64,000 nucleotides of DNA from assembly GCA_963556255.1 (NCBI GenBank), contig OY744615.1:13690918-13754917 (forward strand), written 5' to 3'. Made by a program: the position numbers and the translations under genes. Below, piece after piece: positions 1-64,000 of this stretch (position 1 is the first letter of the stretch; every line of letters starts with the position of its first letter). Source of the DNA: Allolobophora icterica (taxonomy: Eukaryota > Annelida > Clitellata > Crassiclitellata > Lumbricidae). The notes beneath the pieces are model-generated. The model made no database searches and was not told the origin of the DNA. It worked only from the letters and a program-made list of their open reading frames with translations.

Positions 1-401
1 TCTTCGATCCTGGATCGAAGGAAACGCGGATCCTTTCGATCCGCAACATCCGGGATTGTCTGGTGAACACGACGCTGGCGACATCTGTGGATCGCCAGGG
101 ACTGCGATGCGACGGGGGGCGGCTGAATACTTGCGGGGTCCGGAACATGCCTGATCGGAGTCAGGCGTCGCCGACTTGGTTCATCAAGTACGTGAACTTT
201 GACTTGGCTGGGGCGGATCACTGGTTCTGCCCTGGACTGGAAGATAAGACATGGTTCACACTCACTGGATCATACTACCATGCCTACGTCAAGATGGCGT
301 CCTGTGATAAACCCAAAGGTAGCGTTTCATTGCTTTGTAAAGGTGCTATCACAGACCTTACCTCACTGAGAGAATTTAGAGAGCGGGTCTGGCCGTATTA
401 G
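1..401 (+). CDS. Probable terminal coding exon of a host gene, unidentified extracellular-type protein
   Basis: The reading frame is open from the first bases of the window (codon phase starting at position 3) to a TAG at 399-401, about 132 residues. Codon usage is even and the composition is non-repetitive, unlike nearly everything else in the first 4 kb. The peptide has several cysteines and aromatic residues (for example GLRCDGGRLNTCG and DHWFCPGLED), which suits a secreted or extracellular domain. The 5' part of the gene lies left of the window. I do not recognise the family. The GTG near 63 is not a convincing start, so this is best read as the 3' exon of a gene entering from the left. 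It could instead be an exon relic or a chance ORF. Confidence 0.4.
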   Translation, partial: FDPGSKETRILSIRNIRDCLVNTTLATSVDRQGLRCDGGRLNTCGVRNMPDRSQASPTWFIKYVNFDLAGADHWFCPGLEDKTWFTLTGSYYHAYVKMASCDKPKGSVSLLCKGAITDLTSLREFRERVWPY

Positions 402-699
402 CAGAGGGGAATATTTAGCTAATGGAAAATAGGAAGCGCTCAGTGTAAACTACCCAATTTATTCATAATGGACAAATGTCTTTCCAGAATCATTTAACAG
501 ACTTACAAAGAACAGGAACGTAGCAAGTTATAATTATTGCGCTCTGTGCCAAGCGTAAATATAGTGCCCTTTCCAAAGATCAACTTATGCAATAACGACC
601 AAATTTGTTACCTCGAATATATTATTTACTATAAATATGTTCAAACGACAATTTTTTTTTAATAAGCCTGCACTGTCTGGTGTCTATCTATTAATATTT

Positions 700-732
<33 letters not shown>

Positions 733-734
733 GG
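402..734. other. Intergenic, no gene seen
   Basis: AT-rich sequence following the stop of the first exon, probably its 3' UTR and flank. It ends in a short (TA)n tract at about 702-731. No other ORF, tRNA or delimited repeat is visible. Confidence 0.4.
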
Positions 735-838
735 TCTGTAACTCCGCCACTGCTCGTACCCTGGCAGTGCCAGTCCCAAGCCTGAATAAAGGAGGAGTGC
801 GACGCTAATCATCTTTGTTATGACACAGCTTCGTTAAT
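735..838 (+). repeat. Dispersed repeat A, copy 1 (GCCAGTCCCAAGC / CGACGCTAATCATC family)
   Basis: The block runs from CCGCCACTGCTCGTAC through GTGCCAGTCCCAAGC to CGACGCTAATCATCTTTG. It recurs at about 16998-17117 on the same strand and at about 24233-24340 on the opposite strand, diverged but with the same block order. The copies share no visible terminal inverted repeats, so a retroelement fragment (LINE end) is the likeliest source. The family name cannot be given from sequence alone. Confidence 0.6.
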
Positions 839-842
839 TTTT

Positions 843-1039
843 ATGGGGGGCCCGATAGCGCATTGGATAACATCTGGCGTAGAGTGCGAGAGGTACAGAG
901 ATCGAGTCCCATAGGCGGACATGCTTTGTAGGCTGCAAGTTGCGCCGTGTATTGCAGGCTGTCTGTTCTGTTAGTAGTTAAGATTTATCGCATAACATGT
1001 ACTTGTACAGCGCAGTGCGTTTGCAGGCGCTTAATTAAA

Positions 1040-1040
<1 letters not shown>
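843..1040 (+). repeat. tRNA-derived SINE-like element
   Basis: An A-box-like segment (GATAGCGCATTGG, about 849-861) is followed about 40 bases later by a B-box-like segment (GAGATCGAGTCCC, about 899-911). The acceptor stem is not maintained, so this is a SINE head rather than a tRNA gene. An unrelated body follows and ends in a (TA)n tract at 1041-1082, which fits a retroposon with a simple-repeat tail. Confidence 0.5.

Positions 1041-1082
<42 letters not shown>
1041..1082. repeat. (TA)n microsatellite
   Basis: About 20 uninterrupted TA units at the 3' end of the SINE-like element. Confidence 0.9.
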
Positions 1083-1086
<4 letters not shown>

Positions 1087-1235
1087 TTATACGCACTAAT
1101 GACTAGGGCCAAACTAATGACTAGCTTTTCCTCATCGGTCTTGCGTTCCCTAAAGGCATTTGTGTTTCCCTGGGACTTCTGTGCTGAGAGCGCCTCTGAA
1201 TAGTTATTCTGCGAGAGGCGCTTTAGAAATTTCTA

Positions 1236-1275
1236 GATACAATACAATACAATACAATACAATACAATACAATAA
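1236..1275. repeat. (ATACA)n pentanucleotide microsatellite
   Basis: Seven to eight near-perfect ATACA units in AT-rich DNA. The flanks at 1083-1235 and 1276-1917 hold no gene that I can support; the ORF at 1522-1737 has no recognisable feature. Confidence 0.85.
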
Positions 1276-1917
1276 TTTTATTTTGTGTTATTTAATTTTA
1301 TTACATTTTTATATTTCATTTTAATTGGATATTATATTTCAAGATAAAGTAATTACTTTAATAATTAAATTATTCCGTCTCAAAATTTGCGCGTCCCCCT
1401 CTTGAGTTGCGCCCTGTTCCATGACCCTGCTGAAACACCCTTCGCTACGACACTGATAAAGATTAAACAGAATCGATTACATACTGCGTTAAACAGTGAC
1501 TAAACAACAAATTACAAATGATTGCGCTCATCAGTCACTACTCTTCGAAGCCTGCATCCTCATGATTCCGAATGTCGAGTATTTCCCAAAGGATGCCTCT
1601 TAATTGCTTCCTCCCAACCCTGGATAACGGGGATCACCCAGGGCGCTAGCATGCCGGGAGGGGAGGCGAGCAGAATTTTGCGAATCTCAGGCCACCCGAG
1701 GCTGATGTATCTGCCCACCTTCTGCCGCAGTGACTAAATTACCTAACCTATCTCTGGTGGTAATACGTGGTATACTAAGTATCAGTGCTAGAGAAATATT
1801 GCCTACGTTGCAGGAGCTTATCATTTATGATGGTCCTAGAGTACGATCCCTAGAGCGCCATTATAATGCTCAAAGGGCGCTATATACATATTAAATGCTT
1901 TTATATTAATATTATTC

Positions 1918-1982
<65 letters not shown>

Positions 1983-2076
1983 CGTTCCAGACTCTTAACT
2001 GTTTTAGTAATCTTGAAGTCCCTGAGGGATCTTTTTTTACCTCGGGGCAACAAAAAAAAAACAAAAACAAAAAAAA

Positions 2077-2128
<52 letters not shown>

Positions 2129-2277
2129 TGAAGAAGAAGAAGAAGAAGAAGAAGAAGAAGAAGAAGAAGAAGAAGAAAGGTCAGCATGATCTTGTCGAGT
2201 GAGTCGTTCCAGACACCCACCGCACAGTCTTCGGACATAAGTTCATAGCCTGAGGGAACAGAACTACCTCGGGTGCA

Positions 2278-2324
<47 letters not shown>

Positions 2325-2335
2325 TAATAATAATT

Positions 2336-2396
<61 letters not shown>

Positions 2397-2398
2397 GA
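1918..2398. repeat. AAT/GAA microsatellite cluster with two copies of repeat B
   Basis: Three (AAT)n tracts (1918-1980, 2078-2128, 2277-2397) and a (GAA)n tract (2129-2177) alternate with two unique blocks at 1981-2050 and 2178-2278. On the minus strand both blocks carry CCCGAGGTA, then CCCTCAGG, then TCTGGAACG. They look like retroposed copies of one element, each ending in an (AAT)n tail. The first block is the undisturbed counterpart of the Polinton target site (see findings). Confidence 0.75.
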
Positions 2399-2654
2399 CT
2401 ATTTGTATTGCGCCGTAGCACAGCCGAGGCTGAGGGAGAGGTCGTTGTACATGAGTTCAAAAGGTTAATGGTAGTCATATGATTGTTGAAAAAGATAGGT
2501 CTTGAGATTTGACTTGAATGTCTTCATATGGTCGGGAAGACTGCTCCAGTGCTCCATGTAATGCAGTGAGTCGAGTGACAGAGAAGGAACAGTCGCCAAA
2601 CCTCGTAGAAGACTGGGGGACTTGTAGCAGATTCACATAATACAATATGTATGC

Positions 2655-2699
2655 ATACATACATACATACATACATACATACATGCATACATACATACA

Positions 2700-2732
<33 letters not shown>

Positions 2733-3094
2733 GTATACATACATACATACCTACATACATACCTACATACATACATACATACCTACATACATACATACAT
2801 ACATACATACATACATACATACATACATACATACATACATACATACATACATACCTACATACATACATACCTACATACATACATACATACATGCATACAT
2901 ACATACATACATACTACATACTTACATACATACATACATACATACATACGTACGTTCGTACGTACGTACATACATACATACATACATACATACATACATA
3001 CATACATACATACATACATACATACATACATACATACATACATACATACATACATACATACATACATACATACATACATACATACATACATACA

Positions 3095-3128
<34 letters not shown>
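2655..3128. repeat. (ACAT)n microsatellite, about 470 bp
   Basis: More than 110 tetranucleotide units with scattered CTAC, GCAT and CGTA variants. The Tyr/Ile/His and Cys/Met/Tyr/Val reading frames across it are artefacts of the repeat. Confidence 0.95.
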
Positions 3129-3159
3129 CATGTACATACTGTGAGGATCTTCTGTAGTT

Positions 3160-3639
3160 CTAAGTTTATAAGAGCTGGACGTCATCCAAGCCAATTACAT
3201 TCAAATATAGAAGATACATGATCATGATTAAGCTAATAATAGGTCTACACAGTCGTCGGTACGCAGTAACAAACCACGTTGTATATAACCCGAAATTTCA
3301 CAACTGTTACTTTCTTCTCAGTGCATTGAGAAAAACTCAAGCAGTCAGATACTCTTCAGTTCGTCGAGAAAGCCGCTTACACTCCGCTTTCCTTGAAAAA
3401 TGAAAACGAACTGCTTTTTCTAGGAGTCTCTATTCCCGACGAACTAAGTGCATCCCACCGGTCAGCCAACCCATTAGCCTTTATTGCAACGTTTACATGC
3501 GAACATCAGACTAGGCACAATAAGTAAGTAAGTATGGACTTTAATGCTCCGCTTGCAAACGCACTGCGGCTAAATGTTGGCATGTTAGGTGCCGAACCAT
3601 TAGCTTATCTTTCTTTAGCATTAAGTTTCATTGCCTGGC
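3160..3639. other. Non-repetitive intergenic DNA with a retroelement tail
   Basis: No supported gene. A short (TAAG)n tract at about 3524-3536, followed by a segment about gcttgcaaacgcactgcgg, resembles LINE 3' ends elsewhere in the window (14880-14955). Confidence 0.3.
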
Positions 3640-4085
3640 CTTACCTTACCTTATAATGCGTTACCGTATACCTCACCTCGCCTCACCTGCACACCTTACT
3701 AGATCTTGCCTTACTTGACCTTGCCTTGCTTGACCTTGCCTCATTTGACCTTTCCGTACTTGACCTTGCCTTAATTTACCTTACCTTGCTTGAACTTGCC
3801 TTACCTTGCTTGACCTTGCCTTGTGACCTTGCCTTACTTGGCCTTGCCTTACCTGACCTTGTCTTACTTGGCCTTGCCTTACCTGACCTTGTCTTACTTG
3901 GCCTTGCCTTACCTGACCTTGTCTTACTTAGCCTTGCCTTACCTGACCTTGTCTTACTTGGCCTTGCCTTACCTGACCTTGCCTTACTTGACCTTGTCTT
4001 GCTTGATCTTTGCCTTGCTTGACCTTGCCTTTCCTAGCCGTGCCTTTCTTGACCTTCCTTTACTTGACCTTGCCTTACCAGACCT
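3640..4085. repeat. CTTGACCTTGCCTTA minisatellite with a 30-bp higher-order unit
   Basis: A diverged array of 10-15 bp CTTGACCTTGC-type units. The middle (about 3833-3985) is homogenised into about five nearly identical 30-bp units, each joining a CTTACTTGGCCTTGC half to a CTTACCTGACCTTGT half. The leucine-rich frames across it are repeat artefacts. It directly precedes the splice acceptor of the next exon. Confidence 0.9.
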
Positions 4086-4112
4086 TGTCTTACCAGTACT
4101 CATTTTGTTTAG

Positions 4113-4609
4113 ATTCTCGAGTTCTTGGTTACGAGGCGACGCTTCGATCGCACAACGACTCGATCCGGAACTCGATCATTCTTCCGGATCCATCGCAGAC
4201 GTTCCTCGCCGACTCAGTTGTTCGTGGATGGCAGCTCTACGTCAAGGTCCTATCCGTCGAGCACTCCGTCTACCTCCAGGTCTGGCGCCCAGATCCAGAC
4301 AGATCGACGTTCAGCCTCGTTGGCCAGACATTCGCTGGAACCCTGAAACTGAGGTTCCAGGAGATCCGACTGGAACCGGATCAGATGATCGAGGCACGCA
4401 GGGGAGACGTACTCGGTATTTTCTTTCCCCTCAACAATCCGATCGCCTGGTCTAACGTGCCTTGTTCCAGTAAGGAACAGCAACATCTGTTCCATCGAAA
4501 CCCGCCGCGGAACGTCACGCCTGGAACGCGGCTGGCCTTCGCTGCGGCCTCTGCGGAACAGTTGGCCTCGCCGTGTCGTTTCTACTCTCTCGTGGCCTTG
4601 CTCGGTTAG
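4113..4609 (+). CDS. Probable terminal coding exon of a host gene, beta-rich extracellular-type domain
   Basis: A pyrimidine-rich tract ending TTTTGTTTAG (4103-4112) is a good 3' splice site, and the frame runs from 4113 to the TAG at 4607-4609, about 165 codons. G+C content rises sharply over exactly this interval. The protein has WQLYVKVLS, YLQVWRPD, FSLVGQTF and MIEARRGDVLGIFFPL in order. Alternating hydrophobic strands, a VWRP motif and a GDVLGIFF motif suggest an extracellular beta-sandwich module of the kind found in large secreted or cell-surface proteins of marine deuterostomes; that assignment is from memory and tentative. The upstream exon is not identifiable because the minisatellite lies in the intron. 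The frame is uninterrupted, so a living gene is likely. Confidence 0.55.
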
Positions 4610-4677
4610 TTACGCTGATGAACAGCTTTACAAAGCGTTACATTAATTAATATAAATGATAGGCACACATACACACA

Positions 4678-4679
<2 letters not shown>

Positions 4680-4717
<38 letters not shown>

Positions 4718-4900
4718 TATATATATATATATACTCATCACAATATAGCAACCATACACACAAACACACACACACACACACACGTATATAGGTGTGTATG
4801 TGTGTGTGTGTGTGTGTATGTGTATGACTCTGTTTATGACTCTGTGTGTGTGTGGTTGTTTAAATGTGTGTGTGCGTGCGTGTGCGTGTGTGTGTATATT
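4680..4900. repeat. Compound (TA)n/(CA)n/(TG)n microsatellite
   Basis: (TA)n at about 4681-4732, then (CA)n, then imperfect (TG)n. This is probably in the 3' UTR or flank of the preceding exon. Confidence 0.85.
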
Positions 4901-5081
4901 ATGATCAGTAAAGTGAAAATGTATATAGCTAAGACTGATTGGTGTCTATGGCAATGTGAAATAAGACATAATTAAAATGACCATAAACATAAGGAACCTC
5001 TGAGATATTATTGATAAACGATCAAAGGCAATGGCGGTCATTCAATTGCGTTCATGGCTGTGCCACGAACTGATGACGACG

Positions 5082-5246
5082 ACGACGATGATGATGATGA
5101 TGCTGATGATGATGACGACGACGACGACGACGATGATGATGATGATGATGACGACGACGACGATGATGATGATGATGATGATGACGACGACGACGACGAT
5201 GATGATGATGATGATGACGATGATGATGATGATGATGATTTTCATG
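5082..5246. repeat. Block-alternating (GAC)n/(GAT)n array
   Basis: Pure GAC runs alternate with pure GAT runs in blocks of 4-8 units. The poly-Asp frame starting at 5054 is a product of the repeat. It lacks a credible start context and runs on into degenerate GAT-rich DNA, so I do not call it a gene. Confidence 0.9.
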
Positions 5247-5249
5247 ACG

Positions 5250-5798
5250 ATCACGATCGTGGTGATGACGACAATATTGACAACGACAACGGCAAAGATG
5301 ATGATGACGGTGGCGATGATTAGGAAGACGACGACGAAGAAGAAGACGATAATGATGACTAAGATAAACGATACATCCATCACCTTTCCTCTAATTCGCA
5401 TAACTAAAACAGCCAGAACTAAATGGAAGCAGCGTGCGAGAAAAGTCATTTGTTGCTAAGCACGCGCTCTGAAAGCCGCTGAAATGGTCGTTGCATTGCT
5501 ATGCGTGTGTCATTGAATGATGGTTTCCATGACACCCATTTGCACACACGACGGTTGGTTAAGTCGAGGAGATGTTCTCAGAAAACCGGAGGATGCGTTG
5601 ACACTTCTAGCAGCACCACGGCTAAAAGTAGTCATTTGGCTGCACGGTCTCCTGTAACCCTAATGGAGTGGATGGCTAAAGGAACGTTATTACTATAAGC
5701 AACGACCTCATTACCAAAACCATCATCGTTACGACTATTGCCACTACTAGCCGTCACTGTCATCATCATTATCTTCACTCTGAACACCACCAACAACA
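5250..5798. other. Degenerate GAT/CAT-rich and unique intergenic DNA
   Basis: No supported gene. Imperfect GAT/GAC remnants extend to about 5360 and CAT-rich remnants occur at about 5755-5800. Confidence 0.3.
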
Positions 5799-5806
5799 TC
5801 TATATC

Positions 5807-6123
5807 CATGGGCGTCTGGATGGGAGCAAGGGAGCATTATTTTTGCTTTCCTGGATTTTTGCAAATATTTAACAAAAATTAAATCTTTTGATTATTATGA
5901 TTATTACAACAGTCCCAACACTATTTTCAATGCGAAAAACACTTAATTGTTTAGGTAAAGCTCTTGACCATTATTTATTTGTAAGGTTTTCATGTGTTCT
6001 GTGTTCATGAATAGCTAGCTATTCAGCTATTCTATGCAAAAACGTCATTTTGCTCCCCTACAAAAATTTTTGCCCTCTCCACAAAAATGTTGCCCCATAA
6101 AAATATTCCTGTGGACGCCCATG
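5807..6123. mobile_element. hAT-like MITE, CATGGGCGTC family, copy 1 (317 bp)
   Basis: Terminal inverted repeats begin CATGGGCGTC at both ends. Flanking 8-bp duplications are TCTATATC (5799-5806) and TCTACATC (6124-6131), one mismatch. The interior is AT-rich and non-coding. A second copy in inverted orientation lies at 62173-62463. The 8-bp duplication and short inverted repeats are typical of hAT-derived non-autonomous elements. Confidence 0.8.
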
Positions 6124-6174
6124 TCTACATCAGTTTCTCCACCACATCATTTTCAACATCAAATCTGACACCAA

Positions 6175-6360
6175 TTAGCCTAGTTGAGCAAATGCCTTGT
6201 AACGCGGAGAGTACAGTTTCAAGCCTCCTTTCCTGAGACGGTTACTGTGTAGGGACCTTGAGGAAGTCCTTCACTCACAATTGTTCAGCGGCATCTATTG
6301 ATGTTTGGTCATTGGGTGGTGCAGGTTAATAAATTTGTAATAATGACTGTAATAATAATA
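6175..6360 (+). repeat. tRNA-derived SINE family S1, copy 1
   Basis: An A-box-like TAGCCTAGTTGAGCAAATG segment and a degraded B box (CAGTTTCAAGCCTCC, about 6211-6225) are followed by a body with TGTGTAGGGACC, TCCTTCACTCAC and CAGCG. The body ends in TTAATAAATTTGTAATAAT with a TAA-rich tail. The same body order occurs at 19727-19850 and 61301-61575. Confidence 0.65.
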
Positions 6361-6594
6361 AAAAAAAACTTCACATTTTCATCCCTGCTACAGCTGTACC
6401 ATCATCAATTTATCATTTCTGCCATCAACTTCACCTAATCATTAGCACTACAACCAGCATCATCATTTTCATATTTTTCACCACCACCATCTCCACTTTC
6501 ACCGTCAAAAAAGACATCTTCATATTTGTCGTTATTACCACAACTACCATCATTATCATCAATTTCACCGCTTACATGTAAAACAATTTAGTCA

Positions 6595-6990
6595 TTATCT
6601 TACTGACTGAATTACTGACGAACTACAATTTACTGACTGATTGCCTGACTGGCTGGCTGACTGGCTGGCTGACTGACTGACTGACTGACTGACTGACTGA
6701 CTGACTGACTGACTGACTGACTGACTGACTGACTGACTGACTGACTGACTGGATAGCTGAATGACTGAGTGACTTTCTTACTTACTGACTGACTGTCTGA
6801 CTTATTTAGCCTACTTACTTACTGCCTGACTGACAACGCTTGGTTGTTTTACTGCCAGACTGATTTACTTACTGTCAGACTGACTGACTGACTGACTGAC
6901 TGACTGACTGACTGACTGACTGACTGACTGACTGACTGACTGACTGACTGACTGACTGACTGACTGACTGACTGACTGAGCGACCGAACG
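6595..6990. repeat. (CTGA)n tetranucleotide arrays
   Basis: Two long CTGA tracts (about 6655-6750 and 6882-6979) are separated by degenerate GACT-rich sequence. The Ser/Val/Gln frame on the minus strand is an artefact. The preceding stretch 6361-6594 is CAT/CAC-rich with no gene. Confidence 0.9.
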
Positions 6991-7762
6991 AACGAAGACT
7001 GAGGGCGGTCAGATAGGAAGGAGGAGAGGCTGGCGGAAAGACAGGCGCGTCTAGTGAGGCGAAATGAAGCGCTTTCGAATTAATGATTGAGCGTCGGAGC
7101 TTCTCCGAGAAGACTCGGATGATGCGAATGAGCACGGACGGAAAATGAAAGACTAGCGCAAAAGAATCCGTTAATCCCATTTGATTTCGTCATTAAGGAC
7201 GCTTCGATCGGATTACTGCATACATCAACGAAAGTGTACACATTAGCCGAATCCATGTCCAATTTATATAGCGCGGTTATGCTCCATCCGTCTGTATGTT
7301 TACCTCCCTATTTCCCTGTCTGTGTGCCTGCTGTATGTCTGCCTTTATGTCTGTCTGCCTCTGCGTTTCTGTTTGTCCGTACGACTGCTAATCTGCCTGT
7401 CTATACTCGCCTGCTGCCTGGAGATACCCTATATATAATAGATTCTGTGTATTTAATCTATGAGTTCTATTGCACCCTATTTTATTGTCTGCTTCTCTCT
7501 GTCTGTCTGTCAGTCTGACTGTCTTTGGGTCTATTCGTGGATAACCTATACCCAATGTAATCTGTACATTATTATTTATTGGTGTTTTATCAGATAAAAT
7601 TTCTTGCCTGTCCGTCTGTATGTTTTAATTTTCAGATTTCTATCAGATCATATTTCTTGATCATAGATTATATTCAGTGTTTTATTCGTCTGGGGTGGGA
7701 GTTCCACACCCAAGCTATTCTTCTAACTTTCTTAGCTAAGTAACTGAATAGATGTTGGGTAG
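6991..7762. other. Intergenic; CTGT-rich patches, no supported gene
   Basis: Moderately pyrimidine-rich DNA with CTGT/CTGC patches at about 7315-7530. ORFs here have no recognisable domain. Confidence 0.3.
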
Positions 7763-7770
7763 TCAGTAAA

Positions 7771-8387
7771 CAGTGCTGGGTAAAATACTCTGTAAATGTA
7801 TTTCAAATACTAAATACAAATACATTTTTCAAAAGTATTTGAAATACAAATACAAAATACATTTTTCAAATGTATTTCAAATACAAAATACAAATACATT
7901 GTTGTATTTTGTATTTGAAATACAAAATACATTTTATGCTATAGAAGGATACATGCTCCATTAAGAGTCGTCATGCTGCAAAAATACAATGTCAGGTTCG
8001 CAAAGTTTTCAAAGGAAAAAGTCCTTGTTCTGCTGTAACAGCCACAGTTCTGAAAAGTTGTATCAGAGTGGATGGGTTACAGCAGCCAAGATATAGTGAT
8101 CAACACTGGTAACTACAAAGTTCGCCAAAGATCGTAAGTTAGAAGACCATTATTATTACCGAGAAAATTTATGTTGCGTGAAATTATGAGAGTAAGTAGG
8201 CCTAGGTAATAAATAGTATTTCTAACGAAGTATTTGATATTTCAAATACAAAATACTCTGAAAAGTATTTCAAATACAAATACAAAATACATCACTTCAA
8301 ATGTATTTGAAATACAAATACAGAAATACTTAAATGTATTTCAAATACTATCTCAAATACTTTGTATTTCAAATACTCCCAGCACTG
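7771..8387. mobile_element. hAT-like MITE, CAGTGCTGGG family (617 bp)
   Basis: Ends are CAGTGCTGGG and its inverse CCCAGCACTG. Flanking 8-bp duplications are TCAGTAAA (7763-7770) and TGAGTAAA (8388-8395), one mismatch. Subterminal regions consist of many copies of TATTTCAAATAC and its inverse TATTTGAAATA, flanking a unique core of about 270 bp. No transposase fragment is seen. Confidence 0.85.
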
Positions 8388-8971
8388 TGAGTAAACTAAA
8401 ATAGGCCTACCTCGTGAGTCGTTAGTTGTTTTAGGCCTACGTGTAACGTATTAGGGTAATTTGACCTAATTCCAGCCGGTTTTTTTTTATTTTACATAAA
8501 CTTCATATTAAAAGTCAGCCGACCTATGTGTATGATATATCAAATGAAAGAAAAATTATTCTATAAAGTGAACAATACTCCAGCCACTACAAATAATCTA
8601 TGCAGCAATCACAGCATTGAAAAATAAACAAGGCCTGTGTGAGACCAAATTCCAGCCATGTTAACCTAATTCCAGCCTACCTGTTTTGTATATGACCAAA
8701 TTCCAGCCAGCCATATTATTAAGGCATCCAGTTTTAAAAACAATGTGTCCAGGTAAAATATTACAATATTAGGCATATTTATTTATTTATTTTTATTATT
8801 CAAACAGCAACACGCACAATTCCAAAAGGGATAAGCGGGACCTAGATCCTCTTATAGGGTTTTCTTTTCCTATTGTTCCCGGACAACCTCATTTTATACA
8901 CTTGTAACATACTTGAAATGTCTTGTTTGATGTTGTTTGATGAAACCAATAAAATGTATGGTTATGGTTGT

Positions 8972-9255
8972 CATAGGCGTAATTTGTGTGTGTGGGGGGT
9001 ACGATGGGTACCCACAACGCCACTTTTTGGACTGAGGGTACCCCCAACAACAACTTGCTTTTTTTACCCCCACTTTTTATACAATGACAATCAATATTTT
9101 ATTATTACTGCAATAAAAATGGCTTATTTTTATTGACACAAATATTAATGAGAATGCTGTCAGGGTAAAATGTCCAACAGGGTCTCCATATGCGAAAAGC
9201 AAAAGTGGAGTAGAACTTCGTACCCCCCACTTTCTAGACCAAAGTTACGCCCCTG
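8972..9255. mobile_element. hAT-like MITE, GGGGCGTAA family, copy 1 (284 bp)
   Basis: Ends are CATAGGCGTAA and, inverted, CAGGGGCGTAA. Flanking 8-bp duplications are ATGGTTGT (8964-8971) and ATGGTTGC (9256-9263). Subterminal parts carry GTACCC/CCCACTTTTT blocks in inverted orientation. Other copies are at 36831-37153 and 63175-63371. Confidence 0.85.
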
Positions 9256-9359
9256 ATGGTTGCGATTATATAAAGTAAGTAAGTATTTATAAACCGTTTG
9301 CGCCTAAACCAGGCAAAGACTAAATTTAGGCCTATTTGGTTGGGCACCCAACAACAACT

Positions 9360-10190
9360 TGCTTAGCTTGACCTTGCTACCCTGGTCGATGAATTTCCTA
9401 GTTACACTTTCTTTACGGTAGTTCGCGACTTTGGAGTCCTGCCAGATCACGGGCTTACACTTGCAGCAAAGTCCTCAAAGTCTATGACAAACGGTAATAA
9501 CTCCAATGGTACAAACCCGGCAAGATCAGGAGCTTACACTTTGCTCATCTCCATTGCCTTGTCCACACTTGTTGCTATCAGCTGCGCCAGCTTCGCACAG
9601 TTGCCTGCTCTCTTATCCATGGCGCCATTGCTACATTAGGCCTAGTACTATAGGCCTACACTCCTTTATCACAGCGCGACCTGACTACTGTTCCTCACTT
9701 TACTGTGGCCTACCTTCTAGTCTGGCATGCCTCGATCGAGTGCAACGCTCTGCGGCGAGCCATACTGGCCAATTATAAAATTTGGTCAGGTCTCTGGTTA
9801 TATGTTTGAGGGCCTACATTGGCTTCCTGTCAGCCACCGTGTAGTATACAGGGTTGTTTTCCTGGTCTGGCGATGCCAACTGGGCTGCGCTCCAGCTTCT
9901 CTGCGGGTCCTTTGGCGTCCCGTGATGGGTGTTCTAGGGTAGCCGCCACTTCCGCTCTTCGAGGAAGAGGGTGCGCATTGTGCCTTTTGCCCGCACAGCC
10001 ACCATGGGGACCCGTGCTTTTCAGTGGTAGGCCCGACGGCATGGAGCTGCTCCTGCTCCCCAGAACTCCCACTGATACGTTCTGCACCAGATTGAAAACT
10101 TTATTTGGCCGTGCTGTAGTCGGGAACACCTCTGAGTAGCCCCCTTGAAGATACGCTATATAAATATTCTAATGAATGAATGAATATAAT
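9360..10190 (+). pseudogene. LINE (CR1/L2-type) reverse-transcriptase C-terminal relic
   Basis: Spread over three plus frames are pieces in the right order for the C-terminal end of a CR1/L2-like ORF2. They are a RDFGVLPDHGLTLA-like start, HSFITARPDYCSSLYCGLPS, then DRVQRSAA, then LHWLPVSHRVVYRVV, then a C-terminal piece. Several frameshifts separate them, so it is dead. It ends in GATACGCTATATAAATATTC followed by (AATG)n at about 10168-10190, a typical LINE 3' end. The LTLA segment occurs twice (about 9458 and 9530), suggesting an internal duplication. Confidence 0.75.
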
Positions 10191-10742
10191 AGCAAAGCCT
10201 ATAGGCCTAGCAAGTGTAATTAACATATTGGGCCTAAGCACTATGGTACGCATTATGCTTGAGTCAGCTTGACTCAATTCCAGCCACTCTTGTCTCAATT
10301 CCGGCCACCGGCTGGAATTTGGTTCAGGCACGGCTGGAATTTGGTCATATCGCACGGGCAGTAACAAACTAAATATACGGACCGTAGACAATAGTAACAC
10401 ACAAAGTGTGCATTCAGATATCTAGTTATTAGTACTATTTTTCACAAAAAATATAATATATTATGGTACTTTGTGTATGATTTACCAAGCGTACCTTGAA
10501 ATTTGTTGAAATTGTGAAAAATCTTCTCAGAATTTGCGATTTTTTAGGTAAATATTTACTTTCAATTTGCAACGCCCAGGGGTAAAACTCTAAAGGAAGT
10601 ACGCGATCTGTTGATGGCCGTGTTCATACTGATTTGGAAAATAGTCGTCTTCGAAAATTCGGACGGTAAAACTAAAAGTTAGAGCGAAACGAAAAGGTGG
10701 CTGGAATTAGGTACCTGGCTGGAATAAGGTCAAATTACCCTA

Positions 10743-12298
10743 ACGACAGATTTTGACCTGTGTTCGTCTACTTTGGTAATCTTTAAAATTTTCACCTCTA
10801 GCTATTTTTCTGACAGCAACAGTACTTTTTTCAGCCGGAATGCGCCGGTGTCACGAAATAGAGTATCCCCCATACATGCGTATCCCCCTTAGCGAAATGG
10901 AGTATTCGGTTTAGTTTGCATTTTTGGCGGTTTCTAAGTGTATTCAGTCGTACTGTTTGGATTTATTGCACACATAAAATTTTTGAATTGCGTATCTTTA
11001 GTTTGTACGTCGACCTGAAATCAATTTACTTTGTTTTTGGTGATTTTGACTGGAATTTCGTCGAGGCTATCGTGATGCGTATGACGAGGTGGGATAGAAT
11101 GGTTCATCCCACCGGATACTCTAAACCGGTTTATTCCATCCGGGGGGATACGCTTTAGGGGGGATAGAATATCTCGGGACACCGGCACCTTTTTTCAGCT
11201 ACTGAAACTAACTGAATTGTTTTAATAATAAAAACAATAATTTGGCTACTTTAATTTAATTTCAGTGTTGTCACCTGTTTTCAGTGTTTATTGAGACCCC
11301 TCCCAAACCACAATCCCGTTTTTCTCGTTATTTTAGTCCTTCCATAATTGTTTAGTTCCTGAACCTATTGTTCAGTTCCGGAACCAATATTATAGCATAT
11401 TGATAATACTTCTCTCTGTCTGACTGTCTGCCTGGTTGTCTGTCTGTCTCTAAGTATGTCTGTAGATAATATTTGTAAAATATAATCCGTACAAACTGTT
11501 TATTAGCTTTTCTGTGATCCTATTTCTCCCCGATATTTTTTCTTGGTCTTTTTACGACCCTAACCCTGACTGCGTCTGAGATTATCGAAGGATTAAATTC
11601 ATTCCGATTGGTGGATTAGATCTGATCCACCAACGGAACACGTGTTCCGCGGCTGTCTAAGTGGAACAAGTTTGCGACGACGAACAGCAACTGGCTGGCC
11701 GAGTGGGTGGACAGCTTACCCGGAAATAGGTGACTGGACTCCGTAGATTGGATGACAGATAGATTGCGGGAACGATGGGCGAATGGATTGAGCGATCGAA
11801 TTCATTGATTGGTTGACTAGTTCATTGATAGATTGATCGATTGATTTGTTTGTTCGTTGATTGACTTGTTGGTTGGTCTGTACAAATTTGGACGTAACTT
11901 TGGACTACGCTGTATCCTTCTTTGACCGTGTTAAAACTGTATGCTGGTCATCTCATTTTCGCATTCGGACTCGTAATCGTAATCGTGAACTACAAATTTC
12001 TAAAGCGCTACCGTACTCTAAAGCCAAGCGCAGGAAACCAATAGCTTATTCACGAGCGCTGATCGTCACTCGCAGCCGTCTTTTTCGTCATGACTAAAGC
12101 AACTGACTTTCAATTGGCATTGCTAAAAGAGATTTGCACCGACTGTAAATGGTTCAAAATTCTCCCGCAAATGCTATAGCAAAACCACTATGTATGAACA
12201 CATTACACCAATTTTGCACTCATTATACTTGCTGGTCATCGAGCAATGAAATTTTTTAAAGCTGTCTGATAGTTCACAAAACACGGCTTTCAAATATC
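10743..12298. other. Intergenic, no supported gene
   Basis: Mixed AT-rich DNA with a GGGGGATA/TATCCCCC pair at about 10863-10888 and 11140-11168 that hints at another inverted-repeat element. There are also GATTGATT-rich patches at 11780-11880. The ORFs have no domain signal. Confidence 0.3.
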
Positions 12299-12306
12299 AG
12301 TGAGCC

Positions 12307-12547
12307 CAGTGCCAGATTTAGACTTGGTGAGATTTAGACTTAGACTAACCTATACTAAGATTGGAGACCCCTTGCTAAAAAAATTACACCAAAGGGTCTC
12401 ACAAAACTTGAAAACATATAGGGCCTACGCCTTTTATTTAACAGCAAGGCATTTGAAGTGAAAAATTCACATTATTTTCAAATGAATGCATTTACTCCGG
12501 CGAGATGGAATTTGCTACACGAGCCGTTGAAAAAAGTTCTATACATA

Positions 12548-12612
<65 letters not shown>

Positions 12613-12708
12613 TTTAAAAAGCCCACAACTTCTGATATCTTAGGCCCCTACAAGATTTTGAGGCCCTAAGCTGTACTTTTTTTAAACTTATGCCTAAATC
12701 CGACACTG
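12307..12708. mobile_element. hAT-like MITE, CAGTGYCRGATTTAG family (402 bp)
   Basis: The left end is CAGTGCCAGATTTAGACTT and the inverted right end is CAGTGTCGGATTTAGGC. Flanking 8-bp duplications are AGTGAGCC (12299-12306) and AGTCAGCC (12709-12716), one mismatch. A (CA)n microsatellite (about 12561-12610) has expanded inside. Confidence 0.75.
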
Positions 12709-13029
12709 AGTCAGCCGACCGATCTGCACTCCTTGCTCACCCCTCACGATGCCCGTAAATACTGCACTCGATCAAGAGAGATTCTTGCTATGGCTCGCAC
12801 TAAAGCGGTGCTGGACTTTCGGATTATCTCGGTGGCTGATCCGTAGCTTCGAGGTTCACTGCTCAGCTGCTGCGCGCTCTGTCAGTTGTCTGTCAGTCAG
12901 AATTGAACTTTAACCTCGTCTGTTCAGCCTTCAGTTTATCCTCCGTTGGATGACTTTGCGTTCTCTGATTTATCGGATTTCTCTAATGGACTACGGTTTC
13001 AATTGAAGCGACTATCGACTGATGCTTAT

Positions 13030-13395
13030 TAAGTCTTTTGATTATGTTGGTTGGATGGTTGGCTGGCTGGCTGGCTGCTGGTTGGATGGTTGGCTGACTG
13101 ACTGACTGGTTGTTTTGCTGGTTGGATGGTTGGCTGGTTGGTTAGTTGAATGGCTGTCTAGTTGGTTTATTGGTTGGTTGGCTGGCTCACCTCACTGGTT
13201 TGTTGGTTGGATGGTTGGCTGACTGGTTGGTTGGTTTGTTGGATGGTTGGCTGGCTGGTTGGGTGATTGTCTGGCTGACTGACTGGTTGGTTGGTTATTT
13301 AGCTGGTTGGTAAGTTGGCTGACTGGTTGGCTAGTTGGTTGGATGGCTGGTTGGCTGGTTGGTTGACTGATTGTTTGGTTGGTTAGTTGTTTGAG
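13030..13395. repeat. Degenerate TTGG/CTGG array
   Basis: Imperfect GGTTGGCTGGCTGG-type units over about 360 bp. 12717-13029 is unique DNA with no gene seen. Confidence 0.8.
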
Positions 13396-13871
13396 AGTTC
13401 GATCGGTCGACCGACTTCTGCCCCCTCCATGATTGGATCAGGTGGTTGGACTTAACGACACGAGTCTCCAGAGGACGATATATTACTTACGTAGGATTGA
13501 TTGACCGACCGCTAACTCGATTGAACAACACGAACAGAAACATAGAGGGCGCCACCGATATAATCTATCGACATCATATCAATGAGCATCATAAAACATA
13601 TCCGTGCAGGCTCCTTACGAATATATATATAGGTCTATATTTAATAGCAAGTAACACATATATTCGCATATACATATTTACGAGCACTTTTAGTATTATT
13701 TATATATATTTATGACGTAAATGTATGTGCATGTCTAGGTTTGTATTTAATGCATATTTTTATATTGGTATTCTCGTATACATATTTATATCGATATGTA
13801 TGCCCCTATGCATAATTTTACCTTACTTTCATACGGCAATTGCGACTTGAACGTTGCGCATCGATGTTAGA

Positions 13872-14205
<334 letters not shown>

Positions 14206-14307
14206 GTATAAAGAGAGAAATAGAGTATTAATTTTAACGTAAAATCAAATTACTTCAATTGTTTGAGTTTATGGTATTGCAATTGCAGCATACATTGGTC
14301 CATGGTC

Positions 14308-14400
14308 TTCATTCATTCATTCATTCGAGGATTTATATAGCGCCCCTTCAAGGGAGCTACTAAGAGGCGCTCCCGACACCAGCATATTTACGGCAAAATC
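14308..14400 (-). repeat. LINE 3' end, minus orientation
   Basis: (ATTC)n followed by GAGGATTTATATAGCGCCCC is the complement of the (AATG)n-tailed end seen at 10150-10190. Here the tail is at the left, so the element lies on the minus strand and is 5' truncated. Confidence 0.55.
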
Positions 14401-16180
14401 AATATAGTTTGAGGATAGCAAATATCAAAATCAAACATGAAATTGCAAAATAAACTAGGCCTTTAAAACTCAATTCCAAAACTCAAATAGTAACTCTAAA
14501 ATCAAGCCATATTTATTGCAATCTTAAGATAAAATAAAACTAGATTATTTTGTTTAACGGAGGAAGAAAACAATAAATAGGATAACATCTTAGCCTATAG
14601 ATTTGCAGTACGTCTTGCGCCTCATTCTATATATTAGAATGTTTAGAATGTTCCTTCGGAACCCAGTGCATGTCCTCCATGATTTGCTCCCTCCAATACG
14701 ATTATCCGGATACTCTCTGCGGCCTCGCTCGCATAATCGTGAGATACCGCGATGTAATCATCTGACAGGGAAGGGTTACATTACCAGGTTATTGTATAAA
14801 TGAAAAGAAAACAATTGCTTACTTATTTACTTATTTTATAATTTTTATTTCGATTTATTACTTCTAAGTTTTATATTCAATGCTTCTAGCAACTGTCCCA
14901 TTGTGCGTTTGCTAATGGTGTAATAAAGAATATACCTACTTACTTACTTACTTAGATGAAACAGTTTTTCAATTGTTCATTTATTTATCATTCTGCAGTT
15001 TCTTTCTTTCTTTTTTGGGGCTTCAGCCTATGCCATATTTGTCTTTGCGAAGCCGTCACCCGGTGGTGACCATACCGTATCCGCCCTCTTTGATGTTGTC
15101 TGAGCAGATGCAATTTCCTTAAGATGAAAGACTTAGGAGATTGGTTCCTTTGGTTCCCCTCCACTCGCGGGAAGAACATTCATCACTAATGCCATTTTGT
15201 GATCCAAATTGGCGATTTCGTGAATTATGAATGGTTTCAGGTGCTCCAGAGCAGTTATCTCAAAGCGGGCGGTAGTCGGAGTTTTTAGGATAGCCGGATA
15301 CACTCAACGATTATCATCTAATGGGAAATATGTTGTTTATGGTACATGTCTTGACTTTGGCTGGTGTGATGCTACATAGTGTCTTAGGTGGAGATGTGTC
15401 CGAAAAATATTCTCACTGGTTCACGTAACCGATGACGTCAGATTGCAACTGTCAACGTGAACTATTAATAGGATTGCGAGCTGTGGAACGGGTAAAGACA
15501 TTAAGTACACAATATTGGCCTAATTATACCAATATACCAAAGATACGGACTGTAGGTAAGTATGGAAATCCGGTGGCGCGGGGTTTAAGGTATGTCAGCA
15601 CAATTTTCGTATTTATTTAGAAATGAATTAGCATAAATAAGTAAGGGAGCATTTTGCGCGGTGCTGGTTTTCAGAGTTCACGCGTAGGTCATTTAATTCC
15701 TAACTAATATGATTCATGCTTGGATTAAACATTGGGATATTGTACAAGTGTAAAAAATACGTAGCTTTGGAAAACATGCAACCTTAAATTAGGTTTAACT
15801 TTACACACGGAATGATGTAAACGATGTCAAATGCTCAAAGCAGTATGTGTCTATTTAGTAAAGCGCTACAAAATTCCGTCGCCACTTTCCCGCACGGATA
15901 ATATAGTTTATAAAACCAGAACATCACGACACTGTAGCTTCAACTAAATCTACATAATCGTTCCTTAAAAAGTACTTCTTTCGGTTGCTAAATTTTCAGG
16001 CAACACTTCGAAACCAGCGCCCTTCATCGCCATTTTGTCAACTGTGTCATTGGAAGCCTAAACTAGGTCACGCGATTTGTAACTCGTTTTCTATTGGTCG
16101 ACATAGCATTGCAGCATTTTGTGCTATACTTTAAGAAAACGCGCTCGGATATCATTTCACTGGGATAACATTTCGCATAT
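14401..16180. other. Intergenic, AT-rich, no supported gene
   Basis: Contains one more LINE-like tail (about 14890-14955, ending in (TTAC)n) and otherwise unique AT-rich DNA. ORFs show no domain signal. Confidence 0.3.
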
Positions 16181-16184
16181 GTCG

Positions 16185-16340
16185 TGCCAAATACTGTCCT
16201 GATAAAGGAAGTAGGCGGAGACGCACACCTCCACCCTGGACTCTATGTTGCACCACACCAGCGTTCATTCACAGTTGCCGCTCCTTTTATCTGGACTCTC
16301 TGCCTCCTGATCTTCGCAACTCTCCTACCGAAACTGCTTT
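16185..16340 (+). pseudogene. LINE ORF2 C-terminal relic
   Basis: The plus frame reads HQRSFTVAAPFIWTLC and, after a frameshift, continues as the LPP-rich end typical of LINE ORF2 C-termini (VAAP-W-SLP-R signature). It is short and broken. Confidence 0.5.
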
Positions 16341-16619
16341 TAGCTCAAACTGAAAATAACGAAATTATTTTATTTTCGTTAACGAATATTTACGTTACCG
16401 TTATCGATAATGAGCATCACACTGTGTTCAGTCTACTTGTGACTTTCAGTGTTTGCTCGCCTTCAGTTGCACTTTGGATGGAGCGCATTATCGAAATAAA
16501 GTTGTTTGGTATAAAAGCATTCGCAAATTGTCGTCTCAATAAGATTTTAGAAGATAGTAATCTTATTCTGGCATGAAATGTAGCATGCCCTACTTCGATG
16601 GAAAACAGCTCATCAGTCA

Positions 16620-16770
16620 ATCAATCAATCAATTAAAAAGCTTTATTGCAACCGAAGACAAGTCACAGGTAGTACATGATAATTGGTTACAAATAGTTGT
16701 CAACGGATAGCAAATGGAGGGCCCTAAGGGACCGTGGTTCCGCTAAGAGGGTCTCCTATACAATTGAAGT
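16620..16770 (-). repeat. Retroelement 3' end, minus orientation
   Basis: (TCAA)n followed by AAAAAGCTTTATTGCAACCG is the complement of a polyadenylation-type tail (a GCAATAAAGC motif followed by a TTGA repeat). Confidence 0.45.
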
Positions 16771-16997
16771 AACAACTTAAAATATGACTGAATCGTGCGC
16801 ACCAATACCTGGGCAGTTCGATCAGGTTAGACCGCTAAAGATAAGAGTGACCATGCACTGGGATGGGGCCATAAGAACAAAAAATATTAATAAAAAAAAT
16901 AAAAAAATAATCAAATTAATAATAACAATTATTGGACATTTCTTATCATCCGAGGGTCATATCTAGCTTGGGTAAAAAATAGTGGCACTCCTTAAAT

Positions 16998-17117
16998 TCG
17001 TGTAAACGTCAACTCTGCTCGGAACCCCGCCACTGCCCGTACTCCGGTATGCCAGTCCCAAGCGCAAAAAAGCAGGACGACGACGCTAATCATCTTTGTT
17101 TGGAACAGTGTCGTTTA
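16998..17117 (+). repeat. Dispersed repeat A, copy 2
   Basis: Same order of blocks as at 735-838: CCGCCACTGCCCGTAC, TGCCAGTCCCAAGC, CGACGCTAATCATC, then GTGTCGTT. Confidence 0.6.
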
Positions 17118-17276
17118 ACAGTAACTAACCAGCTCTGCCACAGTCGTTTTCTAACAGTGACAGATTGAGAGTCCCAGGCCAAGGAATGACGATGACGACG
17201 ACGGTTGGGGTGGTGAAGACGATGACGGTAATAATGATGATTATAGTGATGATTATTGTTATGATAATGATGATTA

Positions 17277-17726
17277 CATGGGCGGCGATTTAGGGAGGGG
17301 GACGAGGGTGACATGTCCCCCACCTTTAAGAGTGGGGACACGCCATACATTTGTCCCCCCCCCCCAATTTGGAAGAAACACAAAAAAGGCTGAGAAATAT
17401 AATTGCGCGTCAGGGTTTGCGCAGGCTTTTTGACCAGATGAGGTAAAAACTAAATATTTGAGCAGAAGTGTCCCCCGAAAATTGTCAGAAAGAAGAAGAA
17501 ATTCGTAAAAAACTTAACATTTTTTGGGAAGAATTTTTTTTAAAGTTAGGAAATTCGAAGACGAATTCCTAAGAAACGGTTATGAGATTATAATAGGAAG
17601 ACCCGAAAAAGAGGTGAATGACTAAAAATGGTTATCAACTTTTTGGGAGATGAAATGGTAGTTTTGTGGAGACCAGACCATGGCCGACTTTGTCCCCCCA
17701 CCTCTCAGACAAGATCGCCGCCACTG
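17277..17726. mobile_element. hAT-like MITE, CAGTGGCGGCGAT family (450 bp)
   Basis: Ends are CATGGGCGGCGAT and, inverted, CAGTGGCGGCGAT. Flanking 8-bp duplications are GATGATTA (17269-17276) and GATGAGTA (17727-17734), one mismatch. GTCCCCC-rich subterminal blocks are in inverted orientation. No coding capacity. Confidence 0.75.
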
Positions 17727-17734
17727 GATGAGTA

Positions 17735-17915
17735 TGATGATGGTGACGATTATGATGATGCTGATGCTGATGATGATGCTGATGCTGATGATGCTGTGAT
17801 GATGATGCTGACGATAATGATGATGATGATGACCTTGATGTTGACAATAATCAAGATGGTGATAGTGAAAATGAATACGACGACCAAGATGCTAATGAGG
17901 ACTAAGCATAATAAT
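17735..17915. repeat. Degenerate (GAT)n
   Basis: GATGATGCTGATG-type imperfect triplets between the MITE and the next exon. Confidence 0.75.
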
Positions 17916-17938
17916 AATTATGGCTTCTTTGCTTTCAG

Positions 17939-18249
17939 CAAACAAATCCGACTTCAAGGTCATCGAAGATTGGACATGTCCGAGCCGGTCAAGCGCCTTG
18001 GGGTCCTATCGAAGGGCAAACGTTGACCCCCGCACTCCGCCCGATGACCGGTCAGTGACGCAGTTCCACGACCCGCCGACCGTTCATCACAGAAAACCAT
18101 TGCGTGAGGGTCACAAGACCGGACGTAATCACCATGACAACGCAGCGCCCCCTGTCTATCTGATTCTAAGCATCCTGGCTATACTACTCGTCGTCATGAT
18201 TGCAATCGGAATGTTTTCCTATTTCAAGTCCGTGAGAAGTACTAGCTAA
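17939..18249 (+). CDS. Probable terminal exon of a host gene, single-pass membrane protein C-terminus
   Basis: GGCTTCTTTGCTTTCAG (17922-17938) is a strong 3' splice site. The open frame continues to TAG at 18247-18249, about 103 residues. A charged, proline-rich stretch (PRTPPDDRSV, HHRKPLREGHK) leads into a clear transmembrane helix of about 22 residues (YLILSILAILLVVMIAIGMF). A short cationic tail (KSVRSTS) follows. This topology fits the C-terminal tail of a type I or tail-anchored protein. The family is not recognised. The alternative ATG at 17920 lies inside the presumed acceptor tract. Confidence 0.5.
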
Positions 18250-19085
18250 ATCAGAGCTCAGATAGTTCTATTAAAAAGTGTCATTTCAAATAAGTATCAA
18301 ATGGAAATTCAGCTCCTTGGATATTTAAGGCGTTGCATCGCTGTTTAGGCGCATGATGATGGCGTAAAAAATAGGAAAAAGAACTGTTTCTAGAGCAATT
18401 CAAATTTTATAATGTTATGTATCTAGGTCAAGCGAAGTTGACAACATTTACGTGGATTTTTTAAAGGTGTGGCATTTCGGCTCGTTAATACCCGGTGATC
18501 GCATTGACAGATTAGCAAAGGCGCATTATAATAGCCAGCTATATATTTATATTTGGTTCCTTGTGCAATGCAGAACAGCCTTCACCTCTGCTTTCAGGTT
18601 TCGAAACCAGGTTCAACGTGTGAATTTTAGCCCGTTTCTTTTAAGCTGATTCCAACACACAAGGAAATGTTTTCCATACAATGGCTTGCAATGGTCATAG
18701 TATGTGCATCAACCGGAAGCTTTCCAATTAGAAGAGCAATTGTATCTGAGGACTACCATTATAAAAGGTCATATCAGATTTGCAATTATCTTATATGAAG
18801 TTGCCTCGACTTGTCTTCGCAAAATTGCAGGAATCTCAAGACTACAATAAACGTAGAAACGATGACATATCACAGTCGTTGGATTTGCAAATAGCTCTGC
18901 ATTATTCGGTCGTTCAGCGAGGATTGCGATTGCTCGATCGTAAGGAAGGGCTATCAAACAGCGGAAATGCGCTACGTAAATCGTAACCTTAATTGCAATT
19001 GTAATCTGATGTTTATAAAGCGTCACCACAAGAATAAACTCCACACCCGAGCCACTGAAATCACTGTCAAATAATACAGACTTCA
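18250..19085. other. Intergenic or 3' UTR, no second gene seen
   Basis: AT-rich, non-repetitive sequence following the membrane-protein exon. ORFs on both strands lack recognisable features. Confidence 0.3.
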
Positions 19086-19400
19086 GTTACGCATAAGGGT
19101 CAGGATCTCAAACTGAATATGCTGCTGGATGGGGAGCCAGTGCAACTATCCGCATAAAGGAAGATATATGGCCAAGCCTGAGGACACCACCAATAAGACG
19201 GGAAACGGCATTAAGAACAGACTGTAGCTTCCAAATATTATCTAGTGAAAGTCCAGCAAAAATAGCGTTACCAAAGTCCACCATGGTGCCGATAAGGGGT
19301 GAATTAAAGTAGTGACGGCATTAAAGGAGAGGCAGCGGCGGGTAGTATGGAGCTGACGGATGTGGTAAAAGCACGAGCGGCAGACACTGTTAACATGATC
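19086..19400 (-). pseudogene. LINE reverse-transcriptase C-terminal relic
   Basis: On the minus strand, pieces corresponding to VDFGNAIFAGLS, LQSVLNAVSRLIGG, RLGHISSFMR and LHWLPIQQHIQFEIL occur in this order across two frames. This is the standard signature of CR1/L2-like ORF2 C-termini. Frameshifts and stops make it dead. Confidence 0.7.
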
Positions 19401-19456
19401 ATTGATGATTATTATCTAGGTCATGCAGTGTTTGAAGGAAAGAGAAACAAAGACTA

Positions 19457-19700
19457 AGTGGTGGTGGTGGTGGTGGCGGCGGCGGCGGCGGCGGCGGTGG
19501 CGGTGGAGGTGGCGGTGGCGGTGGTGGTGGTGGTGGTGGTGGTAATGACGATGATGGAAATTATGATGACAAAAATTACATTAGTGACGACGAGGAGGAT
19601 GATGGTGATGACGACCATCACGCTGGTGATGATGAACATGATCATGATGATTGATGACATTGACGAAGACTTAGATACTGAAAATGATGACGATGTTGTT
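19457..19700. repeat. (GGT)n/(GGC)n then GAT-rich microsatellite
   Basis: About 85 bp of GGT and GGC triplets followed by degenerate GAT triplets. Poly-Val and poly-Ala frames are artefacts. Confidence 0.85.
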
Positions 19701-19726
19701 GCTGTTGTTGATGATGATGTGGTTGT

Positions 19727-19850
19727 TGCTCGGCCTATAACCCGGAGAGTATACGGGTTCCAGCCTCCACTCAGGTTGTCTCTGTGACAGCACTTTGAGC
19801 AAGTCCTCCTCTATTGCTCAAATGCTCAGCGCCATCGATGTTGCTCTGTC
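19727..19850 (+). repeat. tRNA-derived SINE family S1, copy 2
   Basis: B-box-like GGGTTCCAGCCTCC (about 19757-19770), then TCTCTGTGACAG, then GAGCAAGTCCTCC and CTCAGCGCCATCGATG, in the same order as the other two copies. Confidence 0.6.
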
Positions 19851-20097
19851 ATGTGGTCGTGCGTGCACTTCTGAACTTTGGGGAAGGAGGGCAATATTAA
19901 ATGCAGTTGTATTGCATAATATATATAATATATATATAGTATATATTATATATATGTGGAATATATAAATTTGTTTTACATAATTTGGCGCGCCATCCGT
20001 TGAGAGTCGTAAAAAAGGTAACTCACGCAGTTTCTGTTGTATTGAAATTGAAATTCTTTGATCGCGTTTTCACCTCAGTGGAATTATCCTTCAATAA

Positions 20098-20340
20098 AAG
20101 GATCATGCTACAGTCCTAGGATCATGCTTCAATCCTAGGATCATGCTACAATCCTAGGATCATATTACAATCTTAGGATCATGCTTCAATCCTAGGATCA
20201 TGCTTCAATCCTAGGATCATGCTTCAATCCTATTATCTTCCTTCAATCAGAGGACCATGCTTCAATCATAGGATCATACTTCAGTCTTAGGATCATACTT
20301 CAATTCTAGGGTCATCCTTCAATGCTAGGATCATGCCTAA
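20098..20340. repeat. 19-bp minisatellite, about 13 copies
   Basis: The unit is GGATCATGCTTCAATCCTA. The junctions form the palindrome ATCCTAGGAT in most copies. The left half is nearly identical from unit to unit and the right half is degraded. Confidence 0.9.
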
Positions 20341-20400
20341 GAGGAGTTACTGAAAAGTCTTGTAAAAGACATTATTACCTCCATCTTTGAGAGTTGTACT

Positions 20401-20469
20401 AAAGCTGAAGGTAACGGTAATGGTAATTAATTGCTATATAAATTTGCAATTACCATTACCTTCAGCTTT
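20401..20469. other. Strong hairpin
   Basis: The left arm (20401-20428) and right arm (20448-20469) are complementary over 14 + 8 bp. A 6-base bulge in the left arm and a loop of about 19 bases complete the structure. The arms are otherwise perfect. It may be a miniature inverted-repeat remnant; nothing supports a functional RNA beyond the fold itself. Confidence 0.6.
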
Positions 20470-20834
20470 GTGTTTCTGATGAGTTTCTGTTCATCGGCGT
20501 TTAAACAGCTGTGTTACCTTTAACCATTTACATTATGCTTTGATCTCAGACATTGAGATAAAATTGTGCTGAGACTGTTTTTTAGTCTCCTGCTTTAGAT
20601 AAAAATTCAGATCTGACATGGAGTCTTTTTCAGGTGGAAAATGGTTGAATACTTGCGTCTGTGAGTGATTCTTAAAAGTGCCATTCTGATACCTTGTTAC
20701 AATTACATTTGCAATAAGCAATTGTGACGCATTTTCAACCAACGACTGAAGCAATGTGGTTTCCATGGATGTGTGCTTGTGAGTGTTTGCACGTATGTTC
20801 GTGTTTTTTGTGTTGGTGTGTGCTTTCATGTGTG

Positions 20835-21290
20835 TTTGTAAATGTGTTTGTGTGTGTGTGTGTGTTCGTTTGTGTGTGTTTGTGTGTGTGTTTGTGCGTG
20901 TGTTTGTGCATGCTTGTATATATGTTTGTGTGTGCGTTTATGTGTTTGTGTGGGTGTTTTCGTATGTGCTTGTATGTGTGTTTGTGTGTGCGTTTGTATG
21001 TTTGTGTGGGTGTTTTCGTATGTGCTTGTATGTGTGCTTTTGTGAGTGTTTGTGTGTGTGTTTGTATGTGTGTGTGTGCTTGTATGTGTGCTTGTGTGTT
21101 CGTGTGTGTGTGTTTATGTGTGTGTTTGTGTGTGTGTTTGTGTGTGGGTTTGTGTGTTTGTTTGTATGTGTGTTTATGTGCGCGAGTGTGCCTTGTGTTT
21201 TCTGTGTTTCTTTGTATGCGTGTGCTTGCATGTTTTTGTGTGTTCGTGTGTTTGTGTGTTTGCGTGTATGTATGCCTGTATGTGCATGCG
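20835..21290. repeat. Imperfect (TTTGTGTG)n array
   Basis: About 450 bp of GTGTTTGTGTG-type units with C and A variants. The Cys/Val/Phe-rich frames are artefacts. Within it, about 60-bp segments recur (20930-20990 and 20990-21045), showing segmental duplication. Confidence 0.9.
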
Positions 21291-21439
21291 CTGGCGGACT
21301 GGTAGCTGAGGTTTTCTCGCTCTCCCGTCCAACCCTAACATTTCGCCGGTTCTAACATCGCTTCGTCCCTCAAGACCTTGTCCGGTTCCTGGTGTTTTCA
21401 CCTCCATCTGTTATATTAGTACAGCGGATGGAAAGAAAT

Positions 21440-22400
21440 CGGAGAACGAGTGTAAATTATAGTGACGGAATTAGATTAGACTGGATTAGACGGAATTAGA
21501 TTAGTCTGCATTGAATTATAAGTACTGCATTTAATTAGACTAGATTAGATTAGACTGGATTAGATTGCACAGGATTAGATTGCAATGGAGTAGATTAGAC
21601 TGCTTTAAACTGGACTGGATTAGACTGGATTAGATTATACCGGATTAGATTGCACAGGATTATATTAGACTGGGTTAGACTAAATGGGATAAGATTAGAC
21701 GGGATTAAATTAGACTGATTTAAATTAGACTGATTTAAATTAGACTGATTTAAATTAGACTGATTTAAATTAGACTGATTTAAATTAGACTGATTTAAAT
21801 TAGACTGATTTAAATTAGACTGATTTAAATTAGACTGATTTAAATTAGACTGATTTAAATTAGACTGATTTAAATTAGACTGATTTAAATTAGACTGATT
21901 TAAATTAGACTGATTTAAATTAGACTGATTTAAATTAGACTGATTTAAATTAGACTGGATTAGATTAGCCTGGAGTAGAATAGACGGAATTAGATTAGAC
22001 GGAATTAGATTAGACGGAATTAGATTAGACGGAATTAGATTAGACGGAATTAAATTAGACGGAATTAGATTAGACGGAATTAGATTAGACGGAATTAGAT
22101 TAGACGGAATTAGATTAGACGGAATTAAATTAGACGGAATTAGATTAGACGGAATTAGATTAGACGGAATTAGATTAGACGGAATTAGATTAGACGGAAT
22201 TAGATTAGACGGAATTAGATTAGACGGAATTAAATTAGACTGGATACAAGTAGGCTGGATTAGATTAGAGTATTAGACGGGATTAGATTACATAAGATTG
22301 GATTAGACAAGATTAGATTAGACTGGATTAGATTAGACTGGGTCATACTGGACTGGATTCGGTCAAACTGGATTAGATCAGAAGTTATTAAACTAGATTA
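21440..22400. repeat. Two-domain 15-bp minisatellite
   Basis: Array A (21713-21953) has about 16 identical units of ACTGATTTAAATTAG. Array B (about 21984-22240) has about 17 units of ACGGAATTAGATTAG with a sporadic TAAATT variant. Degenerate ACTGGATTAGATTAG-type units flank both on each side. They share a common 15-bp ancestor. Confidence 0.95.
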
Positions 22401-22544
22401 GAATGAATTATGTTGAAGTGAATTAGATTCGGCATGTTCTAATGCATCCACATTCCACAGATCTGCACGCACCCGTGTCTTCTTAACAGTCCTGGTATGC
22501 TTCCTGTACCCCACTTCAGTCACTCCATAGCTTCCAAAACATAT

Positions 22545-22700
22545 GTCCGTCCGTCCATCCATCCATCCGTCCGTCCATCCATCCAACCATCCCATCTGTC
22601 CGTCCGTTCCTTGTTTCCTCCGTCTCTCTCTTCCTACCTCCATCTTTTCGTCCGTCCACCCGTCCGTTCATCCTTCCGTCCATCTGTTTGTCTGTTCCTA
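22545..22700. repeat. (CATC/CGTC)n array
   Basis: CCATCCGTCCGTCC-type tetranucleotides. The downstream interval 22701-23600 is unique DNA with no supported gene. Confidence 0.8.
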
Positions 22701-23609
22701 ACTCTACCGTCCGTCCCCCAGTTCTTGGCTCTCTGGCCCTCTATCTCTGCCTTCCACCCTCCATTCTTCTACGCTTCCCTGTCCCCATCCGTCCGACGCT
22801 GTTCCATATGCCACCACCGGCGTTCATTCCGGCTGACACAAATTATTGTCCGTCTTGCAATTTTAACTCCACGCGGTTAAACGGATTATGCGTTCGACTC
22901 GAGTACTAGAGTCTTACGTTCGAAGATGGAGCTAAGCTGCGGAAGGGCACAAATTGAATTTAGCTGACCTAATCGGCTTAAGCGGGACGAAGGGCGAAGC
23001 GAATCAACTAGACACAACGGCGCGGTCCATTTTATTCCAAAATGCGTAAAGCGGCTCTGACGGTAACGTTTAAATTGCACCTAGTTGGGTAAGATCAGTT
23101 AATACCACGCAACGATTTATGTAAGAAAACAAAGTAATAGCTCGCCTAATTACGCATTTCTACAATTAAATGGCGTTTCAGAGGTGAATGAGAGGGGCTA
23201 ATACCTTTCGAAGTGTTCAACCAACCGTCCATTACAGTCGAATAACATGTAGACAACGATACGTCTTCCACAGTCGAGGAGTTGAATACAAACACCGTAG
23301 CGGAAACAATAAACTCTTCTTCACCAGTTGAAGAGTGAACTTAACATGCGCCCCAAAGAAACAGCAGCGCTGTCGGCCTCAAAGGACACGAGAAAATGAG
23401 CTGAAATAAATAGGAGTGAACCTTATGCGGTTCTCCTACAAAAACTCCACGTTCAAACGGTCATTTGGCAGGCCACTTAACTACCCGAAAGATCTCGTCA
23501 GATCGAAAAAGAAAACACCAAGCTCAACACACCTTTCAAAGATAACGCTTATATAGTAACCCTCTTGCATCACTCCTTAGACAAGAGAGTGAGTATGTAA
23601 CAACATAGG

Positions 23610-23611
<2 letters not shown>

Positions 23612-23701
<90 letters not shown>

Positions 23702-23703
23702 TA
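23612..23703. repeat. (TA)n/(CA)n microsatellite
   Basis: About 75 bp of pure TA followed by a short CA tract. Confidence 0.95.
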
Positions 23704-24232
23704 TACAATACTGCTGTCAATCAAACAGTTAAATTTGAATATCAATTAATCTACAGAAGCTCATCTCAACCAAATGTCACTGTACTAAATAAAACACGTT
23801 GACAGTGTCCTTGGCAGAGCTTTACATAATCACCTTGAACTGCTCGGGAGAACACAGATCAGTGGATAAGCTGCCGTATCGTTCCCCTTATTTAACACAG
23901 ACCTGTCCATTGTATTCCTCCATGACTGTCCTGTCTTCTTTCTCATGAGCACTTTTTCTTATTTCTCCTTTCATTATTCCTTTCCCTCTTTCTTTCCTTC
24001 CTTTCTTTTTCTTCCTCCCTTCCTTATTTCCATCCTTCCTTCATTGTAATTGTAGTTGGACATTTATATGGGGCCACTTCAAAGCAAACTAATCAGAGGT
24101 GCTTTCTGCACTAGCTTTTATAGTGTTAAATGTTATTAGGATCGATAGTTTATCAGCAACACAATGCGCAGAAAACTAGAAGAGTGACCAGTGGAACTCA
24201 ACCGACAATTGACATATCGCATCATGTCATTT
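23704..24232. other. Intergenic with a TTCC-rich patch and a LINE 3' end
   Basis: Pyrimidine patch at 23935-24040. The segment TGTAATTGTAGTTGGACATTT (about 24045) with GGTGC downstream resembles the inverted LINE tail also present at about 24823-24860. Confidence 0.35.
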
Positions 24233-24340
24233 CAGTTTAACGACACTGTGTGATAACAAAGATCATTAGCGTCGCCCTCCTCCTTTATCCAGGCTTGGAA
24301 CTGGCACTGCCAGAGTACGAGCAGTGGCGGTGTTCTCCAG
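24233..24340 (-). repeat. Dispersed repeat A, copy 3
   Basis: Inverse of the blocks at 735-838: GATCATTAGCGTCG, then CCAGGCTTGGAACTGGCA, then GAGTACGAGCAGTGGCGG. Confidence 0.65.
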
Positions 24341-24649
24341 ATTCTCTGGAGCAATTTGCGTCGACTGTTTATGGCGACGACAGGTGGCAGCACTCGCAAC
24401 AAACATTGATGCTGCAAACGAGAAGTCCATTACTGATGAAAAATGAAGCGCGTCCGGCTATCCGTCGAGACGCCTGGTGCACGTAGAATAGGCATTCGTC
24501 GCGTCCTCGTTTGTAGATTGTAGCACCATCAGTGACCAACGGCGTCGGTTCGTAATCCGCCGAAAAAGTACCCGGCTGTAGACGGTGCACACGGTTCGTA
24601 TATCCCAGACTCGATCGCACATAGGAAAAATGGGTCTATACCTGATAAG

Positions 24650-25078
24650 TCTGCCTTCTGTCCTTCCCATCCTTCCTCCTGTCCTTCCTTCGTCTCTGTC
24701 ATTCTTCTTTTATTTCTTCTTCTTTCATTCCTTCCTTCTATACTTCTTCTTTTTACCTTCATTTCTTCCTTCATTCTTTCCTTCCTTCCTTTATTCTTTC
24801 TTCTTCTTCCTTCCTTCCTTTCTTGTAATTGTAATCGAACAGTTATAAAAGCTCCATTTAACGATTCAGAGTGATTCTTTCTTTTCTTCCTTCCTCTCTG
24901 CATTTCTTTCTTCCTTCGTTCTTTCTTCTATCCCTCCTTCCTTCCTTCCTTCCTTCCTTCCTTCCTTCCTTCCTTCCTTCCTTCCTTCCTTCCTTCCTTC
25001 CTTCCTTCCTTCCTTCCTTCCTTCCTTCCTCCATTCCCTTCTTCCCTCCTCCCTTCTTTCCTTCCGTCCTTCCTTGAG
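24650..25078. repeat. (TTCC)n pyrimidine tract
   Basis: A degenerate part (24650-24830), a LINE-tail interruption (about 24823-24865), then a nearly pure CCTT array (about 24940-25030). Ser/Phe/Leu and Lys/Glu/Gly frames are artefacts. Confidence 0.9.
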
Positions 25079-25564
25079 TCAATGTACTCACTATAAAATG
25101 GTGTCAACATCACCCCTCCACTTGCCTAGCCACCTGGGTGTTATCCATCCTACTTATGTTAACTGCATCATTGCGGCCGACCCATTGCAAACTTTATTAT
25201 TTCCCTCGACATTCTTTTCCCACGCACCCAAAGCCGAGAACAATATCGAAACATCATGTCACGATGCTGATCCGATATAACTCGTTGAACCCAACTAGAT
25301 GCATAACCAATGTGACTTTCCCACTCAATCGCAGGAAACTTCACTGATTGCGCGCCAAATAGGATTAAGGGAACCACGCGACCACCCGGCGGTCGAAAAA
25401 TCTAAATAATTATATAATTGCGCATGACCGGAAGTCAGCGTTCAAAGGTCAGTTGGAAGGAGGCACCGTGACCAACCGCCTGTTTGAATAGATATAGATG
25501 CAGTAATAAGCACTTAGGCCTACACTACAATGACCCTAGAGCGCATAACATCGTCCGAAGGTCA

Positions 25565-25720
25565 TGTATGTATGTATGTATGTATGTATGTATGTATGTA
25601 TGCATGTATGTATGTATATGTATGTATGTATGTATGCATTTATGTATGTATGTATTTATGTATATATTTATGTATGTATTTATGTACATGTAGGTATGTA
25701 TTGTATGTATGTATGCAGTT
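25565..25720. repeat. (TATG)n microsatellite
   Basis: TATG units, pure at first and then with TTTA and CATG variants. The flank 25079-25564 has no supported gene. Confidence 0.9.
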
Positions 25721-26365
25721 GTTGGTTTATTAGTCTAGCGAGTAATAAGACTTTCAAGTCTATTGATCAAAATTCGTTTTCTTATTTACAACTTTATACA
25801 TTTGGAACGAAACTCATTTCCAGCATGAACACCGAACAAAACGGTCGAACAATAAGCAACCAGCCGAACTTACAGGAAAGTCGTTGGCATAACTAAGTAA
25901 ATAGTACAAGCGTCATCTTCATTATGTATGTATGTATTCATATTCATGTTGCTTGATCGCCACCTGTCCTAATTGGGATTGCAGTGGAATTTACCTTTAC
26001 TACCCTTTACTGCCGCCGCCATGTAATGTACTAATAGCAAAATGGGGGACCCTTCCTAGCGGGATCTTATCCCTTCTGGGTTCCCTTTTGCGTCCAAATG
26101 AATCCCTCCGTTAAATGAATCCCACCACTGGACCATAAGTCACTGTATATCTCCTATGTACAACTAAGAAAAGCCAAAAGCTTTAGTATGGGACATGACT
26201 TTGGCCAAGTGGCTTACTATGTCACATGCGAACTGAAGTGATGATTGTTTGATCAGTATGGTTCTGTTCTGCTTATTTTTCGTCTACTTTGGTGTAAAAC
26301 ATGACTGAGGTCAGATGTAAACAAAATAATCGATATGTACAATTGTTGTTTTGGAACAATAAAAC
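25721..26365. other. Intergenic, no supported gene
   Basis: Unique DNA. It ends with GGAACAATAAAACGC leading into (ATGTT)n at about 26369-26396, another retroelement-tail pattern. Confidence 0.35.
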
Positions 26366-26534
26366 GCTATGTTATGTTATGTTATGTTATGTTATAATGT
26401 ATGTATTATGCATGTATTTATGCATGCATGTATCTGCAATGTACGTATATGTGTGTCGTATCGTATCGTGTCTGAGAATTTATTGGTGCCGAAGTATAGG
26501 CTATTTAGAGTGATAGGCCTGAGAGAATAAATAG

Positions 26535-26720
26535 GTATTCAAGCAGCCAAAATCTTACTACGGATTGAAGGGGGCAGGTCGTTCCATAAGGAGGGGCCAA
26601 AAATAATATGACGGTGTTCGGCCATGGCAGTCCTAGCCAGAGGGACAAGGAGATTTAGCCGATCAGCAGACCGAAGAGGGAGGGAAGAGAGAGCAGGGAG
26701 AGTTTTACGCGGCAAGTGTA
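26535..26720 (-). pseudogene. LINE ORF2 C-terminal relic
   Basis: The minus frame reads RLNLLVPLARTAMAEHRHII and, shortly after, FGPSLWNDLPPSIRS. This is a clear ORF2 C-terminal signature (VPxART, GPSLWNxLPPSIR). It stops in frame soon after and lacks everything upstream. Confidence 0.75.
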
Positions 26721-27150
26721 TACATGTAATACGTATGGATAATGTATGCGTATATGCATCTATTTGTGTACGAATGCACAATTGCACATCTGTGTACGAC
26801 ATTCGATGTAGTATGCAATCCTTTTGTTATTTTCCAGGGTACAAAGTGATCCCTTGAGATTTCGAAACGCCTCAGAATCGTTATTTCTCAATGACTTGCA
26901 AACAATATTATTGGATATCATTTAGCTGCCACACGACCTGGAGATTATTCAACTTAATTTGGATTCATATTTCTGCGACAATTTTTATAAGATATTTCAG
27001 GCAAAGGAACAAGTGAGACTTTTCACGGTTATTAAACACGCTGTGCTACTAATAATAATTATTGTTGTGCTCGGTTACTTCACCTTTAAATCGGTTATTT
27101 CGACATCAACAGTACTGTTCTTGACGCTGCAAGGTTTGTTCAGGAATGAG
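26721..27150. other. Intergenic, no supported gene
   Basis: AT-rich. The ORF at 26959-27171 has one hydrophobic stretch but no start or splice evidence. Confidence 0.3.
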
Positions 27151-27308
27151 TCATCATCATCATTATTATGACATCACCATCATTACATCGTCGTCGTCAT
27201 CATCACCATCATAATCATCATCATCAGTTCCTGGCGCCATCAGCATCGTCGTCATCAGGCATCATCATTATCATCACCATCATCATTATCACATCACCAT
27301 CAACATTA

Positions 27309-27380
<72 letters not shown>

Positions 27381-27460
27381 AATCATCATCAACATCATCA
27401 TCATCATCAGTTCCTGGAACTAGCCACTATTATTATTATCAATATTATTAAAAATATTAT
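27150..27460. repeat. (CAT)n microsatellite
   Basis: Degenerate then pure CATCAT (about 27310-27380). It lies at the 3' end of a minus-strand LINE relic. Confidence 0.9.
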
Positions 27461-27740
27461 TATTAAAATGTTTTAGCGACTATGGATGCGAACAAACGAT
27501 CTCTATTCATTTCAACCAGTTGTCAAATCCAGTGCTTTTCTCGTCTTTAATCCAAATCTTTTTACGTCTTAACTTTTATTCTCTACAGCGTAGTCTGCGT
27601 ATTGTTCTCTTTTTTCTCTTTCGTTGCATTTCCACGTAGCGCATTGTTTGGGATCCGGTCAACCCATGCAACACCATCGGAGTCTTCCCTGTACTACTTT
27701 CTCTAACAGCATATCGTTCATCGGCCCGATTGCTTCCTGC
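27405..27740 (-). pseudogene. LINE relic of the VDRIP / GRPRLRW type, copy 1
   Basis: On the minus strand VDRIPNNALRGN and a Lys/Arg-rich segment align block by block with the copy at 39420-39700. Both end at TCAGTTCCTG next to a CAT array. The copy is frameshifted and dead. Confidence 0.5.
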
Positions 27741-27975
27741 CATTTACATACATTCAGTAAATGGAATAGGGGCAGACATTTGAATTACCGTACTTTCATA
27801 CATTGCAGCTTATAAATCGTAAATGTCGTTCCGTTGATTAGAAATGGACCATTCTAAAGACAGTGTGCGTACGTGATGAGCAGAAACACCATTCGTAAAC
27901 TCAGAATCCAAATAACACAGAAACATCAAATCGATCGCAATATAAGAGAATTATCGAACAATTTACGCTTTGAAG

Positions 27976-28353
27976 TAGGGCTGTACCGAACATTCGCTTC
28001 ATATTCGCTTCGGGGCCGAATAGTGGGCCAAATAGCTATTCGGTATTCGGCCCAATAGTAGCGGTCGGCCCGAATACGAATAGTGGTCACGTGACATCTG
28101 CATATGCGGCTGCTATTGCGAGTGGACTGAAGTACTCTGTCATTAACATAATATATGCTGTGGTTGCAGCCAGGCGATGCCTACTGTCTGGACCGCGGTT
28201 CGCAGTGTCAGTAGTCTAATTCTTTGTGTACAGTGAGTGAACGTTAACGTATTTTTGAATGTTGTCGGTAGACCTATTTTTTGCACTCTTCGTATTCGTA
28301 TTCTTACTCGGCCGAATAGTTGGTCCAATAATCACCTATTCGGTACGGCCCTA
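27976..28353. mobile_element. hAT-like MITE, TAGGGCTGTACCGAA family (378 bp)
   Basis: Ends are TAGGGCTGTACCGAA and, inverted, TAGGGCCGTACCGAA. A perfect 8-bp duplication CTTTGAAG flanks it (27968-27975 and 28354-28361). ATTCG/CGAAT blocks are repeated near both ends. No coding capacity. Confidence 0.9.
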
Positions 28354-28361
28354 CTTTGAAG

Positions 28362-29200
28362 TGTGAGTCAGGCTTTAAGACAACCTGTTTCGGATTGTTT
28401 ATCAAACATAGGCTGTCTCTCTGTCTCAACGACTGATCTTCTGGATAACGATGACCTGATCACGGTTTGACTTTGATGCGCCATCGGTTGATACCTTGTG
28501 CATTAAACACCGGCGCTATAGAAGTTACTAATCGATAACAATAAACGGTAATAATAGTAAGAGTAAAATGATGAGCAGCGTAAACGCAGCCACATCATGG
28601 CCATTTTGCCTTCTTTTGTGTATTGTCTAAAAGCACTGGTGTATGAAAAGGTGGACTTTTGACTGCGCTATTATAATTACTTACTTGCTTAGTTAGATTA
28701 AAACGCCCTAAGCATCCCTGAATCTAAAACCTGAGGTTGAGCGGGTTCATCTTCCTCTCATTTTTGCAATGTTCGGAATTTGTATAAAAATCTTGCGTGC
28801 TGCCCTGGGCAATGTATAGGAAGGGGAGAGGGCACTGGAATGGAGAACTCTACGCCCCCATCAAACGTCACTGCTTTCGTGAATTTTCCGCGCAACGCCT
28901 CGTCCGTTAATTGCCCCGTCAAAACAGCGAATTTGCAACCGAGAGCAAGAATGATCGATCACCCTCATAAACATATATACAGGATTTATTTTATAGTCAC
29001 AGTATTACACATATATTCATTTCTACGTAAACATACATGGAGTGATCTCTATAATAAATGTGTAAATATATTTAGACCCTTTTCGCTTAAATTAGAGTTT
29101 ACAAATCAGAAGATATAATGGAAGTTTTGTATTTGTAAACACTCTGTGATACAAAATCGTATAGGCCTGTCAGCCTAATACTTGCAATATTTGCATATCA
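28362..29200. other. Intergenic, no supported gene
   Basis: AT-rich unique DNA with a (TTAC)n trace at about 28675. The ORF at 28780-29118 has potential N-glycosylation sites but no other signal. Confidence 0.3.
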
Positions 29201-29209
29201 GCGACAAAG

Positions 29210-29220
29210 GCAGTGTGTGT

Positions 29221-29264
<44 letters not shown>

Positions 29265-29360
29265 GTGTGTGTGCGTGGGCGTGCGTGTGTTCGTGTGTGT
29301 GTGTGTGTGTGTGTGTGCGTGCGTGCGTGCGTGTGTGCGTGTGCGTGTGCGTGTGCGTGG

Positions 29361-29445
<85 letters not shown>
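29210..29445. repeat. (GT)n/(GC)n microsatellite
   Basis: About 235 bp of GT with GCGTGC interruptions. All frames are Cys/Val- or His/Thr-rich artefacts. The following 29500-29790 is GAAA/GGAA purine-rich. Confidence 0.95.
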
Positions 29446-29799
29446 GTTCATCTGCTCGATCAATCTTAGGCTTGTTACGTGACTTGGATAAACGGAATCG
29501 ATGGCAGGTTTGCGAACCCAAAGGGTTAAGGAAGGAAACGAACGACGAACGAAAGAGAATGAAAAAGTGGAAGAAGCATAAAACAAGGGTGGAACGAAGA
29601 ACCGGTAAAAGGAAAGAGTGAAAGAAAGAAAAACGAAGGGAAGAGGATGAGGTAGATAAGGAAAAGAATAGATCAGGAGGGAAGGAAGGAAGATGAAAAA
29701 GGAACAAAAACGAAACAGAGGTTGAAGGAAATATTAAGAAAACAAAAGAAGAAAAAAGATTAAGGAAAGAGGGAGAAAAAAGAAAAGTATAGGCCTATG

Positions 29800-30330
29800 G
29801 CATGAAGGTTAAGTACGGAAATAAGTATAAATTGCACACAGAAAGAGTCCGTATAATTATTCAGTGTGTGTTAAAGTGTGTTTCCATGCTGGACTCCCAT
29901 GGTGTGTTAATGTGAGTTTTGATAGATTCATCGATTTGTTTTAAAGTAAAAGGTTCGTTGTTCAGTCAAACATCAACTAACAATGAAGAGTCTTCAATCA
30001 GTCCTTTGACCTTGATGAGGACGCCATAACAAAGGCATAGAGTAGCCATAGAACCGAGAGTTGTAGGCTGTTAGCCCTCTATTAAACGAAGAATATAGCC
30101 TATATGCAGTCGTTATATATATAGTCTAAATTAAAGTTTCGATGCTGGACCCCAGTAAGCCTGTATATCCCTACTGTGTTAATATGTGCTTCCATGCTAG
30201 ACTCCCACGTAGCCTGTATATCCCAGTGTGTCAAAGAGTGTTTTCATGCTGGACGCCCACGGAGCCTGTATTATCCCCAGTGTGCTAATGTATGTTTCCA
30301 TGATGAACTCCCACGGAACATGTAAATCAC
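29800..30330. repeat. Diverged tandem repeat (TGCTGGACTCCCA... unit)
   Basis: The string TTCCATGCTGGACTCCCA and variants (CATGCTGGACGCCCACG, CGATGCTGGACCCC, CATGATGAACTCCCACGG) recur at about 29880, 30140, 30190, 30245 and 30297, each near a GTGTTAA-like string. This is a degraded tandem array with units of about 55-60 bp in its right half. Confidence 0.6.
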
Positions 30331-30339
30331 TAGCAACAG

Positions 30340-30760
30340 CCTGTGACGTCTTGTCTGCTCTGGCCTCTTGTATGCCAACGGGGGTGGGGTACAAAATCAA
30401 ATCTCTTACGTACAACGCCCTTCAAACCTCTCAACCTTCTTACATTCGCCAGCTTTTTACTATCCAACCGCCCGGGTCTACTCGCTCATCATCATATCTT
30501 TCTTAATCTCGGCCTTCAGTCTCCTCATCTCTGAAATTCTACAACCGCTCCTTAGTCCGTAGTTTCCTCATCCTCCCATATCGCCTGTTGACATCACTTC
30601 TCCTCCGCTTGCACTGTCCTCTGCTGCTTTCCACTCACGACTGAAAACCGAACTCTTCGAGCTATCCTATCCTGATTCCATTCCTGCGCCACCACACCAC
30701 CGCCGTCATCACCGATTGCCACCGTAGCACCCTGATGTCTCCTCAGCTTGACCTCCCCGG
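30340..30760 (+). pseudogene. LINE ORF2 C-terminal relic
   Basis: PSYIRQLFTIQPPGSTRSSS in one frame, then FHSRLKTELFELSYPD in another, follow the order of CR1-like ORF2 C-termini. Frameshifts separate them. (ACATTT)n at about 30884-30900 may be its tail. Confidence 0.65.
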
Positions 30761-30939
30761 ACTCTGACCTGGCACCGGAACGGATAAAGCGGACATGGCT
30801 ATTGCGGACTTGATATAGCGCCGGTCAATAAGCTGGTCTCCCTGACGTGGCTTTGTGTGGCTCTGAGAAATTTCGGAGATTTACATTTACATTTACATTA
30901 CAACTGAGATCTTGAAGTCAACTGGTTTTAACGCAAAGT

Positions 30940-31370
30940 TCTCTGGTTCTCGTTATGATGGGTGCATTTTTTCGTACAAACTCCTTCTCTGTTAGCTGCA
31001 TTTAATTTGGCTTCTTGTAGAATGCAGAATAAGATTTAGCTGGTGTGTCAGACTGTGTCTGTGCACACAATTTTAGTAGTAGCTCTCCTACATAGGCCTA
31101 CATCCATAACCCAACCACTGTTAGGCCTATCTTCTTGCACCCCACCCCAGTATGTGGTCTTCGGGTATGGGTATTCCGGTTGAGTCAAGATGCAGAACTG
31201 TCATGGATTCTCTGGCATTCCATGCTGCTGTCCTCAAGGATTGGAACCGCCTACTAATATTTCACCGATGCTCGAACTCTTTCATTTTTAATAAACACCT
31301 CAAAATATTTTTCAGTGATAATAAAACAGTAGGATATCTTACTGCTCTCCACCTGGCGACTGACTAATCA
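30940..31370 (+). pseudogene. Second LINE ORF2 C-terminal relic
   Basis: SRCRTVMDSLAFHAAVLKDW then FHRCSNSFIFNKHLKIFF on the plus strand resembles the last about 50 residues of a LINE ORF2 (R-R-FAF-APLLWN / FK--LK--LF pattern), less well conserved than its neighbour. Confidence 0.4.
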
Positions 31371-32890
31371 CGCCTCGGATTCGCATTTCTGTATGACTTT
31401 GTTTCGTAATAATAGGGCCTAATTAGAACTGATCAGATGAGCTAGAATTACCTCAGATGAGATCAGAGCTCAAACGACCTGATTCGATTGAATTAGTCTT
31501 AAGTACAATTCTCTAAGTAATGAAAACAATTTACGGATTGCAGCATCAGTTTGTAGAGCAGTCCGCATGTTGTTCGGTGAGATTTAGTGTTGCTTCGATG
31601 CGACTAACACCGGCAGTTCGATCATCTGGAGTCTCGATTAATATATTTTCGATTGTAATCATAACAGACCGCGAACCATGTGAGTGGTATTAATCGACCG
31701 TAGGCCTACCTGTTTTTCCAATGCAAATCTAGCGAGAAAATCTTTTTTTGATCGAAATATCATACCTTTTTCTTGCCAGACAGCTTTCGCCGAAATTGGT
31801 GATTTAGCCCATGCAGCGTTAACATTGTGACGTTTAATATTATTTCTTGATTGTTTTAAAATCGTAAGTTTATGACGTCACAGTTGATGACGTCATTGCT
31901 ATTTGAAGATATACGATGTATTTCCGAAACTTGGCACTTGACTAATGACTATTCCCGACTGCAGTAGACTTTCTCGTTCTAAATTTAACAAGTTATTAAT
32001 TTGCAACAATTTGTATTATATGATAGATACATTTAAACTATTTCGCATAAGGTTCCATGAAATATTACATATAATAAAATTATGCTTTTAGCACTATTAG
32101 GCCTAATCTTGTGCAATATCATAAGTTTCACTTAACTGCGCTTTCTTCTGATTCTAGGTTTATAGGCCTACACCTTTAAAATTATTTTCTCTCATCCTAC
32201 ATATTTATCAATTTGTTTTAATCACTGAAAATATTGTTTTCAATGTTTGCATGTATTTCCATAAAATTGTTTGATTGCATTAAACGATAAAATCTTGAAA
32301 ATTGAAGAGTACAATAAAAAATCTTTTGTCATAATTACAGGTATTATAAACTTACAATCAAAGCTATTTTATAATTTAAAAAAACAGATTAAGAATCTCA
32401 TGTACATAATGAATGTTCATTAGGAATCTTTCTTTTAAATTTAAACAAATTTCTTTTGTGTGACTTTTGCTCAAAAACAATGCCTAATTTGCCTAAAAGA
32501 TCGTCTGATCGCAATACAAGTATCACAGACATTATTAGGTTATTTTAAACTGTTAGAGACTATTGTTTGCTTTCTAGTTTATTCGGTAGACGACATGAGT
32601 AAAGTTGGCATCAGTATTCGAAAGATGGCAGTACTGTCAACAATTTTGGTTTCGTCTATGCTCTCCTGAGGGCGCAACTGTTCAAGCCTTTCAGCAATGC
32701 ATTTGGGAGTAGGGCAAGTTTCTTCTCTGTGCCCGATGAAGCCTATTACCATGAATCTAATCTAATCTAATCCGATCGAACCTAATCTTGCTTGTCATAA
32801 TATGATTTAATGTAATCTAATCTTAACTATGATTGACTTGCTAATCTAATCTTCTATACGGTAGTTTTAACACAGCACACGACCTCGCTG
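31371..32890. other. Intergenic, AT-rich, no supported gene
   Basis: No ORF with features. A (ATCTA)n tail at about 32755-32772 follows GCCCGATGAAGCCTATTACC, another retroelement-like end. Confidence 0.35.
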
Positions 32891-33010
32891 AATCAACTAT
32901 CCGATTGTCCAGTGGTTAACGTACTGGACTATCACTTGGATGGTCGGGGGTTCAAATCCCTGCATGTGCAGAATTATACTCCGCTCACTCCCTAGTCAAT
33001 TCCTTATTTT
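32890..33010 (+). repeat. tRNA-derived SINE-like element
   Basis: A-box TGTCCAGTGGTTAACG (about 32906-32921) and a good B box GGGGGTTCAAATCCC (about 32946-32960) are separated by a typical distance. Acceptor-stem pairing is not kept, so it is a SINE head rather than a tRNA gene. Confidence 0.55.
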
Positions 33011-34460
33011 ATAATAAGTGAACCGAGTATATCGTGTTATTTTGGAGGATCAGATGGCTAGGGAGAGGGCTTGTCGGTCGTCATCATACGCCGTGGCTGA
33101 GGAAAATGAAGTCGCTAACACTTCATACCCATGGCTACCTCTTTTTGGCTGGATGAGGGGTTCTGTTCTAATTCTTCTATGTTCCAGGCTGGACCGCAGG
33201 GGAGCAGATCATTCCTCGCCCTTGAGCAGATACTGACGAATCCCAAAGTTCTGGACACAGGGTCAGTACTTGCTGTTTTCTTCAGAACTTCACAGCCACA
33301 TAACACCGCTTGGTGACAGAGACAATTATGCACGAGCAAATTATTATTCAGAGTCATTACAGGGAATCTGCTTAGAAGGCGCAAACCGACAATCGTTGTA
33401 ATACAAACCAAGCGCGTTACCGTATAGCCCACTACGTTGCAGAGAGGAAGCCCCAAAGTGGATAAGTAGAGTGACGCAGAGGAGATCAGAAACATTAACA
33501 AGACTTAGGAGATGAAATTAACTTGGCCGATCATAAACTTATCGAATAAACTTATCCAGACAGAAACTTACCGATTGTTCTAGCGAGTAAAAGCATCCCT
33601 TAGAACTTAACCATTGACTTCAAAATTAATTACTTAAAAAATTAATGACGAATTTAATTGATGACGTCGATATTAACTTATTAAGTTTCGGGGTGAGCAG
33701 ATTATCATCTCATTCAGTGACGTTTAAAGTGTCATCATTATCATGTCGTCATCATCATTTTTATCATCTTCACCACTATCATCATCACAACCAATGGTAT
33801 ACTGGCACCTCTGGGTTGAATAGAAATACCCTAACCTCTGACCTGAGAGTTCAGCATTAATATTAATACGAGTATTCTTATTCATAAATTCACACTATTA
33901 ATTGCATAATTATGATCCGTTGATCACATAATGGAGAATGTTAACACGGTGCAAAGACGGCATTATATAGGTCTCTAGCTGTCCGATATGTGTGTGTATG
34001 CGTGTGTGTATGGGTGTGTGAATGCGTGTGTGTATGTGTGTGTTTGTGTTTACTCCGTGGATTAACAGCCGGCTAATTCGATGCCACACCTAACCAGCAT
34101 CTGTCCCCTCCAAATATGAAATCCTAGATCCGCCTATGTGATAAAATATTATCAGATATACAGAAATAACAATCTTAAGATTATAAACACCAACATTTGC
34201 ACGACTCTTATCGTCGGATGTTGGTTTATGCGCCGGTGATTAGCCAGCACCAGAGATGATCTTATCTGCAGTGAGATTCATGACGGAGCATTGATGACTG
34301 AAGCTTTGACGACCATCGACGTCATCGTCATGATCATAATCACCACCATCACCACCCCCAGCGCAATCATCTGCGAACTCATGCAGGGACGGTTTTAATG
34401 GACTGTCAGAAAGTAACCAAGTAATGAGAACCAATCCACACAGCTAATACAAAATGCAGA
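33011..34460. other. Intergenic, no supported gene
   Basis: Unique DNA with small CAT and GTGT patches (33735-33790, 33990-34050, 34310-34360). The 128-aa minus ORF at 33115-33501 shows no domain, and its codons look random. Confidence 0.3.
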
Positions 34461-34465
34461 AGCAG

Positions 34466-34467
<2 letters not shown>

Positions 34468-34536
<69 letters not shown>

Positions 34537-34890
34537 ATATATCTCTGTGTGTGTCTATCTATCTCTGTCTCTCTATGTGTCTGTCTTTCTTTCTTTCTGT
34601 CTGTCTCCCTATATATCTCTCCGTCTAACTGCATATCTGTCTGTATCTCTGCCTGTGTCTATCTGTCTGTATGTCTGTGTGTTCTCTTTCTTTCTCCCTC
34701 TCATCTCTCTGCTGTCTCTATGTCTGTGTATCTCTTTCTGTTGCTCTCTACGTCTCTGTCTCTCTCTGTCTCTCACTTTGTCTATCTGTCTCTCTGTCTC
34801 TGTCTGACTGTCTGTCTGTCTCTCTAACATCTGGCTGATGCCTCTCTGTCACTGTCTCTCTGTTCCTTTCCCTTTCTCTCTCTCCCTGTC
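34468..34890. repeat. (CT)n then (CTGT)n microsatellite
   Basis: About 65 bp of pure CT followed by about 350 bp of degenerate CTGTCT. Confidence 0.9.
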
Positions 34891-35224
34891 ATCTGGCTGC
34901 TGCCGCTGGAGTACCATCCGCGATAAGATGCTATTAACCGTATGGCAGGGTCGCAGAGGTCGGCGCGAGGTTACGACCCCGATCTAGAACCTGGTCCTTT
35001 AGGGGCATGTTTGAAGTGTTCTTGGTTTACCGATTCGTTCCCGCGGTCTGGAACCAATGTCGGCTTAGCGCCTTATTGGTGTTCCAGACGGAACGCCGCT
35101 CTTGGATGCGAGTCTTTCCTCAGAGGTGACTTACGAACCAACTGTATATTCAATTAGGAGAGAGGAGAGGTGAGGAGAAAAGAGGATAGGACAGAACAGG
35201 AGAAAACAGAACAGGAGAAGACAG

Positions 35225-35485
35225 GACGGGAGATGGTTGAATGATAACACGCTGGCACGAAGATCAGAAGGACGCGGGTTCGATACACGCCGGCCCCCTA
35301 ATGTTGACTCAGCCGTCCACTCTCTTGGGGCGACCGCAAAATTAGCAGTAGAACAGTTGTGCGCGTTGGGGACTGCCTTTCGACTTCTGTTAAACTTCTT
35401 AGCACCTGTTACTGCTATATCATGTAATCTTACTGCGTACTTGTCATGCAGTTTGAATTAATAAATGTATTATAAAGAAGACAGG
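35225..35485 (+). repeat. tRNA-derived SINE-like element
   Basis: A-box TGGTTGAATGATAACACGCTGG (about 35233) and B-box GCGGGTTCGATAC (about 35274) with normal spacing. A body of about 200 bp ends in TTAATAAATGTATTATAAAG. AGGACAGGA repeats flank both sides (35175-35232 and 35484-35500), perhaps an interrupted microsatellite. Confidence 0.6.
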
Positions 35486-35566
35486 ACAGGACAGGCCTGT
35501 AGAGAAAAAAAAGATTAAGAAAAGAACTCTTTGTGTTGTTCCAGTCTCTTTCTTCTGTTCTTTCCT

Positions 35567-35606
35567 AATATATATATATATATATATATCTATATATATA
35601 TATATA
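35567..35606. repeat. (TA)n microsatellite
   Basis: TA units with one CTA interruption, lying between two blocks of similar but inverted sequence (TCTTCTGTTC and GAACAGGAGAA-like). Confidence 0.85.
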
Positions 35607-35710
35607 ATCTTCTTTTCCAGACTCCTGTCCTGTTCTCTCTTCTCCTCAGACTCCTCTCATCTCCTGATTAAATATACACGGTTTACGGTTTGAAGTGAGT
35701 GCATATGCAT

Positions 35711-35712
<2 letters not shown>

Positions 35713-35741
<29 letters not shown>

Positions 35742-36357
35742 CGACCATCATCATCATCATCACCATCACTGAGACAGAACAGAAGACATCTCATAAGAAC
35801 TGACACCTGTTTATATTATATCCACGAAGAATTCGACCGGGGCTCGCGATGGCTGTTGGCTGAGTAGTCGAGATCGGTCGTTGTGGTGCTACGGGCAATT
35901 ACGACCTTCGCCAGTCGACAAGATGGCTTTCCGATTAGCACCTTCTTCTGGCGATTGCCCGCCAGATGGTCCGAGCCATGAACGTCATAATTAATATGTC
36001 ATCAGTCAAAATATCATCACCAGCTTCTGCAGTATGTAGGAACATGGGCTGTTGTTTACAATTTATTTAATTACATATCCGGGTTTGATTCGATGAGATA
36101 AGAGAGATAAGATCACTTGGCTCCAGTCGACTCAGAGATTTAAGAGATAAGGAACGATGAACGGTCACTTGGAGCACTCGGATCGGGTAGTGTTTGATGA
36201 AGGCAAGAAGTTCGTTGGATTGCCTTGTGAACACTTGTTTAAGGCGCAGTCCGTGGCGTCTCAAAGCCTCATTATCATCACCACCGTCGTAGTCATCGTC
36301 GTCGTCATCATCAATGTCATAATCGTCGTCTTCATCATTATCATCGTCACCATCATC

Positions 36358-36428
<71 letters not shown>

Positions 36429-36535
36429 TATCATTATCAACATCATCAGTCATCGTCATCATCAATCATAATCATCATCAGCAGCAGCATCACCATCATC
36501 ATCATAATCATCAATAAAAACATCATCATCATCAG
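35713..36535. repeat. CAT-rich tracts with unique DNA between
   Basis: CAT arrays at 35713-35765 and 36265-36535 (pure at about 36358-36425), with unique non-coding DNA at 35770-36260. The second array abuts ATCAGTTCC and a weak copy of the VDRIP-type LINE relic (36530-36700, minus). Confidence 0.8.
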
Positions 36536-36830
36536 TTCCTTCTCTTTGCGGCGAATATACAATCTCAATTTACACCGTAGAAAAGTACTCTATTTGACGA
36601 ATGACCGAATCATCTGTCAAATCCAGGGCTTTCTCATGTCGTGGCGCTTCTTCAAGCATCTTTCTGGTTCATCTTTTGTTCAACAGAGGAATGTTCTTTG
36701 ACAACAGACAATTTATGCCAAACTAGTATCTCCTTTAGACATTACTTATGACATGTCCTAAAAAATTTAACAGTGGCCACAGTGGAATAATTAAGGTGCC
36801 TAAAATCCGGCGACATGAACTCCTTAGCCT

Positions 36831-37153
36831 CATAGGCGTAATTTGTGGGGGGTATGAGGGGTACCCGTACCCCCCACTTTTTGGACTGGGGGTACTGTAC
36901 CCCCCACTTTTTGAACAATGTCAATCAATATTTTATTATTGTGCCTTCTCAGAGAATGCAGTCACCACCAAAAGTACGAAAATACTTAGATACACAGGTA
37001 AACCGAGAGCTAAAATTAATGAGAATACTGCAAGGGAATATGTTCAAAATGGGCGCCATGCGAAAAGCTAAAGTGGAGAAGAAATTGGTACCCCCCACTT
37101 TTTAGACCAAAGTATTGGTACCCCCCACTTTTTAGACTAAAGTTACGCCCCTG
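36831..37153. mobile_element. hAT-like MITE, GGGGCGTAA family, copy 2 (323 bp)
   Basis: Ends are CATAGGCGTAA and, inverted, CAGGGGCGTAA, with a perfect 8-bp duplication CTTAGCCT (36823-36830 and 37154-37161). The GGTACCCCCCACTTTTT block near the right end is present twice in tandem. Confidence 0.9.
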
Positions 37154-37161
37154 CTTAGCCT

Positions 37162-37310
37162 CTCTTTGTCTCTTTTCCACAAGCACTTGAAGACCATTTT
37201 GTTCAATCATGGTTTCATTGCGTTAGGTCGGGAGCGCCTCTGATGAGTCTCTCTTGAATTGACGCAATATAAATTTGCAATAACAATTACAATTACATTA
37301 ATGTATACAT
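37162..37310 (+). repeat. LINE 3' end
   Basis: CACTTGAAGACCATTTTGTT, then GTCGGGAGCGCCTCTGATGA, then GCAATATAAATTTGCAATAA and an (ACAATT)n-like tail. A second copy of this end lies at about 37815-37925. Confidence 0.6.
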
Positions 37311-37921
37311 CTATGACAATTGTAGACACTACTTTGATCTGCAATGACGTTCATTGATGTTTTGGGTTCTAAGGTAAGCAGCCTTATAATATACGTGTGT
37401 TACAGTTTTGAATATTCCCGTATATGCAGCTGCCAAGGTCTGGTTTGGTCCATTGCATAAGTCGCGATTTGCTTCCAATGTATCTTGGTGTTCGTTTAAG
37501 AGAAATTTAAAATTCGAAAAATCTTCCAGGTGACAGATGACATTATTTGTAAATCATTGGTTCATCTTTAGTCAGTTTATTGGTTGATTATGGGTTCATT
37601 TGCTCATCTATTTATTGGTTCAGTTGGTTGGAAATGGGTCTAAAGTTTGACAGGCTGTTATTTCCAGGCCAGGTTTCTTAACTGAATGCGTGACTAAAGT
37701 ATGTTTAGAAATAGAACAGCAATTTACTCTGTACTTAGTGGTTGGAGAAGTGAGGAGTCAGTTTGACGATAATATTGAACTTTCAACAATCTACATCAAA
37801 TTTCTTTTCCTCTGTTCTTCAGGTACTTGAAAACCATTCTATTCGTTGATGATTTTCCACAATTGTCGAGTCGGGAACGCCTCTTTCACTGGTGATAAAT
37901 AAATTTGCCACTAAAATTACT

Positions 37922-38699
37922 ATAATGTTCTATTAAGAATCCTATCTAAATTCAAGCAGCTGTAGTATAAACTAAAGACCTATGGGGTTGAATTGGCGCT
38001 ACAAAAAATCCGAGTGAGCTATGACCGCTTCGCGTGCTCGTCCCTGTCGAGCGGATCTTTGACGAACGAATAGACCTCATTCGACCATAAAGATCATAAA
38101 TTTTCCTCGGTTGGATTTGCGTTTTCGTATTATTTGCCGCTGTCAGCAGAACATAGAGAACCTAATTGGAAAACTGACGACTACTGTCGTATCATTAGTC
38201 ATTCTTCTGTAACAGGACACCTGGCCAACGAACCCTAAAACCGATAATTACCAATCACGTCTTTAACGGTTCGCAACATATGTTCGCGTCGAGCCCGAAA
38301 CGGTTAATTGCACGCTGTCCCTAGGCAGTCAATACCGCGACGGTGCGCCTGGCGTTGGCTCTAGCGGCGTTGCCCCCCAATTCACGCCGCGTCTTGCGTG
38401 GAGACATTGTGCGTTTAGCTGCTGTTCATCACTGGTCATTGTATTGGCGATGACGGGAAACCAAAACAACGGTTGCGTGAACTGTTAAGGGTGTTGCCTG
38501 ACTGAAGGACACGCGAGGGTGGATAGCGGGTTCCGTGCGCTGAGGGGTAACAGCGTGGGCTCATAAAAATCGCTGGGCACCAGAAGCTGTTGGTCGGTGT
38601 TCTTGTCAGATGCGATGATGGTCTGTTACGTAGGGATATAGAATTGTTTTCATGAGCGTCATGTCAATGACAATGCTGTGATCTTGATGCATTGTTATC
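37922..38699. other. Intergenic, no supported gene
   Basis: Unique, moderately GC-rich DNA between the second LINE end (37815-37925) and a CTGT array. No splice-framed ORF could be supported. Confidence 0.35.
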
Positions 38700-39165
38700 G
38701 TGACGTTGTTTTCTCTCGGTCTGTCTGTCGTTTCTGTCTTTCTGTATGTCTCTCTTTCTTTCTCGCTCTCTGTCTGCCTGCCTCTGTCTACATGTCTCTC
38801 GCTGTCTGCCTCTGTCTGTCTCTATGTATGTTTGTCTTTGTTTGTCCATCTGTCTCCTCTGTATCTCTCTGTCTGTATCTCTGTGTGTCTGTCTGTTTAT
38901 GTCTCTCTCAGACCGTCTCTTTGTATGTCCGTTTCTCTGTGTGTCTCTTTCTGTCCATCTGTGTGTCTCTGTCTGTCCATCTGTGTCTCTGTTTGTATGT
39001 CTATCTGTATGTCTGTCTTTCTATCTCTCTTTATCACTCTGTATGTCTGTCTTTCTGACTGTCTATGTCTGTCTGTCTTTGGCTGGTTGTCTATCTCTGT
39101 CTACCTCTCTGTATGTCTGTCTTTATATTTCTCTCTGTCTTGTCGTCTGTTTTGTTTCAGTCGCT
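38700..39165. repeat. Degenerate (CTGT/CTCT)n array
   Basis: About 460 bp of pyrimidine-rich CTGTCTGTCT-type units. The Ser/Leu/Cys/Val frames on the plus strand are artefacts. Confidence 0.9.
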
Positions 39166-39206
39166 GACGATGGCTTTAAATGGCACAGAAAACTCAAAAG
39201 GTGCCA

Positions 39207-39213
39207 CGGATAT

Positions 39214-39252
<39 letters not shown>

Positions 39253-39255
39253 TCT
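39207..39255. repeat. (TTTA)n microsatellite
   Basis: About 12 TTTA units. Confidence 0.95.
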
Positions 39256-39334
39256 CTATTTATGGCACAGGATCAGTATATCTGAATCTGAGACGCTATA
39301 CAATTGTGCACGAACAACTTTTCAACGGCCATCA

Positions 39335-39415
39335 TTTCAAGGCGTCCGTCAGCAGACTGGAACCCGCAATCGTTGGATGTTAGACCCAGTGCCCTACCGA
39401 ATAGGCCACCGTGCC
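39335..39415 (-). repeat. tRNA-derived SINE head, minus strand
   Basis: On the minus strand, A-box TGGCCTATTCGGTAGGGC and B-box GCGGGTTCCAGTC are correctly ordered and spaced. Confidence 0.55.
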
Positions 39416-39417
39416 CT

Positions 39418-39705
39418 CATCATCATCATCAGTTCCTGACGCCAGCCATTTGGCGACGATGGGTACAAACAAATGATCTCCGTGTCATCGGTCATTTGTC
39501 AAGTCCATTGCTGCTCTCAGTGTTAGTCCAAGTGATGTCATGTCCTCAGTTATATTATCTATCCAGCGTAGTCTTGGTCTGCCTTTGTGTCTTTTTCCTT
39601 CGAACCTTCCATGTAGTGCACTGTGTGGGATTCGGTCAACTGGCATTCTCTACTTGTCCAAACCATCGCAGTCTTCGTTGAATGACTTTGTCTAGCAGAT
39701 TTGTT
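39418..39705 (-). pseudogene. LINE relic of the VDRIP / GRPRLRW type, copy 2
   Basis: The minus strand encodes RWFGQVENAS and, in the next frame, DRIPHSALHGRFEGKRHKG followed by RPRLRWID, the hallmark C-terminal end of many LINE ORF2 proteins. A frameshift separates the two pieces. A short CAT array and TCAGTTCCTG mark its 3' end, as in copy 1. Confidence 0.7.
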
Positions 39706-40195
39706 TGAATACCCAATGACTCTCTTTTGCCACCGTGCCCTATATACAGTTACAGCAATGGCTTGTAATTGGCAATTATCATAAAACTGTGCAGTTTTTT
39801 CTACACAGGTATTTCAAAGGCTTTGTTTTTAACGACGGTGTATAGACTGGCAGGGAGCTGTTAGACCTGTGTATTCATCCCAGACTCTGTTCCGTGTGTC
39901 TTTGCGTCTGGTTGAGTCGCATGGGAGTCTATAGTGGGGCAGAAATATAGGGCGACACAGACTGGCACACTCGAGGGCCATAAACGCCAGTATCAAAGCC
40001 ATTTGGCTGCTCTGCTAATGAAACCCTTGTCAACTGGCGTGGCACATGGAACGGGGTCAGACGCATTGAGTTGTGTAAGTGATACCCTACGGCGATAGGA
40101 TTCTTTCCCAAATGACGCCGTCCGTCTTTCGAATGGAATTAGGGTGAATGGCAGTTAGCATTATTTTTTATGCCCCGAGGTAAAAAAATGATCTC
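39706..40195. other. Host flank left of the Polinton
   Basis: No gene seen. The last about 40 bases (TATGCCCCGAGGTAAAAAA...) belong to repeat B, which the Polinton interrupted. Confidence 0.4.
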
Positions 40196-40202
40196 TTAAG
40201 GA
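40196..40202. repeat. Left target-site duplication (TTAAGGA)
   Basis: TTAAGGA is repeated exactly at 57813-57819. Polintons make 6-bp duplications. The seventh base is ambiguous because the terminal base of the element can be read as part of either, so TTAAGG or TAAGGA is the true duplication. Confidence 0.9.
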
Positions 40203-40384
40203 GTAGATTACTAACACGGGGTTGGGGACATTACCGTAATTACGTTTAAAACCAGTTTTGACTGGCCTACAACACCCAGTTTTTCTGGTCCCCACCACTC
40301 CATTATCTCACCGAATTAAGAGGATGCCGATCTATACCATCTAGGCTTCCAGAGGGTCCTGAAACCCACGGACAATTATAGCAG
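40203..40384. repeat. Left terminal inverted repeat (182 bp)
   Basis: Aligns with the inverse of 57629-57812. The outer 28 bases are identical and overall identity is roughly 85-90% with small indels; the innermost 45 bp are the most diverged. It contains the small hairpin CCAGTTTTGACTGG. Confidence 0.93.
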
Positions 40385-40852
40385 GCCGACTTCCAGGGCC
40401 TCCTGAGGGCCCACGAACGCTTTGTGTGACCATTTTCATAGTTGTGACTGATAATATGGTCACAAGTGTCACAGTGTCACACTGAGCGGCTTCGGGACAG
40501 GGCCCACAGACCCTTGTCAAAGATTGGTTTCCAAGCAGTGCCTATGGCTATCATGGCTTAGAAGTCTTTTGAATCGTGGTGTTAAGTGAGTCTTTGAAAT
40601 CAGGCTCAATAGAAAGTCCTTTGATATAAAGACCGTCTCTAAGCCAATTCGGCCAAAGCCAAAAAATAAGGATCGTGGATTGCCCTAACACATCAAACCG
40701 CAAGAGTGTTGTTTGCTGCCGGCCGAGACCCTCCCACGAGGCCGGCCCAAACCATTGGAGTGTGCCAGTAAAAATTATAGCCCACTAATCGTACGGCGGT
40801 GGTGCGCTAGGAATTACAGACTCACTACTCCAACCGCCTACGACGAAAATTT
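40385..40852. other. Left subterminal non-coding region of the Polinton
   Basis: No ORF. About 40428-40487 is a cluster of GTCACA/TGTGAC motifs including GTGACTGATAATATGGTCAC, whose near-identical match lies at about 55318-55337 near the other end. It may hold replication or regulatory sites. Confidence 0.4.
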
Positions 40853-41458
40853 TTATATCGTGGTTCGCGGAGAAGACCCAGTGCTGGTTAGTTTCTTGAT
40901 TAGTTCTGCCACCATCTGGTCTTTGCTTTGACTCGGCAACTCTTTTTTTCCATTCTTGCTTTGTATATCACGTTTCATCGTTCTATATTTTTCCTCCTCT
41001 CCCAGAATAAGTTTATATTCATCGTCGCTTATAGCTGTGTCTTCTAACGCCCGAGAAATATGGTCATGAACTGTGTTTAGCTTACTTTCCGCCAAAATAC
41101 AAATTTCGTCGTGTTTTGAAGCTTTAGCAACAAAACTTCTACTGACAACATTTCCAATAATATCCAGAAAACTCGTCGCTATGGCCAAACTCTCCAGAAC
41201 AATACCAGGAATAAAACCAATACCAGTGGCTAACATAGCTGCCCCACCCACCCCAGTTCCAAGACTAACTATAGCAAGGCCGGCCGAGGCCCCATTAGCC
41301 ACATCTACAACCCTCTTATACTTTTTACACAGTTGTCCCCGACTTATCGCCTCGGACCTCAGGAATGCTTCTATTTCGCCGATCTTCTGCAGACGAAATG
41401 TTTGCGACGTCGTGTCTGACGAAATTGTTGACTCCATAAGCGGTGGGTACAAAGACAT
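40853..41458 (-). CDS. Polinton protein with a glycine-rich membrane hairpin (201 aa), unknown function
   Basis: Starts at a clear ATG and is the last gene of the minus-strand block, 5 bp after the preceding stop. Residues about 50-105 form two long hydrophobic segments rich in Gly/Ala (SAGLAIVSLGTGVGGAAMLA and FIPGIVLESLAIATSFLDII) joined by a short turn. This is a membrane hairpin or a soluble glycine-zipper bundle. The flanks are predicted helical and charged, with DTAISDDEYKLILGEEEKY near the C-terminus. I do not recognise a named family. Position next to the fiber genes suggests a late or accessory role; a membrane-active or host-interaction role is only a guess. Confidence 0.85.
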   Translation of the reverse strand: MSLYPPLMESTISSDTTSQTFRLQKIGEIEAFLRSEAISRGQLCKKYKRVVDVANGASAGLAIVSLGTGVGGAAMLATGIGFIPGIVLESLAIATSFLDIIGNVVSRSFVAKASKHDEICILAESKLNTVHDHISRALEDTAISDDEYKLILGEEEKYRTMKRDIQSKNGKKELPSQSKDQMVAELIKKLTSTGSSPRTTI

Positions 41459-41463
41459 ACTTT

Positions 41464-42009
41464 TTACAGTTGCTCTATCAGTAACGTTACGTTTAACTCA
41501 ATAGTTGAAGTACTTAAAACACCTCTCTTTTTTCCTTCAATTCTAAAACCCGTTTGTCCTGGAATGAATATTGCCCTAGATGCATCAAATTGTCCACTTT
41601 GAATGTCAACCGTACGATCGATGCTACCCGCGGCTGTAATAACGCGAACTGACGCATCACCGGTGCTAACACCAAACATTGTAAGCCTCCAGAATCCGCG
41701 GTCTAATGAAATAACCTCATTATTAGTTTGCAACGTAATACATGGATAACGTGCCGCGGTCAATGGAAGCGTTTGCCACGAACTTTGAGTCACAGTTTTG
41801 GTCGCTGTGTAAATATCGCGGCTGTGATAATCGTCCGAAACGAAATCGATGTGGATTTGGGGAACCGCGGCTAACATATCTGCGGTGGGCTTAGGGATAG
41901 TATATCCCCAGTTGGTTAGTCCAACCAAATCATCGAGGTTGTACTTGTGCATATTTGTTTCTCCTTTTTGCCGGAGATATCCCCGAATCTTGTAGTGTGA
42001 GTCGGCCAT
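41464..42009 (-). CDS. Beta-rich late protein, candidate short fiber or fiber head (181 aa)
   Basis: ATG-initiated and 9 bp downstream of the fiber stop. After about 45 N-terminal residues, the rest alternates short hydrophobic strands with turns (QIHIDFVSD, PCITLQTNNEVISLDRGFWR, ASVRVITAAG, STIELNVTLLI). This is the pattern of a jelly-roll or TNF/C1q-like trimeric head; the segment GFWRLTMFGVSTGD followed by a C-terminal ELNVTLLIEQL strand is reminiscent of that fold. There is no confident family match. Its location directly behind the long fiber gene suggests a virion surface component. The promoter-proximal context is TTTAATAATG, similar to that of the major capsid gene. Confidence 0.85.
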   Translation of the reverse strand: MADSHYKIRGYLRQKGETNMHKYNLDDLVGLTNWGYTIPKPTADMLAAVPQIHIDFVSDDYHSRDIYTATKTVTQSSWQTLPLTAARYPCITLQTNNEVISLDRGFWRLTMFGVSTGDASVRVITAAGSIDRTVDIQSGQFDASRAIFIPGQTGFRIEGKKRGVLSTSTIELNVTLLIEQL

Positions 42010-42018
42010 TATTAAATC

Positions 42019-43827
42019 TTATGTTTCCCCGACTTTAAAATATGTATAGATCTGGAAGTGGGATATTCCAAAAGTAGGTTGTGGTGGGCTGGTGGCCAAG
42101 ACCATCAGCCTGAATTTTTTGTATACTCTGTCATCAGTGAAGGTGAACTCTTGTGCAGAATTAGTCAAAGTGACATTGGAGGTGATGAGCACATAAAACA
42201 TATTTTCAATATCGGATGGAATCCCATGAAACTTCCAGGACGTGATACGTGGTGCAGTAGGACTAGATCCCCCAGCCAGACTAACCTTCCATATTCGCAC
42301 AGGCGTCGGGCACTCAATCTGTAACCAAGTCCCACTACCCACAAAATCGGCTCTCGATGTGGACGCTGTCTTCCACTCACCTCTCACACCGGAGTTGAAT
42401 GCCATATGAGGCGGATTGGTGGGGATAGATTCGTTGGCTGAGGCAATGAAACCAGTTTCGGAAGAGTCTCTGGACAGGGGTGGAATGTGGCCGCTGTAAT
42501 TGAGAAACTGAATGCTGTTCACGTACTGTCTTAGAGCGGCCTCTTTACTGTCTGTATACCTTTTAACCACAACAGCCTGATTGTCGACATATTGTTTATT
42601 GGCCACGTTCAAAGGCTCCGTCGGTATTTTATTTAATTTTGTCATTTTGCCGGTTACGATTCTCGTCACCTGCCCGATACTCGCCGCGTCGGTATTAGTT
42701 GTTGAGGCCCCCGTGTAAAGCCCAGTCACCCTCTTACCGCCCATAGCTAAATTTCCAGTCATTGCGTCGCCAACTTTAAGCACGCAAGCGCTCCTGACCA
42801 TAGCGTCTTGTTCTTCGGCGTAAGTTTTTGCAGCTTCGGCTTTCTGGTCTGCGTACCCCCTTGCGGCGGCGGTCTTTTGATCTGTATACAACCTCACGGC
42901 CGAATTAATCGCGGTGTCCTGATCGACCGCGTACTGTCTAGCAGCAATATGTTGAACATCAACATATTGTTTGTTAACCACGTGCAACGACTCCGTGGGA
43001 ACTCTATCGAGGCTCAATAGAGCGCCGGCGACCGCTGTTGACACTTGTTTCCAACTCGCTGCGTCGCTATCAGATCCTGGAATCTCTGTTGGAAGTCCAG
43101 TTACTCGGTGGCCACCCATGACTAAACTTCCAGTCATTACACTTCCAGATTTTAGCACACACGCGTTCTTGACGATAACATCTTGCTCGTTGACGTAACT
43201 TTTTACAATAACATCCTTTTCGTCCGCATACTGCCTAACGGAATCTCTCAGCACCTCGTTCTTCTCGTCCGTGTACTGTTTAGCATCGATAAGCTTCTGG
43301 TCTGCATGGCTCTCGGCCGCGGCCGCCTTCTGGTCCGCGTACAGCCTGACGGCAGTGTCCAGCAGAGCGTCCTTATCGTCTGCGTAACGTTTAACGAGAC
43401 CAGTTACCTCGGAGCTTAAGCCGTCTGCATACAACTCAGCTTGGTGCGCCCGCTCTTTCGCGTACTCCGTTATCTGTTTCCAACTCCCAACGTCGGACTC
43501 CCCCACCAATTCATCCCAACCCTCGTCTTCGCTATCAGATCCCGGAGTGTCCGTGGGCAAACCAGTCAATTTATGACCGCCCATTTTTAGAACGCCAGAC
43601 ATCGTTCCACCGGTGAGTTGCAGGTTGTCCTGATCTACGATGTCTGCATAAGCCTTTGTCGCGGCGTCCGTTTCCATCGTCGGCGTTCCCACATTTGTCA
43701 GCCGAAAACCTCCAGCCGAAAGAATTCCCAGCATGGTATCACCAGCCTTGTGGATGAGCCCAGCGGCGCTTATCTGCCCTCCTCCCACCCCACCTCCACC
43801 GTCTCTTCCAAATTTATCAACCGGCAT
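42019..43827 (-). CDS. Long fiber / adhesin with tail-fiber repeats and a C-terminal F5/8C-like domain (602 aa)
   Basis: The start is the ATG at 43827, just after TATATAAAA; an upstream in-frame TTG is unlikely. After a glycine-rich leader come four modules of the form GDTM-G-L-MGGH-(V/L)TGLPT, at roughly residues 30-60, 70-100, 230-260 and 345-375. Most end in an (A)TK-YAD or NKQYVD motif, the repeat familiar from bacteriophage tail fibers. Between them are long Ala/Asp/Gln/Lys-rich heptad-like stretches (YADQKAAAAESHADQK and variants) that should form trimeric coiled coils. Residues about 440-600 have WKTASTSRADFVGSGTWLQI, RIWKVSLAGG, ITSWKFHG and YKKFRLMV, the layout of an F5/8 type C (discoidin) carbohydrate-binding domain. 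Probable role: virion spike for cell attachment. Confidence 0.9.
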   Translation of the reverse strand: MPVDKFGRDGGGGVGGGQISAAGLIHKAGDTMLGILSAGGFRLTNVGTPTMETDAATKAYADIVDQDNLQLTGGTMSGVLKMGGHKLTGLPTDTPGSDSEDEGWDELVGESDVGSWKQITEYAKERAHQAELYADGLSSEVTGLVKRYADDKDALLDTAVRLYADQKAAAAESHADQKLIDAKQYTDEKNEVLRDSVRQYADEKDVIVKSYVNEQDVIVKNACVLKSGSVMTGSLVMGGHRVTGLPTEIPGSDSDAASWKQVSTAVAGALLSLDRVPTESLHVVNKQYVDVQHIAARQYAVDQDTAINSAVRLYTDQKTAAARGYADQKAEAAKTYAEEQDAMVRSACVLKVGDAMTGNLAMGGKRVTGLYTGASTTNTDAASIGQVTRIVTGKMTKLNKIPTEPLNVANKQYVDNQAVVVKRYTDSKEAALRQYVNSIQFLNYSGHIPPLSRDSSETGFIASANESIPTNPPHMAFNSGVRGEWKTASTSRADFVGSGTWLQIECPTPVRIWKVSLAGGSSPTAPRITSWKFHGIPSDIENMFYVLITSNVTLTNSAQEFTFTDDRVYKKFRLMVLATSPPQPTFGISHFQIYTYFKVGET

Positions 43828-43854
43828 TTTTATATACAAAAAGGTGATGGAAGT

Positions 43855-44231
43855 CTAACATAGGTCAAGCACGATGTCTTCAAAATTCTTTCCAGCAGCG
43901 AGCTCTCTTAGCACGGTCAGGCAGAGATGACCACATACCACATCATCGGGCCCCTGTAGCTGGAACGTTTGAGTTCTTATAGGATTTTTTAAATATCTAG
44001 AAATTTCGAGAGGCGGATCCAGCCCATAACTGTCAAAATAGACGGCTTTTGGTCCATCTATCCAATAGGCGACCCAGTGAGTACCATCACCAGAATCGGA
44101 ATCCAGATTAACAACTCCACACTCCTTCTCACGAGCCACGGCGGGCAGACCATCTCGCATGAAAACACCGCGGAAATGCGGCAGCGCTCCGGCAACTTTC
44201 TCTATATCGAAGTTGCTAAGAGGTTTTAGTT
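43855..44231 (-). CDS. PRO: Adenain-like maturation protease (PRO), probably expressed by -1 frameshift
   Basis: The C48/adenain triad is visible: His in THWVAYW (counting from the first in-frame ATG at 44160, residue 28), Asp in YFDSYG (43), Gln 69 and Cys 76 in VVCGHLCL. The protein should cleave capsid precursors during maturation. The first in-frame ATG (44160) leaves out conserved N-terminal residues including FDIEK and FRGVF, which are encoded upstream in the same frame. No ATG exists between there and the in-frame stop at 44260-44262. The frame is -1 relative to the preceding gene and joins it at A AAA AAC (44229-44235). The coordinates given begin at that junction. Alternatives are a non-AUG start or reinitiation at 44160. 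Confidence 0.9.
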
Positions 44232-44798
44232 TTTTTGTCCGATGTAGAGACCCGATCCTTTACACATTGGACAACAACCACCACGAGTCTGGCGCCCGAG
44301 ATATAAACCGGTTCCACGGACCTGAGCTTCGAGTTCGCGATTATGACGCGCGGCCTCTGCTAAAGCCGCGTCGTCGATCCGTTTTTTCTCGGCTTGGGCC
44401 GCATCGCTGGCCTGTTTCTTGCGCAGAGCCTCTGCATCGCTGGCCTGTTTGTTGTGCACGGCCTTTGCCACCTCGGCGGCCCCTCCAGCCGCGGCACCCA
44501 CCGCGGTTAACCCGCCAAAAATCAGCGGGAGGAGAGCCAGTAGTGGAAGAAATCCGCCAGATTTTGTCATCTTTTTCAATTGCGTTTTGGTGAATCTCAG
44601 CTCCATGCCAACGCCTGAGGTAATCTTCTTTGCGATTCGTGCGGCTTGAACCTTCGTAAGCGCGAGCTTGTCGTCTCCGCGAAGCTGGCCATGAGTGAGC
44701 CGGATCGTGGCGCCAGTGCCGGCACGCGCAGCTCTAGCCAATGTTTGCTTTTGCCCTTCGGTCAGTGAAAGGCCGAACGCAACGTATTCAGTTTTCAT
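44226..44798 (-). CDS. pX-like minor virion protein (190 aa)
   Basis: ATG start; 57 bp after the major capsid stop. The N-terminal half (SLTEGQKQTLARAARAG, IRLTHGQL, LRFTKTQLKKM) is a basic, repeated beta-alpha pattern found in Polinton/adintovirus minor proteins. Next come a hydrophobic Gly-rich membrane-active segment SGGFLPLLALLPLIFGG (about 80-96), then an Ala/Lys-rich helix. The C-terminus has two GLY(L/I)G motifs flanking a CC-C cluster, a typical ending of this family. Homology to adenovirus pX or pVI is by analogy. The final codons include a slippery heptamer immediately before TAA. Confidence 0.85.
   Translation of the reverse strand: MKTEYVAFGLSLTEGQKQTLARAARAGTGATIRLTHGQLRGDDKLALTKVQAARIAKKITSGVGMELRFTKTQLKKMTKSGGFLPLLALLPLIFGGLTAVGAAAGGAAEVAKAVHNKQASDAEALRKKQASDAAQAEKKRIDDAALAEAARHNRELEAQVRGTGLYLGRQTRGGCCPMCKGSGLYIGQKN
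44229..44235 (-). promoter_or_regulatory. Predicted -1 ribosomal frameshift site (A AAA AAC)
   Basis: On the minus strand the zero-frame codons are CAA AAA AAC TAA, so the X XXY YYZ heptamer A AAA AAC sits directly before the stop. A -1 slip enters the protease frame without interruption. This heptamer is one of the most efficient known eukaryotic slip sites and is used by retroviruses. Whether a downstream stimulatory structure exists was not computed. Confidence 0.75.
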
Positions 44799-44855
44799 TT
44801 TTGGAAAAAATATATCTAAAAGAGGGCCTTGTATCTAAATGTGAAAAACCGATTT

Positions 44856-46151
44856 CTAGTAGACGACGTTGAATTTGCTGCCATCCGATTCAAAATTCAG
44901 GAGTCGGTCGCTGATCAGGACGGCATATGCTGTCGTATTATTTGGTACCCCTTCGTTAAAGTCCACCTTGATTTGTATGTCCTGTACAGAGGTTTTAAGT
45001 CGTTCAGATTGCCTCCGCACGTCCAGAACGAAGATCGGAAACAAATCTACAAATTCGATTGGTGTCAGTTGGCATGACGATTCACGCGCGTCTATGCCGC
45101 AATATTCTTCCTTGAAGTCACGTAGGGCCTTGTAAGCGCGAGAGGTTGTCCTCTTGGTGAAGTCGAGATTCATGTCAACCACCGGGTAGCGATCGCTGTT
45201 GAGCATAGCGAAAATGTTGCGAACCTGCACATGGTCAAACAGTGCCGGATTCTGGCCTTGATGTGCATTCTTTCCAGTCTGAAAAGCAACAAGAATCCAG
45301 CGTGGCTTTTCCGTGCCCGACTTAACGCTCAAACGCCAGGAAAAAGTCGTCGCTCGTGGCACCGCAATGTTGTCGCATTGCATGGCGCGGAATGCCACAG
45401 GTACCTTAACCTTGGCTTCAATCTGCTTCATAAGCATGCTTTTATACTCCAGAGCGGGTATTATATGCGGCATGAACCAGGAGAGTTTAGTCAGCGTGAT
45501 CTGGCCATTGACCGCAGCGGCTTCCTTAAAGATCGCGTCTGCATCTCCCTGCCGGCTCAGCAGTAAGGAGTGTTTAATCCCGTATACGACTTTGTGGTAA
45601 TCATCGCAAAAGCCGAATAGATGTCTTAAGGGAACAATGAATGAAAACGTTCCAATAGGGACGGGTTTTCCAATGATCATCAGTCGACGGGCCTCGAAGC
45701 CGATATTCGCGGTCGCCGCCGCCGCACTCGTGTCCTTCTGCCAACACATGTTTAAACCTTCGCCTTTGGAAAAATCATCGCCGTATACCAGCATGCCTTT
45801 CATCGTCGTGGCTTGCCCAGGTGACATGACATTCTCTATCTCGGTGTTGTTAGCCAGGTATCGAATCTGAGAAAACATGTACGGGATGGCGTTGTTGATG
45901 AATGACACCAACGTGTTTGCGATGTAAGCGGCGCCTGTTGTTGTAAGCCTGCCCTCCACAAGAAGGTAGCTCTTAGAAGGCTGTGTGAAAATGTCTTGGT
46001 TCTGGATGTCTATCTGTATGGCCTGGCCATTGTTAATAGCCGCAGGGTTTTGTGATTCATACTCGCGGTATTCAAACGATTCGATGCTATTGTCATCGGG
46101 CACCGCCGAAGCGATGTCCAACATTTCACTCGGCACGTCAAATGCCGCCAT
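44856..46151 (-). CDS. MCP: Major capsid protein, double jelly-roll (431 aa)
   Basis: ATG preceded by CTTATAATA. Length and layout match Polinton hexon-like major capsid proteins. The N-terminus (SIESFEYREYESQNPAAINN) is followed by a first beta-rich domain with QIDIQNQDIFTQPSKSYLLV, and VPLRHLFGFCDDYHKVVYG leads into the second jelly roll (SWRLSVKSG, PRWILVAFQT, DHVQVRNIFAMLNSDRYP). YAVLISDRLL and the C-terminal VVY close the protein. It should form pseudohexameric trimers making the icosahedral shell. It lies between the pVI-like and pX-like genes. No break is seen. Confidence 0.93.
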   Translation of the reverse strand: MAAFDVPSEMLDIASAVPDDNSIESFEYREYESQNPAAINNGQAIQIDIQNQDIFTQPSKSYLLVEGRLTTTGAAYIANTLVSFINNAIPYMFSQIRYLANNTEIENVMSPGQATTMKGMLVYGDDFSKGEGLNMCWQKDTSAAAATANIGFEARRLMIIGKPVPIGTFSFIVPLRHLFGFCDDYHKVVYGIKHSLLLSRQGDADAIFKEAAAVNGQITLTKLSWFMPHIIPALEYKSMLMKQIEAKVKVPVAFRAMQCDNIAVPRATTFSWRLSVKSGTEKPRWILVAFQTGKNAHQGQNPALFDHVQVRNIFAMLNSDRYPVVDMNLDFTKRTTSRAYKALRDFKEEYCGIDARESSCQLTPIEFVDLFPIFVLDVRRQSERLKTSVQDIQIKVDFNEGVPNNTTAYAVLISDRLLNFESDGSKFNVVY

Positions 46152-46176
46152 TATTATAAGTAAAAAAGTTCAAGCT

Positions 46177-46725
46177 TCAATTATTAATCATGCTGTAAAT
46201 GAATTTCATGTGTGGTGGGTAAAGCTTTTTGCGTTTTTTATGAATTAGTCTGAAATTTTTTAAATTGTATTTCGCGAGAAACAGACCCCTACCACCGCGA
46301 CTCGGCTTTATAGTCTTGAAACCGGATCCAGCAATGCGGCTGTTTATGTCAGCCATTGTCGGAACAACGGGTGGTGGACTCACAGCCAGTTGTTTTAAGT
46401 ATTCAATGCTCTTGTCGCTGAGCGCCTTCTCCAAAGGTGCGGGAACAACAGGCGCGGCAGATGAATTTTCATTTCGTAAATGAGCTTCATTTACGGCCGC
46501 AGCGCGTCTCGCTTTCACGGCATCAACAATTTGCCTGACGGCAGATGCTGTTGTGGCGCCGGCTTTCGCGACATTACCAACCGCCTTGGCAACGTTTGTG
46601 ATTGTGCCTCTATTCGCCGAAATGAAGGAGCCTGCACGGCCAAGGAAACCCGCGATTTTGGGTATCCAGTCGAAAAGTCCACCACCCACGACACGACGCC
46701 GCTTTTTAATTCCAAGAACAAACAT
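46177..46725 (-). CDS. pVI-like membrane-lytic minor capsid protein (182 aa)
   Basis: The chosen start is the ATG at 46725 (MFVLGIKKRRRVVGG); the upstream GTG overlaps the penton gene. A basic stretch and VVGGG are followed by an amphipathic helix LFDWIPKIAGFLGRAGSFIS. This resembles adenovirus pVI, where an N-terminal propeptide ends at a Gly-Gly protease site before a membrane-disrupting helix. An Ala/Val-rich helix and a proline-rich linker follow, then a very basic C-terminus (HKKRKKLYPPH). Likely role: endosome or membrane escape after processing by the protease. The Gly-Gly cleavage is inference. Confidence 0.85.
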   Translation of the reverse strand: MFVLGIKKRRRVVGGGLFDWIPKIAGFLGRAGSFISANRGTITNVAKAVGNVAKAGATTASAVRQIVDAVKARRAAAVNEAHLRNENSSAAPVVPAPLEKALSDKSIEYLKQLAVSPPPVVPTMADINSRIAGSGFKTIKPSRGGRGLFLAKYNLKNFRLIHKKRKKLYPPHMKFIYSMINN

Positions 46726-46747
46726 GAGAATATTTAAGTGTGAAAAT

Positions 46748-47542
46748 CTACGCACTGCAGATGTGAAACCTTATAGTTACTGTCTCACCGCGGAGGTTTA
46801 ATTGTTCACCATTCTGGTCGGTCAGCCACACACGAATGCCCTGTACGTTGCCAGCCGGTGCTACTGGTAGGTACACTAGATTTTTCGGAGACTCGATTAC
46901 CTTATAGCCGGGCGACACATCCGGGAAAAAACTGTAGATTACTGGCAGCTGGCTACCATTTCGATACGATCCAGAGATAATATCACAATTTACCAGGATT
47001 GTGTCCACCCGGAGAATATCGACTGGATTTTCTCCCTCTTTATAACCAAGACTAAGCGTCTGAGGGTTAAAACCGAGCGTTTGCCTGATGGTAGATGCGG
47101 CCATATCTACCTTAAAACGGGCTTTCGTTATCTTTACGAAGGCGCGAAGGGTAGATGCGTTAGCTCCTACAGTAATAGGAGAATCAAAGCTGAGTTGAGC
47201 AACACCTGGCGGCGGCGGATTTTGCATTTCTAACTGCCGGCTGATTTCATAATTAATCTGTGCGATCTCGTAGCTTCCGTCGGGTAAAATGATCGTCTTC
47301 CAGGTCTGTCCATTGGTGGAGCTGTAGACGAACTTGTTATTTGAACTGTCAATGTTCGGAATCGAATTATAGGTTTCAAGATTGACCAAAGCAAGCTCAA
47401 AGCGTCTTTTTGGATCCAGGTACAGCGGCGGTGAGAAAGCCGTGGTCCACCCTGTAGTATCTGAGGAAACAACTATACTAAAATTTTCCTTAGGCTGCAA
47501 AAGGTCTCGAATTTCCTCGAGCAGTTTCTCCGAGCGTTCCAT
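46748..47542 (-). CDS. mCP: Minor capsid / penton protein, single jelly-roll (264 aa)
   Basis: ATG start. Conserved Polinton penton blocks are present: FELALVNLETYNSIPNI near residue 50, ILPDGSYEIAQINYEI near 85, and RQTLGFNPQTLSLGY. The C-terminus is a strand-rich GIRVWLTDQNGEQLNLRGE. This protein plugs the fivefold vertices and probably anchors the fiber. It is 23 bp upstream of the pVI-like ATG and 11 bp after the next upstream stop. Confidence 0.92.
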   Translation of the reverse strand: MERSEKLLEEIRDLLQPKENFSIVVSSDTTGWTTAFSPPLYLDPKRRFELALVNLETYNSIPNIDSSNNKFVYSSTNGQTWKTIILPDGSYEIAQINYEISRQLEMQNPPPPGVAQLSFDSPITVGANASTLRAFVKITKARFKVDMAASTIRQTLGFNPQTLSLGYKEGENPVDILRVDTILVNCDIISGSYRNGSQLPVIYSFFPDVSPGYKVIESPKNLVYLPVAPAGNVQGIRVWLTDQNGEQLNLRGETVTIRFHICSA

Positions 47543-47552
47543 CTTGTGTACT

Positions 47553-48653
47553 TTATTTTATGAGCATGTTTCTATTCAATTCGAGTGCCAGCTCTTTGGA
47601 GATCGCACCGGAACGCAGTAACTCGTCAAGAATGGCGGAGATTTCGTTGCCGAGACCTGTGTTTCCCGCGGCCCTAGAGGCCACCAAAAGCTGCAACCTC
47701 TCTACCAGGGCGTTTGGATCGTTGTAAAATTGCACCGCGCCGCCTCGAATCAGCTGGAACTTTTTACTTTTCCGGCCATGAATAGGCAGACCAGACATCT
47801 GTACGAGCTTTTTAAAAGTCTCGATTGCCTGAGGCGAGTATTGCTTAGTCTTAACGAAGCGTTTTGTTAGTAGGCTGAACAACGACTCATCGGCCGGAGA
47901 TTTGAGCACGAGGTTCCCACCTTTAAACACTCTCAGTCTACCAGCAGACAGCGCGACGGGGTCAACGGAGAGCTCACCCAAGGCGTTACCTTGTAATTTC
48001 AGAGGAACGGCTGGGACACTGAAACCCTTTCCCTTTTTGATGAGGCTGTGGCCCGCTAGCAGTGTATGGATTCGCTTTTTATATTCCCTTAGAGCTTCGA
48101 TATCTGCAGTCACCTCATCTACCTTTTCTTCGTCTCCTTGCTTATTGGCTTTCTTTTTCTCTTTGCCCAGGGTATGGCGATTATAGTGATTTACCTCGCC
48201 GATTATCTTTTCAGCACCTGCAATATCGGCTAGATCGAGCTCGCTCGGAGGTTTAAACCCATGCCGTGTGATTGCCGCGACGTTGAGATATTTGTTTGGA
48301 TCGACTAACAATGCGGGGGGAATTCGGGATGCTGGAAGTGCTGGAAGGGCTGGAGCAGCTGTTCCTGCGGTATCACCGAACAAAGCTGCTATCGGGTTAT
48401 AATTAGCAGACTCTGAAATCTGCGCCGGCAAATCCTGTAAAGCGCTGGTAACTTTCTGCAGCTCCTTAGACGTAGCCGCCTGGGATTCAGCCGTGGCTGT
48501 GGCGATTGGTTTGAAAAGCTTTGCCGCATCGTACTGAAGGTTGGCTTCACCGAGCTTCTCATCCACGAAACGCTGTCTCAATCGATTTCTGCGAGCTAAA
48601 TAATCCTGAGTTAACGCGTCTCGCTCCTGTTTAGAAGAAACCTTTGTCCACAT
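47553..48653 (-). CDS. Conserved Polinton structural/core protein (366 aa)
   Basis: ATG start; a helical, charged N-terminus (RDALTQDYLARRNRLRQRFV) is followed by an Ala/Pro-rich linker. A basic helix (KEKKKANKQ) lies mid-protein. The well-conserved C-terminal part contains LPIHGRKSKKFQLIRGG and then a YNDPNALVERLQLLVAS motif. The latter is typical of a Polinton protein that accompanies capsid genes; the biochemical function is unknown. Its place between ATPase and penton genes supports a virion-assembly or core role. Confidence 0.85.
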   Translation of the reverse strand: MWTKVSSKQERDALTQDYLARRNRLRQRFVDEKLGEANLQYDAAKLFKPIATATAESQAATSKELQKVTSALQDLPAQISESANYNPIAALFGDTAGTAAPALPALPASRIPPALLVDPNKYLNVAAITRHGFKPPSELDLADIAGAEKIIGEVNHYNRHTLGKEKKKANKQGDEEKVDEVTADIEALREYKKRIHTLLAGHSLIKKGKGFSVPAVPLKLQGNALGELSVDPVALSAGRLRVFKGGNLVLKSPADESLFSLLTKRFVKTKQYSPQAIETFKKLVQMSGLPIHGRKSKKFQLIRGGAVQFYNDPNALVERLQLLVASRAAGNTGLGNEISAILDELLRSGAISKELALELNRNMLIK

Positions 48654-48693
48654 CGTGATTGTATGTCGGCTATATGTTGCCTATATCGTGTCT

Positions 48694-49380
48694 TTAAATA
48701 CTTGCCTTGGGCTTATAGAAGCGATCGAACCCGCAGCGATATTTTCCATCGTACACTTTAGACGTCAAATCTATGACTGCGAATCCATATGGCTGGGCAG
48801 CACACTCGCTGAAGAACGTACGGAACTCATCGAAAGACATGTCGCCGCCCACGAACGTATCGTGAATGGCTCGCAAATTTTTACTGTCTTGGTTGAAGAG
48901 GACGATAAGATTAGCATTGTCACGGATCGCTTGCTTCGGAATTCGAAAATAATTCTGCGTTAAGTAGAAGCAGTCCGCGCCACCGTGTCGACCCATAGTG
49001 AAATACCTTTCGATGGGCGACTGTTTTTCAAGCATGACGTCATCGAACACTAGAAGGCTTCTGGCATTCTTATTTAATGATTCAACTGGAACTATTTCAT
49101 CTGAGCAAGAGTGAAAGGAAGCCACTTCCTTCCCGGCAACTTTTTCCAACTCTGTAACCCAGTCCCGGAGGAACTGATATTTTTCCTGTCCCAGAGACTT
49201 CGAGTATAGATACAGCCGATCAAAACGCAGGTACCCCTTCTTCAACAGAAGGTTAAGCAGTAGGTTTGTTTTCCCACATCCGCTAGGCCCACAGATTATG
49301 CACCGTATGCTGGATGGTAACAGCCAATGGTGGTGTTTTTTTCCATCGTCGGCTTCGAGATCGAAATTTGTTATTTCCAT
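48694..49380 (-). CDS. ATP: DNA packaging ATPase, A32/FtsK-HerA type (228 aa)
   Basis: The chosen start is the ATG at 49380 (MEITNFDLEA); the longer frame upstream is probably untranslated because it overlaps the divergent plus-strand gene. Walker A is GPSGCGKTN (residues 31-39), Walker B is SLLVFDDV (108-115), and a TQNYF sensor-like segment lies at 141-145. These are the hallmarks of genome-packaging ATPases of Polintons and nucleocytoplasmic DNA viruses. First gene of the minus-strand late block. Confidence 0.93.
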   Translation of the reverse strand: MEITNFDLEADDGKKHHHWLLPSSIRCIICGPSGCGKTNLLLNLLLKKGYLRFDRLYLYSKSLGQEKYQFLRDWVTELEKVAGKEVASFHSCSDEIVPVESLNKNARSLLVFDDVMLEKQSPIERYFTMGRHGGADCFYLTQNYFRIPKQAIRDNANLIVLFNQDSKNLRAIHDTFVGGDMSFDEFRTFFSECAAQPYGFAVIDLTSKVYDGKYRCGFDRFYKPKASI

Positions 49381-49418
49381 ATAGAGACAACGAGTTATGA
49401 TTGTATTCAACGAAAACA
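49381..49418. promoter_or_regulatory. Divergent start region between ATPase and phospholipase genes
   Basis: Only 38 bp separate the two start codons, so at least one transcript must start inside the opposite gene, or a compact bidirectional promoter lies here. No TATA box is obvious. Confidence 0.4.
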
Positions 49419-49979
49419 ATGTATTGCCTACGATGTAAGAAACATACTGAGACTTCAAATGAAACAATTGTCGAGTTACGAAACGGTCGGCCAGCCAAGA
49501 AGGGAACCTGTGCCGTCTGCGGTGCAAAGAAGAGCCAAATTTTGCCTTCTAAAGTGCGAAAGACTGGAGGTTCTCTACTGAATAGGGCCCTCAACGCTCT
49601 TCCTCTGCCTGAGATGCATATGAGTCTTCCATCCGGTATGTCTTCGGAAGATAATCCGGGAGGTTCTTTTCAGAATACGGGAAAGTACTCTTACTGTGGA
49701 CCATTCACAAAACTCGATAAACGGCTGTCACAGCGCTATCACGGTGTTAATCAGCTCGACCGTGCGTGCCTCCACCACGATGTGGCTTACGCAGTTCATA
49801 AAGATACTCCAGGGCGTAACCACGCAGATGACATCCTCGCTGCAGCCGCGTCGAAGATCGCACTCACCGATGAAACTCCGGATTATGAGAAGAAGGATGC
49901 CCGGCTCGTATCGGCCATTATGTCAGCGAAGTCGAGGCTAGGGATGGGTGTCAGAACGAGCCAGCGAAAACGCAAATGA
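49419..49979 (+). CDS. Zinc-ribbon plus parvovirus-type phospholipase A2 protein (186 aa)
   Basis: The start is taken at MYCLRC (49419) because it opens a conserved zinc ribbon: C3, C6, C31 and C34 in CLRC and CAVC. A middle segment KTGGSLLNRALNALPLPE is amphipathic and starts with Gly-Gly, a possible protease site. Residues about 92-140 give YCGPFTKLD, then LDRACLHHDVAYAVH, then DDILAAA. These are the Ca-binding loop, the His120-Asp121 dyad and the third helix of the phospholipase A2 fold used by parvovirus capsids for membrane escape. The basic tail is RTSQRKRK. Known role in other virions: membrane breach during entry. Confidence 0.9.
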   Translation: MYCLRCKKHTETSNETIVELRNGRPAKKGTCAVCGAKKSQILPSKVRKTGGSLLNRALNALPLPEMHMSLPSGMSSEDNPGGSFQNTGKYSYCGPFTKLDKRLSQRYHGVNQLDRACLHHDVAYAVHKDTPGRNHADDILAAAASKIALTDETPDYEKKDARLVSAIMSAKSRLGMGVRTSQRKRK

Positions 49980-50029
49980 AAATCATTTGTGTATGTGTTT
50001 ACCTGTTTGTAATATATAGTATTACTGAA

Positions 50030-51036
50030 ATGTCTAAGCACCTTTCAGCCGTCTATTACAGCCCTAGAGGTTACTGGCGAGGTAAGGCTGCGGTGAAGAA
50101 ACTAGCCTCAGCCGCCAAAGTTTCCGAGGCGGAGGCTCGCGATTGGCTGAAGAAACAAGCTGTGTGGCAGATTTATCTACCCGTTCCTCGCCCCATACCG
50201 CATCCAAAGTTTGAGGAAAATCGACCAAACGCCGTACACCAAGCCGATCTCTTGTTTTTACCTCACGATAAAGTAGGTCGAAAGACTTATAAATACGCTC
50301 TCACTGTTGTTGATGTTGCCTCACGATACAAAGAAGCTGAACGTTGATCAACAAAAGTGCGACCGAAGTCGCCGCCGCTTTAAGCCGGATCTATAAGAGG
50401 GGCCCATTAACTTGGCCTCGACTCTTTCAGGTCGATCCTGGACGCGAATTTATGGGTGATTTTACACCGTTGCTGACGAAGCACGACGTTCTTGTAAGAC
50501 GCGGACAGGCCGCAAATCATCGTCAACAGGGCATCGTTGAACGCTTTAACCGTACTCTAGCTGAGCGACTTTTCGGTGCCCAGTACGCTCAGGAATTGCT
50601 CCTGGCTGCAAGGGGGTCATCCGAACGGTCAGTGGAATGGGTTCGCCGGATGCCCGAAGTTGTTGCTGCACTAAACGATGAGCCGACGCGCTTGCTCGAC
50701 ATGAAGCCGGTTGAAGCGATGAAAGCTGCTAAAGTGACACAGAAGCCCTCTCATTCGCAAATTCGTTTGTGGGGAATGGATGAGCCTATTCTCGGACACG
50801 ACGTTCTCGTCCGATATTTATACGCTCCCGGCGAGCTCGAAGGTGGAAGCAAACGTGCCACCGATCCTAACTGGTCGCTCACCATCCACGCTATTTTGGA
50901 TGTTGTTCGGCAGGCTGGCCAGCCGGCTTTATACCATCTAGTTGATGGGCCTGGCCGCGGGTTTGTACGTGAGGAGCTGCTTCTGGTGCCTATGGGCACT
51001 GAGTTACCCCCCGATAGAATACTCAACCGTCGTTGA
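50030..51036 (+). pseudogene. INT: Retroviral-like integrase, broken by one frameshift
   Basis: The start is taken at 50030 (MSKHLSAVYY), an ATG after the phospholipase stop. The N-terminal helical part (GKAAVKKLASAAKVSEAEAR) and WQIYLPVPRP lead to HQADLLFL with the first catalytic Asp (residue 73). A shift at about 50342-50344 moves the frame by one base; the second part then encodes FQVDPGREFMG (second Asp). The catalytic Glu lies 35 residues later in GIVERFNRTL, a complete DD35E triad. The C-terminal SH3-like tail has RGFVREELLLVP. One missing base explains the break, so it is a recent loss or an assembly error. Confidence 0.9.
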
Positions 51037-54000
51037 TTTTGTAGTGCCCATATGCCAGCGTTGTTATCCCATCGGCCTCGATCCACTTTTTTGTGTCTAA
51101 TGGAGAGAGGCTGATCTTATTCTGCTCGTACACTCCGATCTGGTGGTCGTGGCTTCGAATCACGACTTGTGTGTGCCGCATCTCTTCTCGTTCGAACAGG
51201 CACTCCTTGTATAGCTCGTGGTGCAGATCCTTCTTCACAACTGCTCTCTGAACGCCTTTAGCTTTCCTGATCTCTGAACCACCCGATTTTAAGATCGAGT
51301 ACATCTTCGGACGCAGTCCCACGAATTCGGCTATGGCAACTCCGTTACATTCATCCTTGAACTTGCCCACGACTTTCTTGTTCTCGACGTCGTAGTACGG
51401 GCTGTCTCTGGGAAACTCACTAAAGTCGTATGAGTGTTTTTTGTTCCACATATCGGCATAGGCGTTCGGAGTTTCCACCTGAAATAACAGGCTGTCAGTG
51501 TCTGTATACAGCAACTGGGCTTTTTCTCCGTACTCATTTTTTACATCGTTATACCAGAAGTCGTACATCAGATGCTTGCTGAGGTCGAGGACAGCCTGGC
51601 CGACATATACAGGTCTGTTTAACTTGAGCTTGTTCTTCAAACTGTGAATCGCGGCGAGTTGGTCGTTGAAGATTTTGTGTGATATGTAGGCCGGGTCAGC
51701 AATTAGTTTACGAAGTTTGTCAACTTTTGAGGTCGGTACCAGGTTAACTCTGATTCTTTTTCTAAGATTTTCCATGGTCTTTCCAAAGACCGCATTATTA
51801 GCCAGTTTGAAGAAATCCTTCTCAAACTCCGACGTTGCCTTCGCTCTCAATTTCGTATTCATCTCGATGTATGGAGCCATCCATGCCTCCTGTCTAAACT
51901 TAATGACACGATGAATTTTAGAAACTCGTAGCCCTAACGAGTGGTAGAGTTTGAGATTTCTATAATGGACCACATACCGCTCCTTAGGTCGTAGGCTTGG
52001 TACTAACTTCACATGCTTTGTGAACTTGCCTCCCAACTCGTTCATAAGCACATTCTGATAGTCACTCAACCACTCCTCTTGGACTGTCAGGGTCTCCGGT
52101 GCTAAGGGATAGTCGCTATGTGATTCGTGGAGGTGCTCCGGGTACCCGAGATCGACTTCAAGTAGGAAGCCTTCAGGCGCGTCATCTGGAGTTTCCAACA
52201 CTTCATCGAGAGTTGGACTTTCCCAGCTAAATCCTCCAACTGGCAGTGGCTGTTGCATCGCCCAGCCGTAAAGATTATTCGCGTCGAGATACATGATCCA
52301 GTTGTCTGGCTTCGTGGTATCGTAGTCGGGGCATTGTGGGTTGTTGGCTTTTGCGAAGCGCTTAGATACCATCGAGATTCCACCTCGGAGACCTTTCTCT
52401 ACGAACAAATGCATATCTATATCGGTTAAAAGTTCGAGCTCGATCTTCGTCTTTTTCAACAAAGCGTCCCAGGCCATTCCTGGCAGGCTGAAGTAATTTG
52501 CCGGATCTAAACTGTAGTGTTTCATCGATGTGTTTCTGAAGGTCTCGAAGACATCTGCGAGTAGAAGTACATCCGTGCGGAGATACAGGTCGTGATAGTC
52601 GCCCAGAGTTTTACAGTCGAATTCGTTCCATACTCTTTGGGCGTGTTGATAATCCTCATCAGAAATGTTCTCTCGGGAGAGCCTGCTGTAGAACGCTTCT
52701 TTGGGTGGAAGTCGGTCTTCTTCGAAGCGGTGGTAATCGTCAATGTGCTCGTAACAATATACGCCCTTTCGCCTCAAAAGATCTAGTTTTGTCCTATCAT
52801 TGTGAACGAAACTTTCCTTTATATATGCTGCTGTGACTTTCAAATCCTCTAGCGATAGGTTTCCTGATAATTTATCCAAAGAGCTGTTTAGAAACTGGAG
52901 ACTATCGATGAACTGTAGTTGCCCAATATTAAATGTCATATATTTCTCCATATTGTTTGGAATACAGTTAATTTCAGTTTGTTCATCCTGTGCAGCCTCA
53001 CAGCTACCTATCGCTTGCATTATGAGGTGGCTGTCGTAACCTCGCAGATTGTGGAAGACCACCGGTACCTTACACTTATCGGGATATATTCGAAGTTTGA
53101 GGTTGCAGGCGTTGTGAGCAGCACCTCGGTACTTACCGGTAATGTGGCAGTGGTCGCGAACTCTATCCGCTTCGAGCGCTTCTCCGCAGATGTGACATTC
53201 GATAGCCTCGCGGAATGATTGGCGATCGGCCGGTGACATAACCATCTTAGCTGGGGTGGCCAGCCTTTGTTTGATAGTGGCTAGCTCGCCTTGTAGTCGT
53301 TGTAGGAACTCTTCCACGGCGTTTTCTCCACGATATAGCACCGGCTTCTTGGTGCGGCCATCGTATCGAACCACTATATAACAGAAGCTACACGGTTTCT
53401 GCTCAGCTATCTGTCTGGTGTTGCTCTCGCTGGGATTCATGGCTGCACCTTCGATTGGTATGTTTAGAGCCTCGAAGTCCGCGTAAATAATATACGGAGT
53501 GCGCATCTGTTTGTGATGGTTCTGGAATTTGAGGATATTTTCATCCTCTTTTGGCATCTCAATCCGCTGAGGCTTCTGACTAATGCCCTGACAATCTTTG
53601 ATATGAGCATCCAGCAAGTCTTGTCTACAGAATATGTGTAGGCAGCGACGGCATGGGTGTTTCTTGCTTTTGTCTTTGCTATTTTGATTAAGAATTCGGC
53701 CAAGGTCTTTAATCCAGACGTAGTGGTAATTCTCACCACTGACTAACAGTAGAAGATCGATATTATAGTCTCTATTGGTCTGCTTTGAGACATAAATTGG
53801 ATACAAAGCTTTATCCCACCCGAAGACTGAGACGCTTATATTAGGGTTCTGACGTTCGAACTTACCGATATCTGTGACCTTCACTGGAAATTCTATACCA
53901 TCGAAGTTTAGCTCGAGGAGGTGGCCCCGATACTTAGTTGGGCGATCTGGATTTTGTCCATGACCTACTGGATACATAGCACTTAATATGGCCCACTCGA

Positions 54001-54768
54001 AGCATCGGTTATCTTTATTCTTTACATTAATAACCGTACGAGGGGGTATATACTTTGGTGTAGGAAAGTAGCTCCTTGCACGAAATGGTTGATATTTTGC
54101 AACGCTGAGGTCTACCGCCACGACCCGCCTCACCCTCCAGCCTGACCCCTCATTGGTATAGTCCTCGAGGCTTTTTAGTACTTCGGCCTTGGCCTTTCGT
54201 ACAGCCCCTTGGATTTTACTCGCATTCGTAATTGGCACTGCTTTGCTTCGAAAGTAGGCCGTATTGGTAATAGTACCCGGGGTCGCGTTTCCGTCGTACA
54301 ACATGTCAACGGTCGGAGCCAGCTTTTCCAACTCAACTGTCAACACTTGCGAGTATTTCAGACCGTCTTGTTTCAACAGCTCTTCGTTGAGTTGCGCCTC
54401 AATGTTGTGCTCCATTGCACTCAAGAAAGCCAACGCATCTCTTTCCAGCCTGTGGTTAAGAGGTACTTCTGCACGGAAGTCTCTCAGAAGCTGGTTGGCG
54501 AGCTCTTTGTGTACTAGAAATGGCGGTGGTCCACCTCTCTCCTTCTTAATGAGGAGCGGGTCGAATTGTGCTAGAAGGGATTTACGTTTTGCCCCTCTAT
54601 GCTTGCGCACTGGAGGAATTGGCCTTGGAAGCAGTGGCTGTAGTAAGCGCCTTTTGACTGCATCTGGGATAGGTTCGTCTAAGATATTTTTTAGAACAGC
54701 TCGAAGAGCTGGGGGCCAGTAAACTCACCCAACAATTGTGCAATTTTTTCATTCGTAGACAATGCCAT
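51023..54768 (-). pseudogene. POLB: Protein-primed family B DNA polymerase, with one frameshift near the N-terminus
   Basis: The frame open from 54610 gives 1,195 aa. By residue: CRRC...H...C finger 320-340; exonuclease motifs YADFEALN 376-383, NLRGYDSH 521-528 and YLRTDVLLLAD 676-686. Polymerase motifs are YLDANNLYG 774-782, KLANNAVFGKTMEN 935-948 and LLYTDTDSLLF 1033-1043. A second cysteine/histidine cluster (482-506) resembles an HNH/endonuclease VII module. The frame has no ATG at its start; the only good ATG (54768) is in another frame that joins after a run of five G at 54711-54715. One lost base there explains it. All catalytic residues remain. The 3' end overlaps the integrase by 14 bp, convergent. 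It replicates the element using a terminal protein as primer. Confidence 0.93.
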
Positions 54769-54928
54769 AGTTATAAGTTATTTTATACTACTGTGGCAAA
54801 CTTTTCTTTAATATAATAATTATATCATTTGTTCAAAATGAAATTTTGTTTACTGATATTCGATTGACGCTTGCTCATCTGTATTATCTCAATACAATAA
54901 CTATATCATTTGTTCAAATGATTATTTT

Positions 54929-55204
54929 TTATTCCACTGATATATTTGATAGTCGCTTCCATTCCTTATTAAATTCACGGACTAACCCACCTCGTCGAGC
55001 TCTGAAATATTTAGCGAAATAACCACACTTCATACACTCACCCAAGCGGTTTTTGATACCCCTCCCACATTTAGCGCAGGGTTTTGTCCCACAACCGTTT
55101 CGCAGTCGTGCTAAATGCTTGAAACAGTACTCCCCAATGCACCTGTGGCAGCAGAGATTTGTTTTGCCTATCATAAGCCATTTGCAAAAGTTTTGCCCCA
55201 ACAT
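54929..55204 (-). CDS. Small cysteine-rich zinc-binding protein (91 aa)
   Basis: ATG-initiated and upstream of PolB on the same strand. Cysteine pairs occur as FCKW, LCCHRC, YCFKH, GCGTKPCAKCG and ECMKCG, enough for two zinc sites. A basic C-terminal helix ends in FNKEWKRLS. Similar short proteins occur near PolB in other Polintons, but their function is unknown; a nucleic-acid-binding early regulator is plausible. Confidence 0.75.
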   Translation of the reverse strand: MLGQNFCKWLMIGKTNLCCHRCIGEYCFKHLARLRNGCGTKPCAKCGRGIKNRLGECMKCGYFAKYFRARRGGLVREFNKEWKRLSNISVE

Positions 55205-55301
55205 TATGATTTTATGTATACCATAACATATTCTTTTATTTAAATTGAAAAAATTCTGAACGACTTAAGATGCTTCTGCAGGAAGAGGCTCCTAGCTTAG
55301 T

Positions 55302-55358
55302 GTGACGCCGTGACACTTGTGACTGATAATATCGTCACACTGTGAAAATGGTCACATT
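55302..55358. repeat. GTGAC/GTCAC cluster matching the left subterminal region
   Basis: TTGTGACTGATAATATCGTC here matches TTGTGACTGATAATATGGTC at about 40441-40460, and the surrounding TGTGACCATTTTCA appears inverted. This looks like a subterminal repeat present at both ends of the element. Confidence 0.6.
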
Positions 55359-55361
55359 TTA

Positions 55362-55661
55362 GGGGCCGTCCATATATTACGTACGCAAAAATTCCGGGAA
55401 AATTGGACCCACTCGGCCAGATTGAAGGAGTGAGGGCCAATATAGACAAATTATAGGTGTCTCGTTCACAGGACAGAATAATTGCACATGGCTTTTATAT
55501 AATGTAATAAAATGCCATTGGGCGACTATAGGACAATACAGTTATAATGTGGACCTACAGAGTTATAGAAATTTATTTTGCGTACGTACACATTTTGTCC
55601 CCCCGCACCCGTACGCAAAATCCGACCCCCCTAAGTGCGTACGTAATATGTGGCTGGCCCC
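55362..55661. mobile_element. MITE inserted in the Polinton (300 bp, TTA duplication)
   Basis: Starts GGGGCCGTCCATATATTACG and ends with the inverse of GGGGCCAGCCACATATTACG. The flanking TTA occurs at 55359-55361 and 55662-55664. The ends GTACGTAATAT and GGGGCC are typical of a MITE family widespread in invertebrates. ORFs across it are not genes. Confidence 0.8.
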
Positions 55662-55829
55662 TTATGACTTCTAAGCTAAAAGCGTTCGTTGGTCTCATAA
55701 ACCTGTTCTCTTCTAAGAGGATTCCTTGATTTCGATTCTTCCTCTTGTCCTTTACCCGTTTCAACTCTAAAAAACAACTCACCTTTTCACTGACGCATTT
55801 GGATCTTGATCCCCCCACCTCTCGATCAT

Positions 55830-56612
55830 GATTTGACTGAGCGCTTGTGAATAGCTGGTTTTTCACTACTTCACTTTTTGTGCGCTATAGCAATCTCCAA
55901 AGTATTATGATTATGCCTTAAGCGTCCGTCTGATCGATTTCACTAAGCGCCTATGAATAAGCTAGTTAATACCACGACTTCGCTTTGGGCGCTATAGAAG
56001 TCTCGAGATTTTGATTACGATTGTGATTTACGGTCACCTGTTCCTCTTTCTAAGGGCCAAACCTCAAAAACTTAACACACTGCTGTTCGAGTCCTCCTTT
56101 CACTTACCTTCCTGGCCATTAAAAAACCATCTATTTTTGCTTTGACTAAGCACCTGTGAACAAACTGGCTACCCACACCTGTTTTTGGGCGCTGTGGATA
56201 TTTCGAGATAGATTACAATCAGGGCTGTAGTGGCAACATTAAAGGTGAGTACACGCTACCGGTTAGTTTTCCAAAACAAATTACAGGCGAGTATACGCCA
56301 CAGTATTTTCGAGTAAACACTACAGTATTTTAATATAAATAGAAATATTTTGCGAGGCGAGTATACGGTCTCTAGAGGCGAGTATACGCTGTATACCCGC
56401 GTATACCTTCGACTACAGCCCTGATTATGATTACGATTGAACTCCCATCAATTGCGAGGAGTGGGTCAAATTCCGCCAGAAGGGCCTTCGTTTTGCCCCT
56501 CTATGACACCACTCAACTTAATCATCCCAATCAGACCAACCGCCTATGAATAAGCTGGTTACCACTATAGAAGTTGCAGCGTTATGCCACTCTGGTGCTA
56601 TAGAAGTTACCT
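55830..56612. repeat. Four diverged tandem units (GCGCCTATGAATAAGCTGG ... GCGCTATAGAAGT)
   Basis: Units at about 55835-55920, 55921-56030, 56141-56460 (split by a MITE) and 56500-56612 each carry A(C/G)CGCCTATGAATAAGCTGGTT followed about 45 bases later by GCGCTATAGAAGT and then GATTATGATTACGATT. No coding potential. These could be a regulatory or replication array of the element, or an older insertion. Confidence 0.6.
56220..56423. mobile_element. hAT-like MITE inside the Polinton (204 bp)
   Basis: Ends CAGGGCTGTAGT and, inverted, CAGGGCTGTAGTCGA. Flanks ATTACAAT (56212-56219) and ATTATGAT (56424-56431) match 6 of 8. GGCGAGTATACG is repeated four times inside. It splits the third tandem unit. 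Confidence 0.65.
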
Positions 56613-57628
56613 TACAAAACAAGACAAAACAATATTTATTAACACAATCACAAAGTCTAAAGCCTACGGTTAAGTACTTCGCTGCGACGAGATTTGTGAA
56701 ATCTAAAAACGGTTTCTGACACGCTGTAAAAATAGAACTTATTGTAAGCAATGCAAAAAAAGCTGTTCACAGCAGCTGCAGCTGCTTAAAACGTAGGAAT
56801 AAGGCGTTAGGCTGTGTCTGTACAAGCGGTGCTAGCTAGAAAATTCGTCAGCAGAGTTAAATGAGGTCAAACGGTTCTGTGTGTGTGTGGTAGACGAGGC
56901 TGATGTGGAACAAAGCTGATCAAGATGAATCAATCATATATACCATTATATCTGAAAAAGAGAAAAATTCATTCATTTCTCCGTCCACCTATCCACCCGT
57001 TCATCCATTCGTCCATCAATTTCATATCACAATCTTTAACATTTTTGAGGTCGAACATGTTATATAAGATATCATATTGAGATAAACTAAAATATTTAAA
57101 AACGTAAAAAATTCAAAACTTAGTAAGTATATATGAGCCATCTTACAATAATTGTTAAAAAACGAAACGCTGTAGGCCTATGAAATTCACATAATTTACT
57201 GCCAGTTAATGAGGCAAACTTCAGTAGGCCTACACAATGCTTTAATTTACGCAGTTGGTGAATGAATGCACGTCAGAGCATATTCGCATGGCGTTATACG
57301 CATCTTTTTAAAGAAACTCCAGCAAAACTTTTTATACTTCTCTGTGCGTTAGGTGTGCCGCCGAATCCATAGACAATACACTGTAAAGAATATGTTTTTC
57401 CCAAATCGGTAAACTGGTGAAAAACGATGTAAATGGTTCTTTAGTTCGTCCGGCGGCCATTTGTGTTGAAACAGAAACTGACACGTAGGCAAGTCTAGAG
57501 TTGATCTCCAGTCTCGCCGCTAGACGGCGTCAGGGAAGCAAAGACGTACAGATTAGAGCACAGCGGTTCGGCTTGCAGGTTTTTGGTGGAAAAATACGTA
57601 GCGCAATTCCCACACCAACAAAATCGAT
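56613..57628. other. Right non-coding region of the Polinton
   Basis: No ORF with any feature and no delimited repeat seen. Confidence 0.4.
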
Positions 57629-57812
57629 CTGCTATAATTGGCCCGTGGGATCTACGGACAATCTGGAGGCCTAGATGGTATAGACCGACATCCTCTTAAT
57701 TCGGTGAGATAAGAGGATGGTGGGGACCAGAAAACTGGGTGTTGTAGGCCAGTCAAAACTGGTTTTTAAACGTAATTACGATGATGTCCCCAACCCCGTG
57801 TTAGTAATCTAC
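57629..57812. repeat. Right terminal inverted repeat (184 bp)
   Basis: Inverse of 40203-40384. The outermost bases read GTAATCTAC. Confidence 0.93.
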
Positions 57813-57819
57813 TTAAGGA
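57813..57819. repeat. Right target-site duplication (TTAAGGA)
   Basis: Exact copy of 40196-40202; followed by CTTCAAGATTAGTAAAA, the continuation of the interrupted repeat B. Confidence 0.9.
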
Positions 57820-57837
57820 CTTCAAGATTAGTAAAAT

Positions 57838-58088
<251 letters not shown>

Positions 58089-58195
58089 CTTTGCATTTAT
58101 GAGGCGCCGCTACATCATGACAAAACATCAATATATTGCGATAAACAAATAATTGTGAGTGAAGAACTTGCTCAAAGTATCTACGCAGTAACCGT

Positions 58196-58270
58196 CTGAA
58201 GAAGAGATTCGAACCAGTATTCTTCGAATGTCAAGGCAAACGCTCTAAGCCAATAGGCTAAGTATGTGTT
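58196..58270 (-). repeat. tRNA-derived SINE head, minus strand
   Basis: On the minus strand, A-box TTGGCTTAGAGCGTTTG and B-box CTGGTTCGAATCTC are correctly spaced. Confidence 0.6.
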
Positions 58271-58319
58271 CCGCTATCTTCAGCAGTTTACATGATCAAG
58301 CAGCGAAACTAAGAACAAA

Positions 58320-58740
58320 AACAATCATCATCCCCATCAGTTCCTGACACCATCCACTTGACAGTGGTGGATGCGAACAGGGGGTTTATCCCCCTAAGTC
58401 ATTGGAGCAACGTCCCTTTTCCCCCTCTTCTTCCCCTCCCCGTTCCTTCCCCCATAAAATGATGGCACACACACTGACAGATCTCTCCCCCCTATTTCTT
58501 GGATGGAGCATTTGCTACAAGGTTTCTATGGTGTAGACGCCCCTGGATGCGAATGACTCATCTCCTAGTCTTTCTTTTCAGCCTGTTGCTTTTATCGTAT
58601 TTAGTCCAAATCCCGTTATGTCTTCGTTTAAAATGTTTAACCCTCGTAACCAGCGTGGGTCTTTTGTTGCTTCTCTTACTGTTCTCTTCCCTTCCCTGAA
58701 GTGCCTTGGCTGGCACTCCTTCCAGATGCCTGTCAACATA
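58320..58740 (-). pseudogene. Weak copy of the VDRIP-type LINE relic
   Basis: Begins ATCAGTTCCTGACACC next to short CAT units as in copies 1 and 2, and contains CCAGCGTGGGTCTTTTG where the others have the RPRLRW region. Heavily degraded. 58741-59639 shows no supported gene. Confidence 0.4.
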
Positions 58741-59639
58741 GGCGCCGACTCCTTAGGAGCATTGGGTGCGAATGCAGCCAGTGAGAAAGTTCAGTGGGTG
58801 CGTCGCATACAGAAGAATTCGGACCTTAAATTCAAATTTTTTACACCTAAGTAATCTCACAACTTGAGAAGTACAACTACTACACAAATACCCAACATTG
58901 CATGATCTCACAGTCACAGTCCGTACATAAATAAATTATTTATTTATTATTTAAAATAATAATAATAAATAATAATAATAAATAAATGATAACACCGGAA
59001 CGTCCGAGCGTCACCGATTTCCAATACTTTTTCTAACTTCGCAAAACTTGACAAGAAAACAATTTTTTCTCCGAAAATTCGCTAAAACTCAACTAACTAA
59101 GCGGAGGGGAAGTGGAAAGGGAGGGGAAGAGAACGGTGTTTGGGGAAGGGAGGGAGGACCCATGCTCACAGAGACAAAAGCAACATTGGATTCTCTAAGG
59201 GCGCCGTATAAATGGCCAGATGTATACATTACATCAATTTTATTTGAAAGTATTGCATAACAATGGAAAAGAAAACAATACTCATGACACCTGTAATCAG
59301 TATTAGCGCCCCGCCTCAACCAGCTACTTCTAAGTGTAATAATATAATGTAGAATAATGTAGCGTAGTCAAGCATTTATATAGCGCCACTCTAATAAAAT
59401 TCTTTAGATCCTCGACGGTGTAAACTGGTTTTAGTAAGCGGAAAACTTCCTTATATGATCGCATCTGTTGCCTTATTCTTCGTATTCGATCGGACTACAT
59501 TCGATGCGATTTACTCGCATCTACACTGCGACATAATGTTCAACACCGGATGGGAAAATCCTACACGCGTATAAAAAATGGACTACAACGCTCCCTCCTT
59601 TCTTTCGATTCTTTCATCACATTAATTCCGTCCCCTCTT

Positions 59640-60033
<394 letters not shown>

Positions 60034-61300
60034 GTGTCCTTCCAGCGGCCGGGTAACTCAATTTCCCTGCGGTCTTTGCCCTACCCAGACCCGACCTATC
60101 TCGCTCGCCTCCAGCCGACGGTATGCGTGTCGGCGAAAGGTTAAAAGCTATCCTGACCCGGTGACCTCTCTCGGGTCACTCTTGTCTCCGGTTCTTGCGA
60201 TTAATTGACTACCGTCTCGACAATCCATCAGCAGGTGTCCGCTTTTTCATGAAAAATACTGTAATTAAGGTGGCACAATGCACATACATGTATGTGTAAT
60301 TGTATAAATGGATATACATATGCTTGTGTATATGTACTGTGTGAAAGGACAAACCCACATAAAAATACACGTGTCTGCATAAAAGGTTTTATCGACCGTA
60401 GAGGAGTCTGGTCTTTCTCAGATACTAGGTACATTTGTTATCCTTCGGTGCTCTTCCTGTTTTCCACTTCCCCGTTTTCTTCCTCCCTACTCTCCCTCCT
60501 CGTCGCTTACCTCCCGCTCTTCCTCCTAGTCTTTCTCCTCCGCTTCCTACTTCGCGCTTTCTCCTGTTCTTCCCTTGACCCTATTTCCGTTTCTCTCTCC
60601 TCTGTATTCCTCTTTCGCGTCCTCCAAATCCTCACTAGTCTCTTCCAGCTCTTTCCATTCTTATCCTCCTCAACGTCGTCACATAGCCCTCCTTATCCAC
60701 TTGACCTCCTCCACTTCCACTCCTCATTATCATCCTCTGGTCCTCCTTATCCTCTCCCGACTTCAAAACGTCTTCCTCAAACATCGAGACCAGCGAGTCC
60801 TCTGTGATAATCGCACGCGTTGCAGTTAATCTCCATCACCTCCTCAATTCACAACAGCAACTCCGCAAACGACTAAGGCATGCTCAAAATCAAGTCTCGG
60901 GTTGAGAGTTTAGAACCTCGAGTTTAAAATATCGAGTTTCGAGCTTCAAATGCTGTTAATGCACTCGATACTTCATTATTGGACAACTTTATTCTTGAGA
61001 AGTATTACACGATATTAAATTACTCAATACTCAACCATTTATACTCGATTTTGTAAATGCTCGTTAATTCAGATCTTTAGCTCAATTTTCTATGCTGAAC
61101 CTCAAAACTTTGCACGTGGTTCTGGTGTTCTTTAACTTGAAACTTGCAAATGTCTTTTCGCTTTTCTTCAACTGAGTCGACTCGAAAAGGTGTTAATGCG
61201 CTTGCGCTCCTTATAGGTCATGGATTGTAATATGTTAATATGATACTCAAAAATTTCTGTTTCAGTTTTTCCTAAAAGCTGCACATTAATAATTATTGGA

Positions 61301-61575
61301 CATGGTAGCCGATCGGTTAGAGCGCTCGCCTTGTGACGCACAGTACGAGTTTGAGCCTCCTCTGAGGCGGTATCTGTGTAGGGACCGAGATCAAATCCTT
61401 CACTTACAGTAGCTCAGCGCCATCGCAGTTCATCGTTCTCTGCCACTTTATACTTTGCTCTACCACCAGAAAAATTCAAACCGGGCTCTGCATGGAGTGG
61501 CTCACCGTTGTCTAGTGACAAAATCAGAGTTAGTCAATAAATAGTGGCGCTTAATAAATATGTAATAATACTGAT
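61301..61575 (+). repeat. tRNA-derived SINE family S1, copy 3
   Basis: The best copy: A-box TAGCCGATCGGTTAGAGCGC, degraded B-box GAGTTTGAGCCTCC, then TGTGTAGGGACC, TCCTTCACTTAC and CTCAGCGCCATCG. The end is GCGCTTAATAAATATGTAAT with an ACT/AAT tail. Confidence 0.75.
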
Positions 61576-61641
61576 GCTAATATTACTACTACTACTACTA
61601 CTACTACTACTATTACTACTACTTCTACTAATAATAATATA

Positions 61642-61680
<39 letters not shown>

Positions 61681-61822
61681 CACAATATCATTAATATTAT
61701 TATATATATTATTATTATTATTTTTTTTTACCGAGGTAAAAGGATTTGGAAAAAATTATTTAGGAGCAGGTTAATTGTCTGGAGGGTCAGGCCTCGTCTT
61801 CATGGTTTGAAGGAAAGGTACC

Positions 61823-61909
<87 letters not shown>

Positions 61910-61910
61910 A
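61576..61910. repeat. ACT/AAT/ATT microsatellites around a repeat B fragment
   Basis: (ACT)n at about 61583-61625, (AAT)n at about 61640-61680, (ATT)n at about 61827-61907. Between them is ACCGAGGTAAAAGGATTTGG, resembling the start of repeat B. Confidence 0.8.
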
Positions 61911-61924
61911 ATTAATGTAAACGA

Positions 61925-62080
61925 ATTTGTATTGTGTTCTTTACTTTGGCTGCCTATATCGAACAGATTCGTCCGTTTAAAACGTGTCCTGCAGTGTACC
62001 AGACATTGTATTCAAATTAGCTCACCTCTCCATACTCAAACCTCAGCCCGCAAATATCATGCTTGGTCATCATTTTCATC
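61925..62080 (+). pseudogene. LINE ORF2 C-terminal relic
   Basis: WLPISNRFVRLKRVLQCTRH then SSPLHTQTSARKYHAWS follows the pattern HWLPI--R--FK (…) APLY of LINE ORF2 ends. Short and broken. Confidence 0.55.
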
Positions 62081-62172
62081 ATCATTTCGAACCATGATTA
62101 TCATTACCGTAATCATCGTGATCATCGTCATCATCAAGCAGCTCCATAATCATAACTTCTTTTCGTCATAAT

Positions 62173-62463
62173 GATGAGTGTTCGCAGGAATTTTTAGTGG
62201 GGACAAAAAATTTTGGGGAGCAAACTTTTTTAGGGGGCGGCAAAATGACGTTTTACATAGAAAAAATTACATTGAAAGAAATAAAAATTAAACATTGATC
62301 AAGGACTTTGCCTAAATCATTAATGTTTTGCATTAAAAATCGTGTTCGGACTATTGTAATAATCATAATAATTTAAAGATTTTATTTTTGTAAAATATTT
62401 ACAAATCAGGGAGTCAAATGCTCCCTCCCCCACCCAATGCCCCTTCCCCTTCGGAGGCCCATG
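62173..62463. mobile_element. hAT-like MITE, CATGGGCGTC family, copy 2 (291 bp, inverted)
   Basis: Perfect 8-bp duplication GTCATAAT at 62165-62172 and 62464-62471. Interior blocks (GGGGAGCAAACTTTTTTAG, AAATGACGTTTT, TTGATCAAGGACTTTGCC) match copy 1 in inverted order. The left terminus is degraded. Confidence 0.85.
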
Positions 62464-62471
62464 GTCATAAT

Positions 62472-63079
62472 ATATTTTTTTATCTCAGAGTCCATTGGGT
62501 GCAAGTAAGAATTTGTGCAACACTAAACTGAAACATACATCTCGCAAACTGAGAAAGACCCATGAATTCCCTTAAGTTATCTCACCTAATTATCCTCATA
62601 AGAAAATTTCCGTTAATCAGTTACGCCAATGAAAATGAACCAAATTGAGAGGGCCATCTACGCAGAAAGTGTAAATCATCTAACACGTTGATTCTTGTTA
62701 TACTCCGAACTCGACAGATTCTACTCGTCACTCGAGTTTTCGCACTCGATGTTCGACGCTCGAGAAAGAGAAGCCCCGTTACTTGCGGTTGAGACGGCGT
62801 CAGCGGAGCTCGTTGTGTTGTTATGTGCTCTAATGATTAACCGACATTTGCGCGGTTTCTCTCGATTCTTACGCCGTCGGCGACCCATAAAACACGCTCG
62901 ACGCCCTAAGCTCAGCGTCTCGGGTTTCATTCCCGAGTGCCTGCTTAATTGTAAAGTCTGCTCAGAGCAGAGAGAAAGAAAGACTGGTAGATCAGACTAT
63001 GGCATGGTAGAGTCGAAGTCTACGACCCTGGTAGCCATGAGATGTCGTCGTTAAACACTTGATATCCAGTGTTGTTGCT
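62472..63079. other. Intergenic, one unexplained ORF
   Basis: An ORF at 62695-63054 (119 aa) is Arg/Leu-rich with no recognised motif. Not called as a gene. Confidence 0.25.
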
Positions 63080-63174
63080 GCTAATACTACTAATAGTACT
63101 ACTACTACTACCACTACTCCTACCACCACCACCACCACCACCACCACTACACTACTACTACTAATAGTACTAAT
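63080..63174. repeat. (ACT/ACC)n microsatellite
   Basis: ACTACT and ACCACC triplets. Confidence 0.85.
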
Positions 63175-63371
63175 CAGGGGCGTAACTTTGGTCTAAAAAG
63201 TGTGGGTACCAACTTCTTACATAGATGAAGCAAGGCGGAGATTGCGATCTCTGGGGAGGCACAGTAATATAATATTTATTGGCATCGTTCAAAAAGTGGG
63301 GGTACGGTACCCCCAAGTCCAAAAAGTGGGGGTACGGGTACCCCTCGAACCCCCCACAAATTACGCCTATG
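63175..63371. mobile_element. hAT-like MITE, GGGGCGTAA family, copy 3 (197 bp)
   Basis: Starts CAGGGGCGTAA and ends with the inverse of CATAGGCGTAA, opposite in orientation to copies 1 and 2. Flanks GTACTAAT (63167-63174) and GTAATAAT (63372-63379), one mismatch. Internally deleted relative to the other copies. Confidence 0.8.
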
Positions 63372-63454
63372 GTAATAATAATAATAATAAATGCCACTAT
63401 TATCATTTTCATTATTATTATTATTATTATTTATTTTTTTTAAATTATTATTAT

Positions 63455-63534
63455 TATTATTTTTTTCCCTGAGGTACTTCATTCCCTCAGGGACTTAGAG
63501 ATTACGTGTGTTATTTTTCTGGAACGGTTATTCC

Positions 63535-63577
<43 letters not shown>

Positions 63578-63600
63578 ACAATAACAATAATAACAATAAC
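63455..63600 (+). repeat. Repeat B copy with (ATT)n tail
   Basis: CCCTGAGGTACTTCATTCCCTCAGGGACTT-like sequence (an inverted repeat of CCCTGAGG), then TCTGGAACGGTTATT and (ATT)n. This matches the order at the Polinton target and, inverted, at 1981-2050. 63601-64000 holds no supported gene. Confidence 0.65.
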
Positions 63601-64000
63601 AACATGCCTTCTTTTCCAGCGCCTCTCAGTTGTGATCCAACTCTTAAATGCTGTCTCCTTTCGCAGCACTTTCTCTTAATTTGCCGGAACTTGACGAGAT
63701 AGCCGACCCAGGAATTAACTAAACACTAATAAAATAATTTAAGAAAAGTAGGTAAGGTAAGGTCTAGTCAACTCTTCTGTTAACAGCAAGATGTTCTTAA
63801 ACACTGAAAACCAGTAATGATATTTCGCTTCTGTTTGGACAGCTTAAATCGCAATGTCAGATCTATTGTCGCTAGTTTCGTTTCTCAGCTCAATGAAGAG
63901 TTGAGAGTGACGCGGTAATTTTTCCCGCTTTAAAACCGCGGGAAACGCGGTAAATTACGTGGTAATAGGGACAGCAATGGCGGTTTCATCGCGGTATTGG

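Follow-up and report, generated by a model that had tools for sequence, protein, structure and literature searches.

A probable −1 frameshift site between the pX-like and adenain-like protease genes of a Polinton in Allolobophora icterica

Adenain, the adenovirus proteinase with a pVI-derived cofactor, is made from its own start. In retroviral gag-pro of the MMTV type, the virion protease extends the C terminus of a structural protein in a minor share of the product and is reached in the −1 register at a heptamer of the form X XXY YYZ; the MMTV gag-pro slip site is A AAA AAC. The accessible text of PMC5009743 counts A_AAA_AAC among the heptamers at which mammalian ribosomes shift most readily and names the MMTV gag-pro pseudoknot. 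For adintoviruses, −1 shifts have been suggested near the 3′ end of some Penton genes by use of KnotInFrame in a 2024 preprint (PMC11071296), and a similar relationship was proposed there for potential hexon–adenain fusions, called Hexain, a name that occurs once in the accessible text of that preprint, in a passage that carries no comparative test. A pX–protease frameshift was not found in the literature searched, most subscription papers lying outside its scope: in the accessible parts of PMC10120064, PMC8363768, PMC10675110, PMC12721341 and PMC12567637 the term frameshift is used in other senses or of other viruses, in PMC11071308 and PMC8547959 it does not occur, and in PMC4028283 it does not occur as a whole word. 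An earlier note on this DNA had held that no such arrangement was described in Polintons; within the literature searched this stands for the pX–protease shift, and it was too broad in view of the −1 shifts proposed for adintovirus Penton and hexon–adenain products in the accessible text of PMC11071296.

Here we analyse a 64-kb stretch of Allolobophora icterica DNA (the window) in which a Polinton carries a protease frame behind a pX-like gene and an A AAA AAC heptamer. Like gag-pro of the MMTV type, the junction combines a −1 register with an X XXY YYZ heptamer, and the protease would extend the C terminus of a structural protein in a minor product; an RNA structure is predicted a few nucleotides downstream. 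Unlike gag-pro, the element is made of double-stranded DNA, the enzyme is an adenain-type cysteine protease and not an aspartic one, and the partner is pX instead of Gag; where MMTV has a pseudoknot, a simple hairpin is predicted here, by folding without pseudoknots. With the adintovirus Penton isoforms and Hexain, as the accessible text of PMC11071296 presents them, the locus shares a suggested −1 shift, the involvement of adenain and the same broad virus group, but the partner in Hexain is hexon. The protease resembles adenain in its fold (matches to 1nln and 1avp) and in its profile and, unlike adenain, is without a start of its own. What appears to be new is pX as the partner, together with comparative evidence of a site kept across diverged elements.

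The Polinton and its genes

The element, of about 17.6 kb (Table 1), carries the features by which Polintons and adintoviruses are recognized: a double jelly roll (DJR) capsid protein, a family B polymerase (PF03175, E = 1.6e-22), an A32-type packaging ATPase (Pox_A32, E = 3.4e-8), terminal inverted repeats (TIRs) that are 88.7% identical to each other, and a short target duplication on both sides. On the minus strand the gene order is capsid, pX, protease and a fibre-like gene, the last being so named from its appearance and pX from a match below threshold. The integrase match (rve, E = 0.0082) is below the cut-off and lies on an interrupted frame, and for this reason the copy in the window may be defective for integration.

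Table 1 Features of the window discussed in the text
Feature	Position	Strand	Remarks
Polinton element	40202..57813	.	TIRs of 191 and 193 nt; TTAAGGA at both flanks
Protease open frame	43855..44259	-	134 codons stop to stop; −1 to pX
First ATG after pX stop	44160	-	Met34 of the stop-to-stop protease frame
Predicted hairpin	44183..44222	-	6 nt past heptamer; from folding
pX gene	44226..44798	-	190 aa; ATG 44796–44798, stop 44226–44228; Adeno_PX E = 0.023, 15 bits (cut-off 25)
Slippery heptamer A AAA AAC (AAAAAAC)	44229..44235	-	pX stop codon directly after
Major capsid protein (double jelly roll)	44856..46151	-	upstream of pX; PF21738 E = 9e-56
Second small basic hydrophobic protein	46177–46725	-	near the capsid gene
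Gene with DUF5679 and phospholipase A2-like domains	49419–49979	+	PF08398, E = 1.5e-9
Interrupted integrase frame	49889–51036	+	two overlapping frames; weak rve match in the first

The pX–protease junction

The pX protein has a hydrophobic segment and a Cys-rich C-terminal tail. Its gene ends CAA AAA AAC TAA on the minus strand, as the earlier note had read it, and the heptamer stands in the pX frame as CA/A AAA AAC/TAA. The protease frame is, again as claimed, exactly −1 to pX and open over the junction, which gives the arrangement expected of a −1 frameshift site, an in-frame X XXY YYZ heptamer with a second ORF at −1. The chance of any canonical heptamer of this form in a random five-codon stretch, drawn with the codons of the element, is 0.0074. 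After the slip the protease frame reads K K L K P L S N F D I E, and the post-slip sequence is KKLKPLSNFDIE. The upstream in-frame stop of the protease was rightly described as close to the slip, but it ends 24 nt before the heptamer and not about 27 nt. No ATG precedes Met34, a residue inside the fold, in agreement with the earlier statement that the protease lacks an upstream start, and the protease is absent from a list of ATG-initiated ORFs (floor 120 aa) that shows the capsid, pX, penton-position and other genes. A count of cleavage motifs in pX (262, against a shuffled mean of 153) was set aside, because many of the matches lie within the hydrophobic segment and the window copy has none near its C terminus.

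Fold of the protease

A Pfam search of the protease gave no match, and a profile of 22 sequences matches the adenovirus proteinase in the PDB (E = 3.9e-4). The AlphaFold model has a mean pLDDT of 90.7; its best Foldseek match by E-value is adenovirus proteinase 1nln (9.4e-7; TM 0.62 by query, 17% identity), and the 12 matches with E ≤ 0.001 include ASFV pS273R as well as some bacterial Ulp1-like effectors. The modelling points to an adenain-like (Ulp1-type) cysteine protease fold, in which H61 and C109, invariant across 54 protease sequences, would by analogy be catalytic. Residues 1–7 of the model have a pLDDT below 50, and the block 11–20 averages 94. Since KK, the product of the slip codons, takes up residues 9 and 10, the folded protease starts about where the frameshift would join it.

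Copies in the same genome

A protein search of the 1.12 Gb genome gave 1646 candidates, of which the best 150 were scored, all of those listed being without an internal stop; since candidates were taken best-first, this is a biased sample. A C/T-A7-C run is kept in all 38 aligned loci (two are the window itself) and in 20 further loci. In one copy, L023, TAA replaces CAA just before the run and brings the pX stop just ahead of the heptamer. We chose 59 copies for comparison (the window, L002–L008, L010–L038, L049, L064 and L069–L088) and excluded the broken fragments L057 and L059. The heptamer is present in all 59, and the first downstream Met is at the same codon in every one. Before the slip, back to the upstream stop, the protease frame holds no Met in any of them; that stop is 24 nt from the slip in 53 copies and farther away in six.

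A search pattern of the two flanks with any 5–13 nt between them occurs at 699 places in the genome, against eight for the reversed pattern. Among the first 100 of the 699, in genome order, one match is unrelated to the Polinton family; 95 of the remaining 99, counted by eye, read C-A7-C, and the four altered runs are A10, A6G, A8 and A6. The copies are closely related, and for that reason their agreement lends the heptamer itself little weight. Both frames are nevertheless under purifying selection: in 30 full-length copies the pN/pS ratio of pX is 0.18 and that of the protease 0.09, with wrong-frame controls on the protease stretch at 1.4 and 2.8.

The same genome provides an internal contrast. 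A second pattern occurs at 32 places, and the 30 loci fetched comprise 26 of another Polinton family, two of the slip type (L049 and L064) and two that are broken. The protease frame of the other family has an ATG 17–20 codons before LTNF/LSNF in 25 of the 26 loci; L047, of this family, appears frameshifted. Of three loci examined, L045 and L065 have the protease immediately after the apparent end of a PolB frame, and in L041 a small frame separates the two. A protease that is not behind pX thus carries its own start.

Metagenome relatives

Protein searches gave 141 protease relatives (best 120 listed) and, in two pX searches, 105 and then 564 relatives (best 120 listed). When viral contigs were scanned with the capsid protein, the protease and the protease alignment, no relatives could be confirmed, nor did a tblastn search of phage records yield any. 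The metagenome relatives are thus known only at the protein level, and we inferred their DNA from the two frames that overlap, asking of each pair whether the pX C terminus and the protease N terminus can share one DNA string. Across 22,264 pairs (184 pX by 121 protease proteins), with at least eight protease residues in the overlap and the first residue left out of the test as a possible start codon, 14 pairs fit in −1 and one in +1. All 14, the window pair included, force A AAA AAC or A AAA AAT; they involve seven protease proteins and so are not 14 independent cases. A smaller run of 756 pairs with a floor of six residues gave 15 fits in −1 and one in +1. Three of the −1 pairs come from contigs equal in length and source (P0123/P0003, 1356; P0127/P0009, 13171; P0238/P0014, 15164), as does the +1 pair P0156/P0015 (2464), and we take each of these pairs to lie on the same contig. 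Few pairs are able to fit, because only 49 of the 121 protease sequences have at least six residues upstream of LSNF.

KK lies within seven residues of LSNF in 16 of these 49 sequences, the window included. In 11 proteases of the same spacing, again with the window, the two KK columns have an entropy of 0 bits and the five columns before them 1.9–2.7 bits; conservation of the protease frame thus starts at the heptamer, the part upstream of it drifting. Of the 105 pX relatives from the first search only 18, two of them distant (P0219 and P0220), end in KN. KN falls one codon earlier in P0148, P0149 and P0152 (KNR) and in P0153 (KND), and the strings that combine KNR with a KKQIKP start and KND with KKRLTP also hold the heptamer. 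Different endings are found in many further pX relatives, which are truncated or more distant. Endings in YKN (P0271, P0285, P0287, P0293, P0298, P0300 and P0301) were not counted, since no canonical heptamer is possible there, and we left unclassed KKR (P0154, P0158, P0159), PKK (P0132), KKD (P0240) and the odd P0193.

The earlier note had reasoned that close relatives with an ATG for the protease at this point, or without the heptamer, would mark a local mutation; among the metagenome relatives the outcome is mixed. The −1 site is conserved, and the exceptions are P0011, the +1 cases and the altered runs. P0011 (70% identity) has its own Met nine residues before LSNF and is without KK, which is also missing from P0036 (53%).

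Predicted RNA structure

At a −1 frameshift site a structure is expected after a spacer of 5–9 nt. The hairpin predicted 6 nt after the heptamer is found in 57 of the 59 chosen copies; that of L080 has one mismatch, and L073 is without it. Synonymous-codon controls folded as well in a fraction of at most 0.053 for 11 of 13 distinct segments, and of 0.14 and 0.22 for the other two, in a test whose segments are related, whose span was chosen after the hairpin had been seen and whose folding is without pseudoknots. The fold of the window itself has z = −1.6 over 65 nt and an unremarkable −0.48 over 105 nt. A hairpin downstream of the heptamer is plausible, with moderate support from these predictions.

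Frameshifting and its alternatives

We consider it very likely that −1 ribosomal frameshifting at this site gives mostly pX and some pX–protease fusion. This was the reading of the earlier note, which is very probably correct in its mechanism, and it fits the tests best because of the register, the kept heptamer, the absence of a usable ATG in the family, selection on two frames and a fold order that begins at the slip. Most ribosomes that reach A AAA AAC while translating pX would terminate at the UAA next to it and so release pX, and a smaller share, perhaps aided by the hairpin, would slip back one base into the protease frame and make a fusion joined at the KK codons. The frameshift would set a low ratio of protease to pX, and, by analogy with retroviral Gag-Pro, pX should carry the protease into the capsid. 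The frame geometry, the heptamer, the lack of an ATG, the conservation, the two-frame selection and the adenain fold are observations, from which we infer frameshifting and its rate, a part played by the hairpin, packaging and a later cleavage. More tentatively, the Cys-rich pX tail fused to the protease N terminus could be a built-in activating peptide, by analogy with the pVI-derived peptide that acts on adenain in trans; each protease would enter the capsid with its own activator and later be freed by a cut in pX upstream of the tail, an idea that we hold as doubtful.

If the frameshift reading is right, a lineage of double-stranded DNA viruses has evolved the same means as retroviruses of dosing and packaging its virion protease. 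The pX-type protein would then be a likely constituent of the virion with a link to the protease, and the route of Polinton proteases into the particle could be tested by means of a short reporter. Because the protease gene is missed or truncated by gene callers, annotations of Polinton proteases may need re-examination.

Transcriptional slippage, in which RNA polymerase adds one A and a fraction of the mRNAs encode an in-frame fusion, seems unlikely. The site is an A-run whose length differs in the four altered copies listed above, and P0294 (an ena contig of 3107 nt) has pX and protease in a single frame, joined at the run in SKKISPLSNF, as either a true fusion or a run-length change. Loss of one A could also serve the +1 relatives: the pX endings of P0125, P0144, P0155 and P0231 resemble the +1 case in reading past the run as if it were one A shorter, and such cases may be decayed copies, like L057 and L059, or a real variant. 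However, the forced runs of the −1 pairs, at lengths of 6, 7 and 8, all keep an in-frame A AAA AAY, and in several relatives the run is only 6 A, the minimum that the heptamer requires and short for polymerase slippage.

We regard as unlikely an independent initiation that yields free protease, be it from a start in the overlap, by termination–reinitiation at the pX stop, or at a near-cognate or downstream start. Its support comes from the metagenome proteins. Among the 15 KK relatives, 12 are called with a Met start 9 to 46 residues upstream of KK; for P0009 the forced string makes that start GTG and not ATG, but others may have an ATG there and may initiate in the overlap. A Met lies two residues before LSNF in P0024, P0025, P0026, P0030, P0034 and P0037 (58–63%) and near LSNF in P0019 (62%). 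For P0026 the junction itself is not forced; the pX protein P0248, on a contig equal to that of P0026 in length (3831) and source, has SKNR at its end and, when paired with P0017, fits in −1 and keeps the heptamer. Gene callers also often begin at an internal MRD, as in several of the listed protease relatives. Against this stand the lack of an upstream Met in any of the 59 own-genome copies and the lack of conservation in the residues preceding KK, and a start at Met34 would, on the AlphaFold model, cost the protein its first helix and the greater part of its first strand, in a region where residues F29–R35 are kept in at least 90% of 54 sequences.

Splicing of an upstream ATG exon onto the protease has a very low probability. 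Adenovirus late mRNAs are spliced, and an AG lies about 12 nt past the heptamer, but conservation of the protease frame begins at KK, ahead of that AG; no AG directly precedes KK in the window, and the model predicts neither a heptamer nor a fixed register. The interrupted integrase frame might have suggested that the junction is due to local mutation or to an assembly error in a copy that is dead, a reading refuted by the occurrence of the same junction in hundreds of copies and in other sequences.

Further observations on the element

The Polinton family occupies about 690 places in this one 1.12 Gb genome, many of them nearly identical and with open frames, which points to a large and recent amplification. 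On the plus strand of the element, a gene combines a DUF5679 domain with a phospholipase A2-like domain (Table 1), and a precomputed match to the same PF08398 is found in the two distant pX relatives P0219 and P0220. The second small basic hydrophobic protein encoded near the capsid gene has a GRGLFLAK stretch that resembles the pX tail, and its gene contains an in-frame heptamer cluster 25–27 codons before its end.
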